64,000 nucleotides of DNA. Source: Balneolales bacterium. Lineage in GTDB: Bacteria; Bacteroidota; Rhodothermia; Balneolales; Cyclonatronaceae. Position 1 is the first letter of the stretch, and each line of letters starts with the position of its first letter. The translations under genes and the position numbers were made by a program. The notes beneath the pieces are model-generated. The model saw only the letters and a program-made list of their open reading frames with translations, was not told where the DNA came from and ran no database searches. The stretch lies in the NCBI GenBank assembly GCA_022565805.1, contig JAIULZ010000001.1:1-64000 (forward strand). Direction: 5' to 3'. Shown piece by piece: positions 1-64,000 of this stretch.

Positions 1-572
1 CTTTGATGTGCTTAGAACGTTGCCTTCGGCCGATTTTCTGCTTTCAAAAGCATCACGACTCGGGCTTTTTAAATCCATTCCTCATCCGGGGTTCACGGCC
101 GGGCATTGCTGCGACCTGCCACCCCGAGCTACGGAAATATCACCGCGTTGCGGCTGGTTTTTTTGAAATTATTCAGTTTCCATGTAGTACTTTCGGTCAG
201 CCGCCTTCATTCCCAAAAATCGTAGTTCATAATTTGAGACCCCATCTGGCCATTTTCTCCAGCCTAGCGGTTTTTTCCAACCTTTTGTCCGCACAAAAGG
301 TTGGAAAGCTTCTTTAAAGAAAGAAGTCTGCTATTGGTAAGGATTAATAAAGTTATGAAAACTTTATCAGGCATTACTTTATAATGGCTGAATTTGAACT
401 GCGACAGTTGAGATTAAAGTAGCAACTTATCGTAAACAGTAAAGAAAAGTATAATAAGCATACTAATTCCCAGTGAAAAAAAACACATGTGATGATACAT
501 TCATCTGAGATATAGCATATATACAGTAAATAGTTAAATATAATTTACTGCATAAATGCTGTTAGCAATGAT
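1..572. other. Gene-free left edge with a GC-richer block
   Basis: About the first 310 bases are visibly richer in G and C than the AT-rich sequence that follows. One strand stays open for about 100 codons, but the translation looks like no protein I know and has the low-complexity look of a translated non-coding repeat. The block ends in a perfect 15-bp inverted repeat, listed separately. From about 330 to 572 the sequence is AT-rich and I see nothing in it. The block could be a dispersed repeat or the 3' region of a gene lying outside the window. Confidence 0.4.
274..307. repeat. Perfect 15-bp inverted repeat, 4-nt loop
   Basis: The left arm 274-288 (TTTCCAACCTTTTGT) pairs perfectly with 293-307 around the loop CCGC. 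It would form a strong hairpin in RNA of either strand. A short T-run precedes the left arm (271-276) and A's end the right arm, so an intrinsic terminator reading toward the window start is possible, as is the end of a repeat element. Confidence 0.6.
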
Positions 573-830
573 TTATTTATCTTTAAAAAAGAAGATTTTA
601 CTGTTCATTGCATCTTTGCCACTTTTAATTTTATTGCCAGATTCGCGGTTGTAGGTATACACTACATTACGCATGGAGTTCAGTTCTTTATCATTGGTAT
701 AAGTAACCTCAATTGCATCTCCACCGGGTTGCAAGTTCTGCAAAGCATCAATTAACGGTCTGAATTTTGAAGAACTTTTTTTTGTAATTCTTACATTAGA
801 ACGGGGTATTACTTTAATCTTTAGCGACAT
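573..830 (-). CDS. Small basic protein of unknown function
   Basis: This 85-residue protein starts at an ATG (828-830) and begins MSLKIKVIPRSNVR. It is lysine/arginine-rich and has no signal peptide or membrane segment. I do not recognise a family. It lies 97 bp downstream of the MoxR gene on the same strand and could be its distal partner, although the AT-rich gap between them argues for separate units. The codon pattern looks coding and no better frame competes, so I regard it as a probable real small gene without a function assignment. Confidence 0.55.
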   Translation of the reverse strand: MSLKIKVIPRSNVRITKKSSSKFRPLIDALQNLQPGGDAIEVTYTNDKELNSMRNVVYTYNRESGNKIKSGKDAMNSKIFFFKDK

Positions 831-927
831 AATAAATAGATTTTAAGTTTGCAATGCTGGAAATGGTGTACTAAACTAAAATTAAGGAAATATTAATCAT
901 CATACAAAAGTTCCGATAAATTCACTA

Positions 928-1935
928 TCAGGGTACATGAATTTTTGATAATAATTTGTCAACTATCATATCGGTAGTCATTTCTTCAGCCTCAGCTTCG
1001 TAGCTTAATATTATTCTGTGTCGAAGAACATCATGTGCAATAGCACGTACATCATCTGGAGTAACGTATGCTCTGTGCTGCATAAAAGCGTATGCTTTAG
1101 AAGCAAGATACAGATTTATAGAAGCACGGGGTGAAGCACCAAAGCTAATAAGGGGTTTTAGTTCTGCGATGTTATATTCAATTGGTTTTCGTGTAGCAAA
1201 AATAAGATTGATGATATACTTCTCTATTTTTTCATCTATATAGATTTCATCAATAATCTTTTTAGCACGTTTAATTTCATCAGGATTAGTAACTGATCTC
1301 AGTTTAGTTTTGTTTCGATTGTTTGTTTTAGCGACTTTTCGAATAATGCTTATTTCTTCTTCTTCTGTAGGATATCCAACCTTAAGCTTAAACATGAAAC
1401 GATCAGTTTGAGCTTCTGGTAATGGGTATGTTCCTTCCTGTTCAACCGGATTCTGGGTTGCAAGTACCAAAAAAGGATCCTTTAGTTCAAAAGTTTGCTC
1501 ACCAATTGTAACTTGTCTTTCCTGCATGCATTCCAGCAATGCGCTTTGTACTTTAGCGGGCGATCTGTTAATTTCGTCTGCAAGTATAATATTCGAAAAT
1601 ACGGGGCCTTTTTTAACCGTAAAATCGCCTAGTTTTTGGTTATAAATAAGTGTTCCTACCAGATCGGCGGGCAGAAGATCTGGTGTAAACTGTATGCGTT
1701 GAAAACCTGTATCAATAACTTTTGCAAGAGACGAAACGGTTAATGTCTTTGCCAGTCCGGGGACTCCTTCAAGCAAAACATGACCGTCTGTTAAGAGTCC
1801 TATCAGTAGCCGGTCGATCATGTAAGACTGCCCTACTACAACACCCGCTATTTCTTTTCTTATTTCGTCTATGAAGGCACTGTTTTGTTGAATTAAACCC
1901 TGAAGTTCTTCGATGTCTGGCATTAGCTGTTGCAT
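928..1935 (-). CDS. MoxR-family AAA+ ATPase
   Basis: Cytoplasmic AAA+ ATPase of the MoxR (AAA_3) family, thought to act as a chaperone that matures or activates partner complexes, often with von Willebrand A-domain proteins. In the 335 residues, Walker A is GVPGLAKT at 57-64, Walker B is IILADE at 116-121 and sensor 1 is ATQNP at 159-163. The C-terminal lid domain runs from about 240 to the end and contains GASPRAS. Length is normal for the family. The start is the ATG at 1933-1935; a second ATG five codons in is possible. The DUF58 and VWA genes that usually follow moxR are not downstream on the minus strand here, so its partners must be encoded elsewhere or upstream of the window start. Confidence 0.93.
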   Translation of the reverse strand: MQQLMPDIEELQGLIQQNSAFIDEIRKEIAGVVVGQSYMIDRLLIGLLTDGHVLLEGVPGLAKTLTVSSLAKVIDTGFQRIQFTPDLLPADLVGTLIYNQKLGDFTVKKGPVFSNIILADEINRSPAKVQSALLECMQERQVTIGEQTFELKDPFLVLATQNPVEQEGTYPLPEAQTDRFMFKLKVGYPTEEEEISIIRKVAKTNNRNKTKLRSVTNPDEIKRAKKIIDEIYIDEKIEKYIINLIFATRKPIEYNIAELKPLISFGASPRASINLYLASKAYAFMQHRAYVTPDDVRAIAHDVLRHRIILSYEAEAEEMTTDMIVDKLLSKIHVP

Positions 1936-2862
1936 AGTTTTGTATTCGGAATTTCTAATTTAGACTGATTGTAAATTTTATTCTCCCTAATTTTGCTTAA
2001 AGCAATAAATTATGGATTCAATATACCTGGCAAAATAAATATTTTGGCGACTGCCAAGTTTCTAAAACAAAAAGGATTTTGACTCTAAAGTTTGTATTAA
2101 AGTTACTTTTGCCAAGGCAATTTTAGGAAGCGAAGCAATTGGTATACAGATAATTGTGTTGCTAATTAGTGATTAAGCTGTATCCCTTAATACTAAAATA
2201 ATTTCTGATAATTTCTGCAGGTAGCTATTTTATTTCTTATGCTGATTTTGAATTCAGAAGCGATCAGAAGGTTTTCCAGCAGCTACTATTACTGATAAAT
2301 AGACACAAATTACAAACTAATGAGATCTTATATGATAGTAAAATTGAACAGGCAAATATTTGGAGAAGAAGTTTAATTATGATGATGTCTATGTCTTGTT
2401 TTTTTTAGTAAATAGGAAATGGCAAGCTATTATAATATAGTGGTTTATGTGAGTGTCACTTGTTCCTGAAACTGATGTTTGAATCACTTTGACTAAAATC
2501 ACAAATTAAGGACGATCCCTAATTTAGGGAGTAATTTGGGTTGTAAGTCGTCGAATTAATACATCTTTAAGAATACCATTAAGTTTAGTAATGTCAACTA
2601 CATTATTACAAATTTACTTTACATAAATTGTTTAAGAGGTATTCATTTCTTGCAGATGGCTTTTTAAAACCGGATATTTGGCCGGTTTAATTAATATTTT
2701 GTGATGAATCAAACTTAAGGCTCTGTTAAGACATGAATTTTATATGCGGCGTGCTCTAATTCAGCAACACAAAGACGGCATTGAGATGCGGACGTCGGAG
2801 TACCTTAACTGTCTTAAAGTGAAGAGTAAAATTCATTAGAAGACAAGAAACGTAATTGACTA
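1936..2862. other. Long AT-rich divergent spacer between moxR and nuoJ
   Basis: More than 900 bases separate the divergent moxR and nuoJ genes. Most is AT-rich with stops in all frames. Two points stand out. There is a short hairpin around 2667-2688 (AAACCGG paired with CCGGTTT). There is also a GC-richer stretch at about 2744-2800 that stays open in one frame and is listed separately. Paired motifs TTAAGACA (2726-2733) / TGTCTTAA (2810-2817) and ATGAATTTTA (2733-2742) / TAAAATTCAT (2827-2836) flank that stretch. The spacer must hold the promoters of both genes. Confidence 0.5.
2744..2839 (+). other. Short open frame, possible gene remnant
   Basis: A 31-codon open frame beginning MRRALIQQHK and ending KVKSKIH lies in a GC-richer patch inside an otherwise AT-rich spacer, just before the nuoJ promoter. 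Its base composition resembles the neighbouring genes more than the spacer. It could be a small gene or the surviving 3' part of a decayed gene, since the same frame is open upstream to a stop at 2705. I recognise no family. It could equally be a structured RNA, because short complementary segments flank it. Confidence 0.2.
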
Positions 2863-2893
2863 TTGATGCCCGATAGAAATTTGGGTACATTTG
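2863..2893 (+). promoter_or_regulatory. Bacteroidota-type promoter ahead of nuoJ
   Basis: TTG at 2863-2865 and TACATTTG at 2886-2893 match the Bacteroidota primary sigma consensus (TTTG, about 19-20 nt, TAnnTTTG) with a 20-nt gap. Transcription would start near 2900, upstream of the ATG at 2924. A TTG at 2891 that could also open the nuoJ frame lies inside this promoter, so it is unlikely to be the start codon. Confidence 0.5.
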
Positions 2894-2923
2894 GGCTCGA
2901 AAATTCAAAGAATCAAATCATAC

Positions 2924-3445
2924 ATGGAAACCTTCTTTTTTGTATTCATTGCCACATTTGCCATTGGCACTGCGCTTGCAATGGTATTTAGCAGAAATAC
3001 GGTAAATAGTGCATTATTCCTGATTCTGCACATGCTGTCAATATCCGGATTCTATCTTTCATTAAATGCGCAGTTTCTGGCTGTAATCCAGATATTGGTG
3101 TACGCCGGGGCGATTATGGTACTTTTCCTCTTTGTAATCATGGTACTTAACATGGATGAGGATGAGACAATTTTTAGTCAGGTAGATTTTAAACAGATAT
3201 TCGCGTTTTTGCTCGCAATTGTTGTATTTGCACAACTTATTTACATTGGTGGTGAATTTACAGGCACACTACCGGATGTAAGTACTCAGGAAATGATGGC
3301 TGTTGGAACAGTAGAAGCAATTGGTGATGAGCTTTTTACTACGTTCCTGCTCCCATTTGAGGCTACGGCCATCCTTTTAACTGCCGCTGTAGTTGGGGCT
3401 ATGCTGCTCGCTCAGCAAAATATTAATGTAGAAGACGAAAATTAA
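2924..3445 (+). CDS. nuoJ: NADH-quinone oxidoreductase subunit J
   Basis: Subunit J of respiratory complex I, an inner-membrane protein of the proton-pumping arm. The 173-residue product begins METFFFVFIATFAIG and has five hydrophobic segments. The conserved third helix is at about residues 47-66, including LVYAGAIMVLFLFVIMVLN. I chose the ATG at 2924 over an in-frame TTG at 2891 because a promoter ends at 2893 and the extra residues are not hydrophobic. The gene opens a five-subunit cluster (J-K-L-M-N), with nuoK starting three bases after its stop. The cluster lacks nuoA-I, which must be encoded elsewhere in the genome. Confidence 0.95.
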   Translation: METFFFVFIATFAIGTALAMVFSRNTVNSALFLILHMLSISGFYLSLNAQFLAVIQILVYAGAIMVLFLFVIMVLNMDEDETIFSQVDFKQIFAFLLAIVVFAQLIYIGGEFTGTLPDVSTQEMMAVGTVEAIGDELFTTFLLPFEATAILLTAAVVGAMLLAQQNINVEDEN

Positions 3446-3448
3446 GCC

Positions 3449-3751
3449 ATGGTTGGATTAGAATGGTACCTTGGCGTTAGCGCCATGCTTTTTGTGATAG
3501 GGGTTCTGGGTGTATTAATCCGCAAAAACGCAATTGTTGTATTTATGTGCGTAGAACTTATGCTAAGCGCCGTAAACATAAGCCTTGTAGCGTTTAGCAG
3601 CTTTATGGGGGATGTGCATGGGATGATACTTGTTTTTTTTGTGCTTTGTGTTGCAGCTGCTGAGGCCTGTGTAGGTCTCGCTATAGTTATTGCGATTTAT
3701 CGAAATAACATAACAGCAGATATCAGCAAAATTAACCTCCTCCGCTGGTAA
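3449..3751 (+). CDS. nuoK: NADH-quinone oxidoreductase subunit K
   Basis: Subunit K of complex I, 100 residues with three membrane helices, homologous to the MrpC antiporter subunit. The two buried glutamates of the proton path are visible: Glu36 in [12 protein letters not shown] and Glu72 in [11 protein letters not shown]. Length is exactly that of the family. It begins three bases after nuoJ and is followed by about 115 bases before nuoL, a wider gap than elsewhere in the cluster, in which I see no terminator. Membrane-arm position and partners (J, A and N) follow from the family. Confidence 0.97.
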
Positions 3752-3865
3752 TTATCAGCTTAATGCATTTTGCTGAAACAACGTAATCGAATCTCTGATT
3801 ATTGTTACGCAAATGCATTGCCCTTATTGATTCATTACAGCTAATAACATATTTAATATTTACAA

Positions 3866-5875
3866 ATGGCTGAGTACGTTTGGCTAATTATTGCGATTCC
3901 TCTGGCAGGATTTCTGATCAACGGCTTGCTTGGGCTGAGTTCTGAAAGCTATAGGAAACAAAAAAGTGTGATCGGCTGGTTGGCTACAGTAGCCGTTTTC
4001 ATTCCGTTTTTAATTTCCGTTCTGATATTCCTGGAAATGAATGCCGGTTCTGAACCTACAGTAGTTCGACTGTTTACCTGGATTGAAGCCGGCTCTTTTA
4101 CATCAGACATAGCATACAGAGTAGACCAGTTGTCTATTTTAATGGCATTGGTAGTAACAGGTGTGGGTTTCTTGATCCACGTTTACTCTATGGGCTATAT
4201 GAAGGATGATGAAGGCTATTGGAAGTTCTTCACCTACCTTAATATGTTTATCTTCGCAATGCTTAACCTGGTTATGGCAAATAACCTGGTGCTTCTGTTT
4301 CTTGGATGGGAGGGTGTTGGCGTTTGCTCTTATTTGCTAATTGGCTTTTGGTATGGCGATATGGAAAAAGCAAGCGCCGCCAAAAAAGCTTTTATTTACA
4401 ACAGGGTAGGGGATTTTGCTTTTCTGATTGCGATGTTCCTTGTATTCCGTGCTGTAGGTAGTCTGGATTTCGACGTTATTTTCAGCAATATGGCTGCTTT
4501 TTCGCCAGATATCGCCTTTTGGGTTTGTGTGCTGATGTTTATAGGTGCCACAGGTAAAAGTGCTCAAATACCTCTATTCGTTTGGTTACCAGATGCGATG
4601 GCCGGACCAACACCTGTTTCTGCACTTATTCATGCCGCTACGATGGTTACATCCGGTATTTACCTCATTACCAGATTTTCCGGTCTGTATATGGGTTCGC
4701 CCGAGGCCATGCTTCTGGTCGCTGTAATTGGCGGTTTGACCGCAATAGTTGCTGCTACAATAGCATTAACACAATACGATATTAAAAAAGTCCTGGCCTA
4801 TTCTACTGTATCTCAGCTTGGATTTATGTTTCTCGCACTTGGATCTGGTGGTTATGTAGCTGCTATGTTTCATGTTATAACACACGCTTTTTTTAAGGCA
4901 TGTTTATTTCTTGGATCAGGATCTGTAATTCATGCTATGCACCATGTTGAGCATGAATTAGAGCATGAGGGGAAAGACGCGCATTTCGATCCTCAGGATA
5001 TGCGTAATATGGGTGGACTTCGTGAATATATGCCATCAACCTATAAAACATTCCTGATATCCACTTTTGCTATTGCCGGAATCCCATTCTTTTCAGGTTT
5101 TTTCTCCAAAGATGAAATTCTTGCCTATTTATTTAACGCAGGTTTAGGAGAATATGGGGCAATCTATTTTGGTCTCTGGGGTTTAGCGGTAATCACAGCC
5201 TTTCTTACTGCCTTTTATATGTTCCGGCTAACGCTTACTACCTTCCATGGTACTTTTAAGCTGCCCGGTAAAGTAAAAGGTGCCGAAGACTCTGCTAAAT
5301 ATCTGCATGAAAGTCCCGTTTCTATGACCGCACCGCTATGGGTGCTTGCCGGGCTGGCGATAGTTGGTGGTTTTATGGGTATACCGGAATTCTTCGTTAC
5401 TACATTTACTTCTACAGACGCTACCATTAACTGGCTATACTCATGGTTAAGCGGTGTTACAACCAGAGCAGAAATAATTCTGCCTTATGGTATAAAATGG
5501 ACACTGGTAGCTTTTGCCATTCTTGTTGCTGTTAGCGCAACTATATTTGCCTATAAAAAATACGACAACGACAAAGGCGAAGAAACGGATGCAGCAATTC
5601 GTGCACGTTTTGGTGGACTTTATACAACCTGGGAAGAAAAGTATCTCTTCGACGAGGCCTACGAAAAATCTATTATTAAGCCCGGTCATAGATTCTCAGA
5701 TCGCGTGCTCGCAATCTTTGATATTAAAATAATAGATGGTTTTGTAAACCTTATTGGTTCTGTTGTCCAATTTTTCGGAAGCTTGCTTCGATTTGTTCAA
5801 ACAGGAGTTATTCATACATACGCAATCGCATTCCTTATCGGAGTGATACTCATCATCGGATTGTTAATCTTTTAG
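3866..5875 (+). CDS. nuoL: NADH-quinone oxidoreductase subunit L
   Basis: Distal antiporter-like proton-pumping subunit of complex I, 669 residues with many transmembrane helices. The key glutamate of helix 5 is Glu149 in FLGWEGVGVCSYLLIGFWY, followed by the KKAFIYNRVGDF motif. The histidine/lysine-rich central region includes HAATMVTSGIYL. After the antiporter core a long amphipathic segment (about 590-640) and a final helix match the lateral arm that distinguishes NuoL from NuoM and NuoN. A histidine-rich loop (HAMHHVEHELEHEG) lies around residue 355. Length is within the family range. nuoM follows after 15 bases. Confidence 0.97.
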   Translation: MAEYVWLIIAIPLAGFLINGLLGLSSESYRKQKSVIGWLATVAVFIPFLISVLIFLEMNAGSEPTVVRLFTWIEAGSFTSDIAYRVDQLSILMALVVTGVGFLIHVYSMGYMKDDEGYWKFFTYLNMFIFAMLNLVMANNLVLLFLGWEGVGVCSYLLIGFWYGDMEKASAAKKAFIYNRVGDFAFLIAMFLVFRAVGSLDFDVIFSNMAAFSPDIAFWVCVLMFIGATGKSAQIPLFVWLPDAMAGPTPVSALIHAATMVTSGIYLITRFSGLYMGSPEAMLLVAVIGGLTAIVAATIALTQYDIKKVLAYSTVSQLGFMFLALGSGGYVAAMFHVITHAFFKACLFLGSGSVIHAMHHVEHELEHEGKDAHFDPQDMRNMGGLREYMPSTYKTFLISTFAIAGIPFFSGFFSKDEILAYLFNAGLGEYGAIYFGLWGLAVITAFLTAFYMFRLTLTTFHGTFKLPGKVKGAEDSAKYLHESPVSMTAPLWVLAGLAIVGGFMGIPEFFVTTFTSTDATINWLYSWLSGVTTRAEIILPYGIKWTLVAFAILVAVSATIFAYKKYDNDKGEETDAAIRARFGGLYTTWEEKYLFDEAYEKSIIKPGHRFSDRVLAIFDIKIIDGFVNLIGSVVQFFGSLLRFVQTGVIHTYAIAFLIGVILIIGLLIF

Positions 5876-5890
5876 TAATAGACAGTATTG

Positions 5891-7522
5891 ATGGAAACAT
5901 TATTAAATCTGACCATATATCTGCCTCTTCTCGGTCTTATAGGCATTTTAGCCGCACGAAGTGAGGATGCAGTAAAGTGGATTGCGCTTGCGGCTACATC
6001 TGTTACTTTTGCCGTGTCTCTGCCACTGATATTTAATTTTGATGTAGCTTCTTCAGACACAGCTCAGTTTGTTACCGAGTCTGGAAGCCTTGTTTTCGGT
6101 CTCGATATTAAATACATCGTTGGATTAGACGGCTTAAGTCTTCTCTTATTCATGCTCACTACTTTTTTCGGCCCGATTGTAGTTCTAGGTGCATGGACCT
6201 CTGTTAAAAAACATGTAGCTGGTTTCTACTCCATGCTTATGATCCTTCAAACGGGATCTCTTGGGGTTTTTGCTTCTCTTGACCTTGTTGTCTTTTACGT
6301 TTTCTTCGAGCTTACGCTTATTCCAATGTATTTCCTTATAGGAATATGGGGTGGATCTGGTCGTATAGCCGCTACAATTAAGTTCTTTCTCTATACTCTT
6401 GTAGGTTCTCTTATTATGCTCGTTGCACTGGTATATGTAGGTTACCATGCAGGTGCAGCGATTAATAACGGAGTTTTTATATCCGATTGGCGAGTACTAT
6501 CGGGTATGGAGTATCAAATAGGATTAGTTGAGCAAACATGGCTTTTTCTGGCATTTGCGCTGGCATTCTTTATAAAAGTACCCTTGTTCCCATTCCACAC
6601 ATGGTTACCATATGCTCATACCGAAGCACCTACAGCAGGTTCGGTAGTGCTCGCAGCTATTATGCTTAAAATGGGTACATATGGATTAATTCGCTTTTGT
6701 TTGCCGCTATTTCCTAACGCAATGCTTGAATTTGCACCTTATATAGCTTTTCTGGCAGTGATAGGTATAGTTTATGGAGCCTTGGTAGCCATGGTGCAGA
6801 AAGATGTGAAAAAGCTGGTTGCTTACTCATCTGTGAGTCACCTGGGTTTTGTTGTTCTTGGCCTATTTGCCCTAAACGTAATTGGTGTACAAGGCGCTAT
6901 TATTCAAATGATTAACCACGGGTTGTCTACCGGAGCTTTGTTTCTTATCGTAGGTATGATTTACGATCGTCGTCATTCGCGTCAGATTGAAGACTTTGGC
7001 GGTATTACTACCATAATGCCAGTATTTGCCGTCATGTTTATGCTGGCAGCCTTTTCAAGTATCGGATTACCCGGCCTAAATGGGTTCGTGGGTGAATTCC
7101 TTATTTTGATGGGTGCATTTACCTCCGAAAGTATTGGAAATATCTGGTTTGCCATTGTTGCCACAACAGGAGTCATTCTTGCAGCTATTTATATGCTTTG
7201 GATGTTCCAGAGAGTTATGTTTGGCCCGGTAACCAAAGAAGAAAACAAAAATTTGAAAGACCTCAATGCACGTGAAATTGGTCTTTTAATACCCGTAATG
7301 ATTTTTATCATATGGATTGGTGTACGGCCAACTCATTTTACTCAGTATTCTGAGCACCAGGTAACAGTATTACTCGAACAAGCCGACGAAAAGCGGATAG
7401 CTGTAATAGAATCAGCTCAAAATGATATTCATAATTTACCTAATTGGGCTTCAAAATTTTACGATATAACGCCTTCATTGGCCGAAGCCACTACTCCTAA
7501 AACCGACCAGGATGAGCGCTAA
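5891..7522 (+). CDS. nuoM: NADH-quinone oxidoreductase subunit M
   Basis: Antiporter-like proton-pumping subunit M of complex I, 543 residues. The essential glutamate is Glu140 in VFYVFFELTLIPMYFLIG, and the lysine-bearing helices follow (AFFIKVPLFPFHTWLPYAH, then MVQKDVKKLVAYSSVSHLG). A TTG directly before the ATG at 5891 could also start the frame, but the ATG is the simpler choice. The C-terminal 60 residues are hydrophilic. The last 11 bases overlap the start of the pterin dehydratase gene, which suggests translational coupling. Confidence 0.96.
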   Translation: METLLNLTIYLPLLGLIGILAARSEDAVKWIALAATSVTFAVSLPLIFNFDVASSDTAQFVTESGSLVFGLDIKYIVGLDGLSLLLFMLTTFFGPIVVLGAWTSVKKHVAGFYSMLMILQTGSLGVFASLDLVVFYVFFELTLIPMYFLIGIWGGSGRIAATIKFFLYTLVGSLIMLVALVYVGYHAGAAINNGVFISDWRVLSGMEYQIGLVEQTWLFLAFALAFFIKVPLFPFHTWLPYAHTEAPTAGSVVLAAIMLKMGTYGLIRFCLPLFPNAMLEFAPYIAFLAVIGIVYGALVAMVQKDVKKLVAYSSVSHLGFVVLGLFALNVIGVQGAIIQMINHGLSTGALFLIVGMIYDRRHSRQIEDFGGITTIMPVFAVMFMLAAFSSIGLPGLNGFVGEFLILMGAFTSESIGNIWFAIVATTGVILAAIYMLWMFQRVMFGPVTKEENKNLKDLNAREIGLLIPVMIFIIWIGVRPTHFTQYSEHQVTVLLEQADEKRIAVIESAQNDIHNLPNWASKFYDITPSLAEATTPKTDQDER

Positions 7523-7802
7523 CGTATTATCAGAAAGCGAAATTAATGAAGTTTTAAGCGAACTAACAGACTGGGAGTTCGATGACAATGCTTTAAGGCT
7601 GGAATTGTCTTTCGAAGATTTTAAATCTGCCATTTCCTTTATTGTTAGGTTGAGCTACGAGGCTGAAGATCTTGGGCATCATCCCGAAATACAAAACGTG
7701 TACAGTAATGTAGTTATAAGACTATGTACGCATGATGCCGGGGATAAGGTAACACAGCTTGATGTTGAGCTAGCCAGACGCATAGATAATTTTACAAAAT
7801 AA
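7512..7802 (+). CDS. Pterin-4a-carbinolamine dehydratase in the nuo operon
   Basis: Cytosolic enzyme that dehydrates 4a-hydroxytetrahydropterin during recycling of the pterin cofactor of aromatic amino acid hydroxylases. In 96 residues it shows the whole family signature: Glu52-Asp53, His56-His57-Pro58, Tyr64, His74 and a later Asp. It overlaps nuoM by 11 bases and ends six bases before nuoN, so it is cotranscribed with complex I. A pcd homologue among the complex I genes is known from Rhodothermus marinus. No phenylalanine hydroxylase gene is in the window, so its role with complex I is open: pterin repair, molybdopterin-linked chemistry or a structural role are all only possibilities. Confidence 0.93.
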   Translation: MSANVLSESEINEVLSELTDWEFDDNALRLELSFEDFKSAISFIVRLSYEAEDLGHHPEIQNVYSNVVIRLCTHDAGDKVTQLDVELARRIDNFTK

Positions 7803-7808
7803 CAGTTA

Positions 7809-9260
7809 ATGGAACTAGTAAGCGATTTTTTACAGTATTTGCCCGCTTCTATTGTAGCTGCCGGCGGACTGACCGTAATGATGCTTGACGGCTATAAAGC
7901 CAGATCACGTACCATCTATACCACTACCATGATGTTTCTTGGGGTGGCGCTGGCATTTGCTACTTACGACCTTTTCTATGCCGAAGATCAGATAATTTTT
8001 TCTGGTATGGCTGGTGCAGGTGGAACGGCAGCCTTTGGTACTTTTATCGTAGTATTCGGTACGTTTTTTACCGTAATTCTTACACATGATTATTTGGTTG
8101 GGGTAAAGCATAATTTCCCTCAGGTTTATCCAATGATCATGTTTTGTACCTTTGGCATGATTGTACTTGCCACAGCGACCGATCTTGTTACGGTATTTGT
8201 TGGTCTTGAAACCATGTCAATATGTTTGTATGCGCTTGCCGGTATTCTAAAAGACAAAAGGCTTGGTGTTGAGTCTGCTCTTAAATACTTCATAATGGGC
8301 GCATTCTCAACTGGATTTTTCCTCTATGGAATATCACTATTGTATGGAGCAACAGGCTCAACTTCGTTGGAGGTAATTGGTGCTTATACCGATGGAGGTC
8401 TAATTTACTGGGGTGGAGTCTCTCTTTTACTTGTAGCCTTCATGTTTAAAATATCTGCTGTACCTTTCCATATGTGGACACCAGATGTATATACGGGATC
8501 GCCAACAACAATTACGGCATATATGTCTACAGCCGGTAAAACCGCTTCTTTTGTAGCTTTGGTACTGGTACTCGACCGTGCTTTGCCTAATGTGTCCTCT
8601 GAACTTACCACCATGTTTAGCGTTATCGCTGTAATGACCATGGTACTCGGAAACGTAGTTGCTATGGTACAGGATAATGTTAAAAGAATGCTTGCCTACT
8701 CTTCCATAGCTCATGTTGGCTATCTGCTTGTAGGTCTTGCCGCTGGCACTGTAGCAGGCTACAGTGCGGTTCTGTTCTATCTGCTTGCTTACACATTTAT
8801 GAATGTTGGAGCATTCGGTGTTGTAGCTTACTACGAGAAAAATCACGATGTGCATTTTAATAGTGTTGAAAGCTACGCCGGCTTAGGTTATCAAAAACCA
8901 ATAATGGGAGTTTTGTTAAGTATTTTCCTTTTCTCGCTTGCAGGAATCCCGATTTCTGCCGGCTTTAATGCTAAGTATTTGGTTTTCTCCGCAGGTATCG
9001 AAGCTGGTTTAGTTGGTTTGGTTATTGTAGGTGTGCTTGCCAGCGCAGCCAGTGCTTATTATTATCTACGCGTTATGGTATATCTGTACTTCCGTGAGGG
9101 GAAAGAGAATGTTACACTTATGACCCCCAAGAAAGTATATTCATTTTCACTGGTATTTCTGGCAGTACTCACTTTATATTTCGGAGTAGTGCCGGCCGGA
9201 GTAACAGAATTAATTTTTGGTTTCTTTAGTGAAGGCGGAATCGTAGAGGCTTTGCCTTAA
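7809..9260 (+). CDS. nuoN: NADH-quinone oxidoreductase subunit N
   Basis: Third antiporter-like subunit of complex I, 483 residues and fully membrane-embedded. The conserved glutamate is Glu134 in VFVGLETMSICLYALAG. The lysine motifs lie in LKYFIMGAFSTGFFLYG and MVQDNVKRMLAYSSIAHVG, and the SPTTITAYMSTAGKTASF loop is typical of NuoN. It is the last gene of the cluster and is followed within 25 bases by a strong intrinsic terminator. It completes the pump subunits J-K-L-M-N, while the peripheral arm genes are not in the window. Confidence 0.96.
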   Translation: MELVSDFLQYLPASIVAAGGLTVMMLDGYKARSRTIYTTTMMFLGVALAFATYDLFYAEDQIIFSGMAGAGGTAAFGTFIVVFGTFFTVILTHDYLVGVKHNFPQVYPMIMFCTFGMIVLATATDLVTVFVGLETMSICLYALAGILKDKRLGVESALKYFIMGAFSTGFFLYGISLLYGATGSTSLEVIGAYTDGGLIYWGGVSLLLVAFMFKISAVPFHMWTPDVYTGSPTTITAYMSTAGKTASFVALVLVLDRALPNVSSELTTMFSVIAVMTMVLGNVVAMVQDNVKRMLAYSSIAHVGYLLVGLAAGTVAGYSAVLFYLLAYTFMNVGAFGVVAYYEKNHDVHFNSVESYAGLGYQKPIMGVLLSIFLFSLAGIPISAGFNAKYLVFSAGIEAGLVGLVIVGVLASAASAYYYLRVMVYLYFREGKENVTLMTPKKVYSFSLVFLAVLTLYFGVVPAGVTELIFGFFSEGGIVEALP

Positions 9261-9283
9261 CTTTCTTTTCAATATAAATTTTT

Positions 9284-9317
9284 AAAAAAGCTCCGGTACA
9301 GCGCCGGAGCTTTTTTT
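9284..9317 (+). terminator. Intrinsic terminator of the nuo cluster
   Basis: GCTCCGG (9290-9296) pairs with CCGGAGC (9304-9310) around a 7-nt loop and is followed by seven T's. The flanking A-run on the left extends the stem with A-U pairs. It ends transcription 25-55 bases after the nuoN stop. Confidence 0.9.
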
Positions 9318-9707
9318 ATGTTTAAAAATGGTTGTGTTAAATCAGTCTTTAAATCTAGTCTGGCAAATACTTGTAAATCAAATCGTCTCCATTATTTATG
9401 GTGCTATAAATAAGCATGAAATCCAAAATAAAATACTTAAATAGCTTTTAGTGAGCCTAAGCTATTGAAAATTATATTATTTACACTGAGGTGCGATTTC
9501 TGACTTATCATCGTAGATTTATGCGGTTAAGAACTATTGCTTTTCCGGTTGGATTTGGAATAAGAAAAGTGATGTATCTGAATATTAATTACCCCTGTTG
9601 GATTTAGGTAACATTCATATGAGTTACATTAAAGCCAATTGCAGGACTGAGCGAAATAAAAAAAATGAGCAATAATTTATAATTTACCTTATATTGAGAA
9701 TCTGCCT
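9318..9707. other. Spacer upstream of rpsF
   Basis: About 390 AT-rich bases with no supported gene. They must contain the promoter for the ribosomal protein operon. I find no convincing TTG/TAnnTTTG pair; the AT-rich stretch at 9670-9690 is the most likely place. A leader hairpin follows at 9708. Confidence 0.4.
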
Positions 9708-9737
9708 GCCACAGGAAAGGCCTGTGGCTGTTTTTTT
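9708..9737 (+). promoter_or_regulatory. Terminator-like hairpin in the rpsF leader (attenuator candidate)
   Basis: GCCACAGG (9708-9715) pairs perfectly with CCTGTGGC (9721-9728) around the loop AAAGG, followed by TG and seven T's. The structure is that of an intrinsic terminator, yet it ends only 20 bases before the rpsF start codon and more than 380 bases after the real nuo terminator. It therefore most likely lies in the rpsF leader. The rpsF-rpsR operon is under S6:S18 feedback in many bacteria, which makes attenuation plausible. I could not match the known S6:S18 binding motif. Confidence 0.55.
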
Positions 9738-9757
9738 ATAAACACCCAAAGGTACTC

Positions 9758-10144
9758 ATGAAAAAAAATTATTATGAGCATCTTCTTATCATCAATCCAG
9801 TAATTGATGAAGAAGAAATAAAAGCTACAATGAACAAGCATCTCGATTATCTAAAAGAAAAGGGATGTGATTTCGACGAAGTTAATGAATGGGGAATTCA
9901 ACGTTTGGCCTATGATATTGATGGCAAGCGCAGTGGTTTCTACGTTAATGTTTACTTTACCGGCCCAAGTGATGTTTTGGCACCTTACGAGCGTAATCTT
10001 CAAATAGATGACAACGTAATGCGCTATATGACCATCAAGTATGATAATAAAATGCTGCGGCACAGAGAGCTTCAGAAAAAAGGCGCTGTACCTGAAGTAT
10101 TTCCTGAAATACCAGATGAAGACGAAGAAAAAGACGCTGACTAA
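9758..10144 (+). CDS. rpsF: 30S ribosomal protein S6
   Basis: Small-subunit protein that binds 16S rRNA as a dimer with S18. The 128-residue product has the S6 ferredoxin-like fold region at about 1-100 (KKNYYEHLLIINPVIDEEE, then WGIQRLAYDIDGKRSGFYV) and an acidic tail ending DEDEEKDAD, as often seen in S6. It begins the rpsF-rpsR-rplI operon, with a terminator-like hairpin directly upstream that may control it. The gap to rpsR is 59 bases. The ssb gene often found between them in other phyla is absent. Confidence 0.96.
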   Translation: MKKNYYEHLLIINPVIDEEEIKATMNKHLDYLKEKGCDFDEVNEWGIQRLAYDIDGKRSGFYVNVYFTGPSDVLAPYERNLQIDDNVMRYMTIKYDNKMLRHRELQKKGAVPEVFPEIPDEDEEKDAD

Positions 10145-10203
10145 TTCTTTTTCCAGTTACCATATCAGCATTTATCGTATAAATAAATTACCGGAATTAT
10201 AAC

Positions 10204-10455
10204 ATGTTAAAAAATCCACAACACCCCAAAAAAGGTAATCTGCGCACCAAAGAGTGTAAATTTACCAAAGCCGGAATAGAATACATCGATTATAAAGATG
10301 TAGAAACCCTTCAGCGGTTTATAAACGATCAGGGAAAAATTCTTCCACGTCGTGTTACCGGCACGAGTGCAAAGTTTCAGCGCCAATTATCCCGCGCTAT
10401 TAAGAGAGCAAGGCAAATGGCTCTTTTAAGCTTTGTATCAGAAAACTTAAGATAA
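10204..10455 (+). CDS. rpsR: 30S ribosomal protein S18
   Basis: Small-subunit protein that pairs with S6. The 83 residues contain the S18 core: [19 protein letters not shown], then the [20 protein letters not shown] rRNA-binding motif and [12 protein letters not shown] near the end. A single cysteine lies in the basic N-terminal part (TKECKF). Length is normal. It sits between rpsF and rplI, with 22 bases before rplI, in the classical order. Confidence 0.97.
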
Positions 10456-10477
10456 CCTATCCTAACCGCTTATTCCG

Positions 10478-10927
10478 ATGAAACTCATTCTTAAACAAGA
10501 TGTTGAAAAAGTAGGCTCTGCCGGAGATATTGTTACGGTTAAAGATGGTTTTGGCCGTAATTATCTCGTGCCGCAAGGCATGGCTGTTTATGCTACAGCC
10601 GGAGCTATTCGTTCAACTGAAGAAGTGAAAAAGCAAAAGTCTCGTAAATTACAGGCTACTAAAAGCCATGCTGATGAGCTTGCTATTCAAATTCAAAATA
10701 TCTCTGTAACTATTTCTGTTACTGCAGGCGAAGATGGAAAAATATTCGGTACTGTTACAAACCAAATGCTTGCAGACCAACTGAATGAAAGAGGTTTCGA
10801 CATAGATCGTCGTAAAATTTCTTTAGATCAGGAAGTTAAGCAGCTTGGTGAGTTTACTGCTACCATAGATCTGCATTCCGAAGTAAAAGCATCACTCAAA
10901 TTTTGGGTTGTTAAAGACGAACAGTAA
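10478..10927 (+). CDS. rplI: 50S ribosomal protein L9
   Basis: Large-subunit protein that binds 23S rRNA near the L1 stalk base. The 149-residue product has the N-terminal L9 signature (VGSAGDIVTVKDGFGRNYLV, residues 12-31), the long connecting helix around 50-75 and the C-terminal domain (80-149). It is the last gene of the operon and is followed by an intrinsic terminator 35 bases after the stop. Confidence 0.97.
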   Translation: MKLILKQDVEKVGSAGDIVTVKDGFGRNYLVPQGMAVYATAGAIRSTEEVKKQKSRKLQATKSHADELAIQIQNISVTISVTAGEDGKIFGTVTNQMLADQLNERGFDIDRRKISLDQEVKQLGEFTATIDLHSEVKASLKFWVVKDEQ

Positions 10928-10961
10928 TAGAACGCTGTTCTTAACTTTGGAAAATATTATG

Positions 10962-10991
10962 AGGGGCCGGTTTTTACCTGCCCCTTTTTTT
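10962..10991 (+). terminator. Intrinsic terminator after rplI
   Basis: AGGGGC (10962-10967) pairs with GCCCCT (10980-10985) around a 12-nt loop, followed by a run of T's to 10991. It closes the rpsF-rpsR-rplI operon. Confidence 0.85.
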
Positions 10992-11516
10992 ATGTTTATA
11001 ATTCGAACCTAACAGAGTACTTTGGGTTTAAATAAGTTAAATCCGATTTTTTTCTTATGCTATTTCAGAATCAAATCTCTATGAACTTTACATTATGTAA
11101 AGCATATTAGCACATTAGTTTCTAAATCGGCCTCTTTGTGGTTTTTCTTCCATATACGGCGCTTAAATTTGTGCTATGCAGTTCCGATTTTATACTATAA
11201 CATGTATTTTTCAAATGAAGTGGTTTATTGAGCGTATCAACATGTCTATCATTTAGATAGGTTATCTAAAGTGTAAACTTCTATTTCACGCAGTTAGATT
11301 TGCCTTCGTACTTTTTTGTCTGTGAACTGCTTTGTACAAAACCAAATTAATCGGTGAATAATGCAGGCTAAGGTATATTTTGTATTAATTATATTGTTTA
11401 CTTACGTGATAAAATTGTTATAGGTAATTTAGAAATATATTTATCCGAAATACCTGACCGCCCAACTTCTTGTAAGCGCTAGTTATTGTTTTGTCGTCTT
11501 ATCAGGTAATATCCGT
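10992..11516. other. AT-rich spacer upstream of the large barrel gene
   Basis: About 520 bases without a supported gene. The frame of the following gene is open back to 11433 without an ATG. I see no clear promoter or structured element. Confidence 0.4.
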
Positions 11517-14500
11517 TTGCTACTATCTAATGTTAAAAAGCTCTTGGCACAATTATTAGTGCTTTTTCTATGCAGCGCAGGCTATGCTATATTTTCGCCT
11601 TCGCATGCAGAAAAAAGTAGTGATGGAAATCGTTTTTGGCAGGAATTTGTAGTTGAACTAGATTCGCTGCGTGCACTTGAAAACGAGCCTCTGGAATTGA
11701 ATATTGATAAATGGATTTTAGAAAATTCGGTTCAAATTCGCTTTAAATTTGGTGATCAGCATAACACTGTTACTTTAAATGAATGGACGGTTAAAGATTC
11801 CCGTAGCGGTGATATAGCCATTGACAGACAGGAATTGCTGCGAATAATGGAGTATGCTGGTATAGAATATGGCGTAATTAAGGTGTATTACGACAGACTG
11901 CCTATTAATTTGAGACTAGCTTATTTCAGAAGAATTCTGGTAGATGATGTCGATCAGGACTATTTACCAGCTTTAGTGCTGGCCGATTCGCTAACAGCTG
12001 AAACCCGAATTAGCAGACCTGCCGCTGGTCAGGATTTGTTCGGCAGTACTAATATTCAGCGCAGCGGAAGTATTACACGGGGTATTACGGTAGGTACAAA
12101 TCAGGATGCATCTCTCGAAAGTGGCCTAAGGTTCGAGTTAAGCGGTAACATAACCGATGATATCGAAATAATAGCGTCGTTAACCGATCAAAGTACGCCA
12201 ATTCAGCCCGATGGAACCACGCAGAATTTAAGAGAGTTCGATCGTGTATTCATTCAGCTATCACACAGGCAGGGTCAGCTTCAGCTTGGTGATGTAGATG
12301 TCGCTCTAGACCGCAGTGATTTCGCCCGTATCAACCGCAGACTGCAAGGGGCGGAAGTACAGTTGAGCCTGGATAGCTACGGCGATTGGCAGGCCGCAGC
12401 GGCTGTAGTGCGCGGCCGGTTCAGAGCAATGACCTTCAGCGGTTTAAATGGAGTGCAAGGGCCCTATCGACTTACGGGCTCGAATAACGAAACATTCATA
12501 ATAGTGCTGGCTGGTACAGAAAGAGTTTGGCTAAATGGTCAATTACTAACCAGGGGCGAGGAAAACGACTACGTAATCGACTATGCTCTTGGCGAAATAA
12601 CGTTTACGAACCGGAGAATGATTGGTACAGATAGTCGTATAACCGTAGATTTTCAATACGTAACCCAAGAGTATAACCGAACGCTAATTACAACAGAGAC
12701 AGAACATGCGGAGCTTCTCGGCGGCAGATTAGCGGTAGGCGCCAGCTTTATTCGTGAATCGGACAGCAGGAGCCTGAACGCCGAAGAGGGGCTAACCGAC
12801 GAAGAGCTACGTATTCTGCGGGAAGCCGGGGCTGATGTAGAAAATGCGGTAATCTCGGGTGCTGAAAACGTAGGATTTCGTGCGGATGCCGGTTTCATTC
12901 TGTACGTACAGGCCGATACTACATTCCAGGGCAACCAGTTTACTATATTTCGTGCAGCTCCCGAGGATACAAGCGCCGTATGGCGCGTTCGCTTCAGTAG
13001 GGTTGGTGATGGCTTGGGGTCCTACAGAAGAGCCAGTAGCACGCTAAATGGCATCGTTTATGAATGGGTAGGGCCCGGCTTGGGTTCTTATGAGCCTTTC
13101 AGGAGAATACCAGCGCCGCGCCAACAGCAAATGCTGGCGGTTCGAACAAACCTTGATATTACTCCTAAGGTTAGCTGGTTCACCGAAACTGCGGTAAGCG
13201 AACTAGATGTAAACCGTTTTAGTCAGACTTCAGAATCGGTAACACAAAGCGTAGGATATATAACGGGTTTGCGCGTAGATGATGTGGAAACTCTGTTTGG
13301 AAAAGTTTCTGCACGACTTGTGCACCGCTATACAGGTAACGATTTTTCGTTTTTTGACCGCGTAAGGGATGCTGAGTTCGACCGAATATGGAATCTGCCG
13401 GCATCGGCAGAATCCAGGGAATTATTCACTTCTTTGGAAAGTGATCTGGTGATAAGCCCATTCTCGTCTCTAAGCGCGGGAGCAGGTTATATTGAACGTC
13501 CTGATATCAGCAGTTTTAGGGTGAATGCAGGCGCAAATGTGGCTGGTGGTGGATTGCCACAATTAAGGCATCAGGCAGACTATGTGTTTAGTGAATATTT
13601 GTTATCGGGACAAGAAAGCAGCTGGCTTCGATATTCGGGAGATTCACGCTATTCAACTCGTTTATTCGGTTTAGGAATTACACCCGGTCTGCGGGCCGAA
13701 GCGGAGCAAAGGAGGCAGATATTTGGGGATGATTTGCTGCCCGGTTCCTTTCGTTTTGCAGAACTTGCCCCCGGCCTCCAAGTTACGCCAACCGAAAGGG
13801 TTACCATAGGATATACAGTCGGTTACAGGCAAGATGAAAACCAACTCGATGGTCGATTCGCCCGGGAAGCCATCACCCTTACACACGAATTGAACTCGCA
13901 GCTGCAGCCAAGTGATAATCTGGATTTCACAGCAGGCATAATTTATCGCGAAAAAGAGCTCTTTCAGGCCAGTGGTGAACCTCTCATAGGCGAAACGATT
14001 AAAGAAGAATCTGCACTGTTGAGATTAAGCGCAGACTATAGATCTCAAGGCAATGCACTTCAGATTCAGTGGCAGTATGAAGCCGGTACCGAGCGACGAC
14101 CACTACTTCAGGAAACATATATTGAGGTTGGGCCAGAGCTTGGAAACTATATCTGGATAGATTTAAACGGCGATGGAGTACAACAACTCGACGAGTTTTT
14201 TCCTGAGCAAACACCAGGTGAAGGAATATACCTTCGGCAGTTTGTGCCATCCGATGAGCTCATACCTGTTACGAGTTTAAACACCAGAATTAGAAGCAGA
14301 CTGGATCCCGGTCGAATTATAGATTCGCGCTTTTGGAAAAACATTGCGCTTAATTCGCTTTTCGAGCTAAGAGAACAAAACAGAGGCGCCTCTTTGGGAG
14401 AAATTCTTTTACTAAATCCTGCTGCTTTTTTAAACAGCCAAAATACCATAGATGGCCGGCTTTTTTGGCAACAAGAGCTTCAATTATTACGGGAAGTGCG

Positions 14501-15101
14501 TCGGGCAGATGTTCGTTTAAGGTACAATCAGCTTCGGGGTCTTAACCAGCGCACCTCGGGCGGTGAGAAGCAGTTTAGCAATGAGTTTGGTACAGATTCT
14601 AGCTACAGATTTGCTTCTGGAATACAGGTAAATCTGGAAACAGCAGTAGGTAGGAGAGAAGTGAGTAGCGACAATTTGGGCAACCGAAGTTTTACAATTA
14701 GCTATACCGAAGCTGAGCCATCAGTAAGGTATACGTTTAGCAGATCGTTGCAGGCCGGGTTCGGTACAGCACTCGCATTACGCTCAGACACCAGACCGGA
14801 GCAAATGGCAGATGCAACTGAAATAAGGATTTTTAGTGATTTTAGACTATTTTATCAAAATACGCTACAAACGTTTGCACGCGCAGAGCTACGCTCAAAT
14901 GAAGTGTCGGGTTCGCCTACACCCGGCAGCCTCATAGAGCTTACAGACGGCTCCGGCACGGGACGTTCGGTTAGATGGTCGATGCAGGCAACGTACCGTA
15001 TTAGCCAATATTTACGGGCTAATATCAATTATGACGGCCGAACAGTGTCGACCGGACCCGCGATTCAGACGCTTCGTTTTACACTAAATGCAGTTTTTTG
15101 A
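11517..15101 (+). CDS. Large probable outer-membrane beta-barrel surface protein
   Basis: A 1194-residue exported protein of no family I can name with certainty. The N-terminus (KKLLAQLLVLFLCSAGYA) is a signal peptide. The body has alternating beta-strand patterns, tyrosine-rich turns and a C-terminal phenylalanine, all typical of outer-membrane barrels. A segment near residues 340-375 (VIDYALGEITFTNRR) resembles repeats found in large Bacteroidota surface proteins such as SprA; this is a resemblance only. A calcium-loop-like DLNGDGVQQLDEF lies around residue 880. There is no ATG between the upstream in-frame stop (11430) and the signal peptide, so the start is the TTG at 11517. An ExbB/ExbD module follows 160 bases later, suggesting that the barrel or its partner may be energised. 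Confidence 0.75.
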   Translation: MLLSNVKKLLAQLLVLFLCSAGYAIFSPSHAEKSSDGNRFWQEFVVELDSLRALENEPLELNIDKWILENSVQIRFKFGDQHNTVTLNEWTVKDSRSGDIAIDRQELLRIMEYAGIEYGVIKVYYDRLPINLRLAYFRRILVDDVDQDYLPALVLADSLTAETRISRPAAGQDLFGSTNIQRSGSITRGITVGTNQDASLESGLRFELSGNITDDIEIIASLTDQSTPIQPDGTTQNLREFDRVFIQLSHRQGQLQLGDVDVALDRSDFARINRRLQGAEVQLSLDSYGDWQAAAAVVRGRFRAMTFSGLNGVQGPYRLTGSNNETFIIVLAGTERVWLNGQLLTRGEENDYVIDYALGEITFTNRRMIGTDSRITVDFQYVTQEYNRTLITTETEHAELLGGRLAVGASFIRESDSRSLNAEEGLTDEELRILREAGADVENAVISGAENVGFRADAGFILYVQADTTFQGNQFTIFRAAPEDTSAVWRVRFSRVGDGLGSYRRASSTLNGIVYEWVGPGLGSYEPFRRIPAPRQQQMLAVRTNLDITPKVSWFTETAVSELDVNRFSQTSESVTQSVGYITGLRVDDVETLFGKVSARLVHRYTGNDFSFFDRVRDAEFDRIWNLPASAESRELFTSLESDLVISPFSSLSAGAGYIERPDISSFRVNAGANVAGGGLPQLRHQADYVFSEYLLSGQESSWLRYSGDSRYSTRLFGLGITPGLRAEAEQRRQIFGDDLLPGSFRFAELAPGLQVTPTERVTIGYTVGYRQDENQLDGRFAREAITLTHELNSQLQPSDNLDFTAGIIYREKELFQASGEPLIGETIKEESALLRLSADYRSQGNALQIQWQYEAGTERRPLLQETYIEVGPELGNYIWIDLNGDGVQQLDEFFPEQTPGEGIYLRQFVPSDELIPVTSLNTRIRSRLDPGRIIDSRFWKNIALNSLFELREQNRGASLGEILLLNPAAFLNSQNTIDGRLFWQQELQLLREVRRADVRLRYNQLRGLNQRTSGGEKQFSNEFGTDSSYRFASGIQVNLETAVGRREVSSDNLGNRSFTISYTEAEPSVRYTFSRSLQAGFGTALALRSDTRPEQMADATEIRIFSDFRLFYQNTLQTFARAELRSNEVSGSPTPGSLIELTDGSGTGRSVRWSMQATYRISQYLRANINYDGRTVSTGPAIQTLRFTLNAVF

Positions 15102-15180
15102 ATCAAATTTAAAAAGAATAGGCTATAATGTATTAAATTTACACATTCTTAAACTGTCTGCTTTAAAAATGAATTGTGCT

Positions 15181-15209
15181 TTGACATTTAGGAATAAATA
15201 ATCTATAAT
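15181..15209 (+). promoter_or_regulatory. Perfect sigma-70 type promoter before exbB
   Basis: TTGACA (15181-15186), a 17-nt spacer and TATAAT (15204-15209) form an exact textbook consensus, 55 bases before the exbB start. A Bacteroidota-like TAATTTCG overlaps the -10 box (15206-15213). It suggests that exbB-exbD have their own promoter separate from the barrel gene. Confidence 0.6.
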
Positions 15210-15264
15210 TTCGCATCAACTTTATGCTTAATAATCAACTTAGAATAAACCGGAGTTTTGTAAT

Positions 15265-15984
15265 ATGACCTTCTCCTTTAGTGTAATCCTCATGCAGGTT
15301 TCAGCTGATTTGCAAAGTGAGGGAGCTTTCAGCCAGCTGGTAAGATACTTTAATGAGGGTGGGGCCTTCATGTGGCCTGTACTTGTATGTGTAGTATTCG
15401 GACTAGCTATCTTTTTGGAAAGACTTGTAACCCTAAATCGTGCAGATATAAATACCCGCCAGTTTATTCTGGATGTTAAGGAAGCGCTTCAGGAAGGTGG
15501 TATTCCCGCTGCGCAAGAGTTGTGCGCAAGCACAAGAGGCCCAGTAGCCTCTGTATTTAATGCAGGCTTATTGCGTGCAGATGAAGGTTTTGAAGCAGCC
15601 GAGAAAGCAATTATTTCTTATGGCTCTATCGAAATGAGTTTCCTTGAAAGAGGTTTGGTTTGGCTGTCGCTGTTTATCGCCCTGGCTCCTATGATTGGGT
15701 TTACGGGTACTGTAATTGGTATGGTTGAGGCTTTCGATGCTATTGAAAGCGCAGGTGATATTTCGCCCAGTATTGTTGCCGGTGGTATTAAAACCGCGCT
15801 TCTTACGACCCTGGCAGGTCTGATCGGTGCTATTATACTGCAGGTTGGGTATAATTACTGTGTTTCAAAAATCGACAGGCTAGTAGTAGAAATGGAAGAA
15901 AGTTCTATTGTTCTTATCGATTCTATCTCAGCTATGGAAAAAGGCAAGCCACTGATTGATCCTCCGGCACCGTCTCAAGAATAA
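15265..15984 (+). CDS. MotA/TolQ/ExbB proton-channel family protein
   Basis: Inner-membrane proton-channel subunit of the ExbB/TolQ family, which with ExbD/TolR couples the proton motive force to TonB-, Tol- or other envelope work. The 239 residues show three membrane segments at about 34-52, 130-155 and 170-195. The conserved core includes LAPMIGFTGTVIGMVEAF and the last-helix motif IKTALLTTLAGLIGAI. The cytoplasmic loop between helices 1 and 2 is of normal size. It heads a group with a small membrane protein and two ExbD genes and has a consensus promoter. No TonB gene is adjacent, so ExbB, TolQ or a dedicated system cannot be told apart. Confidence 0.92.
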   Translation: MTFSFSVILMQVSADLQSEGAFSQLVRYFNEGGAFMWPVLVCVVFGLAIFLERLVTLNRADINTRQFILDVKEALQEGGIPAAQELCASTRGPVASVFNAGLLRADEGFEAAEKAIISYGSIEMSFLERGLVWLSLFIALAPMIGFTGTVIGMVEAFDAIESAGDISPSIVAGGIKTALLTTLAGLIGAIILQVGYNYCVSKIDRLVVEMEESSIVLIDSISAMEKGKPLIDPPAPSQE

Positions 15985-16205
15985 GAATAAACAGATAGTT
16001 GATCTATTGAGTTTTTGGTAAACCCCGGCTACAGCATTTTCTAAAAGAATACGCTGTAGCCGAACTTACCAGTCTACTCTATTCAGCATATCAATATTCT
16101 TTGCAATTGCCGATAATAAGTTTGCTTCATTAATGTTTTTTAAAAGCTAACTCGTTTCGGGTCAGAGCAGTCTAAACACGCTATAAATAACTTTACTGCA
16201 AACCC

Positions 16206-16478
16206 ATGATTATTCAAATTTCACTCATATTCACTATTGCACTGGTTGTAATTTCGATTCTTGGAATTACAGTTTTTGGCCTAATGAATGTCGTTAACCA
16301 AAAACATAAGCTGGAAACTATCGTTTTCTTCTTTATTCCTTTGGTTATTTTTGCAATAGCATACCTGGTGACGGGCGCATTTGGCATGGCAGCCATTAAT
16401 ACCCTTCTCGCTATGATCATTCTAATGTTTGTTGGAATGGTGGCTTCTGGTTCACGAAGCCTGATTTCTAATTTCTAA
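16206..16478 (+). CDS. Small three-helix membrane protein between exbB and exbD
   Basis: A 90-residue protein with three hydrophobic segments (about 3-25, 38-58 and 60-82) and almost no soluble part; I recognise no family. It starts at an ATG, ends 18 bases before the first ExbD gene, and lies 221 bases after ExbB. Its position inside an ExbB/ExbD gene group suggests an accessory subunit of the same inner-membrane complex, but that is inference from context only. Confidence 0.75.
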   Translation: MIIQISLIFTIALVVISILGITVFGLMNVVNQKHKLETIVFFFIPLVIFAIAYLVTGAFGMAAINTLLAMIILMFVGMVASGSRSLISNF

Positions 16479-16496
16479 TTAAAGGAACAACCAATT

Positions 16497-17045
16497 ATGT
16501 TAAAAAAGAAAAGAGGCAGAGAAGGCGCCGAAATTCCTTCTTCATCCTTGGCGGATATCGCATTTCTTTTACTGGTGTTTTTTCTGGTTGTTACTACCAT
16601 TGATATCGATACCGGTATAGGACTGGTTCTTCCTCCACCGCCAGATCCGGAGCAACCGCCACCGGAAGTTCGCGAAAGAAACATGCTTAAAATTCTGATG
16701 AATGCCCAAGGTGGTATTCTGGTGAATGAGCAACGTGCAACGATTGGCGATATTCAGGAAAAAGTTATCCGGTTTGTAACCAACAGAGGTGCCGATCCTA
16801 ACCTTTCGGATAGCCCTGAAAGAGCGGTTGTATCAATAAAAACCGACCGACAGACGGAGTACGAAGATTATATCGAAATGCTTGACGAAGTAATTGGCGC
16901 CTATCGTTTTATCTGGAGCGAACAGGCCAGACAACTCGGTTATACCGATTACGCCCAATATCGAAATGTTGAGGGCGAGCCTAATCCTATTCGTCGGGAA
17001 TTTCCTATGAATATCTCGCTGGCCGAGCCAGATGCGGGTTCCTAA
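16497..17045 (+). CDS. ExbD/TolR-family protein (first copy)
   Basis: Single-span inner-membrane protein that partners ExbB. In 182 residues there is a short basic cytoplasmic tail, then the membrane helix with the essential aspartate (SLADIAFLLLVFFLVVTT, Asp19). The periplasmic domain follows, with a proline-rich linker (VLPPPPDPEQPPPEV) and the usual small domain. The periplasmic part is longer than a minimal ExbD. A second ExbD follows after 29 bases. Paired ExbD paralogues behind one ExbB are common in Bacteroidota. Confidence 0.92.
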   Translation: MLKKKRGREGAEIPSSSLADIAFLLLVFFLVVTTIDIDTGIGLVLPPPPDPEQPPPEVRERNMLKILMNAQGGILVNEQRATIGDIQEKVIRFVTNRGADPNLSDSPERAVVSIKTDRQTEYEDYIEMLDEVIGAYRFIWSEQARQLGYTDYAQYRNVEGEPNPIRREFPMNISLAEPDAGS

Positions 17046-17074
17046 ACAAGTACTGAACTTTATTTCGAAAACTT

Positions 17075-17542
17075 ATGTCACATTTTAAGAAAAAACAGGC
17101 AAGTACAAGTCAGGAAATCCCTACCACTTCCATGCCGGATATTATCTTTATCCTACTTATTTTCTTCATGGTTGTAACCGTACTCCGTGAAGTAGAATTA
17201 TTGGTAAGACAAGATTTAACTTCGGCTGAAAACATCGAACGCATCGAAGAAAAACGACTCGTTAGCTACATCTATGTTGGCCCGCAAATGCTGGCCGGCG
17301 GTGGTTTTGGTGATACTCGCGTTCAGGTAGATGATGCGCTGGTACCACCCGACGATTTTCGTGGTATACAAAATGTAATGCGTCAACGCAGAACAGACGA
17401 GCCAAGACTTATTGTGTCGCTTCGTGTAGATTATGAATCCGAAATGGGAATCGTAAGTGATATTAAGCAGCAGCTGCGACTAGCAGATGCGCTTAGAATT
17501 AACTATTCTACCCGCAGGGCACAGGGAGCCGAAGCCTTCTAA
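17075..17542 (+). CDS. ExbD/TolR-family protein (second copy)
   Basis: Second ExbD-type subunit, 155 residues. The membrane helix SMPDIIFILLIFFMVVTV carries the conserved aspartate (Asp22) preceded by a basic cytoplasmic tail. The periplasmic domain (about 45-155) has a glycine-rich insertion (AGGGFGDTRVQVDDAL). It clearly diverges from the first copy outside the helix, so the two are old paralogues and may form a heteromeric pair. It is the last gene of the group and is followed by an intrinsic terminator. Confidence 0.92.
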   Translation: MSHFKKKQASTSQEIPTTSMPDIIFILLIFFMVVTVLREVELLVRQDLTSAENIERIEEKRLVSYIYVGPQMLAGGGFGDTRVQVDDALVPPDDFRGIQNVMRQRRTDEPRLIVSLRVDYESEMGIVSDIKQQLRLADALRINYSTRRAQGAEAF

Positions 17543-17565
17543 GTACTTGTACCATTTTATAGTTT

Positions 17566-17597
17566 AAGGCTGTGCATACTTTATGTACAGCCTTTTT
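17566..17597 (+). terminator. Intrinsic terminator after the second exbD
   Basis: AAGGCTGT (17566-17573) pairs with ACAGCCTT (17587-17594), the inner part pairs further (GCATA/TATGT with one mismatch), and five T's follow. It lies 24 bases after the exbD stop. Confidence 0.85.
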
Positions 17598-17895
17598 CTA
17601 TTATATGATGTGCCATTAATTGAAAAAGTTTCAGCCTATTTCCTACGCTAAAAATAGCTCTTATGATAGTTGTGGACTTTTCGAAAGTAGCAATTTGTTT
17701 GTATTCGACCTTCCGGCAATAATAAAGCCAGACTACAGGCAATCTGTTCGGATATTTTTTTGTTTCAAGTAAGAAGTCAGGAAAAGACTGGCTTTGCAAA
17801 GGTTTCTCACCCAGCATTTCAGCAATAGTTATGCACTGTAAAATCAGGCAGCGAACTTATAAATCTGTTTATTTCAAATTTAATTTATCCTAATT

Positions 17896-18912
17896 ATGTC
17901 GGAAATTCGATTTACGCCAATTGAATCTGTCGGTCGCGGTGCTCTCATTCGCCAGATTTCTGAACTTTTTCCCAGGCAGCAAAAGCATCTAATTACCGCA
18001 ATCGGAGATGATGCCGCGGTATTAACTTCATCGGATAATAATTACCCTCTTATTTCCTCAGAAATTTATTCTGAAGGCGTTGATTTCGACCTTGTTTATA
18101 CACCTCTTAAGCATCTGGGTTTTAAGCTTGTTTCACTGGCGGTATCCGATATTTTAGCCATGAATGGAAAACCTGAAATGGTGCTTATTAACCTTGCGCT
18201 AACCAGTAAATACTCGGTCGAGATGATCGCAGAGTTCTATTCGGGTGTCAAAAGGGCTTGCGATAAGTATGATATTTCGCTAGCCGGTGGCGACCTTGCT
18301 GCCGCTTCTCAAACAGCATCTGTATCCATCACAGCATTTGGTAAAGCAAAAGTGCCTGTATACAGATCAGGAGCTAATGAAGGAGATGCAATTTGTGTAA
18401 CTGGCGATCTTGGTGCTGCAAGCTGTGGGCTGATGATTCTGCTTAGGGAAAAACGCCATTTTGAGTCGTCTGGAGAAGTAGTTATGAATCCTGAACTGGA
18501 TATGTTTGAATATGTAATTCAAAAACAGTTAATGCCAAGCGCAAGGCTTGATTGTATTCAAGCTTTTGCAGATTCTGGTGTTTTGCCTACAGCAATGGCC
18601 GATCTTACTAAAAGCTTCTCAACAACACTTTCTGAGCTGATGGAGGCATCTCATTTAGGCTGTAAAGTTTTTGAAGCCGCAATTCCTGTAAGTCCGGATA
18701 CGCGCTTCGCTGCAGACGAACTGGAAAAAGATATTGATGAGTTTATTCTTTATGGTGGAGAAGACGCCGAATTACTATTTACATTATCAGAAAAAGATGT
18801 TGAAAAATTCAGTGATATTTTTCGGGACTTTGTTGTTATTGGTAAAGTAGAATCAAGAGACTTCGGGGTTAAGTTGCAAACCGCAGAGGGTCATCTCATG
18901 ACACTGAAATAA
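17896..18912 (+). CDS. thiL: Thiamine-monophosphate kinase
   Basis: Cytosolic enzyme that phosphorylates thiamine monophosphate to the active cofactor thiamine diphosphate using ATP. The 338-residue product shows the ThiL/PurM-like architecture. The N-terminal metal/ATP site is AIGDDAAV (about 35-42), followed by SLAVSDILAMNGKPE, the SLAGGDLA motif near 130 and CVTGDLGAAS near 170, with the C-terminal domain carrying YGGEDAELLFT. Length is normal. It is a single gene with about 350 bases upstream and 800 bases downstream; no other thiamine genes are near. Confidence 0.93.
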   Translation: MSEIRFTPIESVGRGALIRQISELFPRQQKHLITAIGDDAAVLTSSDNNYPLISSEIYSEGVDFDLVYTPLKHLGFKLVSLAVSDILAMNGKPEMVLINLALTSKYSVEMIAEFYSGVKRACDKYDISLAGGDLAAASQTASVSITAFGKAKVPVYRSGANEGDAICVTGDLGAASCGLMILLREKRHFESSGEVVMNPELDMFEYVIQKQLMPSARLDCIQAFADSGVLPTAMADLTKSFSTTLSELMEASHLGCKVFEAAIPVSPDTRFAADELEKDIDEFILYGGEDAELLFTLSEKDVEKFSDIFRDFVVIGKVESRDFGVKLQTAEGHLMTLK

Positions 18913-19707
18913 TATTTCTGTTCCCTAGGCTTGGATTAAGATGATTAAAATAGAGTTATTACACGTGCTTTTTTTAGTTTGAATTAAAATGTATGTAGCT
19001 CAGGTAAAACAACGTTTATCTAAAATAGTAGCTTATTCGATAAGTATTTATAAGGAGCGTTTTTGCGTTTAATGGGCTTATGTGCTATGGATAGAGAATA
19101 GATCAAGTATCTTTTCGCTTTGCAATTATTCGTATATTGTAAAAATTGATTCCTTTATCAAAAAACGCCATATAGCATACTTGATTCTTTTTCGGGAAAA
19201 ACTGGAAAGTCGATGGTAGTTAAAGCTTTCCTTATTGGGGTTTCTTTAAATCTTCTAAGGCAGACAGTTACTCATCAACATCACGCTAATGGAAATAAAA
19301 AGCTTTACAATGTCTCAGCTAATAGAGTTTATAGATTAGATTTCTGATCAAATTGTTAGAGTTGAACGGTTGAATCTGCACACTCTTAGTTTTCAGGACT
19401 GTAAAGTTTAATGGTGCTTGTCTTTAAAATCGTTGATGGAGAATGAATTTTTGCTCCACAACTCGTTTTTTGTTTATTTATCTTTAACACCTATGCGTGA
19501 ATCAAAACCAAAGAATATGCGTTTAGTAACCGAACTTAGATAAACAGAGGTTTAAAGAATGTGTTTTTTGTTCATTGGTTCAGGAATCTACAAAAGATAG
19601 TTTAGAACCACATCAAAACCTCTGTTACTGTTTACAATATTATTTAAGCCAGTACGGTAAATAAACTGTTTCTGGTTAAGCCTATAATTGATCATTAATT
19701 CGCTTCA
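18913..19707. other. Long AT-rich spacer between thiL and ftsH
   Basis: Nearly 800 bases with no supported gene. It contains a perfect 11-bp inverted repeat, AACAGAGGTTT at 19543-19553 and AAACCTCTGTT at 19616-19626, separated by 62 bases and lying 80-165 bases upstream of the ftsH start. It could be a regulatory site or chance. No terminator for thiL is apparent. Confidence 0.4.
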
Positions 19708-21933
19708 ATGTCTGATAACAAGTCAAACGTGCCCCCAAAACCTAAAGAAGAAAGCAAATACAAAGGGCCAAGGTTTCCCATTTGGATTTACGTTGCAATA
19801 TTGGTAGGTCTTATCGTAATTCAGATTTTCGCATTTTCTCAGGATCACTCTACGCGCGTAGAGTATAGTGAGTTTCTGGAAAATGTAAGGCAAGGTTATG
19901 TCGAAAAAGTTACGATTGTTAATGGCGTTCAAATAGAAGGCACTTTTCGCCAATCGGCTGTAGATGCCGGGCATGTTGGGCGCCAACCCGAAGAAACTTC
20001 CCAAAGATGGGTATCCGGATCTCCCGATGCCGGTAATCGCTTTACAGCTACAATGATACAGGGAGATCGTATTCGGGATTTACTCGATGACAACGATGTA
20101 CGTTACGACGCCCGAATAGATGAAAACTGGTTTGGTAGTCTTTTTATATGGCTTATACCAATAGGTCTTATAATTTTGTTTTGGATTTTCATCTTTAAAC
20201 GCATGAATCCCGGCCAACAGGTTCTGAATATTGGTAAAAATAAAGCGGCCTTGTACGACAAGCAGGGAGAAAATAAGGTCACATTTAAGGATGTTGCAGG
20301 TCTGGAAGAAGCTAAAGAAGAAGTTGAAGAAATAGTTGAGTTTCTCAGATCACCTGAAAAATTTTCAACTCTGGGTGGTAATATTCCTAAAGGTGTGTTG
20401 CTAGTGGGCCCACCGGGAACCGGAAAAACTCTTATGGCCAAAGCAACAGCCGGCGAAGCAGATGTGCCCTTCTTTTCTTTAAGTGGTTCCGACTTTGTGG
20501 AAATGTTCGTTGGTGTAGGCGCGGCACGTGTGAGGGACCTTTTTAAACAAGCTAAGGAAAAAGCACCCTGCATTATTTTTATTGATGAAATAGATGCAAT
20601 TGGCAGAAGCCGTGGCAAAAATGCTATGGCTGCCTCTAATGACGAAAGAGAAAATACGCTTAACCAGCTGCTTTCAGAAATGGATGGCTTCAATACTAAT
20701 AAAGGTGTAATTATAATGGCGGCCACAAACCGTGCCGACATACTTGACTCCGCATTATTGAGACCCGGGCGCTTCGATCGTCAAATTTTGATCGATCGTC
20801 CAGATCTTAAAGGCCGTGAAGCTGTCTTAAAGGTACACATGACCAAGATTAAGACAGACGAAAATATTGATGCCCATATGTTGGCTTCTCAAACTCCGGG
20901 CTTTGCAGGCGCCGAGCTGGCCAATATGTGCAATGAGGCCGCACTTCTCGCTGCACGAAGAAACAAAAAGCATGTTGAAATGATCGATTTCCAGGATGCG
21001 ATAGAGCGGGTTGTTGCTGGTTTGGAAAAGAAAAACAAGATCATTAGCCCTAATGAGCGCAGAATTGTTGCTTATCACGAATCCGGACATGCTATAGTTG
21101 GCTGGTTTTTGGAGCATACAGATCCGGTTATGAAAGTTTCTATCGTTCCCCGTGGTCTCGCTGCCCTTGGTTACACACTCCAAACACCTACCGAAGATCG
21201 TTTTTTAATGACCAGAGAAGAACTGACGGACAGAATATGTGCGTTGCTTGGTGGTCGTGTAGCTGAAGAAATTGAGTTTGGAAGAATTTCTACCGGCGCC
21301 CAAAATGATCTTGAAAGAATTACCAATATGGCTCTTTCTATGGTTACAGTTTACGGAATGAGCGAAAAAATAGGCAACGTCTCATACTATGACTCACAAA
21401 GCGAAGGTGGAATGTTTGGTTTTAATAAGAAATATTCTGAAGCTACCGCTCAGCTTATAGATGAAGAAGTTAAGCAAATTGTGCTCGAATGCCATGTACG
21501 CACTAAAAAGCTATTGCTTGATCATCGCGAAAAAATGACACAGATGGCAGAAACGCTTCTTGAAAAGGAAATTCTTGGAGCAAAAGATCTTGTCGAAATG
21601 CTCGGAGATCGCCCGGGTGGTAGATACCCTTTCAAGAGCGCAGATCTTAAAGCTAATAACGGTAATGTTAATGGGGCTTCCTCTGAGAAAAGCACTGAAG
21701 GAGAAAACGTTGCCGGCTCAGATACGGATGTAAAAGCTGAGAATGAATCTGAGATTAATAAAGATGATTCTCTGCAAAACTATCTCGAAGATAGTGCTGC
21801 CGCTAACGGTAAAGAAAAGAAATCGTCTGCTGTTGAGTCTGTTAATGATAAGCCGGCTCCGGAAGAAGCAGATAAAGACACTAAAGCAGAATCAAATGCT
21901 GATTCAATTAAAAAGAAAGACTCAGATATATGA
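19708..21933 (+). CDS. ftsH: ATP-dependent zinc metalloprotease FtsH
   Basis: Membrane-anchored AAA+ protease that degrades misassembled membrane proteins and short-lived regulators. In 741 residues: two membrane helices (about 24-44 and 143-164) enclosing a periplasmic domain; AAA module with Walker A GPPGTGKT (234-241), Walker B IIFIDE (289-294) and the second region of homology ending RPGRFDRQ; and the zinc-protease motif HESGH (457-461). After about residue 645 comes a roughly 95-residue hydrophilic tail rich in Glu, Lys, Asp and Ser, longer than in most FtsH proteins. The stop codon overlaps the start of a lipoprotein gene. Confidence 0.97.
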
Positions 21934-22565
21934 TGAATAATTTTCTGCGCGCAGCTTGTGTTTTGATTTTAACGCCTTTATTTAGCTTTACGGCCTGTAA
22001 CAGCGAATCAGAAGAAACGGAAACAATACCATTAGAGAATCTTGCAGAAGATGTCTCTGCATATGATTTGTTTTTAACTAATCTGAGTTATCATTGTGGT
22101 GATGCATTCGAAGGCAGATTAACCTTAGAGCCTGAAGGCGACGATATGCTTGAAGGTGATGAACTCTTGTTGGTACATTTTAGAGAATGTGGCGAAGATC
22201 AGGTAAAGATGCCGTTCCATATACAAAAAATGGATGGCAGCTGGGATCGATCAAGAACCTGGATATTTACTCGTACTGAGGACGGAATAGATCTCAGGCA
22301 CGATCATCGTAAACCTAATGGAGAACCAGACGATTTTACTATGTACGGTGGTCCGGTTCATGTAGAGCCAGACCCCAACACTATGGAGTTTATATCTTTT
22401 GAAAGAACCGAAGAAACGGGTTTATATCGAGGATGGAGAATTATTATCGAGCCAGGTGTTCGCTATGTTTATGGAACCCATCGAGGTGGGGAGTGGTCTT
22501 GGCGTGTAGACTTTGATTTGACCCAAGCTGTTAATGTTCCGCCTGCTCCATGGGGGCACGAATAA
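21930..22565 (+). CDS. Putative lipoprotein coupled to ftsH
   Basis: A 211-residue protein with a lipoprotein signal peptide: basic start, hydrophobic stretch, lipobox FTAC with Cys23, then an acidic linker NSESEETE. The mature part is acidic, with two cysteines in NLSYHCGDAFEGRL and HFRECGEDQ that could form a disulfide. No known domain is recognised. Two ATGs occur (21930 and 21933); the first overlaps the ftsH stop as ATGA, so translation is probably coupled to FtsH. It is followed by a bidirectional terminator. A link to FtsH function is suggested by position only. Confidence 0.8.
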   Translation: MMNNFLRAACVLILTPLFSFTACNSESEETETIPLENLAEDVSAYDLFLTNLSYHCGDAFEGRLTLEPEGDDMLEGDELLLVHFRECGEDQVKMPFHIQKMDGSWDRSRTWIFTRTEDGIDLRHDHRKPNGEPDDFTMYGGPVHVEPDPNTMEFISFERTEETGLYRGWRIIIEPGVRYVYGTHRGGEWSWRVDFDLTQAVNVPPAPWGHE

Positions 22566-22607
22566 ACGAAAACAAACTCGAAGTTCTTAAATTCAGATCA
22601 ATTGTAG

Positions 22608-22652
22608 AAAAAAATCCCCGAATACCATGTGCTGGCGTTCGGGGATTTTTTT
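22608..22652. terminator. Bidirectional intrinsic terminator
   Basis: ATCCCCGAA (22614-22622) pairs with TTCGGGGAT (22638-22646) with an A-run on the left and a T-run on the right. It can serve the ftsH-lipoprotein unit on the plus strand and the DUF2805 gene on the minus strand. Confidence 0.85.
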
Positions 22653-22821
22653 ATTCTAATTGAATGAATATCAAAAAACTACTGAGGGGAATTGAAAATG
22701 AGGGTTTGCAGATAAGTCTAAATATGGGGGTGTAAAACAAACTTTGTCTTCGGTTCTTGAACTCATTATTTGGTGCATAATATTTTATTAGCCTATCATC
22801 AAAAGTATAAGCAGAGTAAGT

Positions 22822-23091
22822 CTATTTCTGACCCGGAGCTTTAAACCGGGTTACATCATCCTTTCTGAGCTTTCTGTGCTTGGTTATACGACAGCTAACG
22901 CGTTTTCTCCACATTTTAAAGCTGGATGGTTTCATGTGAGTACGCATTATTTCTCTCACCTCATTCTCCTTATAACCATATTGAAATTCAATAGCCTCGA
23001 ACGGGGTTCTGTCTTCCCAAGCCATTTCAATGATTCGGGATATATCTCCTTCGTCTAGTTTTGGGGTACTGCTATCTTTGCTGTTGCTCAT
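22822..23091 (-). CDS. DUF2805 / TIGR03643 family protein
   Basis: An 89-residue conserved protein of unknown function. The family core is plain: SRIIEMAWEDRTPFEAIEFQ, then YGYKENEVREIMRTHMK, SSFKMWRKRV and GR/CR-x-TKHRKL. The fold is probably a small helix-turn-helix-like domain, judging from the EMAWEDRTPFEAI...EVREIMR pattern, so nucleic-acid binding is possible but unproven. It is a single gene; its transcript can end at the bidirectional terminator about 170 bases downstream. Confidence 0.88.
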   Translation of the reverse strand: MSNSKDSSTPKLDEGDISRIIEMAWEDRTPFEAIEFQYGYKENEVREIMRTHMKPSSFKMWRKRVSCRITKHRKLRKDDVTRFKAPGQK

Positions 23092-23568
23092 GATTTAATG
23101 CTATTAAAAGTGTCTGAAATTAATTTTATAAAAGTTTGATTTAAATAGCTCGTTAAAAGATTAAGACAACGGTTCTATAATTAAAATCACTATATACACT
23201 TTGAAAAACCTTCTGTCTTTTAACTTCTGAATAAATAAAAAAACGAAGCATAGTCTGTAAATTCGCAGATTAAATTTCTGCAACAAGTAGGAAGACCAGC
23301 GAATGATGTTTGAGCAAAGTACCTTTTAACATTTGATAGCGAAAAAGCGTTGACATCAGAATCTGATTTTTATTCAATGCTTAATGTTGAATAGTGATCT
23401 GAAGAACATAAAAATTGCTTCGGAACAGTTATTTGGGTTTAACTGTTGTGTGATCAAATAGTAAATTTCTAAAGGTAATGCATGTACTGGCTCAAGCTAT
23501 TGGATTAATTTATGACGAAAAAAGAGAAGAGTCTGTACAGGATGCAAGAATAGTAATCCCAAAATTAA
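23092..23568. other. Spacer between the DUF2805 gene and the dehydrogenase gene
   Basis: About 480 AT-rich bases between divergent genes, with no gene and no clear structured element visible. Confidence 0.4.
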
Positions 23569-24306
23569 ATGAATAAGGCAAATAGTATGAAAGATCAGGT
23601 AGTATTAATAGCAGGTGGATCGGGTGGTGTTGGTGCAGCAGCAGGAAAATTATTTGCGAAAGCAGGAGCCAAGATTGTATTAGCAGCCAGAAATAAAGAA
23701 AAGGCTGAAGAAGTAGCTAAAGAAATAAACGGAAGTGGAGGCGAGGCTTATGTAGCGTCTTTTGATGCTACCGATATGTCGTCGGTATACCGAATGACCG
23801 ATGATGTGATTAAAGAACTGGGTAAAATTGATATTTTGGTAAATGCTTTTGGCCTCGGTCTTATACAGCCCCTGCTGGATGTCGATCCTAAACGCGCTAA
23901 GGAAGTATTTGACGTTAACATCTATGGTACTTTTTTGGTCACACAATCTGTGGTAAGGCATATGGCTACAGCCAAGCAGGGTAAAGTTGTAATGATACCC
24001 GGTATTTTGGGGAAAGCAGTTATGAAAGGCTCATCCGTATATTCCGCTAGTAAGTATGCTGTTACAGGCTTCACAAAGGCGCTGGTAGACGAGCACAGAA
24101 GAAGTAATATAAAGTATACTTTAATGTATCTTGGTGGCGTAGATACAGGTTTCTGGGATTCTGATGTAATTGATATGAGAGTACAGCGAGATAAAATGCT
24201 AACTACAGATGAAGTAGCAAAAGCAATTTACTATGCCGCTACTCAGCCGGGAAATTCTGTCCTTAATGAAATAGTGATACAGCCAGATTCTCATCAGATG
24301 GTTTAG
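23569..24306 (+). CDS. Short-chain dehydrogenase/reductase-like protein without the catalytic Ser
   Basis: Cytosolic Rossmann-fold protein of the classical SDR family, 245 residues. The nucleotide-binding glycine motif is AGGSGGVG (15-22), the basic residues LAARNKEKAEE suggest NADP(H), DATD and VNAFG follow, and Asn117 lies in FDVNIYG. The active-site Tyr158 and Lys162 are present in VYSASK. The catalytic serine expected 13 residues before the tyrosine is replaced by Gly145 (IPGILGK). It may therefore be a weak or altered-specificity reductase or a non-catalytic binder. A second ATG at 23587 is an alternative start. The substrate is unknown. Confidence 0.85.
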   Translation: MNKANSMKDQVVLIAGGSGGVGAAAGKLFAKAGAKIVLAARNKEKAEEVAKEINGSGGEAYVASFDATDMSSVYRMTDDVIKELGKIDILVNAFGLGLIQPLLDVDPKRAKEVFDVNIYGTFLVTQSVVRHMATAKQGKVVMIPGILGKAVMKGSSVYSASKYAVTGFTKALVDEHRRSNIKYTLMYLGGVDTGFWDSDVIDMRVQRDKMLTTDEVAKAIYYAATQPGNSVLNEIVIQPDSHQMV

Positions 24307-24373
24307 CTTTGTTCTGGTGATGATGAAATAAATTTCAGGAATGCTTTCGCGGCCTGTATTTTCCTATAAAGCA

Positions 24374-24409
24374 AAAAGCCCGTCTGAATCTATATTCAGA
24401 CGGGCTTTT
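24374..24409. terminator. Bidirectional terminator between convergent genes
   Basis: A perfect 16-bp stem (24374-24389 with 24394-24409) has a 4-nt loop, with four A's opening and four T's closing it. It lies between the plus-strand SDR gene and the minus-strand aminotransferase gene, which converge here. Confidence 0.9.
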
Positions 24410-24459
24410 ATGTAAAAAACGTTAAGCTCAGATATTTCGAACCGGGCAGTAAGCTTAAT

Positions 24460-25842
24460 TTAATGTTTACCGTTTTCGCTTTGCTTGTAATTTCTCATGT
24501 GTACGACAGGGCATCTTGAAACAGCGCTCTTATACGATTTTTCAATGATGGCCATGCCTTCATCTATGTGATCATTAGTTACAGTAAGCGGTGGCCTGAA
24601 GCGAACCGAATGCGTGCCACATTGTAGAATCAACAGACCGTTTTGGTAGCACTCATCTGTAAAGGCTGCACGGGAATGATGGTCTGGGAAATCGAAAGCA
24701 CACATGAGGCCTTTTCCACGAGCATTGGTAACATATTCGTACTCGTTGGTAAAGGCGACAAGCTTATCAAGCAGATAGCTGCCAACGTTATGTGCGTTAT
24801 CTACGAGCTTATTAGCTTCTATGATTTCAAGGTAGCGCTGAAAACGAACCATATCTACCAGGTTACCACCCCAGGTAGAATTAATACGGGAAGATACTTT
24901 AAAAACATTTGTTTTCACTTCATCTATTCGTTCGCCTGCCAAAATACCGCAAACCTGCGCTTTCTTACCGAATGCGAGAATATCCGGCTTTACATAATGC
25001 TGATGACACCAGAATTTGCCGGTTAAGCCAACGCCGGTTTGTACTTCATCATAAATAAGAAGTGCTTCGTGTTTATTGGCCAGGTCACGCAATGCCTGAT
25101 GAAATTGTGGCCTGAACTGATTATCTCCTCCTTCACCTTGTATAGGTTCAAGAATAATACCTGCAATCTCATCTTTATACATTTCGAAATAGCGTTCTGC
25201 CTGAGCCAGAGCTTTACTTTCAGCTTCAGCAACCTCAATGTTGTTAGCGTCGGTAACCGGAAATTTCATTTTCGGGTTACTGATTCTTGGCCAGTCAAAC
25301 TTAGGAAATCTGGCTACCTTATTTGGCTCTGTGTTAGTCAGAGACATAGTATAGCCGGTGCGGCCATGAAAGGCTTGCTCCAGGTGCAAAATTTTATGGC
25401 CCTTTTCCATACGGTAGCCTTTTTCAAAGTTCTTCTGCACTTTCCAGTCGAAGGCAACTTTAAGAGCGTTTTCTACAGCCAATCCACCACCGGCAACAAA
25501 AAAAGCATATGGCATATAGGAAGGTATTCCAACACGATCGAAAGTGTCTACAAATTCTGCCATTTCAAGCGTGTAGACATCCGAGTTAGATGGGTTATTT
25601 AAAGCCACCTTACCGATCTTATTAATAAAATCGGGATCTTTCATCATAGGATGGTTCATCCCAATCGGATTGGAAGCGAAAAAAGTAAAGAAGTCGAGAT
25701 ATCGTTTGTTGTACTTGGAATCATGAAGGTACGGGCCTTCACTTAAATCCAGGTCTAGAACCATATCAAAGCCATCGGCAAGAATTCTGCGACCGAGCAC
25801 TTTATGTACCTGGCTCGCATCTATGGATTGCTTAACGGACAT
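24460..25842 (-). CDS. lat: L-lysine 6-aminotransferase
   Basis: Class III PLP-dependent aminotransferase that transfers the epsilon-amino group of lysine to 2-oxoglutarate, giving the semialdehyde of 2-aminoadipate. The 460-residue product shows AGGGLAVENALKVAFDWK (117-134), HGRTGYTMSLTNTEP, the substrate/PLP aspartate in IYDEVQTGVGLTG (263-275) and the PLP lysine in FGKKAQVCG (291-299, Lys293 or Lys294). The whole layout is that of the lysine rather than ornithine enzyme. The frame is open further upstream to 25935, but the extra 31 residues are not family-like, so I start at the ATG at 25842. No other lysine catabolism gene is adjacent. Confidence 0.92.
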   Translation of the reverse strand: MSVKQSIDASQVHKVLGRRILADGFDMVLDLDLSEGPYLHDSKYNKRYLDFFTFFASNPIGMNHPMMKDPDFINKIGKVALNNPSNSDVYTLEMAEFVDTFDRVGIPSYMPYAFFVAGGGLAVENALKVAFDWKVQKNFEKGYRMEKGHKILHLEQAFHGRTGYTMSLTNTEPNKVARFPKFDWPRISNPKMKFPVTDANNIEVAEAESKALAQAERYFEMYKDEIAGIILEPIQGEGGDNQFRPQFHQALRDLANKHEALLIYDEVQTGVGLTGKFWCHQHYVKPDILAFGKKAQVCGILAGERIDEVKTNVFKVSSRINSTWGGNLVDMVRFQRYLEIIEANKLVDNAHNVGSYLLDKLVAFTNEYEYVTNARGKGLMCAFDFPDHHSRAAFTDECYQNGLLILQCGTHSVRFRPPLTVTNDHIDEGMAIIEKSYKSAVSRCPVVHMRNYKQSENGKH

Positions 25843-26085
25843 GCGATAAAAATTAGAAGGTTTACATTTGTACAGAGCGAATCTTAAATATGGCTTAATA
25901 TACCCAAAATGCCCGTTTTTGAACAAATTTGGCAATATGAGTTTAAACCGTTTAAACCTTGATTCTGAATTTATTTCTGTCTCCGTTCCTTTTTTTGTTG
26001 ATTTCAGTAGACGTGGTACGGCAGTTTTGGATCAATTTTTATTGCAATAGTCAGATTCCCGAATTGTATCAAGACCTTTTATTTT

Positions 26086-26124
26086 AAAAAAAAAGGGTGA
26101 TGAATCCGAAGATTCATCACCCTT
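26086..26124 (-). terminator. Terminator of the large subtilase gene
   Basis: AAGGGTGATGAATC (26093-26106) pairs perfectly with GATTCATCACCCTT (26111-26124) around CGAA. On the minus strand the stem is followed by a run of T's (A's at 26086-26094). It lies about 55 bases beyond the subtilase stop. Confidence 0.92.
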
Positions 26125-26179
26125 AAAAGAACTAGAAGTAACCCTGCGTTGAGCCCGGGCTAATCCAGGATGTAATTTA

Positions 26180-29100
26180 TTACTTAACCAGCATCATTTT
26201 TTGTGTTTGAACGAAGCTGCCAGCCTGTAACCTGTACAGGTACATACCCGAGGCAAGGCGGTTAGCATCAAATACAACCGTATGATGGCCGGCATTCTGC
26301 TGACCATTTACAAGTACAGCTACGAGTTGTCCCTGCAGGTTAAAAACTTCCAGACGAACTTCAGAAGCTTCCGGCAGAGCATATGCTATATTCGTAGTTG
26401 GGTTAAACGGGTTAGGATAGTTTTGATTAAGCGCAAACTCCGTTGGCATATCCGTTTCCGGTTCGGTGCTTACACTCGAAACATTATTAAAGAAAACAAC
26501 ATCAAGAGTGTGGCTTTCGCCGGTTAGAGTAAGAATGCGGTTATTTGTACCGCCTTCGCCAACTGAATCGTCTTCCCAACCATCGTTAGGCAGGCTTCGG
26601 CCGTCTCCGGCAACAATAAAGTACTTGTACTCATGCTCCGATCCGGCTGGCTCTGTAAAGTGATGCACTACATGGTAAATGCCATCATCATCTGGTACAA
26701 GAGCCTCACCTTCAACAACCGACCAATCGTTAAAACTACCGCGAATATATACTTCATCGCCTACTTCCGGCATAAAGTTTCCTAAATCTTCCTGAATACT
26801 CATATCCAGTTTAAAGGTAATAGCCTGAAGATCTTCGTCATCGTGTAATACGGTAATAGTAACAGGTATTACAGCTACTGGCGTTGCAGGCGAATCGGTC
26901 TGCACTACTATTTCTGCATTGTAGGTTCCAGGCTCGAGTTCCTCTGCATTTAACGTTGCGGCAATGGCATCAGAACCTTGAGCTGCAATGGTACCAGAAG
27001 AAGGTTCGAAAGTAAACAGCCCGTCTCCGGCATTTCCTACTACATTCAGTACCAGGTGTGCATCCGGGAAACCAATAGAGCTGTAGGATGTGGGCTGTGT
27101 AATCCCGCATGCGTCCGACGCAATGTAAGATGGAGACGTTTCGCCGGCATCGTTGGTGCCGGGGAAGAAGTCAGATCCTGATTGCTCGAAAACAACAATT
27201 TCTACAACGAGTGTAGAAGCAGCAGGTACTTCGGCCTCTACAGGAATCGTAATAACCTGCAGATCTTGTGAGCTAGTTACTGTAGTTATCGAAGAGGTGC
27301 CGAGCAACGTCATATTACTGAAGTTCAGTGAACCTTCGAGAAGGTGAATTCTGGCCTCCATTGTAATTGTGCCGGTTATACTTTCAAGACCGAATTGTAC
27401 AGCCGAAACATCAAAGTCGCTTTCGACTCCAAAATCGGCGAGCGTATAGGTTCTCATATAGCTGTTTTCGGCAGTTCCTGCTGCGCTTCCGCAACGAACG
27501 CCGTTTAGCTCCTGTACTACTTGAGATACAGAATGAGATAGTACCAGTTCGTCGTTTAGTATGCCACGGTTAACAAAAGGAGCGTTCTCCACGAGTTGTG
27601 ATCTACCGGATGGCGGTGTGCTCATCAGGGATTCATTACCGGCAGAAAGGGTATAGCCCTGCTGTGCGTTATTACGGGCACGGCTTGTGCCATTTTCTGA
27701 GTTGAAAACGGTTGCCTCGCCAATAACGGGCACTATTCTGCTTTCATCGGCAACAATGCCACCTGAGATAGAATAAGAAAGATCGGCTTCACCTTCGTTA
27801 GATAGCGTAAAGCTAAAGTTAGTACTGCTGCCCTGTGCAACCGTAAAGGTAAAGCTATCTTGGTCTATGCTTAGCAGGCCGGGTACGATACCGGTTCCGC
27901 TTACATCTACAGTGGCGTCGCCTGCATTCGATTCGAATACAACAGTACCCGAAAATGAACCGGTTGAACCAGGAGCAAAAGTTATATCAACTTCTTCAGA
28001 TTCGCCCACTGCAAGTTCAAATGCATCGGCATTAACCTGAAACTCTCCGCTGTTGCTTACTACAGAAGTAACAGCCAACACATCTGTACCCGTATTTGTA
28101 ACCGTTACGGTTTGGGTTAATACCAGTCCTTCAGCAATTTGACCAAAATCGATAGATTCAGGATCAAGGCTGATTTCAGGTGACCCAATTACGGTGAGTG
28201 TGGCGGGTACATCTATCTGCGGATTCACAGGATCGTTACTGGTAAACACCAGCAGGTCTTCGTAAACGCCGCCGATCAAATCCATAGAATCGATCGTAAC
28301 CATAACAGAAACAGATGAACCGCTCTCTACCATACCGGATACTGGCTCTACGGCAGTAATAAACGGTACGGTAGGGGCAACGCCCTGTAATGTAATATTA
28401 CCAGACCATGTGCCACTTGGTGAAGTTGCCCATGCGTTTCCAATAGAAACATACAAGTCTTCTACATTAAGCGGGGTTGGAATATTAATCGTTGTTTGTA
28501 CGGGTGTGCCGGGTGTGCCAGTGTTACCTACGCCCCATACAATACGTGGTGTGGCGCCAAAGTCTGAAAACCCGCCAACCTGCAATACAACCGTTGCCGG
28601 ATCTATAGTCGAAGCATCTTCAAGGGGTACTGTTGAAAACAGAACGCCAAAGTCGCTGGCCCATGTACCGCCTTCAGATGCATTCAGAACAAAATCAGCC
28701 GAAACTGCTGTTAGTTCACCGTTCAGGTTTTGTGCTACGGTAATGAATTCGCCACCGCTTAAAGAAAGAGATTCAAACTCAACCAGGAAGCCGTCATCAC
28801 TAAGTAGAGAAGCGTCCTTATCTGCCTTGGAATCATTTTCTAATGATTCAAGGAAGCTTTGAACTCTGCTAAGCTGCTCAGCAGAAAGCTGGCTGGTGTT
28901 GCCGCTTCTTACCATTTCAGTTAGAGTTCTAAGCTGACTATTCTCGATTTCTTCCTGGCTTCCAGCCGTAGCTGAAATTAGGCGATTAATGAGCTTATCG
29001 CGCAGCATTAATGCTTCCCGGTCTGTATGCTGAAGCGCACGCGCTACGGCAAAATCGGGGAAGACAAACTCAAGCGATCCTGAACCTTCATTACTTACAG

Positions 29101-32100
29101 TAAGCTCTACCGTTGTAGAATCTCCTGCATCAAGTTCTGCACTGAGGCTTTCCGGGCTTACTCCTGCAAGTGGAGTTTCCACTACAGAAGCGGTAAGGGC
29201 AACACTAAGGCTTTCGTTATTTTCATCGTTAGAAGAAAAGCTTAGAGTGGCGTTTCTCTCGCCAAGCTCGGTTGCAGTAAACGTTACGGGTAACTCAACG
29301 CTTCCAAAAGGAGGCACTGTGAAATCATCTTCCGATACAGAAAAATCTGCATGGTCTACGGCAACATCGCTAATCTCAAGTACACCGTTTCCTGTGTTGG
29401 AAATAACCAGGGAAAGAGATCTTTCTTCTGATAAAAACAGCGACCCAAAGTCTAGCTCTTCGGCACTTAATTCGATGCTTACAGAGCCGGTTACGTTCAT
29501 TACAGCCGGCAGAATGAATTCTGGCTGCTGCGGGTCGTTACTGCTTATCAGGATTTCGCTTTCGTAGGTTCCGCCAAGATAGCCATCTGCATTAAATGTG
29601 GCGCTAATTTCGAGCGATTGTCCTGCAGCTACACTGCCCGAAGCTGGCGAAATATCTGTAATGAAAGGCATGCCTGTAGATATGCCACTTAAAACAACGT
29701 TTCCAGACCAGCTGCTCGATCCTCCCGGATCCCATCCGTGACCAATCCAAACGGTTATCCCTTCCATATCGAGCGGGCTTGGTATTTCTATGGTAGTTTG
29801 AACGGCTGTTCCAGGTGCTCCTGAACTACCAGTTCCCCAGGCGATGCGGCTACCTGCAGGGCCATAATTTGTTAATCCGCCCACTTGTAGTACTACACTC
29901 TCGGGAGAAACTTCGCCACTTGTCGTAAACAGAACAGCAAAATCGTTCGCCCATGTACCGCCATCGGCAGAGTTAATTACGAAGTCGGCTACAACGGCAT
30001 CCATTTCTCCGTTAAGTTCATTAGTAACCATCATAAACTCGCCGCCAGAGGCAGTGAAGTTTTCGAACTCGATGGTAAATCCTTCATCATTTAGAATTGA
30101 TGCTCCGCTGTTTCCAGCAGATGCTTCGGCATTAATTTGATCCAAATACTGGTTAATGATTCTTTCTTCATCCGTATTGGGGTTATTCAAATAGCCGTTT
30201 AGATAACGTTCTACCGTAAAACGGGCAAACGTATCGGCTTCGGTTGTTTCAGTTGCTACAGATGTAGCATGGGTACGAAGCAACGAAGTATATGCGGCAA
30301 ACGCCGGATCGTTGAGCAGAAGTCTTTCAGCAATAAAGGCAGGAAAGATAAAGTCGAGCGGACCGTCGCCTTCATTTATTATGGTGAAGGTTTCTACAGT
30401 TTCTTCACCGCCTGCAAGGGTAGACTCAAGTACCGACGGGTCAACCGCAATAGATGGCACCTCAGTACCGGCACCAAGCAGGCTAATAACTATATCGCCA
30501 GACTCGTTATTACCAGTAATGGTAAGCGATTCGTTGAATTCGGCGATTACATCTGGTGTAAAAGTAACTTCTACAGAACGGCTTTGGCCAGGTGCAAGAA
30601 TAAAGCCACCTGCATCAGAAACGCTGAAAACATCTGATGATGATGTAATAGCGTCGATTTCTGCCAGTGCTGTACCGTTATTAACCAGGGTGAAACCCAA
30701 GGTCTTGGAGTTATCACGAAAAACGTTGCCGAAATCGAGTTCATCTGCAGAGCTCGAAACAACCGCTTGACCACCTGCTGTTTGCAGGAAGAAATCGATA
30801 CGCTGCGATGTGTTGCTAAGGTCGTTACTGATGAGGTTAGTGTTCGCCTCATAAACGCCGGCAACAATCTCGGTTGCATCAAAGGTGATTGTTACTTCAA
30901 CAGATTCACCAACAGGAATAGAGCCGGATGCAGGTGTAATAGCGCTGATGAAACCAGGCGAATCGCTTACGCCAACAAGCTCTACAGAACCAGTCCAGCT
31001 GCTACTACCACCGGGGTTCCAGCCATGTCCCAACCAAATATGCAGATCTTCTACATCAAGTGGAGTAGGTATATTTATAGTTGTGTTTACAGGTGTGCCC
31101 GGCGCGCCAGACGAACCTGTACCCCATGGTATACGGCTGCCTGCAGGACCGTAAACGGTTAATCCACCTACCTGAAGAACAACAGATTCTGTGGTAATTT
31201 CGTCTGAAGTTGTAAACAGTACGGCAAAATCGTTCGCCCATGTTCCGCCTTCGGCGCTGTTAATTACAAAATCTGCAACAACGGCAGTTAACTCGCCGGA
31301 GAAACCATCACCAGTTACATCAAAAAATTCACCACCAGAACCAGTAAGGTTTTCAAATTCGATTACAACAGACTCATCGCTTTGTAAACCAGGCATATTG
31401 TTTGCCTGATCTTCTGCAATAAGCTGCTGGAAACGGCTGATTACCAGTTGTTCGTAACGGTTAGGCGTAGCAAGACTGCCATCTAAATAGCTGGCAAAAA
31501 TAGAACGCTCAGTCTTCTCGCGACTGCTGGAGGCACTGGCATAATCTGCTGTAACGCTGGTTTTAAGAGGAGCTGCATTTTCGCCGGTAAATAGTCTGTT
31601 ATTAACGTATGATGGGAAAATGTAGGTTAGAAGTCCTTCACCTGTATTACTTATAACAAGTGTTTGGTCTTCTGTTTCGCCAATTTCAACTTCTGCGCTA
31701 AATTGTGTAGCACTTAGACTTATTTCCGGAGAGCCATCTGTTGTGGCGCTCACTACATTAGAAATGTCGGAAAAATTGGCATAAAGGTCTCTGGCTTTAA
31801 TTGCAAAGTAGTAGGTTGTTTGTGGTTCTAAACCATCTACACGAACCTGCTCCAGTGTGCCTGAGGCCGAAGGGTTAAAGGGGAGATCAAATTGATCTGC
31901 GCTGTCGAAGTTACCAGCGTTTATCGGGCTTGTAGAAAAGCGTAAATCATATCCAAAAGCCTGGCCTTCATCTCCACTACTTCCCGGAGCGGTCCAGCTT
32001 AAATCAACATAATTTTCTGCTATAAATCCAACGGTTTGCAGATCCTGAATTGAGGCAGGCGGTACGCCATCATCTTCTTCTAAAGCGCGAAAAGCGTTTA

Positions 32101-33541
32101 CGCGACCGGCACCCATAAGCCCCTGGAAGTTTGGGTTTGCGGCTTCGATGTCATCAACTGTAAAAATCATGCGTTGCACGATTTCTTCGTTGGTGAGTCC
32201 CGGATATTTAGAGGCAACCAGAGCTGCAACACCTGCAGCGTGCGGAGATGCCATAGAAGTACCCTGGAAGAAGGCATAGCCACCAACATTGGTGCTTAGT
32301 ACCCCTTGATTGGCAACGGTATTGGTCTCGCCACCGGGGGCAGAGATATCTATCCAGGAACCGTATTGAGAGTACCATGCTTTTTGATCGTTATGGCCGG
32401 TAGAGGCTACCGCAATAACTTCCGGGTTAGATGCAATAGGCTGCGATGGGTTAGAACTGCCGTTATTACCTGCAGCGAAGAAAATAACACCACCCTGTAC
32501 CGGACCGGATGGGTTTCCGTTTTCATCGAAACCAGCATTATCACGGAAATAATCTATAGCATCATTGAGTACCTGAGAAAAACCACCGCCACCCCAGCTA
32601 TTGTTCGAAATTACTGCACCATTATCGGCACCGTAAACAAAACCCTGCGGGAAACCACCGGGGGTATTACCCGGACCAGAAAAAACTCTGGCAACCATAA
32701 TGCGTACACCTGCTTCATCGGCTGTACCACCTGCGATACCTGCAACACCAACTCCATTATCGTTACGTGCAGCTATTGTACCGCTTACGTGCGATCCGTG
32801 GCCGTCCTGATCCTGAATATTATTGGTATTGTTAACAAAATTCCACCCGTGAAAGTCACCATCGAAGCCGTTACCGGGGCCCGGAACCGGGTTTTCCCAA
32901 AGAACGCCCTGCAGGTCGGGATGATTTTGATCAAAACCGGAATCCATTACCTTTACGATAATATCAGAACTACCGGTAGTGAGTCCCCAGGCTTGAAACA
33001 AGCTAATGTCGGAACCAGGGGTACCGCCTGTCTGGCCGGTATTATTGTAGTGCCATTGCTCCGCCAGTCTGGGGTCGTTGAAATCCAGCAAATCCTGGAT
33101 TTCTTCGTTGTTTAAAACATTGCCAATGAGATGTCTCTTATAAATACGCTCGGCAACTTCTATTTCTGCAATAGAAGAAAAAGATTGTATAGCGGCATCG
33201 GTCGAAAATGAATTATCGAACTGAAGTCTGTACCAGCGGTCGAGGCCGTAAGCACGATGTCTTTCTGCGAATCGGGGGTCGGTTACAAACACCTGCTCCA
33301 TAGATTGTACGCTAAATTGGGCATTTAGTGCATCTATGGAGGATATGCCGGTTAACTGAGATGTTTCGCTCAATAGAGACGCGTCAAGCTGGTTTTTAGC
33401 CTGTTCGCTAATCTTTATTTTGATGTAGCCTTCGTGCCACTCAATCTGTTCCTGCGCAAATGATGCCGTAGTAAAGGCACCCGCGAGTAAAAGAAAGAAC
33501 AGCATCTTCAGACTAAACTTTATGGTTTCTGATAGATACAT
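26180..33541 (-). CDS. Secreted subtilisin-like serine protease with T9SS sorting domain
   Basis: A 2453-residue extracellular or surface-bound protease. Signal peptide 1-29; prosegment to about 150; peptidase S8 domain about 165-485 with Asp200 (VMDSGFD), His248 (DGHGS; His248 precedes Gly249), oxyanion Asn near 359-360 (AAGNNG) and Ser429 (GTSMASP), so the triad is complete. A fibronectin type III domain follows (500-605). Then come several choice-of-anchor/ASH-like beta domains in which a roughly 140-residue module occurs three times (about 722-858, 1153-1289 and 1584-1722). A carbohydrate-binding-like domain ([12 protein letters not shown], about 2260-2350) and a T9SS type A C-terminal domain ([12 protein letters not shown], then YLYRLQAG) end the protein. 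It is a single gene with its own terminator. It would need the type IX system, whose genes are not in the window. Confidence 0.93.
28374..28790 (-). repeat. Internal module 3 of the subtilase
   Basis: Third copy of the roughly 140-residue module marked by [24 protein letters not shown] and TTINIPTPL. It is the most divergent copy: GSRI/GHGW motifs are replaced by TPRIVWG and GNAW. The three copies recur every 1.29 kb. Confidence 0.8.
29674..30082 (-). repeat. Internal module 2 of the subtilase
   Basis: Second copy of the module, with [35 protein letters not shown] and [12 protein letters not shown]. It is very close in protein sequence to module 1. Confidence 0.85.
30966..31375 (-). repeat. 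Internal module 1 of the subtilase
   Basis: First copy of the module, with [35 protein letters not shown] and [12 protein letters not shown]. The strong likeness to module 2 suggests a fairly recent internal duplication or gene conversion. The tryptophan/glycine-rich loops suggest a ligand-binding beta-sandwich, possibly carbohydrate-binding (inference). Confidence 0.85.
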
Positions 33542-33778
33542 ATAGATACTTTTGCATTATTTGAATAAATGGACACATTAAAGTAAAACCATCTTCTCAA
33601 TTGAGCAAAATTAAATCCATTTCGATCGAACTCTTTACTAGATGTAAAATGTTATTGTTCAATTTTAACAATGGCTCTGCTGCAAATGCAACATGGTTGC
33701 ATCTTTTAATTGATAAGTAGTTGTTAATTAGTAGATCTATTTCACTTTCAGAGGTGGATTTCCGAGTAATTCTATAAT

Positions 33779-33812
33779 AAAAAAAGCCCCAACAAATGAA
33801 TGCCGGGGCTTT
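33779..33812 (-). terminator. Terminator of the SnoaL-like gene
   Basis: On the minus strand AAAGCCCC (33805-33812 reversed) pairs with GGGGCTTT (33783-33790 reversed), followed by a T-run. It lies about 30 bases after the stop of the gene at 33840. Confidence 0.85.
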
Positions 33813-33839
33813 AATCAGATTAAATAGCGGAATGAAATT

Positions 33840-34187
33840 TTAGCCGTGATAAAAAGTTTCCTTGATTATTAGGCCATCTTTCCACTCCTGAACTCCAACC
33901 TGAGTAAATTTTTTGTGGCCCCATTCGCTATGTACATAGTCGAAGTGCATTTCTACCATGCTTACATTATCACCAAATGCGACATTAATAACTTCAGCAC
34001 CATTGAACTGCGTAATTTTACTAAAAAAATCGACTTCGAAATCTCTGTTGGCATCTTTGCCTTTACGAACATCTTGCCCGTTTTCACTCATTTCTATGTC
34101 TTCGTGATAGAACTCTTCAAATGCATCCAAAGCTTTCCCACTTAAAATCATTTCGTTGAGTTTTTTAACTTTTTCCTGGATAGTCAT
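33840..34187 (-). CDS. SnoaL-like / NTF2-fold protein
   Basis: A 115-residue cytosolic protein of the SnoaL-like (NTF2 superfamily) type. The N-terminal helices (KVKKLNEMILSGKALDAFEE), FYHEDIEMSENG and the terminal strand IIKETFYHG are the usual family marks. Members include polyketide cyclases, isomerases and many proteins of unknown role; the ligand cannot be predicted. It is a single gene with its own terminator. Confidence 0.82.
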   Translation of the reverse strand: MTIQEKVKKLNEMILSGKALDAFEEFYHEDIEMSENGQDVRKGKDANRDFEVDFFSKITQFNGAEVINVAFGDNVSMVEMHFDYVHSEWGHKKFTQVGVQEWKDGLIIKETFYHG

Positions 34188-34680
34188 ACTTCTTAAAGTT
34201 TAGTTTTTTAGGTTGAGGTCCCCACATTATTTGTGCCTTAATGCGCCAATTTCAGTACGAAATAGTAATACCGGCATAAAATATAAAATGTCGTGCGCTG
34301 TTAAGGCGAATGTGTTGCGGGAATTGTAGTATACAGTGTTAATATTTGTTTAAACAAATAAATTGGAATAAAGTTCCGCGGCAGCTACATGTATTGAATC
34401 AAAAATAAAAAAAGCCTTAGGTTAATTATTTTAAACTCTGTTTTTATGCTTGTAACATTGAATATAAGTGCAGGAGGTGTTGGGGTCATTTTTTGGTTTT
34501 GTTAGAGCATTGATACAGCATTTTTTCACGGCTTTTCAAAGCCTTTTTACTAAACAGCACAGGATTAATAAACTTGAACACAAAACGTTACAATTGGGAA
34601 TGGGAACGGGTTACTGAATTGTAAAATTAATTTTGTAAATTTCCGTTAGAGTTTGAAATTCAACTATATAACCCTTGAAG
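34188..34680. other. Divergent spacer with a terminator-like hairpin before the kinase gene
   Basis: About 490 AT-rich bases between the SnoaL-like gene and the histidine kinase gene. At 34530-34548 GGCTT and AAGCC form a small hairpin with a TTCA loop followed by five T's, on the plus strand about 130 bases before the kinase start. It may be a weak terminator or a leader element. No promoter is convincing. Confidence 0.35.
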
Positions 34681-36360
34681 ATGAAGAAATTTTCGCGATT
34701 CAGATTTGCGCTGCTTGCTATGGGGATAACGGCTATTCTTGCTTTAACCGGTATGAATCTGTTCTCGTTGTACGCACTGCACATAAGCGCGGTAGAATCG
34801 TCTGTTGATAAACAAAGAGAACAACTGGAAGATTTGGTACTTGGTGTGCGTGCGCGAACATGGTTGCCAGTAAGCGATTTATGGCGTATAGATATGCAAC
34901 GGGTTAAGGAGTTGCAGCAACAAAGAGAGGGTTTTCCGGAACAGATGTACGAGATCGCGCAAAAAATAGCTGAAGATCCGCTGTATGGAGAAGCTTTCTT
35001 TATGAGTGCGAGTTCAGAGCCATGTTCTGGTGACTTCTCTATTCAGCGGTTCGATAACATTTCGGGCAGGTTCACCTATACTGTAGATGTTCCCGATTAT
35101 GTTTGTGATGCAATTAGTATGGCCCGAACCAGAATGAATGTGCTTGCACCGGATTTTCGTTTTAACGTACGCTCTATTTTTGATTCTTATCGAACGGTAA
35201 CTTTCGCAATGTTTAACCCTGAAAACCGCGAAATTATAGGTTATCTTACGTTACCGATAAACAGAGAATATCTGGCTACCGAAATTATTGGTAGTGATAT
35301 CATGCGGCGATTTGGCACAATTGATGCCTCAGGTGTTTCTATTTGGCTCGACGACTGGATTCGTGGTGAAATGGTGTTTTCCAATACGCCCGATCCTGAT
35401 TCTTTTTATCGGGCAGAGTGGGATTATATTCAGCGTTTTCCCAATATGTTAGAAGACTGGAACATTAAGATGAGGTATATTGAAACTCCCGAAGCCGCTG
35501 CTTCGAAAGCCTCTCTTATACGAAATGTGAGCCTTCTTGCAGTAGCCGTTTTTTTACTTTTGGGAAGCCTTGTTTTTATGTATGTAACAGCCCAACGCGA
35601 ACGGGAACTAAGTATGCGACAGGCTTCGTTCTTAGCAAATGTAACGCATGAACTTAAAACACCTCTTGCTGTAATGCAGGCAGCCGGAGAAAATCTTGCG
35701 GATGGCAGAGTAACAACTCCGGAACGGCTTGAATCTTACGGACATCATATTTATAATGAGTCATTAAGACTCAAAAGGATGATTGAAAAGCTACTTGATG
35801 TAGCTCGCAACGAAGCCGGCCAATTAACGCTTAAACCAGTGCCACTAAGGCTGGACGAACATGTAAAACAATATTTGACTGAGCAAGAAAGTTATCTTCT
35901 ACAAAAAGGTGTGAAAATCGAGCTGGAAATAGAAGATGATATACCCCAGGTAATAATGGATCAAATCAGTTTTGAGACTATTTTTGGTAATCTTGTAGAA
36001 AACGCCGTAAAATATTCTCCAAACGAAAAGTATTTGGGTATAAAGGTTTACCTTAAAAATAAAAGGGTACATGTAGCCGTTGCCGACCGGGGTATGGGTA
36101 TTCCGGCAAATGCACAAAAGCTGATTTTCGATAAATTCTATCGTGTTGAAGATACACTTACGGCTACTACCAAAGGCCACGGCTTAGGCTTGGCTATAGT
36201 AAAAAACCTGACTGAACGTAACAATGGAATAATTAATCTGGATAGTACGCCAGGTAGAGGATCTATTTTTACTATTAGTTTTCCAGCTACAGCAGCGAAC
36301 AAAATTTCATTAAACGGCAAAGCAATTGATCAAAAAAAAGTTAACTCAGAGTATGTCTAA
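34681..36360 (+). CDS. Sensor histidine kinase
   Basis: Membrane sensor of a two-component system, 559 residues. Membrane helices at about 9-31 and 281-303 enclose a 250-residue periplasmic sensor domain that I do not recognise. The cytoplasmic part has the HisKA box FLANVTHELKTPLAV with phospho-acceptor His323, the N box NLVENAVKYSP (437-447), G1 DRGMG (469-473) and G2 GHGLGLAI (499-506). There is no HAMP domain. The start is the ATG at 34681 rather than a TTG two codons earlier. The end overlaps the response regulator start by 8 bases, so the two are translated together and form a cognate pair. Confidence 0.93.
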   Translation: MKKFSRFRFALLAMGITAILALTGMNLFSLYALHISAVESSVDKQREQLEDLVLGVRARTWLPVSDLWRIDMQRVKELQQQREGFPEQMYEIAQKIAEDPLYGEAFFMSASSEPCSGDFSIQRFDNISGRFTYTVDVPDYVCDAISMARTRMNVLAPDFRFNVRSIFDSYRTVTFAMFNPENREIIGYLTLPINREYLATEIIGSDIMRRFGTIDASGVSIWLDDWIRGEMVFSNTPDPDSFYRAEWDYIQRFPNMLEDWNIKMRYIETPEAAASKASLIRNVSLLAVAVFLLLGSLVFMYVTAQRERELSMRQASFLANVTHELKTPLAVMQAAGENLADGRVTTPERLESYGHHIYNESLRLKRMIEKLLDVARNEAGQLTLKPVPLRLDEHVKQYLTEQESYLLQKGVKIELEIEDDIPQVIMDQISFETIFGNLVENAVKYSPNEKYLGIKVYLKNKRVHVAVADRGMGIPANAQKLIFDKFYRVEDTLTATTKGHGLGLAIVKNLTERNNGIINLDSTPGRGSIFTISFPATAANKISLNGKAIDQKKVNSEYV

Positions 36361-37048
36361 AAAAAGAATCCTGATCGTAGAGGATGAGCCAAGTTTGGTT
36401 TTCACCTTGCGCGACACCCTTGAAAACGAAGGCTACGATGTAGCAATTGTCGAAAATGGCAATGATGCACTGGCCAAAATCCCCGAATTTCAACCCGATT
36501 TGATGCTTCTTGACATTATGCTTCCCGGCATGAGTGGATTTGAAGTATGTAAACAGGTTAGGGATATGAAAATGAACTTTCCTATTATCATGCTAACTGC
36601 CAGAGACCAGGAAATTGATAAAGTTACCGGCCTTAACATTGGTGCCGATGACTATATGACCAAGCCATTCGGAGTTAAGGAGCTGCTTGCCCGTATTCAG
36701 GCACGTCTGCGCAGAATTAATACCTACAGTAAACCCGGCCCGATAGATGTTGTTAATATAGGGGAAGTTCGTATTCAGCTGAATGAAAGCAAAGTATACC
36801 GGCCCGATAAAGAAATTGAGCTAACAACGCGCGAAGTAGAGCTAATTCGCTTTTTAGTTGCAAACTCTAATGAACCAGTATCCAGAGATACGCTTCTTGA
36901 GCATGTGTGGAGGTACGAGTACAGCACTAATACCCGAACCGTTGATGTGCATATTTCCAAGCTGCGCTCTAAAATTGAAATGCATCCAGACGATCCTCGC
37001 TATCTTGTAACTCTGCATGGCGTTGGCTACATGATGAAAATGCCATAA
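36353..37048 (+). CDS. OmpR/PhoB-family response regulator
   Basis: Cytosolic DNA-binding response regulator, 231 residues. The receiver domain (4-118) has acidic residues Glu10-Asp11-Glu12, phosphorylation site Asp54 (LLDIMLPG), Thr82 and Lys104 (YMTKPF). The C-terminal winged helix (about 135-231) shows ELTTREVELIRFLV and TRTVDVHISKLRSKIE. Start is the ATG at 36353, inside the kinase gene; an upstream TTG frame to 36326 is ignored. It is partnered by the preceding kinase; targets are unknown. Confidence 0.95.
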   Translation: MSKKRILIVEDEPSLVFTLRDTLENEGYDVAIVENGNDALAKIPEFQPDLMLLDIMLPGMSGFEVCKQVRDMKMNFPIIMLTARDQEIDKVTGLNIGADDYMTKPFGVKELLARIQARLRRINTYSKPGPIDVVNIGEVRIQLNESKVYRPDKEIELTTREVELIRFLVANSNEPVSRDTLLEHVWRYEYSTNTRTVDVHISKLRSKIEMHPDDPRYLVTLHGVGYMMKMP

Positions 37049-37081
37049 GAGAAGGTTATTGCTATCATATAATTATTTTAA

Positions 37082-37128
37082 TAGCCCGTAATACTTACGA
37101 AGTAAGAGTGTTACGGGCTTATTTTTTT
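37082..37128 (+). terminator. Terminator after the response regulator
   Basis: A long stem (TAGCCCGTAA.. 37082-37098 with 37102-37119, a few mismatches) is followed by seven T's. It overlaps the stop codon of the convergent rlmB gene. Confidence 0.85.
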
Positions 37129-37871
37129 ATGAACCGTTTGCGTGAAATTTCATAAAGAACTACAGCCGCGCTAACCGAAGCATTTAGTGATTCGACATTA
37201 TTTTGCATGGGTATGCTGAGTCTGAAATCACAAAGCTCCAGTGTTTTTTTTCGAATCCCGCTGCCTTCACTTCCAATAATCAGGCCTACCGGATAATCAA
37301 AATCATGTGTCCATATATCGTCAGGAGCATCTGAGTCTAGCCCGGTAAACCAAAATCCGGCATCTTTTAGCAGGTTAACGGTTTGGTTTATATTTGTAAC
37401 TCGTATAATAGGCACTTTACCTGCTGTCCCGGCCGAAGTTTTATATACAACGGCATTTACGGGCGCCTGCCTGTGTTTAGGTACAATAATTGCGTCTGTT
37501 CCGGCTGCAGCGGCAGTACGTAAAATTGCGCCAAAATTATGTGTATCTTCGATTTCAGAGAGTAATACAATAGTTGGTTTACTGCTCATATCTAAGGTGC
37601 TCATATAATCTTCCAGCTCGGTATAAGATATTTCTGATAGCTGTGCAACAACACCCTGATCATTAACACGACCAACAAGTTCGTTGAGTTTTCTACCGGG
37701 AACCTGTATAAGTGGTACCTTATTCGTTGATGCAAGTTCAAAAATGCGTTGATGCGCAGTTGAACGTGAGCCCTCTCGAAGATAAATTTTATCTATACCG
37801 GTCGAAGGGTTTTTTAAAGCTTCTTCTACCGGGTGTATTCCAAAAATGAGTGTGCTTTCTTCCTGAGACAT
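37119..37871 (-). CDS. rlmB: 23S rRNA 2'-O-ribose methyltransferase (RlmB/TrmH family)
   Basis: SpoU-type methyltransferase that uses S-adenosylmethionine to methylate a ribose in RNA, in the family of RlmB (23S rRNA G2251). The 250 residues contain an N-terminal substrate-binding domain (about 5-85, beginning IFGIHPVEEAL) and the knotted catalytic domain. Its motifs are motif 1 EDTHNFGAILRTA, motif 2 GLIIGSEGSGI and motif 3 IPMQNNVESLNASVSAAV. The exact target could also be another rRNA position. It is a single gene convergent with the two-component system. Confidence 0.9.
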   Translation of the reverse strand: MSQEESTLIFGIHPVEEALKNPSTGIDKIYLREGSRSTAHQRIFELASTNKVPLIQVPGRKLNELVGRVNDQGVVAQLSEISYTELEDYMSTLDMSSKPTIVLLSEIEDTHNFGAILRTAAAAGTDAIIVPKHRQAPVNAVVYKTSAGTAGKVPIIRVTNINQTVNLLKDAGFWFTGLDSDAPDDIWTHDFDYPVGLIIGSEGSGIRKKTLELCDFRLSIPMQNNVESLNASVSAAVVLYEISRKRFIKK

Positions 37872-38556
37872 AATTAATTTAGGTTATAATTTATGTGGCA
37901 TTAAACCAAAGTGAGTAATAAGGCAAATTTTTATTCTTTAAATAGACGGTGTTTGCCGTTGAGAAAAACATTGATGAACATTACTGGCAAAATATCTGTT
38001 TTGTTAATTAAGTTGGCTATTCTGAACCAATTAATCTGCTGTTTTGTGTTTTAAAGAACAAAACAGTTGGGCACTGTTGTCGTATTTAGATACATTTATG
38101 CTGTTGTATTTTATATATTTTGTTTTTTAACATCCATTATTCAGCAAAAAAATGGTTTTAGGCAAGATGTCTGTGAGATGATAGTCAAGACATACCTGAG
38201 TCTGAATACGATTAGCAAACAATTTCAAAAACAACTTCAGATCAAAAGTTAATTTCAGTGTATGCGAATTGCTAAATCCGTTACGCTGTGTGCAATTGAT
38301 CTTGAGCCCGCTCCGAAAAGTCAAATTTGAACCACGAGGTCACGAAGATTCGAAGTTACACTAAGATAAGTAACTGTTTTTATAATACTATATTTTACGC
38401 TTGAAGACATGAATTTCGAATTAGAGATTAATCGGAGAAGCCTCAATCTTTAAATCTAAAATAATGTATCTAACAGAAGTTCAAATAGATATATTCAATT
38501 AACTATTACCTAATATTTAGTTCATTACTTAAAGTGGCTGAAATTACAAATATTCA
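37872..38556. other. AT-rich divergent spacer
   Basis: About 685 bases with no supported gene; short open frames on both strands near 38067-38324 lack coding character. Around 38330-38362 a short CACGA-type stretch (ACCACGAGGTCACGAAG) resembles a degenerate repeat seen in many unrelated genomes. Confidence 0.35.
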
Positions 38557-38907
38557 ATGATAACCATGCATAAATTTGATCCTGCAGATGGCCGCGGCTC
38601 TGAGGTGAAATCTTCGCCCAAAGCCAATGGTGGCAAATCTCTGAAAAGATTAATCCGAAAGGTAAAAGATATCAATATCTTTTATTTGTTAAGCGGTATT
38701 TTGCAGGTGTTGGTTGGCTCTTTAGTTACTATGGTTTCAATTTTAAATTTGGTAGAACCTATTTGGATGGCTGCAGTATTGAGCTTACTCGGCTGTGTGG
38801 TTACTATGCTTGGTGTATATCAGGTTTATGACATCATAAACAGCCGTAAAAGTGTAAGTGATCTTGCCAGAGATGCGATAGAAAGAGCCATACGAGACAA
38901 AAACTAG
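38557..38907 (+). CDS. Small membrane protein of unknown function
   Basis: A 116-residue protein with a hydrophilic, basic N-terminal 40 residues (KRLIRKVKDIN) and two membrane helices (about 42-64 and 71-92), ending in an amphipathic helix (SVSDLARDAIERAIRDK). No family recognised. ATG codons at 38557 and 38566 are both possible starts. A second small two-helix membrane protein follows, and the two may belong together. Confidence 0.7.
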   Translation: MITMHKFDPADGRGSEVKSSPKANGGKSLKRLIRKVKDINIFYLLSGILQVLVGSLVTMVSILNLVEPIWMAAVLSLLGCVVTMLGVYQVYDIINSRKSVSDLARDAIERAIRDKN

Positions 38908-39078
38908 CCACTTGCTTTGATTTTTATTATATCAGACTTTTTTAAAAAATATAGTGTAGATATTGTCACTTTCCTTATTTTTAGCGATTGAAATCGGCCC
39001 GCTTTTTATTTAAAGCGTTTAATAAATTATTAAGTGTTGCCGATTCTTTTTTCTATACCAAAATTACCCATTTTGCAT

Positions 39079-39390
39079 ATGCAAGAAAAAGACAAGTTGG
39101 AAACCTTCATACAAATACAGCTGGGAAAAACAGGAGAAGGGCTGTCTTTAGATAACCAGATTGAGTTTTTAAAAAGCAAGTTCAAAAAAATATGGCTTAT
39201 GCTTTTGCTCAATGTAGGTGTGGTGCTTTTTTTTAGCTATAGCTTCTATTACGAAATCACACGTCTTAGTACCGCATGGTTAAACGCAATCATGATTTTT
39301 TTTGCGGTTAATGTGTTCTTTCTTTTTTTTCAGTGGAGACAGTTAAAAAAGGCTATTGTATACCTGGAAGAAAAAAGAGCGGATAAATAG
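39079..39390 (+). CDS. Small two-helix membrane protein
   Basis: A 103-residue protein with a hydrophilic N-terminal segment and two hydrophobic helices (about 39-56 and 67-83), then a basic tail. No family recognised. The frame is open upstream to a TTG at 39034, but the ATG at 39079 gives the cleaner product. An intrinsic terminator begins at the last codons. Confidence 0.65.
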   Translation: MQEKDKLETFIQIQLGKTGEGLSLDNQIEFLKSKFKKIWLMLLLNVGVVLFFSYSFYYEITRLSTAWLNAIMIFFAVNVFFLFFQWRQLKKAIVYLEEKRADK

Positions 39391-39403
39391 CCGCTTTTTT
39401 TTT
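39378..39403 (+). terminator. Terminator overlapping a stop codon
   Basis: AGCGG (39378-39382) pairs with CCGCT (39391-39395), followed by nine T's. The left arm lies within the last codons of the preceding gene. Confidence 0.75.
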
Positions 39404-39534
39404 GGATCAAATTCTCAAAATATGAGCTTCAGGAAAATAGTGAAGGGGCTAACTCATATCGCTGGGTCTTTAGTGCTTAAATACATCGCACAGCAATATT
39501 GTATAAAAAAATTGGCAACGATTGCCTTCTTTAA

Positions 39535-41213
<1,679 letters not shown>

Positions 41214-41214
<1 letters not shown>

Positions 41215-41705
41215 TGAATTCTAAGGCTTTTTTTGATAAAGCCTTTACAGGCTATGTTCGTCCACGGGCATGTGGGCTGGTGGTATGGGAGAATAAAATT
41301 CTTCTAGTAAAAATAAATTCACCTACAATGCCCGAACCAATTTGGATGCCACCCGGCGGCGGGATTAATTATGGAGAAAAGGCTGCTTTAACGGTAAAAC
41401 GAGAAGTTAAGGAAGAGACGGGGCTGGATGTGCGGGTAAATAAACTTCAGTTCGTTTCAGAATTTATCCGGGGGAAATGGCATGCCATAGAATTTTACTA
41501 CTTGTGCGAACCGGTAAGTGGATCAATAAGTCTTGGAACAGATCCCGAAATGCCCGCTGATAAACAGATGTTGCAAGATGTCGTTTGGATGCCGGCCGTT
41601 GATTGCCTAAATCTTATGTATCCAATTTTTATAAGACCTTTTGTGAACGATATAGTCTCAAAAAAAGAAATACAGCTCCAGTTTATGGAGCAAGCGGCAA
41701 ATTAA
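41214..41705 (+). CDS. Nudix hydrolase
   Basis: A 163-residue pyrophosphohydrolase with a complete Nudix box: Gly49, Glu55, Arg63-Glu64, Glu67-Glu68, Gly70-Leu71. This family cleaves nucleoside diphosphate-linked substrates and often cleans nucleotide pools. The substrate cannot be told from sequence. The start overlaps the pyrG stop by one base. The 3' end overlaps the convergent histidine kinase gene by 23 bases. Confidence 0.92.
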
Positions 41706-44700
41706 CCTTAAAGCATGTTCCCCGGCCTGCCGGGTTCTTATCAATTTCTATTTTACCGGCATGGGCTGTAACCAGCTGATTAATAATAAATAGTCCCAAC
41801 CCAAAGGACGAGTAGTCTTTAAAATTGTTTTCTTCGTCTGAATTTGCGTTAGCCGAAAGTCTTTGATATTCTCGAAAAGCTTTCTTTTTATCATCTTCGG
41901 TAAAGCCCGGACCTTCATCACAAATATTGATGCACACCACACTATTATTTGTTATTAAAGAAGTCTTGATAGTTATAGTCGAGTTATTTGGGCTGTATTT
42001 AACAGCATTGCTAAGGATATTATCTATTATTTCATGAACTCTGATTTTGTCTGCAAGTATTGGAATAAGGCCGGGATAAAGCTCCATTACTGCATTTTGC
42101 CCTTTATCTTTCATGAATATAGCATTTTGAGTAATGCTTTTTTTTATGATGGAATTTAAGTCGAACTGCTCTAATTGAAGCTCGATTTGCTCCAGGTTAC
42201 GGGCACCTGTAGCCAGCATAGATTGTATAATATCTTTCATCCGAACCGAAATCTCATGTATAGTTTCGGCATATTCTTTTAGTTGAGGATCTTCGGTCTC
42301 CATTTGCATAAGGTGAGAATAGCCAAGCAAAGCAGTTAACGGGTTCCGGAGATCATGGGCGGTCATTCTAAGTAACCTTACTTTAAGCAGATTAGCCTGC
42401 TCAAGCCTGGTTTTTTGCTCTTTAAGTATCTCAGACTGTTTGTTTAATGCTTCTGTTTTTTTGGAGACCTCGAATTTGAGTTTCTTTTTTTGTTCCTCTA
42501 AATTTTTACTTCTAAGCCAAACAATACCATATACAAGAGAAATGGTGAGAAGTAAATAAATTAAGTAGGCGAAATATGTTCTATAAAAGGGAGGATCTAT
42601 TATAATAGATGCCAATGATGACTCATAAATTGAGCCATCTGGTAGTCTGGATCTAACGATTAATGTATACTTGCCCTCCCGAAGCTGACTATAATTTTCG
42701 AAATTCCTGTTTGAGAATGGGGTAAAGCCGCGGTCGTGCCCTTCAAGGAAAAAACTATGTTCTATCTTGCGATTGCTACCAATAAGATTGGATGCTACCT
42801 CAAAACCAATGTTATTTTCTGAATAGCTTAGGCGAATTGGGTTGTAGGTAGAAATATTTGCCGGTAACGACCTTGACTTACTCACGCTGTTTCCGGCTTT
42901 TTGAGCATCGCTATACACTCTTGCATCGGTTATTAGCAATTCAAAATCCAGCTTACGCTGTATGCTGTTTTCTGGTTTATTTAAAACATACAGACTCGAA
43001 AAATTAACTAATATAATTCGTTGTCCGGAATTTAGGGGAATGAGTCTGCTGGTATAATTTGGCTGTATATCAAAAATATGGCGGTTTTTCCCAAGTTCGT
43101 TCTGACTCCTGTTGGCGCTATTCACAAATTCGATACCAGCCTCAAGATTATTATTTCTTTCTCGAATGAACCAAAAAGCTTCTGAGTCGGATGCTAAAAG
43201 ATCCAAATATTTCGCTGGCGATGGCACCTCTTCTTCATGCATTGTAATCTGTGGAGGCCCCGTTTGAGATACTTTAGGAATGAAAACATTAGTGCCGTTT
43301 AGTACAAAAATTTTATCCTGAAAACCAACAACATAAAATGGGCTGGAAGAGTCGAATTCGCTATTTGAGCCACACAGCTGATGTAATCTGATGCCTTTAT
43401 CTTCATCTATTAAAATGAAGTGTTCCTGTTCGTTTTGTGGTAATTCTTTAAGCTGTGCATAGGTTAATAACTCTAGATAAAATAGCTCATCTGAAAAAGT
43501 AGATAGAAGAATATTTCCTTTTTCGTCCTCGACAATATCCATTACTGGGGAAGAAAAGAAGTTTTCGAGTATAAATGGGGGCTTATATACTTTTAACTCC
43601 TCATTTAAAGACACTAGCACAAGATGCCTTACATTATTTGAACCAAAAAGCGTGCCTTTAAAGGTGCTACTCGTAAAAAGAGCATCATGTATGTCGTTTG
43701 ATACATGTTCAAAGTTAGCTGATGACGGATTATACTGCATCAAAGCATAAGATGTAATAAGATATAAAACCTCTTCTTTATCTGGAAAAGGCCTCAGCAA
43801 GCGAAGGTCCCCATAATCGTAAAGAAGATCGCTTAGTCCTAAATTTGTGAGTTCCCCGATTTCACCGTCGATTGCAATTTCTGAGGTGTAAACTCCACTG
43901 CTTGTAGCTATAAACAGCCTGTTCTCCAGGGTGGATACCGACCAGATATTTCCCAGAATACCGCTGCGTCTGTCTATTAAGCTAACCAATGGATTTATAT
44001 TAATACGAGCTATTCCAAAAGGGCTGGTTATCCAAATATTATGACTTTTATCTTCTGCAGAGGCGAAAAAAAAGTTAGACTCTAGTCCATTTGCAGTTGT
44101 GTAATGGCCTGTAACTACACCATCGTGGCTTGTTAGAAAAACCCCGTTATCGACCGTTAGAATAACAATATGTGTTTCGGTTCTGTTAAAATCATAGATA
44201 AGCTCGTCGTCGAGGTAGTCAAACTCTGCAGCAACTGATTCAGAAGCTTTAGAAATCAAGAAGCTGGTTTCAGAAATCTTAATCATTTCATAAATTTCCC
44301 CAAATTGACCAGCCAGAATCCAGGAACTCTCGCTTCGGTTAAAAATGCCGGCAAAAAGAGGAAGATCTGCATCATATTTTGTTTCAATACTTGCATCTTT
44401 ATATCGCCCGGCAAAAAAGGTCTCTCCCGATTCTTTTTGAAGTAATACTAAACCGTCGCCCCCATCGAGTATATATTCCGAGTTATTTACAAATACCTCA
44501 GATAGCATTGGGTTTTGTTTATTGTAAACCAATGCGCCTGAATTTGTTATCAGGTATACCATTTCGTCTATCTCAGCAAGTTGAAATGTATCTATGAAGT
44601 ATGGTATTCTAAATTCATGATTTAGCTCACTAATTTGATCTAAAATACTGGTGAAAATCAAATTGTTGAATCGGTCATATTCTAAAATTCCAAAGTCGTT

Positions 44701-45012
44701 TTGAAGAGCGGCGTATAATGTGCCGTCTGAACCGTGATGCAGACGAGTTAATGGTTGGTCTATTTCAAATAGTTTCCAGCTATATCCATCAAAACGTAAA
44801 ACTCCGTGTAAATTAGAAAAATACAAAAACCCGTTTTCGGAGACGCTTACGTTCCAGTTTTGAGGATGTTGACCATATTCTGAAGGAGGTATGAAAGAAA
44901 CATCAGGAAACTCAGCTTTTCTTATATCTGATGATTCAGTATTAGCAAATTGTGGATATAAGCTGAAAAGCAAAAGCGCCGATATAAGAAATATTTGAAG
45001 GATTGGATTCAA
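41683..45012 (-). CDS. Propeller-type sensor histidine kinase (HTCS-like, no regulator domain)
   Basis: A 1109-residue membrane sensor. Signal peptide 1-23 (IFLISALLLFSLYPQFA); a long periplasmic part with two-component-regulator propeller blades (for example NIWITSPFGIARINI); a Y_Y_Y domain at about 715-795 (YSENNIGFEVAS, then YTLIVRSRLPDG); a membrane helix near 805-825; a coiled coil; HisKA with RMTAHDLRNPLTALLGYSH (His886); and an ATPase domain with NAVKYSPN, DEGPGFTEDD and FGLGLFII. Unlike classic hybrid two-component sensors it has no receiver or AraC domain, and no regulator gene is adjacent. The only start is a TTG at 45012, as the frame is closed at 45022. Confidence 0.88.
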   Translation of the reverse strand: MNPILQIFLISALLLFSLYPQFANTESSDIRKAEFPDVSFIPPSEYGQHPQNWNVSVSENGFLYFSNLHGVLRFDGYSWKLFEIDQPLTRLHHGSDGTLYAALQNDFGILEYDRFNNLIFTSILDQISELNHEFRIPYFIDTFQLAEIDEMVYLITNSGALVYNKQNPMLSEVFVNNSEYILDGGDGLVLLQKESGETFFAGRYKDASIETKYDADLPLFAGIFNRSESSWILAGQFGEIYEMIKISETSFLISKASESVAAEFDYLDDELIYDFNRTETHIVILTVDNGVFLTSHDGVVTGHYTTANGLESNFFFASAEDKSHNIWITSPFGIARININPLVSLIDRRSGILGNIWSVSTLENRLFIATSSGVYTSEIAIDGEIGELTNLGLSDLLYDYGDLRLLRPFPDKEEVLYLITSYALMQYNPSSANFEHVSNDIHDALFTSSTFKGTLFGSNNVRHLVLVSLNEELKVYKPPFILENFFSSPVMDIVEDEKGNILLSTFSDELFYLELLTYAQLKELPQNEQEHFILIDEDKGIRLHQLCGSNSEFDSSSPFYVVGFQDKIFVLNGTNVFIPKVSQTGPPQITMHEEEVPSPAKYLDLLASDSEAFWFIRERNNNLEAGIEFVNSANRSQNELGKNRHIFDIQPNYTSRLIPLNSGQRIILVNFSSLYVLNKPENSIQRKLDFELLITDARVYSDAQKAGNSVSKSRSLPANISTYNPIRLSYSENNIGFEVASNLIGSNRKIEHSFFLEGHDRGFTPFSNRNFENYSQLREGKYTLIVRSRLPDGSIYESSLASIIIDPPFYRTYFAYLIYLLLTISLVYGIVWLRSKNLEEQKKKLKFEVSKKTEALNKQSEILKEQKTRLEQANLLKVRLLRMTAHDLRNPLTALLGYSHLMQMETEDPQLKEYAETIHEISVRMKDIIQSMLATGARNLEQIELQLEQFDLNSIIKKSITQNAIFMKDKGQNAVMELYPGLIPILADKIRVHEIIDNILSNAVKYSPNNSTITIKTSLITNNSVVCINICDEGPGFTEDDKKKAFREYQRLSANANSDEENNFKDYSSFGLGLFIINQLVTAHAGKIEIDKNPAGRGTCFKVNLPLAP

Positions 45013-45913
45013 TAGACAAACTTAAAAGTTCTAAGGTTTTTGTTTGTGATAACGACCGTTTATTTGCATATAAACCTTATTTAATATAAATATATATATG
45101 CTACTAATTTACCTATAGATTAGCCTAAGATTGCCTCTGTTATTTAGGCTCAGGTTATTAGTGAAATGTCTTCATTTGGCACAGTCTGAAGCATTATTTA
45201 ATTCGTAGCAATTGTAATTTAAGCTAATAAAAAAATTGGGCTTATCAAAACCAATTATTTGAATGATTGCAACTTTTTGCGATGATGCGTCTAAACTAAA
45301 AAGCTTTGATCACATTAAGATTTTGGGTGAAATGCATATCCGGTTATGTTTTATTTAAAGTTTTTAATACTAGCTTTAAATATTAAGAAGTTTATCCTAA
45401 AGTCAAATACTAAGCTTTTTAGAAGAATTAATCATTCGGAGGCATTAAACTTGCCTTTTTGATATAACTTACCTATGCATTAAGCGATATATTATGGCAA
45501 CAATTAAAACCGTTTTTTTTTACTAATGTTTAATGGGATTACCGCTTCCCATATTTGCCAGCCAATGTATATTGATCTAATATAAGTTTTGTAAAACTAC
45601 TTTTTTATTTGGGGCAGATATAAAAAACCCACTTTGGGGATATAAGCGATTATAAAAGGCTAAGGTTTAGTAAAATGATTAATTTGAATGTATAAAAAAA
45701 TCTTGCATGTCCATAATCAAAAAGAGTAAGTTAGAATAAGTAAAAAATAATTCTTTGAAAGCTTTTAAGAAACCTTCGATTACTAAATTTGATGTCAAAG
45801 CCGATCCTTTAATCATCAGCTTTTAGAATTAACTTATTGAGGTGAGTACTAAACTTATTAATTTAAAACTCTTATAATTTTAACCCAAGATTTTAATCTC
45901 TAAGAATAAGATA
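45013..45913. other. Long AT-rich spacer
   Basis: About 900 bases between divergent genes with stops in all frames. I see no gene, terminator or strong repeat. It must contain the promoters for the histidine kinase gene and the small membrane protein gene. Confidence 0.4.
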
Positions 45914-46180
45914 ATGTTCTACTTTTTACTTTTTGTAGCTATGCCTTTGTTAATTATAAGTGTTGGGCTTGGATGGTGGGCTACAAAGCAGGATTTCAGG
46001 GTCGCGAACAGGGTGCTGATAGGTCAGCTAATGATAGACAGCGCCATAATTGCTTTTTTTATCCTGTTTTTCTTTGAAAACCTGAATATTGTGTTAATCT
46101 CAGGTGCACTTATTTACGCTGGTATTACATCCGTGAGGCTGCGAACACTATTCGACCGGCTGGACCAATTTATGGATTAA
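45914..46180 (+). CDS. Small membrane protein of unknown function
   Basis: An 88-residue protein with hydrophobic helices at about 2-22 and 40-70, the second perhaps split in two, and a short charged C-terminus (RTLFDRLDQFMD). It has no signal peptide cleavage site or known family. It is a single gene. Confidence 0.65.
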   Translation: MFYFLLFVAMPLLIISVGLGWWATKQDFRVANRVLIGQLMIDSAIIAFFILFFFENLNIVLISGALIYAGITSVRLRTLFDRLDQFMD

Positions 46181-46398
46181 CCTAAACGGAATGGTAGTTT
46201 TTCTTTAAAAAAAAGCTATCTGGGGTCACACAATTGCTTATCTAAATCATATACAGAATATTTTCTAATTATGGTAAGAAAACTGTGTTTCGTTTTAAAA
46301 GGGTGTACAACACGAATAGAAAAGAAGGCCTATTGAAGCCTAAGGATGATGGCCAAATTAATGAACTATTTATGGTAATCCCCTAATAATTTTAAATA

Positions 46399-47478
46399 TT
46401 AGGGGAAGGAGGGCAGCTCGGGTTCTCCTTCGATATTTTCTCTTAATTCGAAGATATTAATTTTCATCATATCTTCGATTGCTGCTGTTGGATGTAAATT
46501 GTCGAGCATAAAAATTTGATTATTCCCCGCAAATAAAACCGGAGAATCAGCTTTCAGGGGTTTACCGTGCGATGCACCAGTAGATACATCGATAAGCTCT
46601 GTGTAATAATGAAACCAGTTATGTCTGTATTGAACGAGCAAGGTTTCATCATTCAAAAAAAACAGACTCAGAATAATACTGGAGTTAGCATAATCATGGG
46701 TAAAACCGGCTTCAGTTTGTCTGGGATTATAGAAATAAGGAGAAAGTTCAATGGTTCTAAGTAGGTTATTTTCTGCCGAAAAAACGCTGATTCTAGGTTC
46801 CAGGGGATGTGCAACGTAAATGTCGCCGTTGGAGTGCTCGGTAAGACCTCTTCCTAAATTCATTAATGTAGAATGTAATTTGCCACTTTTGGGAAAGTTG
46901 ATAAGTGTATTTAGCACCTCTCCGCGTCGACCAAATTGAACCACCCTGTTTTCAGTTTCATTAGCTTGTATGGCATACATCTTTTGGTTCGAAGTAAATA
47001 ACGTCTGTAAAAAGAGAAATTCCCGAACCGGAACTCTTTCAAGTAAGGTTCCCATACGTCCAAAAATTAGCGCACTGTGCAGGCCATTGTTTACGAAAAT
47101 ACGGCCGTCTGCCATAAATCTTGCCGAAAAGGGTTGCCACTCTACGCTGGATATCGTGTCTGCACGAATGGTGTTTACCCAAATGTTATTTTCATCAAAC
47201 AGAAAAACTCTTTGATTCCTTCTGTCGGTTACAAGCATATTCCCGCTTCTGTCGAAATCTATGCCGGAAATCCAAACGGTATTATCTATACGCAGGTTTT
47301 GTTCGTCTACTTTTTCGAAATGGTGACTAAAGGGATACGAGTTTATTACACGTTCTCTTCCCGCAAAAAACGATTCAGGATCAAATACAACCTGAGACTC
47401 AGCTGGCTGCTGTAAGAGTATAACTAAACATAGCACACAACCGATTTTGGTCATGATATTTTTAAATATTGTTTTCAT
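46399..47478 (-). CDS. Exported 6-bladed beta-propeller protein
   Basis: A 359-residue secreted or periplasmic protein. The signal peptide is followed by repeated blades such as ISGIDFDRSGNMLVTDRRNQRVFLFD, FMADGRIFVNNG and SNGDIYVAHPLEPRISVF, typical of NHL/6-bladed propellers of Bacteroidota (ligand unknown). The frame opens with a TTG at 47487, but the ATG at 47478 gives MKTIFKNIMTKIGCVLCLV, a good signal peptide. An inverted repeat (46380-46405) spans the stop but lacks a T-run. Confidence 0.78.
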   Translation of the reverse strand: MKTIFKNIMTKIGCVLCLVILLQQPAESQVVFDPESFFAGRERVINSYPFSHHFEKVDEQNLRIDNTVWISGIDFDRSGNMLVTDRRNQRVFLFDENNIWVNTIRADTISSVEWQPFSARFMADGRIFVNNGLHSALIFGRMGTLLERVPVREFLFLQTLFTSNQKMYAIQANETENRVVQFGRRGEVLNTLINFPKSGKLHSTLMNLGRGLTEHSNGDIYVAHPLEPRISVFSAENNLLRTIELSPYFYNPRQTEAGFTHDYANSSIILSLFFLNDETLLVQYRHNWFHYYTELIDVSTGASHGKPLKADSPVLFAGNNQIFMLDNLHPTAAIEDMMKINIFELRENIEGEPELPSFP

Positions 47479-47487
47479 TTCCTGCAA

Positions 47488-48259
47488 TCGCTAAGTATAG
47501 TTGGTGAAAAAGGTAGATTAAATTCATTCAAACTATATAATAAAGCTCATTGGGCTTTTATATAGTTTTTAGCTTCAGATTCTGATGAATAAGAGATTGT
47601 TGGATACCAAATTAATTAGCTTAAAAAAATATTTGCATCAGGCTTTTTCGTTAGTATCGCTTACAATAAGGTATTGTTGGATGAGCAACTCGTCTTATGA
47701 AACAAACCACTTTGTTGTTATTCCGATAAGTGCCAAAAACTCTCGCACAATCAAAATAAATACAAACAACACAACCATCTGGGGCTGTTAACATGCTTCC
47801 GGTTGCCTGTAAGGTGCAAACTCCTCTTCTAATTAACTAGATGTCACGAATTATATCCTTGTGAGAAGGCTTCGCAAAACCACTCTTTTGTAAGTTTTCT
47901 TACTCTAATCAAAAATGAAAAATCCTTTACTTAGAGTAAATAAGCTCATTTTTTATTTTTGATCCGGCGTTAAATAAGAACAAGGCAGAAGGTTTTTCAA
48001 ATCCTTCTAAAAATGCTGTTAACTACTTATAAAACCACTCTACTCAAGTATCTGAAACGAAGAAATTTAATGAGATGCAAAATTAGTTTATATAATCGAT
48101 ATTACAAAATATAACAATAAAAATCTGACTGCCTGTCGAATATCATTACTGTTCATAAATGCATACATTTATAAGTGAAAACATAGAATGTCTGTTACTG
48201 AGTAAAAGAAGCTGTATTTTCCTTTTTGGAACAAAATTACTTTTTAACTCTTTTATATT
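47488..48259. other. Spacer with two interleaved inverted repeats
   Basis: About 770 AT-rich bases with no supported gene; a 68-codon frame at 47585 has no coding character. At 47900-47963 two inverted repeats interleave and are listed separately. Confidence 0.4.
47900..47963. repeat. Interleaved inverted repeats (alternative RNA folds)
   Basis: TTACTCTAA (47900-47908) pairs with TTAGAGTAA (47931-47939), while the next 16 bases (47908-47923) pair with 47948-47963 with one mismatch. The pairs cross, so either two alternative hairpins or a pseudoknot could form. The sequence is AT-rich, which lowers its significance. Confidence 0.45.
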
Positions 48260-48502
48260 ATGCGCGTAGTTGGAACAATACCTAATGATCAGCTTCTTAT
48301 AACTATTTTTCTTTGGAACAATAAATATTTGGTCAAGTTCGAAGCAGGACCATATGAACAATCCTATAAAATTGATGAAACATGGGTTTCAAAACCCGAA
48401 GATATTCAAAAAATTATTGATGATACTTTCATAGAATCTGTAAAGGAGAGATTTTTGCAGATGAATTCAGATTTCTCGCGTGTTTTGGAACAGCTGTCTT
48501 AA
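48260..48502 (+). CDS. Small conserved-looking protein of unknown function
   Basis: An 80-residue soluble protein beginning MRVVGTIPNDQLLITIFLWN. It is a mixed beta/alpha sequence with a good coding pattern and is acidic overall. No family recognised. It ends seven bases before the convergent GNAT gene stop. Confidence 0.65.
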   Translation: MRVVGTIPNDQLLITIFLWNNKYLVKFEAGPYEQSYKIDETWVSKPEDIQKIIDDTFIESVKERFLQMNSDFSRVLEQLS

Positions 48503-48509
48503 TGTTAAT

Positions 48510-48962
48510 TCAAAGATGCTTCTGAAGGGTTATTTGGTAATCGCTGTAACGCGCATTATATCCTGCGAATTTTACGGTAAAGCCGAGTTTGAGTCCTAAA
48601 ATAAGCATGCCAGCATGCATGTTTGGGAATGTATCGTACTCAAACAGTTCAAAGCCGTCTTTTCTAGCTATCGACATCATTTCATGCATCATTGCTTTTG
48701 CTAAACCCTTATTCCTGAATTCGGGTAGTACGCCGCCTTTTGCTGAATAGAATGTACTTTTTTCTTTTCCATAGCCAATTTTGAACCCTATGACTATATC
48801 TCCCTTTATACAGGCAAGCGATACAAGGAAATTGTGGTTAGTTCTATTAATAATCCTTTTCTCTTTAAATAACTCGTAATTCAGGCTCGCAAACCGGTCG
48901 ATTTCTCCGGCTTCAAATCGTACCAATCGTATGTCGGTATGCGGGTCACTTATATATTGCAT
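48510..48962 (-). CDS. GNAT-family N-acetyltransferase
   Basis: A 150-residue acetyltransferase of the GNAT fold, which uses acetyl-CoA. The CoA-binding motif is GGVLPEFRNKGLAKAMMHEM (about 76-95), followed by FPNMHAGMLILGLKLGF, where a Cys/Asn-rich position is usual. The acceptor is unknown. It is a single gene, divergent from nadE, with 99 bases between them. Confidence 0.87.
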   Translation of the reverse strand: MQYISDPHTDIRLVRFEAGEIDRFASLNYELFKEKRIINRTNHNFLVSLACIKGDIVIGFKIGYGKEKSTFYSAKGGVLPEFRNKGLAKAMMHEMMSIARKDGFELFEYDTFPNMHAGMLILGLKLGFTVKFAGYNARYSDYQITLQKHL

Positions 48963-49061
48963 AGTTGATGATACTGCACGTTTTCTTTTAATATTTTTTA
49001 TACAAAGCTTTTCTCTTATTTCTTATTTCCGGCAAAATACATAATTACCAGCAACAGATAT

Positions 49062-50741
49062 ATGAAAATCAGGATTATTCAGTTCAACCCCACAATAGGT
49101 AGTATTGAGGAGAATACAGCCTCGATAATCGAAATTTATAAAAAAGCTTTAGAAGAAAAGGCCGGACTCGTCATTTTTCCGGAGCTGGCTGTTTGTGGGT
49201 ATCCACCAATGGACCTACTGGAACGAAAGCGTTTTATAGACTCCATTCAAGAGGCAAATGAACGGATAAGGCAGAATACCGCAGACACAGCCATTTTGTT
49301 TGGTACTGTTACCAGAAACGAGGGCAGATCCGGGCGGCCTGTTTACAACGCAGCGCTGCTTATGAAAAATGGAGAACTTATGCAGGAAGTTCATAAAACG
49401 CTTTTGCCAACTTACGATGTGTTCGATGAATTCAGATACTTTGAACCCAATAAAGTATTTGAGACTGTTCAATTAAACGGCCTATCCTTAGGTATTACCA
49501 TCTGTGAGGATATCTGGAATAACGAAAATGAGATTGTTTATCATACCTACAATCTTGCTCCGGCAGACGAGCTTGTAAAAAGAGGTGCAGAAATACTTAT
49601 TAATATTTCTGCTTCTCCATTTACCATTCATAAACCCGAACTTCGCGCTCAAATGCTTCAAAATCATGTTCGCAGGCTTGGCTGTCCTTTAGTTTATGCA
49701 AACCAGACCGGAGCCAACACAGAACTGATTTTTGACGGCGATAGTATGTTTGTGGGTAAAAATGGAGAAATTCTTTTAAGGGCTCCACTCTTCGAGGAGT
49801 GCTATATTGATATAGATTCGTCATCCTTAAATACGAATGGGAGTAAGCAGTTATCACATTCAGAGCTACCGTGCAGAGAAGAGCGAATTTTTCGCGCTCT
49901 TGTTATCGGTGTGAAAGATTACCTTGCCAAAACAGGCTTTAGTTCAACGGCTTTGCTTGGTTTAAGCGGCGGTATAGATTCTGCACTTGTAGCTGTTGTA
50001 GCGGCTGAGGCACTCGGTCCCCAAAATGTATTTGCAGTTACGATGCCATCAGAATTTAGCTCGGAGGGTAGTGTAAACGATTCGGTTCTACTGGCAGAAC
50101 GACTTGGTATAAAACTCGATTCTATTTCTATTAAAGAAATTTATGATGTTTTTGTATCTAAACTGGAGCCTCAGTTTAAAAATACTCCGTTTGGTGTTGC
50201 AGAAGAAAATATACAAAGCCGGTCCCGCGGGTTATTGCTAATGGCACTGAGTAATAAATTTGGCCATATCCTTCTTAATACCGGAAACAAATCTGAAATG
50301 GCCGTGGGTTATTGCACGCTTTACGGAGATATGGCTGGTGGTATATCTGTATTGTCTGATGTGTACAAAACCGATGTTTATGCTGTTTGTCGCTGGCTTA
50401 ACCAGCACTGGTATAAAAAGGAAGTAATTCCTGAGGCCATAATTAGTAAACCACCAAGTGCTGAGCTTAGACCCGATCAGAAAGATTCTGATTCTCTGCC
50501 GGATTATGACTTTTTAGATGACGTTCTCACTAAATATATTGAACAGCAGCAGTCGGCAAGAGAGTTGCTGATGACCTATGATCCAGAACATCATGAAACT
50601 ATTCGACGTATCTGCAGACTTGTTGATATGAACGAATATAAGAGGAGGCAGGCCGCTCCGGGACTTCGGGTAAGCCCCAAAGCTTTTGGCAGCGGTCGCA
50701 GATTACCAATAGTACAGCGTTGGACATCTCAGCAAGAGTAA
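49062..50741 (+). CDS. nadE: Glutamine-dependent NAD+ synthetase
   Basis: Cytosolic enzyme for the last step of NAD+ synthesis, amidating nicotinate adenine dinucleotide. In 559 residues the N-terminal nitrilase-type glutaminase domain (1-260) has the triad Glu41 (FPELAVCG), Lys112 (VHKTLLPTYD) and Cys148 (ICEDIWN). The C-terminal synthetase domain (about 275-559) has the pyrophosphate loop LSGGIDSA (301-308). Length fits this shorter two-domain class. It is a single gene. Confidence 0.96.
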   Translation: MKIRIIQFNPTIGSIEENTASIIEIYKKALEEKAGLVIFPELAVCGYPPMDLLERKRFIDSIQEANERIRQNTADTAILFGTVTRNEGRSGRPVYNAALLMKNGELMQEVHKTLLPTYDVFDEFRYFEPNKVFETVQLNGLSLGITICEDIWNNENEIVYHTYNLAPADELVKRGAEILINISASPFTIHKPELRAQMLQNHVRRLGCPLVYANQTGANTELIFDGDSMFVGKNGEILLRAPLFEECYIDIDSSSLNTNGSKQLSHSELPCREERIFRALVIGVKDYLAKTGFSSTALLGLSGGIDSALVAVVAAEALGPQNVFAVTMPSEFSSEGSVNDSVLLAERLGIKLDSISIKEIYDVFVSKLEPQFKNTPFGVAEENIQSRSRGLLLMALSNKFGHILLNTGNKSEMAVGYCTLYGDMAGGISVLSDVYKTDVYAVCRWLNQHWYKKEVIPEAIISKPPSAELRPDQKDSDSLPDYDFLDDVLTKYIEQQQSARELLMTYDPEHHETIRRICRLVDMNEYKRRQAAPGLRVSPKAFGSGRRLPIVQRWTSQQE

Positions 50742-51729
50742 TGTTTGGTAAACTATCTTTTTTGAAATTAAATTATCTGTAGCTGCTGTAATCCGGTAGT
50801 CTTAATAGTGGCTCATTTATTCCCAAAAATCTAATATTTTCAGCTATTTTGGGCTCGCCGACACAAACCGCATACGGTAATATGGTTTTCATGCTTAGCC
50901 TAGATTGCATTCTCAACCACTCAATTTTTAAACAAAAGAACAAGTAATCAATTGTTCTTTTCTTTCATTCTTGTACAGTTTTAACACGCTTTTTTAGCCA
51001 ATGGATGCGTAATTGTGTATATTCGCGAAGAATTAGTTCATCTTAATTTGCTGGATTAAGATGAACTGTTCTGCAGGAGATTGTTTTTTAACCTGTTTGT
51101 CATCCAGTTTTTCCCAATGCTGTGGTATTCCCCAAAAAGACAAATTCAATTTTGAAATAGATAGCAGGTTATTTTAGCTATCTTCTTTTTAATTTATCAA
51201 TCCGAAAACCAAGGCATTTTTTGCGGGTTTTAAAAAATCCGATTCAAAGCAGATTCTGAACCCATCAATACATATGATCGTAACTACGCTTAAACTCGCT
51301 TGCAAGAAGAGAGATGAATTTGGATCCAATTTTAGCACCTTAGTATTGGGTTAAAATTTTAACTTTCCCCCTACATGCAGCATACGGTTAATTTTAAAAT
51401 CGTTATCCCGTGCAGAAACCTCTTGTTGTATTTGGAGTGTATTAAGCTTTAAGTAGGAAAAGCCCAAAAGCTGTTCATGGTTTTTTTATTTAATGTATGA
51501 CGGCAATGGATTTATCCTCCATACGTTAAGTTTGGCAATAGAAGCTAATCAGCATTGATTTTATAACAGGAATAGATCATCAGGTAAATTACTTTTCACA
51601 TTAATTCCCTTTCACAGATTAGACTATACCAGGTTTCGTAGCCTGCTTTTCTGTTTATACGCTGTTTCGTGCAGCTTAATAAATCATAATCGACCTCATC
51701 GGTATCACAATTTTTTTCTTAAACATAAT
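50742..51729. other. Long AT-rich spacer containing a perfect hairpin
   Basis: Almost 1 kb without a supported gene. It contains a perfect 13-bp inverted repeat at 51035-51067, listed separately. No promoter is convincing for the following transglycosylase gene. Confidence 0.4.
51035..51067. repeat. Perfect 13-bp inverted repeat
   Basis: AGTTCATCTTAAT (51035-51047) pairs exactly with ATTAAGATGAACT (51055-51067) around TTGCTGG. No T-run follows on either strand, so it is not a standard terminator. It could be an operator or an RNA stem. Confidence 0.6.
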
Positions 51730-53751
51730 ATGATTAGAAAGCTTCTGATCCTCGTAATTGTACTTTTTGCCTATACAGGTGTTGTTGTTGCTCAGTCGCA
51801 ACCAGAAAATACAGAGCATGAAACTCATCGTCAGGTACCTTTGCCTGATATTGAGCTGCCGTTCTATAATCCAATTGAGACCCAAAGCAGCCGTAGCCTT
51901 TCCTCCGGGACATCAATACAGATGGATCCTCTTAGCCGGGAGCTGTTACAGCGGGTTGCAGATATAAATCGCAAGATTTTACTGGCTATAGAAGCACAGC
52001 TCGACGATGATTTGGTTCTTGCAGAAGACTACATTAACCAATCAATAGAAAGTGTACAGCAGCTACTAAATGACAATCCTGAGGTTCAGAATAATAGGAG
52101 GTTTAATGAAACCTACCGTTCGGTTATGGCCGAATATCATGAATTCTATGGCTTGGCGGGTCCGGTACTTAACGTTGAAGGCGATATTTTTGAGGTGAGA
52201 GAAGATTTGTTCTCTCAGGATGATTGGTTTGATGGCTCTTATTTTACGATGCCACCCGGCTTTAATGACAGGCGATTCGATGTTCCGTTAATTATGAACA
52301 CTCAGGTAAATAACCAGATTCATTTCTTAACGGTGCGACGTCCTGAAATTATGGAGCGCTGGCTGGAGCGTTCTACTTATTATTTCCCTATGATGAAGCG
52401 CATTTTCGAAGAAGAAAATGTGCCTCAGGAATTAATTTACCTGTCTATGATCGAGAGTGGCCTTGTACCGGTTGCCACTTCCCGGGCACGTGCGGTTGGT
52501 TTATGGCAGTTTATGCAGGCTACAGGTGCTGCCTATGGTTTGGAAGTGAATTGGTGGATAGATGAGCGAAGAGATCCGGAAAAGGCTACCCGGGCTGCCG
52601 CAAGGCATTTAAGAGATTTGCACCGTATTTGGGATGATTGGCACCTTGCGATTGCAGGCTATAATATTAGCCCAAGGGGTCTGCGAAGAGCAATTAATCT
52701 TTCCGGCGGTGTACGTGATTACTGGACTATTTATCCTCATTTACCCCGTGAAACCAGAGGCTATGTACCCGGTTATATTGCGGCAGCAATGGTTGCAATG
52801 AACCATACCGACTTTGGCTTCGATACTCCGGAAACAACAAGGGTGTATGAGTATGATGTAGTTGAAATTCAGGGCTCTGTAGAGCTAAGTGTTCTGGCCC
52901 GTTTTGCCGGAATTTCAACTCAGGAATTACGTAATTTAAACCCCGAACTTCTTAGGTTTGCAACACCTCCCGGACCAAATCCATACCCGCTTAAAGTTCC
53001 AAAAGGTACACGTGATAGCTTTATGGCACAGTATCGCGAGATGCCCGAAAGTAAGCGTCAAACGCTTGTTGTTCACACAGTTAGCAGAGGTGAAAATCTT
53101 GGCGCAATCGCAAGCCGCTACGGTGTAACCGTTCGTGCACTTTATGGTGCAAACGACAACCTGTCTTCGCTTATTCGCCCGGGGCAGGAAATCATAATTC
53201 CTGTGCCGGGTGGCAGTAATGTGGCCATTCGTGCCGATTCACCATCAAATGCAAGGCAGGCAAGAACCCTTACCTCTTCGGCCGGCTCAACAGCCAGCGG
53301 GCAGGCTTCCAGTGCTCCAGCCCCTGCAGGAACGGTTCGGATGAGCTATACCGTTAGATCAGGGGACACCATTGGGCATATTGCAGAATGGTATAATACA
53401 CAGGCATGGCGTGTGCGCTCGTGGAACAATATTGGCAATACTATAAGAGTGGGACAGCGACTGACCCTTTATGTCCCTGCAAATCAACGGGAATATTTCA
53501 CACGGGTCAATTCTATGTCGAGAAATGAAAAGCAACAAATGATGGCTCAGCGTAGAAATCAGGGAATACCCCAAAATCAGGTTGCTTCACAAAGCGGTGA
53601 AGTAATTTCTTACACTGTTCGTCGTAACGATAATTTATCAGATATTGCCCGAGCGCATGGAACAACGGTAAATGCCATAATGCAACAAAACAATCTATCC
53701 TCTACCCTAATTCGGGTAGGACAAACTTTGCAGATACCGGTAACACGCTAA
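51730..53751 (+). CDS. LysM-containing lytic transglycosylase (MltD-like)
   Basis: Exported murein hydrolase of 673 residues. Signal peptide 1-21. The transglycosylase SLT domain (about 225-350) has catalytic Glu242 in LSMIESGLVP and AVGLWQFMQATG. A degenerate LysM-like segment lies around 370-425. Three LysM domains follow at about 446-490 (HTVSRGENLGAIA), 536-580 (YTVRSGDTIGHIA) and 628-672 (YTVRRNDNLSDIA), which bind peptidoglycan. It is followed after 7 bases by a S41 protease gene and then a PHP gene, a probable operon. Confidence 0.94.
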   Translation: MIRKLLILVIVLFAYTGVVVAQSQPENTEHETHRQVPLPDIELPFYNPIETQSSRSLSSGTSIQMDPLSRELLQRVADINRKILLAIEAQLDDDLVLAEDYINQSIESVQQLLNDNPEVQNNRRFNETYRSVMAEYHEFYGLAGPVLNVEGDIFEVREDLFSQDDWFDGSYFTMPPGFNDRRFDVPLIMNTQVNNQIHFLTVRRPEIMERWLERSTYYFPMMKRIFEEENVPQELIYLSMIESGLVPVATSRARAVGLWQFMQATGAAYGLEVNWWIDERRDPEKATRAAARHLRDLHRIWDDWHLAIAGYNISPRGLRRAINLSGGVRDYWTIYPHLPRETRGYVPGYIAAAMVAMNHTDFGFDTPETTRVYEYDVVEIQGSVELSVLARFAGISTQELRNLNPELLRFATPPGPNPYPLKVPKGTRDSFMAQYREMPESKRQTLVVHTVSRGENLGAIASRYGVTVRALYGANDNLSSLIRPGQEIIIPVPGGSNVAIRADSPSNARQARTLTSSAGSTASGQASSAPAPAGTVRMSYTVRSGDTIGHIAEWYNTQAWRVRSWNNIGNTIRVGQRLTLYVPANQREYFTRVNSMSRNEKQQMMAQRRNQGIPQNQVASQSGEVISYTVRRNDNLSDIARAHGTTVNAIMQQNNLSSTLIRVGQTLQIPVTR

Positions 53752-53758
53752 AATAAAT

Positions 53759-55393
53759 ATGAGAAAAAAACATGTAGTTGTCCTCCTGTTGCTAGTTGTT
53801 ACTTTTGGAGCAGGCTTTCTAACCGTTAACGACCCTTTTTTTCAAATACGGAAAAACTTCACCATTTTTTCAGAGGTTCTTTCTGAAGTAAATGAGCTTT
53901 ATGTTGTTGAAGTTGATCCTGAGCGAACTATAAGGAGAGGTATAAATGCCATGCTGGAAACTCTGGATCCGTATACTGTTTTGATCGATGAGTCGCAAAC
54001 CGGCGACATCGATATTATGACAACAGGCAGTTACGCCGGTGTAGGTATTGAAGTAGGAGCAAGAAGAGGAGAACTCGTGGTTATTGCCCCGATTGATGGC
54101 TATTCGGCCCAAAGAGAAGGGGTTCGTGCCGGAGATGTAATCGTTCGGGTAAACGGTATTGATGCATCAGAGTTTAATCCAGACGACCTCAATTCACAGC
54201 TTCGGGGTCAGCCAGGCACCGAAGTAGAATTTGTGGTAAGAAGGTTCGGCATAGATGAAGAACTTCTTTTTACCCTGACCCGTGAAAGAATTGAAATCAA
54301 GAATGTAGAATGGTACGGTTTTGCAGATTCTGATAAAACGATTGGCTACATTCAGCTTTCCAGATTTGCTCAAAATGCCGGTGCTGAGGTACGTGCAGCC
54401 ATCGAAAGTCTTTCTGAACAAAGAGGAGAGGAACTCGATGGTTTGATTCTGGATTTAAGAAACAATCCCGGTGGTTTGTTAATCGAAGCAGTTCGAATTG
54501 CAGATTTATTCTTGCCAAGAGATAAAATGGTAGTCCGAACCGACGGGCGCATGCGCCAGGCACGGCAACAATACCGAACCGAAAGTCCCTCATTTTTTAA
54601 GGATAAGCCGGTTGTGGTTTTACAAAATTCTGGTAGCGCCAGTTCATCAGAGATTGTTTCTGGTGCTCTACAGGATCACGACAGAGCTGTTGTTATCGGA
54701 GAACGGAGTTTCGGAAAGGGGTTGGTGCAGATTATAAGGCCTATTTCATACGGCCTTGCGCTCAAAATTACTACTTCAAAATATTTTATACCTAGCGGGC
54801 GCTATATACAGGCCGTTGATTATCAGGCTGATGAACTCATAGATTCAGAAGAAATTTTTAAAACATCAGCAGGTCGCGAAGTAATGCAGAGAAACGGTAT
54901 AGACCCCGATATCCTGCTCGACGGCAGACCATCAAATATGTTAGAAGTGGCTTTACTTAGAGGAAATCATTACTTCTTTTTTGCGAATCAATATGTTGCT
55001 GAAGCCACAGAAATGCCTCAACCCGGCATAGATGATGACGCCTTAATTCGTAGATTTCAGCAATATCTTGAAAGAGAAGAATTTACGTACAGGTCCCGTT
55101 CAGAAAGGTTATTAACCGAGCTTGAAGAGCAGTTGCTCGCCGATCTCGGAGAGCGTAGCAGTTCTGCAGCAGCTCCGCTTGAAGATCTGCGCACGCAGAT
55201 ACGAGAGAAGCAACGCCTTGAAATGGATTCGAGCCGGGATGTAGTGCTAAGGGAATTGTACTCAGAAATAGGCTCACGCTTTAGTGATGAAGCAGGTCAA
55301 ACCCGCGCTCTGAGACTACAGCTGGATCCGGCCGTAAAACGCGCATTAGACGTAATTATGGAGCAGGAATACAATCAGTTACTTTCTCCATAG
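53759..55393 (+). CDS. S41-family carboxyl-terminal processing protease
   Basis: CtpA/Prc-type serine protease of 544 residues, anchored by an N-terminal hydrophobic segment (about 5-24). The N-terminal helical part is followed by a PDZ domain (about 95-180, GVGIEVGARRGELVVI) that recognises C-termini. The catalytic domain has the serine in NSGSASSSEIVSGAL (about Ser295) and the lysine in GERSFGKGLVQ. The C-terminal 130 residues are helical. It sits between the transglycosylase and PHP genes with almost no gaps (7 and 2 bases). CtpA-type proteases commonly control murein hydrolases, so the neighbour is a plausible substrate (inference). Confidence 0.93.
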   Translation: MRKKHVVVLLLLVVTFGAGFLTVNDPFFQIRKNFTIFSEVLSEVNELYVVEVDPERTIRRGINAMLETLDPYTVLIDESQTGDIDIMTTGSYAGVGIEVGARRGELVVIAPIDGYSAQREGVRAGDVIVRVNGIDASEFNPDDLNSQLRGQPGTEVEFVVRRFGIDEELLFTLTRERIEIKNVEWYGFADSDKTIGYIQLSRFAQNAGAEVRAAIESLSEQRGEELDGLILDLRNNPGGLLIEAVRIADLFLPRDKMVVRTDGRMRQARQQYRTESPSFFKDKPVVVLQNSGSASSSEIVSGALQDHDRAVVIGERSFGKGLVQIIRPISYGLALKITTSKYFIPSGRYIQAVDYQADELIDSEEIFKTSAGREVMQRNGIDPDILLDGRPSNMLEVALLRGNHYFFFANQYVAEATEMPQPGIDDDALIRRFQQYLEREEFTYRSRSERLLTELEEQLLADLGERSSSAAAPLEDLRTQIREKQRLEMDSSRDVVLRELYSEIGSRFSDEAGQTRALRLQLDPAVKRALDVIMEQEYNQLLSP

Positions 55394-55395
55394 GC

Positions 55396-56244
55396 ATGAA
55401 TAAGGGTAATAAAATTAAGAAAGCAGATTTACATATACACACAACCGCTTCAGACGGGCGTGCATCACCAGAAGAAATTGTAGAGCGGGCTTATGCCGAG
55501 GGGCTTTCGGCTATCTCAATTACCGATCATGACACCTACGCAGCTTACAAAAAAGCCAGAATTCGAGCTGCAGATCTTGGTCTTTATATACTGCCCGGTA
55601 TGGAGATAACCTGCGATTATAACGGTAGGGAGTGCCATCTTCTGGCTTATGGGTTCGATACCTCAAGCGCAGAAATGATTAAGCTGGTACAGGCGCAGAA
55701 GCTCAGAAGAAAAAAAAGAGCGATAAAAATGATCAGCAATCTCAATAAGCTTGGCTACGATATTACGTTAGATGAGGTAATGGCCGAATGCGGTTCGATG
55801 AATATTAGTCGAAATCATCTGGCGTCTGTACTTGTGTCTAAAGGGTATATTGCGCACAAAAAAATGGTTTTCTCCAAATATTTAGGCGATCAAGGTAAAG
55901 CTTACTATAAAACTGATTATATGGGGGTTGATGAGATCGTAAGCATTATTCGGGATAACGGCGGTGTAACGCTTTTGGCTCATCCGGGTCTGTATTTTGT
56001 AGATGATGACATAAAAGCCATGCTAAAATCGGGAATAGATGGTTTTGAATGCATCCATCCCAGCCATAACTATCCGCTACAAAAAAAATACTTGCAAATA
56101 TGTGAGGAAAATAAGCTCCTTAAGTCTGGCGGAAGTGATTTTCACGGTCGCTCTACCGATGAGTTTACATTATTTGGAACTGTTTCAGTAGATTTAGATT
56201 GGGTAAATAAGATAATTGAGCGAACCGCCTCCGAAAGTATATAG
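55396..56244 (+). CDS. PHP-domain phosphoesterase (TrpH/RNase AM-like)
   Basis: Cytosolic metal-dependent phosphoesterase of 282 residues. PHP metal motifs are visible: ADLHIHTTASDG (10-21), SITDHDTY near 47, PGMEITC, and GSDFHGR near the end. The layout matches the TrpH/YciV group, whose members hydrolyse 3',5'-nucleoside bisphosphates or trim RNA. It starts two bases after the ctpA-like gene and ends that probable operon. Confidence 0.9.
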   Translation: MNKGNKIKKADLHIHTTASDGRASPEEIVERAYAEGLSAISITDHDTYAAYKKARIRAADLGLYILPGMEITCDYNGRECHLLAYGFDTSSAEMIKLVQAQKLRRKKRAIKMISNLNKLGYDITLDEVMAECGSMNISRNHLASVLVSKGYIAHKKMVFSKYLGDQGKAYYKTDYMGVDEIVSIIRDNGGVTLLAHPGLYFVDDDIKAMLKSGIDGFECIHPSHNYPLQKKYLQICEENKLLKSGGSDFHGRSTDEFTLFGTVSVDLDWVNKIIERTASESI

Positions 56245-56539
56245 AAGTGATTCAGGCATTAGGTTCCTTCAGGTTCCTTCCTTAACAACAACGGAACTGC
56301 AAACCATTAAGTAACTTACGTTAAATACATTAGGAGCCAATCTTTTTGTATTTAAAGCTGTTTGTGCAATCAGATTTGCAACTAAAACGGCATATCAAAA
56401 AAATGATTATTTTGTAACAAATGCGCAATAAGATAAACAGTCCGACATAAGTGTATTTAATGGTTTTATCCGGCAGGTACCATCTTATAACGTATACAGA
56501 ATGTGTAATTTAAATTAAAAAAGTTTAAACAATAAATTC

Positions 56540-57016
56540 ATGGCAATTAAAGAGATAGAAGGAAAGCTAAACCATGCAGAGGGTAATATTGGTATAGTTG
56601 TTTCCAGATGGAATCACTTCATTACAGATAAGTTGAGAGATGGTGCTGTTCATTCTTTAAAAAAGCATGGTTACACAGACGATGCCATTACTATTGCCTA
56701 TTGTCCGGGATCTTACGAAATACCTTTGGTATCCCAAAAAATGGCTGAAAGCGGTAAGTTTGATGCTGTTATTGCGATTGGAACGGTAATACGTGGATCT
56801 ACAACTCATTATGATTTTGTTGCAGGAAGTGCAAACAGCGGCGTTCTACATGTAAACCACACTTCGGGAATCCCCGTTATTTTTGGTGTAATTACCACAG
56901 AAAATATCGAGCAGGCTATTGAACGTGCTGGTACTAAAGCAGGTAATAAAGGCGAAGAAGCAGCCATGACGGCAATTGAAATGATATCTTTGCTAAAACA
57001 GATTGAAAGCCTTTGA
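56540..57016 (+). CDS. ribH: 6,7-dimethyl-8-ribityllumazine synthase
   Basis: Riboflavin pathway enzyme that condenses a pyrimidine with a butanone phosphate. The 158 residues show IVVSRWNHFITDKL (about 20-33), CPGSYEIPLV, AIGTVIRGSTTHYDFVAG and VIFGVITTENIEQAIERAG, all family marks. Length is normal for the icosahedral or pentameric enzyme. No other riboflavin gene is near and no FMN riboswitch is visible in the 295-base upstream spacer, which carries only a short direct repeat (AGGTTCCTTC twice near 56260). Confidence 0.95.
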   Translation: MAIKEIEGKLNHAEGNIGIVVSRWNHFITDKLRDGAVHSLKKHGYTDDAITIAYCPGSYEIPLVSQKMAESGKFDAVIAIGTVIRGSTTHYDFVAGSANSGVLHVNHTSGIPVIFGVITTENIEQAIERAGTKAGNKGEEAAMTAIEMISLLKQIESL

Positions 57017-57211
57017 ACCTATGTTGGTAGAGCTCAATGAATATTCGTATTTTATTTAATTAATAAAAAGAACAGATTCAGGATTGGCTACTCTGTGGGG
57101 GAGCTACTCTGCAGTAATGTGCATGTTTGCCTTTTGTAAAACAGGCCGAAAATCTTGTTACCAATACAGAATTTGCTCTTTTGAGCCTTACCACGATATT
57201 GATCAATTATT

Positions 57212-58033
57212 TTGGAAAAAATCGCAATTACTAATAAGAAGCAGACCAAAGAGGATATACTCCGGCAAAGTCTGTTAAAAGAACGCGGACAAATTCCTGA
57301 ACATGTTGCCATAATTATGGATGGTAATGGCAGATGGGCGAAAGAAAGGGGAAAAATGCGGATTCAAGGGCATAAAGCCGGTGTAGATTCCGTTCGCGAC
57401 AGTATAGAAGCCTGCGCTCAACTCGGTGTAGGGCATCTGACACTTTACGCATTTTCAACAGAAAACTGGAGGCGTCCGAAAACAGAAGTTTCAGCTCTTA
57501 TGAAACTTTTAATACAAACGTTGCGAAAAGAGACGATAAATCTTAATAAAAACGACATTCGGCTTAACGCAATAGGTGAACTTGAGCGTTTACCATCTAT
57601 ATGTCTGAACGAACTGAAAGAAGGCATGGAAATGACAAAAGATAACCAGCGTATGGTTATTACCCTTGCCCTTAGCTACTCGGGCCGTTGGGACATTAAC
57701 AATGCGGTAAGAGAAATTGCTCAGAAATTTAAAAGTGGCGAAATTAGTGCAGATGCCATTAACGACGATCTTATAAGAAAGCATTTGGCAACGGCCGAAA
57801 TACCAGATCCCGATTTACTTATACGAACGGGCGGAGACTTCAGGATAAGTAACTTTTTGCTTTGGCAATGTGCTTATACCGAGTTCTTTATAACCAATAA
57901 ATATTGGCCTGATTTTAGAAGAGATCAGATTTATGAAGCTATTGAAGCATACCAAACAAGAGAACGACGTTTTGGGATGATATCTGAACAACTCTATGAA
58001 CAGCAGAAAACACAAGCTAAAGCCACAGCTTGA
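57212..58033 (+). CDS. uppS: Isoprenyl transferase (undecaprenyl diphosphate synthase)
   Basis: Cytosolic/membrane-associated cis-prenyltransferase that makes the lipid carrier for peptidoglycan and other polymers. The 273 residues contain IIMDGNGRWAKERG (catalytic Asp in MDGNG), LTLYAFSTENWRRP, LALSYSGRWDINNA and DLLIRTGGDFRISNFLLWQ. There is an in-frame stop at 57200 and no ATG before the catalytic motif, so the start must be the TTG at 57212. It lies 109 bases before bamA in the usual uppS-bamA order. Confidence 0.95.
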   Translation: MEKIAITNKKQTKEDILRQSLLKERGQIPEHVAIIMDGNGRWAKERGKMRIQGHKAGVDSVRDSIEACAQLGVGHLTLYAFSTENWRRPKTEVSALMKLLIQTLRKETINLNKNDIRLNAIGELERLPSICLNELKEGMEMTKDNQRMVITLALSYSGRWDINNAVREIAQKFKSGEISADAINDDLIRKHLATAEIPDPDLLIRTGGDFRISNFLLWQCAYTEFFITNKYWPDFRRDQIYEAIEAYQTRERRFGMISEQLYEQQKTQAKATA

Positions 58034-58142
58034 AATTCCTTCAAAAAAAATATACATAAACCGGCTTTACCTTCGTTACGATTCGGTAATGTGCAATCGG
58101 TATACCTGTTAACCTACACGAAATCCTTCGAAACAAACTCGC

Positions 58143-60644
58143 GTGTCTATTATACTTCGATTAATCTCCTGTCTTACGCTTTCAGCGGCCTTCCTTTTTG
58201 TTATTACTGCAGATGCAGTATCCCAAACAGTGCCACCCATTTCACCTGGTTCCGTAATCTCGAACCCCTTAGATCAGGTTCCTAGAGAATACCGAATATC
58301 TGCGGTAGATGTAACAGGAGCTGAAACCAGAAGCCCTGCCATGATTATTTCTACTTCGGGTTTGCAGGTGGGTGATCGTATTACCATACCCGGTCAAGCC
58401 ATTTCTGATGCAATTACCAGACTTCACCGCACAGGCCTTTTTTCTGATGTCCAGATTTATCAGGTATCAAGAACTTCAACAGAGGTTCATCTTGAAATTG
58501 AGGTTCGTGAACAACCTAGACTCGATCGCTTCGAAATTACCGGCCCAAGGAGATCGCAGCGAAGAGATTTACGTGATAAAATTCCTCTTATTCCGGGTTT
58601 TGCGGTTACCGAATCTTCCAAGGCTCAGGCTACTAATGTTATCATGCGCTACTATGCCGATAGAGGGTACCGGAATACAGAGGTAATAATTGTAGAAAAA
58701 GATTTCGATGATATTCGTAACAGGGTAACGCTTGAGTTTCAGGTAGATCCCGGAGACCGCATACAAATTCGCGAAATAGAGTTTTTTGGGAATGAGAACT
58801 TTACAGACAGACAACTGCGCGGAGAGCTGAAAGAGATAAAACGTACCAATATCTGGCGCTCTTTAACCCGGCAAACGTTCGATCGTGAAAGCTATCAGGA
58901 AGCAAAAGATAACCTCATTAAGTTTTACCAAAGAAATGGTTTCAGGGATATTCGCATACTTTCTGATACCGTGTTTGTATACGAGCATAACAGCAGAAGA
59001 GATGGTATTAGAATAGAAATTACTCTTGCCGAGGGCCCTCAGTATAAGGTGCGTAATATTACGTTTGATGGAAATACAGTCTACTCAGACGATCAGCTAC
59101 GCGCTGCCTTGGATTTCCAGACCGGTGATGTGTTTAACGAAGAGCGTTTCAATCAAAATATGTACGGAAATCGCAGAAATAACGATTTATATGCGATGTA
59201 CCACGATATCGGCTATCTGTTTCTCCGCGAAGAAACAGAAATTCGTAATGTGCCGGGCGACTCTTTGGATATACACGTAAATTTAATTGAAAACGATATC
59301 GCGACTATACGGCAGGTCGAGTTTATGGGAAATACGAAAACCCATGATCATGTTGTACGCAGAAATCTTAGAAATCTGCCCGGTAATAACTACAGTAGGT
59401 CTGCAATTCAAAGATCTGTAAGGGAACTTGCAACGTTAGGTTATTTCGTGCCTGAAAATATTATTCCGGATTTAGACCCCGATTTTGAAAACCGCACTGT
59501 AGATATTTTTTATAGTCTGGACGAATCAGCTGGCTCAGATAATTTCGAGCTTTCAGGTGGTTTTGGAGCAAGAGAAATTGGCGTAATTTTGTCGGCCAGA
59601 ATTAATTTTAATAATTTTTCTGCAGCTAATATGTTTAACGGCGAAGCATGGAGACCTCTTCCTAGTGGAGATGGGCAGCGTTTATCCGTAGGAGTGCAGC
59701 TCACTGGTCGTGGCTATCGTAGTTATAATCTGGGTTTTCAGGAGCCATGGTTATTTGGTCGGCCAAACTCATTTGGTATTAGCGTTTCCTATAGTTTCTT
59801 CTCTCAGGCAAACTTTAACCGCTTCTCTGATATCAATAATCAGTTCGAACAGTTTTTGGTGAATCTCACCTTAGGGCGAAGACTTACTTTCCCAGATGAC
59901 TTTTTTACGCAAACCACGCAATTGCGCTATCAAATGTTTGAATCCAGATTTCAAACAGGCCTTATCGAAGGCGGTCGCTCCCAAACCGTATCCATGCGTT
60001 TAGGTTTGAATAGAAATTCATTGGATAACTTCATTTCACCCAATAGTGGATCTACATTCGATGCTGGAGTTGAATTTGCGATTCCAATACCTGGTTTAGA
60101 TCAGTTTTATCTGGCCGATATTAGTTTTACGCAGCATATCCCTATTGTTGGGCGCCTTGTTGCTTCATCAGGTTTTGAGTACGGATACCTCGGGTGGTTT
60201 AGCGACAATAATCGTAGCCAATATCAGCGTTTCTATTTGGGAGGAACTCAACTTCAGCAGCAGCAAACATTCTTCCAGAACAATATTGATCTTAGAGGGT
60301 TTCCGGGTGGGCGAAACGGTTCTATTTCTCCATATATAGGAAATGAGGCCATCGGCGGAACTATTTACAGTAAGTATGCCGCTGAAATAAGGTACCCGGC
60401 CGTTAGCTCAGATCAGATACAGCTTATTCCGTATCTGTTTTTTGAAGCTGGAAATTCATACAGAGATTTTTACGAATTTGATCCTTTCGATGTGAAAAGA
60501 TCTGTTGGCCTTGGCGCCAGAGTATTTCTGCCGATTTTAGGTCTTATAGACCTTAGCTACGGCTATAGACTTGATGGTATCCCGAACACTCCGGTCCGCC
60601 CGGGTCAGTGGGAGTTTCTGTTTAATATCGGCGCTCCATTTTGA
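58143..60644 (+). CDS. bamA: Outer membrane protein assembly factor BamA
   Basis: Central barrel of the BAM machine that inserts outer-membrane proteins. The 833 residues start with a signal peptide (to about 28), then five POTRA domains (about 45-470), then a 16-strand barrel. The lid-loop motif is LRGFPGGRNGS, the BamA (V)RGF variant, and the C-terminal strand ends GQWEFLFNIGAPF with terminal Phe (beta signal). There is no ATG between the in-frame stop at 58110 and the signal peptide, so the start is the GTG at 58143. Four OmpH genes follow. A copy of the last part of this gene occurs at 61362. Confidence 0.97.
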   Translation: MSIILRLISCLTLSAAFLFVITADAVSQTVPPISPGSVISNPLDQVPREYRISAVDVTGAETRSPAMIISTSGLQVGDRITIPGQAISDAITRLHRTGLFSDVQIYQVSRTSTEVHLEIEVREQPRLDRFEITGPRRSQRRDLRDKIPLIPGFAVTESSKAQATNVIMRYYADRGYRNTEVIIVEKDFDDIRNRVTLEFQVDPGDRIQIREIEFFGNENFTDRQLRGELKEIKRTNIWRSLTRQTFDRESYQEAKDNLIKFYQRNGFRDIRILSDTVFVYEHNSRRDGIRIEITLAEGPQYKVRNITFDGNTVYSDDQLRAALDFQTGDVFNEERFNQNMYGNRRNNDLYAMYHDIGYLFLREETEIRNVPGDSLDIHVNLIENDIATIRQVEFMGNTKTHDHVVRRNLRNLPGNNYSRSAIQRSVRELATLGYFVPENIIPDLDPDFENRTVDIFYSLDESAGSDNFELSGGFGAREIGVILSARINFNNFSAANMFNGEAWRPLPSGDGQRLSVGVQLTGRGYRSYNLGFQEPWLFGRPNSFGISVSYSFFSQANFNRFSDINNQFEQFLVNLTLGRRLTFPDDFFTQTTQLRYQMFESRFQTGLIEGGRSQTVSMRLGLNRNSLDNFISPNSGSTFDAGVEFAIPIPGLDQFYLADISFTQHIPIVGRLVASSGFEYGYLGWFSDNNRSQYQRFYLGGTQLQQQQTFFQNNIDLRGFPGGRNGSISPYIGNEAIGGTIYSKYAAEIRYPAVSSDQIQLIPYLFFEAGNSYRDFYEFDPFDVKRSVGLGARVFLPILGLIDLSYGYRLDGIPNTPVRPGQWEFLFNIGAPF

Positions 60645-61361
60645 TCTTAAATAAAAATTGAAGCTCATGAAAACCAAATTCAGAACAGGCAGTCGCCACA
60701 TTTTTATTGTGGCACAGTTCTTTTTACTGGCCTTACTAATCGGTTTTCCTTCGCTATTGAATGCTCAAAACCAGAGAGTTGGGTACATCGACTCAGATTT
60801 TATTCTTAGCAAAATACCTGAGTATGAGGACGTAGAAAAGCGGTTAAGAGAACTTGCTCAGAAGTGGAGGGAGGAAATAACCGAAATGGAAGGCGAAATT
60901 GAAACTCTTCGGCAAGAATTTGAAGCCCGTGAAATTTTATTTACTCCGGAAGTGCGCCGGGAAAGGCAGCAGGAAATAGATAATAAACTACGTGAAAGAG
61001 AACGTTTCATAAATAGTCGCTTTGGTCCCGATGGAGAATATTTCAGGCAACAGCAGGAGTTACTTCGTCCATTACACCAACAAATAGATGAAGCTATGAA
61101 GAAAATAGCAGAACGAGATGGTTACGATTTTGTATTCGACCGAAGCGGTGATTATGTGTTTTTTTATACACGCAGGCAATGGAACCTTAGCGTAGATGTA
61201 TTGTTAGAGCTAGGGATACAGGTAGAAGAAGATGTTTTGCCATAAATGTTCTCCATAGTTGTACCATAAAGATCGACGGATCGTTATATTTACCAGCCCA
61301 TTAATAAGTGTGATTATTTAGTTCATAAAAGCCGTAGAATTATAATATTACAACATATTGA
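60599..61361 (+). repeat. Tandem duplication, copy 1 (bamA end plus ompH1)
   Basis: This unit begins within the last codons of bamA (CCCGGGT at 60599) and runs through the first ompH and its downstream flank. It is repeated directly at 61362-62110 with an offset of 762 bases. Both flanks and the gene align. Confidence 0.85.
60667..61245 (+). CDS. OmpH/Skp-family periplasmic chaperone, copy 1
   Basis: Exported 192-residue protein of the OmpH/Skp family, periplasmic holdase chaperones that deliver unfolded barrels to BamA. Signal peptide to about residue 34 (GFPSLLNA-QNQ); YIDSDFILSKIPEYE opens the mature part; a long charged coiled coil (about 65-145) forms the tentacle; and FVFDRSGDYVFFY is the body. 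The start is the ATG at 60667, not the TTG at 60658. By eye it is about 79% identical to the next copy (40 differences in 192). Confidence 0.92.
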   Translation: MKTKFRTGSRHIFIVAQFFLLALLIGFPSLLNAQNQRVGYIDSDFILSKIPEYEDVEKRLRELAQKWREEITEMEGEIETLRQEFEAREILFTPEVRRERQQEIDNKLRERERFINSRFGPDGEYFRQQQELLRPLHQQIDEAMKKIAERDGYDFVFDRSGDYVFFYTRRQWNLSVDVLLELGIQVEEDVLP

Positions 61362-61408
61362 CCCGGGTAATTGGAGTTCTGTTTTAATATCGGCGCACAA
61401 TTTTTGAT
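61362..61408 (+). pseudogene. Relic of the 3' end of bamA
   Basis: About 47 bases match the end of bamA (60599-60645) from CCCGGGT through AATATCGGCGC to TTTTGATCTTAAATAAAA, with small indels. The frame after the PG(N/Q)W codons is disrupted. It was carried along when the ompH unit was duplicated. Confidence 0.85.
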
Positions 61409-61428
61409 CTTAAATAAAATTAAAGCTC

Positions 61429-62007
61429 ATGAAAACCAAATTCAGAACTGGTAAAAACTGCATTATTTATGCAGGGCAATTTTTATTGCTGGTTTTTCTA
61501 GTTGGTTTTCCTGCGCTTTTAAATGCTCAAAATCAAAGATTAGCGTATATCGACACAGATTTTATTTTTAGTAAAATACCTGAATATGAAGGCGTAGAAC
61601 AGCGTTTAAGGCAACTTTCTCAGCAGTGGAGGGATGAAATAACCGAGATGGAACGCGAGATAGAAAGCCTGAGACAAGAATTTGAAGCCCGTGAAATTCT
61701 TTTTACACCGGAGGTAAGAAGGGAAAGACAGCAGGAGATAGACAATAAAGTTAGGGAAAGAGAACGTTTCATTAATAGTCGCTTTGGTCCCGATGGAGAT
61801 TATTTCAGGCAACAGCGGGAATTACTCAGGCCCATACAACGACAGATTGTTGAAGCTACAAATAAAGTAGCAGAACGCGACGGTTACGACTTTGTTTTTG
61901 ACCGTAGTGGCGACTTTGTGTTCTTTTACGCTCGCCGGCAATGGAACATCAGCGTAAATGTATTGCTGGAGCTTGGCATACAGGTAGAAAGCGATGCTTT
62001 ACCATAA
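61429..62007 (+). CDS. OmpH/Skp-family periplasmic chaperone, copy 2
   Basis: 192-residue paralogue made by tandem duplication of the preceding gene. The signal peptide regions differ most, while residues about 82-108 (LRQEFEAREILFTPEVRRER and beyond) are identical in both. All coiled-coil and body features are kept and the frame is intact, so it is probably functional. The leader before the gene is the duplicated end of bamA. Confidence 0.92.
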   Translation: MKTKFRTGKNCIIYAGQFLLLVFLVGFPALLNAQNQRLAYIDTDFIFSKIPEYEGVEQRLRQLSQQWRDEITEMEREIESLRQEFEAREILFTPEVRRERQQEIDNKVRERERFINSRFGPDGDYFRQQRELLRPIQRQIVEATNKVAERDGYDFVFDRSGDFVFFYARRQWNISVNVLLELGIQVESDALP

Positions 62008-62122
62008 AAGTTCTTCGTAGCTCTACCATAAAGTTCGCCGGATATCGTTATATTTACCGGCTGATTAATGAGCCCTTATTTTAGCTCGTTTAAGCCGTAT
62101 AACTACAATAAAGAAATCATTT

Positions 62123-62644
62123 ATGAAAAAACTGATATTAGCTGTATTTCTGATCCTAATTGGCGCAGGTCAGCTATTGGCACAACAACGTATTGGCTTT
62201 GCCGAACCTCAGCTTATACTCGACTCAATACCCGAACGCGATAGAATAGAGCGTGAACTTGAACGTTTTTTTAATGAATGGGAAAACGATTATGAGAACC
62301 TGTATGAGCGTTATAGTGAAGAGTTGTTTTTGTACCAGGATAGTCGTGCGCAGCTTAGTGAAAGCCAAATCAGACAGGAAGAAATGCGCCTAAGAGAAAT
62401 GGCAGAAGAACTTGAGTTTATGCAGCAGGAGTTCGGTATGGTATTCGAACAAAAAAGAGCCGAGCTTTTGGGACCGGTTGTAGAAAGAATAAACGAAGCA
62501 ATCGCAACTATTGCGCGACAAAAAAACCTAGATTACGTGTTTCAGTCCGAGACCAGTAATGCAGAACCCATGTTCTTTATTATCAAAACGAATCCTAATG
62601 CAATTAACATCACCGACGATGTAATTGCGCGTATGAATCCATAA
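62123..62644 (+). CDS. OmpH/Skp-family periplasmic chaperone, copy 3
   Basis: A 173-residue more distant paralogue: signal peptide to about 20 (LLAQQ), RIGFAEPQLILDSIPERD, a long Glu/Arg coiled coil and DYVFQSETSNAEPMFF. It is shorter than copies 1 and 2. The next gene's ATG lies 17 bases after its stop, indicating cotranscription. Confidence 0.88.
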   Translation: MKKLILAVFLILIGAGQLLAQQRIGFAEPQLILDSIPERDRIERELERFFNEWENDYENLYERYSEELFLYQDSRAQLSESQIRQEEMRLREMAEELEFMQQEFGMVFEQKRAELLGPVVERINEAIATIARQKNLDYVFQSETSNAEPMFFIIKTNPNAINITDDVIARMNP

Positions 62645-62661
62645 CCAAATTGACATATCTC

Positions 62662-63222
62662 ATGAAATACGTTTTTACTAAGACTGTATTATTTTTTGCA
62701 GCTGCATCTTTAATTATGTTTGCTGCTCCCTCTCAGTCTTCGGCTCAAGAATTAAGAATTGGTATAGTTGATGCCGGTGAGATTCTTATGCAAATGCCGG
62801 AGCTAACTACAATTTCCGATCAGCTCGATGGTTTCACGAATCGTAAAAGACGTGAATTTGCCCAACTTGAATCCGAGTTTGTGCGTGCCAGAGAAGAATT
62901 TGAGCAGAAAGTAGCTGTAATATCAGAATCAGCGCGACAGGCAGAGCAGGAAAGGCTTTCTCAGAAGGCGCTTAGACTGCAGCAGTTCCAGCAGGAATAC
63001 CAGCAGGAGTTAATGCAACGTCAGGAAAACCTGATTGCACCGCTTCGTCAGAGAATTCTCGATTCTATTAATGAAGTGGCTCAGGAAATGGGATTAGCCT
63101 ATGTTATAAACCGTATGGTGAATAATGGCGATATGGTTGTTCTTTATGCCTCCGAAGAAATGATGCAAAATTATGATGTTACCAGAAGAGTTAAGCAAAA
63201 AATGGGCATCAGAGAGAGATAA
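62662..63222 (+). CDS. OmpH/Skp-family periplasmic chaperone, copy 4
   Basis: A 186-residue paralogue with signal peptide (cleavage near SSAQ), LRIGIVDAGEILMQMPE, a glutamine-rich coiled coil (QQFQQEYQQELMQRQ) and LAYVINRMVNNGDMVVLY. The start is the ATG at 62662; a TTG four codons earlier is ignored. It is the last gene of the bamA group and is followed by an intrinsic terminator. Confidence 0.9.
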   Translation: MKYVFTKTVLFFAAASLIMFAAPSQSSAQELRIGIVDAGEILMQMPELTTISDQLDGFTNRKRREFAQLESEFVRAREEFEQKVAVISESARQAEQERLSQKALRLQQFQQEYQQELMQRQENLIAPLRQRILDSINEVAQEMGLAYVINRMVNNGDMVVLYASEEMMQNYDVTRRVKQKMGIRER

Positions 63223-63683
63223 AGCCATTTGAATAGCTCTATCTTTATTTTGCCGGCTTGCTCGCTCTTGTTTGTTAGTAACCTGTTAACTCATAAAAGC
63301 TTTTAGGTTTATAATAAAAAAGGCTGATTTCTATAAAGAAGTCAGCCTTTTTTTGTGCATGTAATTTATATCCTGAATTATTCACAAATAACGATGGATT
63401 GATTGACTACATCGCTTCATCCATTAGTTAGAGATGATCAGATAAAGTATAAAGTTCTATTTTACTCAGCAAAATTTACCTTTGTACTGCCATATCTGTG
63501 AAAGGTTTTGCTCAATATAATCAGTAAGGTTTCCGTCACTATTTCTCAGACGCCCTGTCTAAACCCATATTTCTTGGTGAATAATGCCGTTTACAAAACG
63601 TTCAAAATTGACCTTGAATACTTAATCTTTTGTCTTTCAGGAAATAGTGAAGTGAGTTTAGAAATTGTGCCTTAACAAAAATT
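63223..63683. other. Convergent spacer with terminator
   Basis: About 460 AT-rich bases between the convergent ompH4 and DUF420 genes. Apart from the terminator at 63316-63354 I see nothing in it. Confidence 0.4.
63316..63354 (+). terminator. Terminator of the bamA-ompH group
   Basis: GGCTGATTTC (63322-63331) pairs with GAAGTCAGCC (63338-63347) with one G-U pair. A's lie on the left and seven T's on the right, so it may also work on the opposite strand. Confidence 0.88.
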
Positions 63684-64000
63684 CTATACATACTGACGCA
63701 GTACGAAAAAAATAATTACACCGGTTATCGATACGTAAATCCAGATAGGGAATGTGAATTTGGAAATCTTGCGGTGTATGCTAAATTTGCCGGCGAAGGC
63801 AAAGAAAAAGCTTGACAGAATTAACGGTACTACAACTACCGATAATATAATGTGGCTAATTAATATGGTAAAGTAGACGGGTCGAATCCAGCCTTCGCCC
63901 GGAAATGGGGTATGACCAACAAAGTTGTGGTACAAAACATACGAAATAAGAAATACTGCAGAGGCAACAAATGCCGACAAATTATACTGCATGTGCCTTT
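63684..64000 (-). CDS. DUF420 family membrane protein (5' end outside the window)
   Basis: The C-terminal 104 or so residues of a DUF420 protein, an inner-membrane family linked to cytochrome oxidase assembly in other bacteria. Features are FLISYVLYHNFVGHTPFPG, WIRPVYFTILISHIILSVVV and the HRKISKFTFPIWIYVSITGV block, with three helices visible. An ATG at 63990-63992 would start it, but the frame continues to the window edge (RHM...) and family members are longer, so I treat it as truncated at its N-terminus. Confidence 0.85.
   Translation of the reverse strand, partial: RHMQYNLSAFVASAVFLISYVLYHNFVGHTPFPGEGWIRPVYFTILISHIILSVVVVPLILSSFFFAFAGKFSIHRKISKFTFPIWIYVSITGVIIFFVLRQYV

Follow-up and report, generated by a model that had tools for sequence, protein, structure and literature searches.

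Tandem duplication of a skpA-like gene beside bamA in a Balneolales bacterium and the uneven divergence of its copies

In the genome of a Balneolales bacterium the gene bamA is followed by two closely similar genes of the OmpH/Skp family, and a stretch resembling the end of bamA stands between them. How this arrangement arose, whether both genes have been kept by selection, and which of the known Skp proteins they correspond to are the questions raised by the locus. Small genes are often duplicated in tandem, and the case described here is genuine, clean and ordinary in kind; what is new is the identity proposed for the gene (skpA) and the unequal divergence of its copies. The locus also makes a good worked case, as it offers a readable breakpoint, single-copy outgroups within the same genus and two copies that are both alive.

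The locus lies in a window of 64,000 nucleotides, positions 1 to 64,000 of contig JAIULZ010000001.1. The bacterium is presumably of a soda-lake type; the genus Cyclonatronum belongs to Balneolales. A sequence-only reading of this window had proposed that a tandem duplication starting inside bamA produced a second ompH. This article describes the extent of the duplicated unit, its distribution among related genomes, the selection acting on the two copies and their relation to the Skp protein of the Type 9 secretion system (T9SS).

The duplicated unit and its boundaries

The intact bamA (58143-60644, forward strand, as are all the features of the locus) encodes an Omp85 protein with POTRA repeats (Pfam POTRA and Omp85, both above cut-offs). 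A repeat finder and pairwise alignment placed two head-to-tail copies of ~762 nt at 60600-61361 and 61362-62122, and the proposed distance of 762 bases from ATG to ATG proved to be exact (60667 and 61429); the repeat finder returned a 300-nt core at this same spacing. The unit opens with the final 45 nt of bamA and continues through a leader of 22 nt and an OmpH-family gene into a 3' flank. In the first unit these are the end of bamA itself (60600-60644), the leader (60645-60666), identical to that of the second unit at 20 of 21 aligned bases, the gene A1 (60667-61245) and a flank of 116 nt (61246-61361). The second unit holds a dead copy of the bamA 3' end (61362-61406), the gene A2 (61429-62007) with its leader, and a flank that also forms the leader of the next gene, B, and the right end of the unit (62008-62122).

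Similarity begins at the motif CCCGGG (60600 and 61362), within the last 45 nt of bamA, whose stop codon occupies 60642-60644; the left breakpoint does lie inside bamA, as had been claimed. On the right it reaches at least to 61347 and 62108 and possibly to 61361 and 62122, the latter directly before the start codon of the next gene. The duplication junction, between the A1 3' flank and the bamA-tail copy, was placed at 61361/61362, where the alignment ends, with an edge that is uncertain by a few bases. No microhomology longer than 1-2 bases is visible at the breakpoint in the alignment, in which later divergence would mask short stretches.

The likeness of the flanks is well beyond chance. 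The bamA tail and the intergenic stretch align with a score of 49, compared with a mean of 14.8 and a maximum of 30 in 5,000 dinucleotide-preserving shuffles, and none of 5,000 other pieces of the window of the same size reached that score. The two 3' flanks align with a score of 77 (shuffle maximum, 29). A 91-nt probe running from the bamA tail through the gene start has two sites in the 4.47-Mb genome, both at the duplicated locus. At the nucleotide level the units are homologous through the bamA tail, leader, gene and 3' flank, which agrees with the earlier claim that both flanks align and adds the 3' flank to the unit; the degraded bamA end is likewise present and significant, but it measures ~45 nt and not the ~47 given before. 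Direct repeats that lie side by side and carry non-genic flank, as found here, are the mark of a tandem gene duplication by local recombination or slippage.

The bamA-tail copy before A2 carries four single-base indels (two bases lost and two gained relative to bamA), which break the reading frame, so that it cannot serve as a working bamA end. This decay bears on the proposal that the bamA-like flank serves as a regulatory element under constraint and is no scar of a duplication, a reading which the near constancy of the leader and first seven codons would suit. We regard it as scarcely credible, given that the bamA portion can be aligned with the coding sequence of bamA and has decayed by indels, and that in relatives the same stretch is found only inside bamA.

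The array contains four OmpH-family genes and not two, as had been read from the sequence; they start at 60667, 61429, 62123 and 62662 and are the only members of the family in the genome. A1, which adjoins the intact bamA, and A2 both encode proteins of 192 aa and both exceed the curated cut-off of PF03938 (104.4 and 101.6 bits; cut-off, 32.4 bits), followed by B (62123-62644, 83.4 bits) and C (62662-63222, 91.3 bits), the last gene of the array. A count of 40 differences in 192 residues between A1 and A2 (79% identity) bears out the estimate previously made by eye. Downstream of C, a strong inverted repeat (63316-63353) with 17-nt arms that are 94% complementary, a loop of 4 and flanking runs of A and T is likely the terminator of the bamA-skp operon.

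Two further features of the units were observed. The leader and first seven codons (60645-60686 and 61407-61448) are nearly the same in both, differing over 42 nt by a single substitution and a single indel, unlike the remainder of the signal peptide, which has strongly diverged between A1 and A2; this near-identity may reflect a constraint on the translation start. A 14-mer, TCGTTATATTTACC, is perfectly retained in both 3' flanks (61281-61294 and 62045-62058). The 15-mer containing it has no further exact match in the genome, and on that ground its reading as a genome-wide motif was rejected; it is possibly a promoter or processing element, or a product of chance.

The unduplicated state in relatives and the age of the copies

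Nine genomes of the same family (five congeners and four others) show the order bamA-A-B-C with A, B and C each in single copy, and the order bamA-A1-A2-B-C occurs only in this genome among those compared. When A1 was used as a query against 60 relatives, matches were obtained in 57, none of which has a second A-type gene in tandem. The second match to A1 reaches 333 bits here (A2), compared with at most 68 bits for the next OmpH gene elsewhere, with the exception of one relative's draft, G052. In this draft two full sets of the Skp triad lie on different contigs (C226 and C154); it has a listed contamination of 7% and is probably a mixed bin. In a survey of 129 genomes of the order, at least four OmpH hits were counted in 21 others, the extra ones being located elsewhere in the genome, weak, or fragments at contig ends, and no other tandem A pair was found in these 129 genomes. 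The duplication is specific to this lineage among the genomes compared.

A chimeric assembly, fused at 61361/61362 from two related strains or species so that everything from A2 onward belongs to another genome, would also place two A-type genes side by side. The source assembly is a draft of 290 contigs, the ends of the unit coincide with the possible join, and G052 provides an example of a related draft with two triads, probably by contamination. Nevertheless, a chimera is highly improbable: the bamA tail before A2, with its four indels, would be unable to end a working bamA in any donor, the genome has no second bamA-skp cluster and its only four OmpH genes are all at this locus. In addition, the listed contamination is 0, base composition (GC and GC3) is uniform from bamA through A1, A2 and B to C, and the contig spans 189,652 bases.

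By inspection, the bamA-A leaders and A-B spacers of the nine same-family genomes bear no visible resemblance to those of this genome, and therefore the likeness of the flanks between the two units, ~78-95% identity in the leader and 3' flank, is attributed to common descent. The A-B spacer is also longer here, ~115 nt (61246-61361 and 62008-62122) compared with ~35-85 nt in the nine family genomes.

A codon-aligned DNA tree joins A1 and A2 as sisters with support of 96/99, and a protein tree groups them too, but with support of 69/76; the trees rest on 11-13 sequences. In the DNA tree the path between A1 and A2 amounts to 0.31 substitutions per site, compared with 0.82-0.89 to the nearest congener, which indicates that the duplication took place well after the split from the sampled congeners and yet is not recent, as the sequence-only reading had judged. 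Synonymous sites are saturated against every available relative, which precludes dating the duplication by dS; the pairwise dS of 0.8-1.0 between the copies is likely inflated, with 0.48 at four-fold sites and 0.25 in the 3' flank. Gene conversion between A1 and A2 is not supported, since neither the longest run of identical codons (8) nor the runs at synonymous sites are unusual (p 0.35, 0.12 and 0.34).

The weak joining of A1 and A2 in the protein tree would be compatible with an older, genus-wide duplication that was later lost from every other sampled member. Such a history is most improbable, because it would need several independent losses, because the DNA tree joins the copies firmly, and because their leaders and 3' flanks are still so much alike while the spacers of relatives are unlike them.

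Selection on both copies and their uneven divergence

The pairwise dN/dS between A1 and A2 is ~0.13, with values of 0.12-0.15 over three methods, and the differences are distributed over the codon positions as 29, 17 and 69. Since one constrained copy alone could give a low average dN/dS, the copies were also examined individually. A branch codon model did not formally reject omega = 1 for A1, since synonymous changes could not be assigned to A1 or A2; the saturation of synonymous sites relative to every congener leaves the model unidentifiable. The indels are more informative, with ~8 events in 170 nt of flanks and none in the 576-nt genes, neither of which contains a stop. A copy drifting since the duplication would be expected to have accumulated 8-14 indels and ~2-4 stops, and the probability of its showing no indel is 2e-4 to 1e-6. 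The lack of indels and stops in the genes, despite the indel-rich flanks, indicates that both copies are constrained and have been kept, and the earlier description of two intact and retained genes holds.

The alternative that A1 is a young pseudogene, open by chance, draws on three of its residues, which are changed although invariant in 19 orthologues, and on an omega that the branch codon model could not resolve. It is nonetheless very unlikely in view of the 576 nt without indel or stop beside indel-rich flanks and of the 69 out of 115 differences that fall at third codon positions; moreover, in neutral simulation with at least 57 substitutions a single copy gains ~36 residue changes at the least, along with about two stops.

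Under selection on both copies, A1 and A2 have not changed equally. When the differing sites of the mature proteins were polarised against seven relatives, 14 were derived in A1 and six in A2, with eight unclear, an asymmetry which taken alone is not significant (Tajima tests, p 0.03 to 1). A1 alters G55, Q58 and Q137, which are identical in all 19 other aligned orthologues, whereas A2 has no change at such invariant sites in the same alignment. A single 24-residue stretch holds eight of the 14 sites derived in A1, a clustering with p 0.005 when compared with random sites and p 0.024 when labels are shuffled among the polarised sites; the stretch had been spotted before testing. In a predicted structure (mean pLDDT, 86.8) the cluster corresponds to the helix that runs back to the body after the conserved FGPDG turn.

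The residues kept suggest that A2, the copy bearing the scar, is the more ancestral in protein sequence and that A1 is diverging in one helix. The more ancestral state of A2 runs counter to a view of the second ompH as the new copy. The claim that the scar reveals the origin and direction of the duplication is not supported: the scar marks only the left breakpoint, and it cannot tell copy from original because both products of a tandem duplication are equally old.

Relation to SkpA and the Type 9 secretion system

The best solved-structure match of A2 by sequence is SkpA of Flavobacterium johnsoniae (PDB 8gl8 chain G, E 4.5e-25); B matches the same chain at E 9e-8, and C has no match to it in the same comparison. 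The predicted A-type fold also finds 8gl8 as its best match (E 1.8e-11), and Skp of E. coli (1sg2) ranks behind it at E 4e-4. SprA is encoded once in the genome (SprA_N, 300.8 bits), along with 111 T9SS cargo tails (Por_Secre_tail) at E <= 1e-5. The sequence and fold matches, together with the presence of SprA and T9SS cargo, argue that the genes labelled 'ompH' are better read as skpA, with a presumptive SkpA function here; B is a possible counterpart of skpB. The window also encodes a giant T9SS cargo protein at 26180-33541 on the reverse strand, in an open frame of 2,453 aa that ends in a match to PF18962, the T9SS sorting tail (47.2 bits). The counts do not support an expansion of T9SS cargo as the driver of the duplication: although this genome has the highest number of tails (111), its density per Mb is roughly that of one congener, which has 97 in 4.0 Mb.

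In F. johnsoniae the SkpA trimer encloses the N terminus of SprA and is required for normal T9SS export and gliding (PMC10994853). According to the discoverers of SkpA, the biology of Skp in Bacteroidota is not understood (PMC10994853). Two jobs are possible for SkpA: to form part of the Type 9 translocon structure, and to act as a general chaperone.

The locus is very probably the result of a single tandem duplication of a ~762-nt unit in this lineage, with both copies under selection, both being counterparts of SkpA, and A1 diverging. One illegitimate duplication event, after the split from the sampled congeners, would have copied the stretch that opens with the last 45 nt of bamA and closes directly ahead of B, and thereby given rise to the order bamA-skpA1-(dead bamA tail)-skpA2-B-C. 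The leader, carried along in the unit, would have made the second gene translatable from the outset within the bamA transcript. Purifying selection has since then acted on both copies, which by sequence and predicted fold appear to be counterparts of SkpA, the chaperone that as a trimer forms part of the Type 9 secretion translocon. It is A2 that most likely retains this translocon role, and A1 seems to be diverging in one helix.

A division of work between the copies, whose trimers would be either mixed or distinct, is conceivable: A2 would serve the Type 9 translocon, and A1, which is changed in its returning tentacle helix (residues 124-147), would serve another client or position. This is a tentative idea that we consider rather unlikely. 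If true, the translocon or the chaperone pool would be built from two specialised subunits and not from one. A natural skpA duplicate frees one copy to vary at otherwise fixed positions and in this way points to residues worth testing.

Among known systems, the closest likeness is to F. johnsoniae SkpA (Fjoh_1689), part of the T9SS extended translocon (8gl8), which shares with the A-type genes the Skp hairpin-and-body architecture. The genomic setting is also the same, as skpA of F. johnsoniae sits at the bamA locus (PMC12611786) and its operon includes a second, apparently essential Skp homologue (PMC10994853). The systems differ in that two tandem SkpA-type copies are present here and one there, and in the two more Skp-family genes, B and C, that lie downstream here. 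F. johnsoniae SkpA has 341 aa and a C-terminal extension, described relative to P. gingivalis SkpA and no defining trait of SkpA proteins, and the contact of the PorV-contacting helix is not essential (PMC10994853); A1 and A2, with 192 aa, end after the body domain and do not have the extension. The bamA-ompH-ompH-ompH arrays of other Balneolales have the same order and the same downstream B and C, whereas here the first gene is doubled and a scrap of bamA stands between the copies. Skp/OmpH of E. coli belongs to the same family (PF03938) and has a similar fold, but identity to it is only ~15% and the A-type gene is closer to SkpA.

Follow-up and report, generated by a model that had tools for sequence, protein, structure and literature searches.

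A tandem duplication adds a second putative SkpA-type gene to the bamA–ompH cluster of a Balneolales bacterium

Skp is encoded by a single gene in Escherichia coli. For Flavobacterium johnsoniae, passages of one study describe a T9SS Extended Translocon in which a SkpA trimer surrounds the SprA N terminus; without SkpA, gliding is abolished and export is strongly reduced, though not wholly lost, and deletion of the SkpA C-terminal helix is reported to be tolerated (PMC10994853). According to the same passages, SkpB cannot substitute for the neighbouring SkpA, the two types not being interchangeable, and SkpB is apparently essential in both F. johnsoniae and Porphyromonas gingivalis; the bamA–skp operon is found in hosts that lack a T9SS, too (PMC10994853). 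The P. gingivalis counterpart of SkpA, PGN_0300/PG0192, is likewise linked to the T9SS, and passages of that report describe PG0191–PG0192–PG0193 as one transcription unit, with a PG0192 protein of 174 residues (PMC5445135).

Here we analyse a stretch of 64,000 nucleotides from a Balneolales bacterium (the window), in which bamA is followed by four ompH genes. The locus is probably the standard bamA–skp cluster of its order (A, B' and B'') with a lineage-specific duplication of A, such that ompH1 and ompH2 are SkpA-type and ompH3 and ompH4 SkpB-side. Among the open-licence papers searched, which provide weak evidence of absence, we found no report of an array of three such genes or of skpA in two copies; neither is mentioned in the consulted portions of two studies of the BAM complex in Bacteroidota (PMC12611786, PMC12578637) or of a Skp/SurA review (PMC9820271).

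The bamA–ompH locus

The cluster is laid out as follows:
58143..60644, + strand: bamA, which opens the cluster; Omp85 with POTRA domains; TIGR03303, 341 bits; PF01103/PF07244
60667..61245, + strand: ompH1 (A1), 192 aa, SkpA-type; leader with AQ-N at its end; PF03938, 104.4 bits; 8gl8 chain G, E 4.6e-27; clade A
61429..62007, + strand: ompH2 (A2), 192 aa, SkpA-type; sister of ompH1 in the tree; PF03938, 101.6 bits; 8gl8 chain G, E 4.5e-25
62123..62644, + strand: ompH3 (B'), 173 aa, SkpB-side paralogue that occupies position 2 in the standard array of the order; PF03938, 83.4 bits
62662..63222, + strand: ompH4 (B''), 186 aa, SkpB-side paralogue that occupies position 3 in the standard array of the order; PF03938, 91.3 bits

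A sequence-only reading of the window had proposed four consecutive OmpH/Skp genes behind bamA. The open frames bear this out, coordinates included: all four lie on the strand of bamA and exceed the curated PF03938 cut-off (32.4 bits), and a whole-genome profile search returned these four as the only family members. The two divergence classes that it had distinguished also hold, with 79.2% protein identity between ompH1 and ompH2 and 23–30% in all other pairs. Read by eye, each sequence opens with a hydrophobic leader followed by AQ, in agreement with the glutamine rule of Bacteroidetes preproteins as set out in the part consulted of PMC10653852. The four products are, from their sequences, Skp-family proteins with predicted export leaders. 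All are acidic (pI 4.4–5.1 minus the leader, the value for ompH1 coming from a cut inside its leader).

It is barely conceivable that the fourth gene reflects misassembly or contamination. The assembly is fragmented (290 contigs), but its contamination value is 0, the four genes sit on one contig of 189,652 bases and are all placed with their genus in the tree described below, and 20% of bases differ between the two similar copies, many of these differences being silent changes in the coding sequence.

Three ompH genes are standard in the order

PF03938 counts across 128 genomes of the order centred on three (100 genomes), with no match in 6, one in 1, four in 18 (the window's genome among them), five in 2 and six in 1. 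In 116 genomes from the other orders of the class, two matches were found in 102, three in 9, four in 1, one in 1 and none in 3; across a 392-genome sample of the GTDB phylum, counts ranged from 0 to 5. At the locus itself, exactly three ompH genes stood behind bamA at 118 of 120 loci. These loci came from 119 genomes, out of 121 in the order that had matches besides the window's own (G052 and G075 were left out, and six genomes had no match); the remaining two loci were cut by contig ends, and bamA was split into two matches at 2 of the 118. One or two ompH genes had been presumed usual for the group, whereas three is the rule. At 40 loci from the other orders, two ompH genes followed bamA in 38 and three in one (G131, discussed below), and the last had two ompH genes and no bamA match.

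A further 80 named loci, partly overlapping the first set, comprised 68 from the order and 12 from outgroups. The named loci include Balneola, Fodinibius, Rhodohalobacter and Balneolia MAGs, and uphold the earlier placement of the window in Balneolota. Three ompH genes were present at all 65 uncut Balneolota loci (the other 3 of the 68 being cut by contig ends); outgroup loci held two in 6 cases, one in 5 (one of them cut) and three in 1. The count across Balneolota that had been suggested as a check thus gives three, and not four or more, as the standard, and among the loci read four ompH genes at bamA occur in the window only. The other genomes of the order with four to six matches do not have four at this locus; their surplus comprises matches below the cut-off, genes that contig ends have split, a locus present in two versions (G123) or copies elsewhere. 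Such copies away from the locus were found in G001, G003, G007, G011, G031, G039, G070 and G034 (in the last on its own contig).

Paralogue types and their history

A tree of 442 domains united the position-1 genes of the order in one clade (support 0.998), which was joined by the first gene of the other orders (1.0). The genes at positions 2 and 3 grouped together with the second gene of those orders (1.0) and with each other (0.862); position 3 was a clade (0.993), and position 2 was weakly supported (0.397, against 0.85 in a smaller tree). The smaller tree, built with FastTree, added 14 distant Bacteroidota loci and F. johnsoniae SkpA to a sample that did not include F. johnsoniae SkpB. It placed SkpA inside an 84-sequence clade A of position-1 genes (0.961), with five second genes from distant Bacteroidota also on the A side. 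The paralogue tree that the sequence-only reading had called for splits into an A side (position 1) and a B side (positions 2 and 3).

These groupings give a gene set of A and B for the class, of A, B' and B'' for the order, and of A1, A2, B' and B'' for the window; the whole order appears to run on three distinct Skp types. Paralogues at 23–30% identity stand in a fixed sequence across these genomes. Among 118 orthologues of each type, columns conserved at 80% or more numbered 51 for A, 18 for B' and 59 for B''; orthologues of ompH4 are more tightly constrained than those of ompH3.

Clade A is orthologous to Flavobacterium SkpA, and we read ompH1 and ompH2 as two SkpA-type proteins. F. johnsoniae SkpA (8gl8 chain G) was the sole Skp structure that either of them matched, and their Skp fold, of short body strands and a long helical hairpin, is assigned by sequence to this solved SkpA. 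AlphaFold2 models of ompH3 (pLDDT 87.7) and ompH4 (84.8) have the Skp fold with its helical hairpin, or tentacle; the best Foldseek hits were 8gl8 SkpA and Skp, as 1sg2/1u2m for ompH3 and 1u2m/1sg2 for ompH4. Both genes adjoin skpA-type genes and fall on the opposite side of the tree from SkpA. We read them as putative SkpB-side chaperones, which would most likely escort barrel proteins through the periplasm to BamA.

Some OmpH genes of the order stand apart from this array. Extra copies far from bamA in G001, G003 and G039 (L354, 2850–3392; L355, 3399–3959; L359, 3525–4085) form a clade of their own (0.999). They lie near large open frames of 933 to 1138 aa as far as the stretch reaches, and the frame at L359 gives a match to DUF6531 below the threshold (E 8e-4); these copies may be chaperones dedicated to a surface system or an RHS-like one. 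In G007, two adjoining OmpH genes away from bamA (L356, 3365–3937 and 3930–4484) divide between that clade and B'.

A tandem duplication behind the fourth gene

Nucleotide alignment revealed a repeated unit of 0.75 kb:
60599..61347, + strand: tandem unit copy 1, comprising the last ~45 bp of bamA, ompH1 and the spacer
61362..62110, + strand: tandem unit copy 2
61362..61428, + strand: decayed, frameshifted second bamA 3' end and the leader before the start codon

The two copies are 79.97% identical over 754 aligned columns. A second, frameshifted bamA end is present at 61362–61428 because the duplicated unit starts inside bamA; lying between ompH1 and ompH2, it has last residues that are readable only across frames. 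The sequence before the ompH2 start codon is a copy of the ompH1 leader. The fourth gene arose when the A gene was duplicated in tandem in this lineage, and the duplication took in the last ~45 bp of bamA as well. Consistent with this, ompH1 and ompH2 are sisters (0.969) nested in the position-1 clade of their genus.

Both copies are under purifying selection (dS 0.96, dN 0.12, dN/dS 0.12), and the second skpA is an intact gene. We looked for gene conversion between them and found no signal (longest identical run 26 bp, P 0.28). It is unlikely that the second copy is neutral and heading for decay. Such a transient state would fit a duplication confined to a single genome in the order, the decay that the unit's bamA tail has already undergone, and the excess of changes in ompH1, which in comparisons with each of nine relatives always carried more of its own (13–17) than ompH2 (5–12). 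However, a dS near 1 with a dN/dS of 0.12 and two intact frames points to long purifying selection. Moreover, ompH1 deviates from the order consensus at 8 of 51 conserved columns and ompH2 at 5, within the range of single-copy orthologues at the same columns (median 3, range 0–15).

A duplication with a unit of like design arose independently in G131, from another order of the class, where a bamA tail and skpA stand in tandem (L186, complement of 3817–8321). The repeat spans 775 columns at 91.9% nucleotide identity, begins ~200 bp within bamA and takes in the first ompH; the two copies of that gene are 89.6% identical, with a second bamA end between them.

The T9SS setting and the second SkpA

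Two further proteins of the window bear on its secretion system and on the proposed clients:
11517–15101, + strand: 1194-aa protein with an SprA-like stretch; TIGR04189, sub-threshold DUF2490 end
26180..33541, − strand: 2453-aa subtilase with a T9SS type A sorting domain; TIGR04183, 47 bits (cut-off 23); PF18962, PF00082

The window's genome encodes one full-length SprA (E 6.5e-156 to the solved SprA). Of its two SprA-profile matches, one is listed at full length, and the other is presumed to be the window's 1194-residue protein. The genome also encodes 115 T9SS sorting domains, and the 2453-residue subtilase carries repeated Ig-like modules. SprA, these sorting domains and this large cargo protein in the window are evidence that a T9SS operates in the host.

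By orthology, ompH1 and ompH2 would most likely form a trimeric cradle that holds the SprA N terminus in the T9SS Extended Translocon. They are without the C-terminal extension through which the F. johnsoniae protein contacts PorV (192 versus 341 aa). This extension is not defining for SkpA, given that deletion of the helix is tolerated and the P. gingivalis protein is short. In the SprA of the window's genome, the first ~236 residues, the part expected to bind SkpA, do not align to the solved SprA, and the SprA N terminus of the genus matched no solved relative. At L254 (G000:C23:24300–32400), the stretch of the genus's SprA from the leader to the conserved region is longer than in most other families aligned.

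Given the single full-length SprA, the second SkpA would serve the same translocon, most likely as an extra or partly diverged SkpA; a second SprA as its own partner was considered and rejected on that count. An extra SkpA might simply raise the amount of the protein for a heavy T9SS load, an explanation that we regard as possible although we lean against it. The 115 sorting domains are the most in the family sample (nine other members have 60–103), and a dN/dS of 0.12 and the duplicated leader before the start codon also speak for this explanation. Per megabase, however, sorting domains are no more frequent than in several three-copy relatives, and G131, which also has two A genes, has 64 in a genus that ranges from 40 to 79. 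A link between dosage and cargo load, judged from sorting domains per megabase in the window's family and from their number in the genus of G131, was thus unsupported.

Skp proteins being trimeric, A1 and A2 may, more speculatively, share mixed trimers. That such hetero-oligomers give the single SprA an asymmetric cradle seems to us rather improbable; the reading fits the Extended Translocon, in which SkpA protomers occupy inequivalent positions and one copy contacts PorV. If it were true, the independent duplication of a bamA tail and skpA in G131 would point to a recurrent route to asymmetry.

The sequence-only reading had favoured client specialisation, with each chaperone serving different large surface barrels and the extra one perhaps serving the 1194-residue protein. 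Two parts of this stand: the copies are more numerous than usual, and the paralogues are of distinct functional types. Their 23–30% identity in a fixed order, and the non-interchangeable SkpA and SkpB of F. johnsoniae described in the passages cited above (PMC10994853), argue that specialisation between types is real. The extra copy is another matter. TIGR04189 covers only residues 330–417 of the 1194-residue protein (~88 residues; E 8.6e-6, far below the cut-off), and proteins with the same stretch, in frames of 821–1371 aa (mostly 1109–1211), are common in the class. They are present in relatives with three ompH genes in the order or two in another order, and the protein therefore cannot explain a fourth ompH confined to the window; we rejected it as the client. 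The doubled gene is, in addition, SkpA-type, and the known role of this type elsewhere is inside the T9SS translocon and not in barrel delivery. Moreover, ompH2 differs from ompH1 by just 21% and carries no additional domain. Client specialisation in the full form proposed is accordingly very doubtful.

Discussion

The doubled skpA is real and unusual, and a modest new twist on the known bamA–skp cluster. Of wider use is the corrected baseline: behind bamA, the order has a fixed array of three Skp types, of which one is orthologous to a subunit of the T9SS translocon. This array offers a testable system for how Skp paralogues may share out secretion and barrel delivery. Two independent natural duplications of SkpA, in the window and in G131, against a single full-length SprA, give a direct handle on whether Skp trimers can be mixed.

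Compared with the described systems, the window's A genes resemble SkpA (Fjoh_1689, PDB 8gl8) and PGN_0300 in lying in a bamA cluster of a T9SS host. They share a clade with F. johnsoniae SkpA and can be aligned to it over ~160 residues, but the window has two SkpA-type copies, and its A proteins lack the long C-terminal extension of that SkpA. The SkpB proteins of F. johnsoniae and P. gingivalis resemble ompH3 and ompH4 in standing beside skpA, across the tree from SkpA, with a Skp fold; SkpB is single in those operons, whereas two deeply diverged copies (B' and B'') are found throughout this order. E. coli Skp (1sg2, 1u2m) matches in fold and family (profile E 1.6e-8 for B' and 2.8e-9 for B''; Foldseek probability 1.00), and in place of its one gene the window has four, all of which encode acidic proteins.
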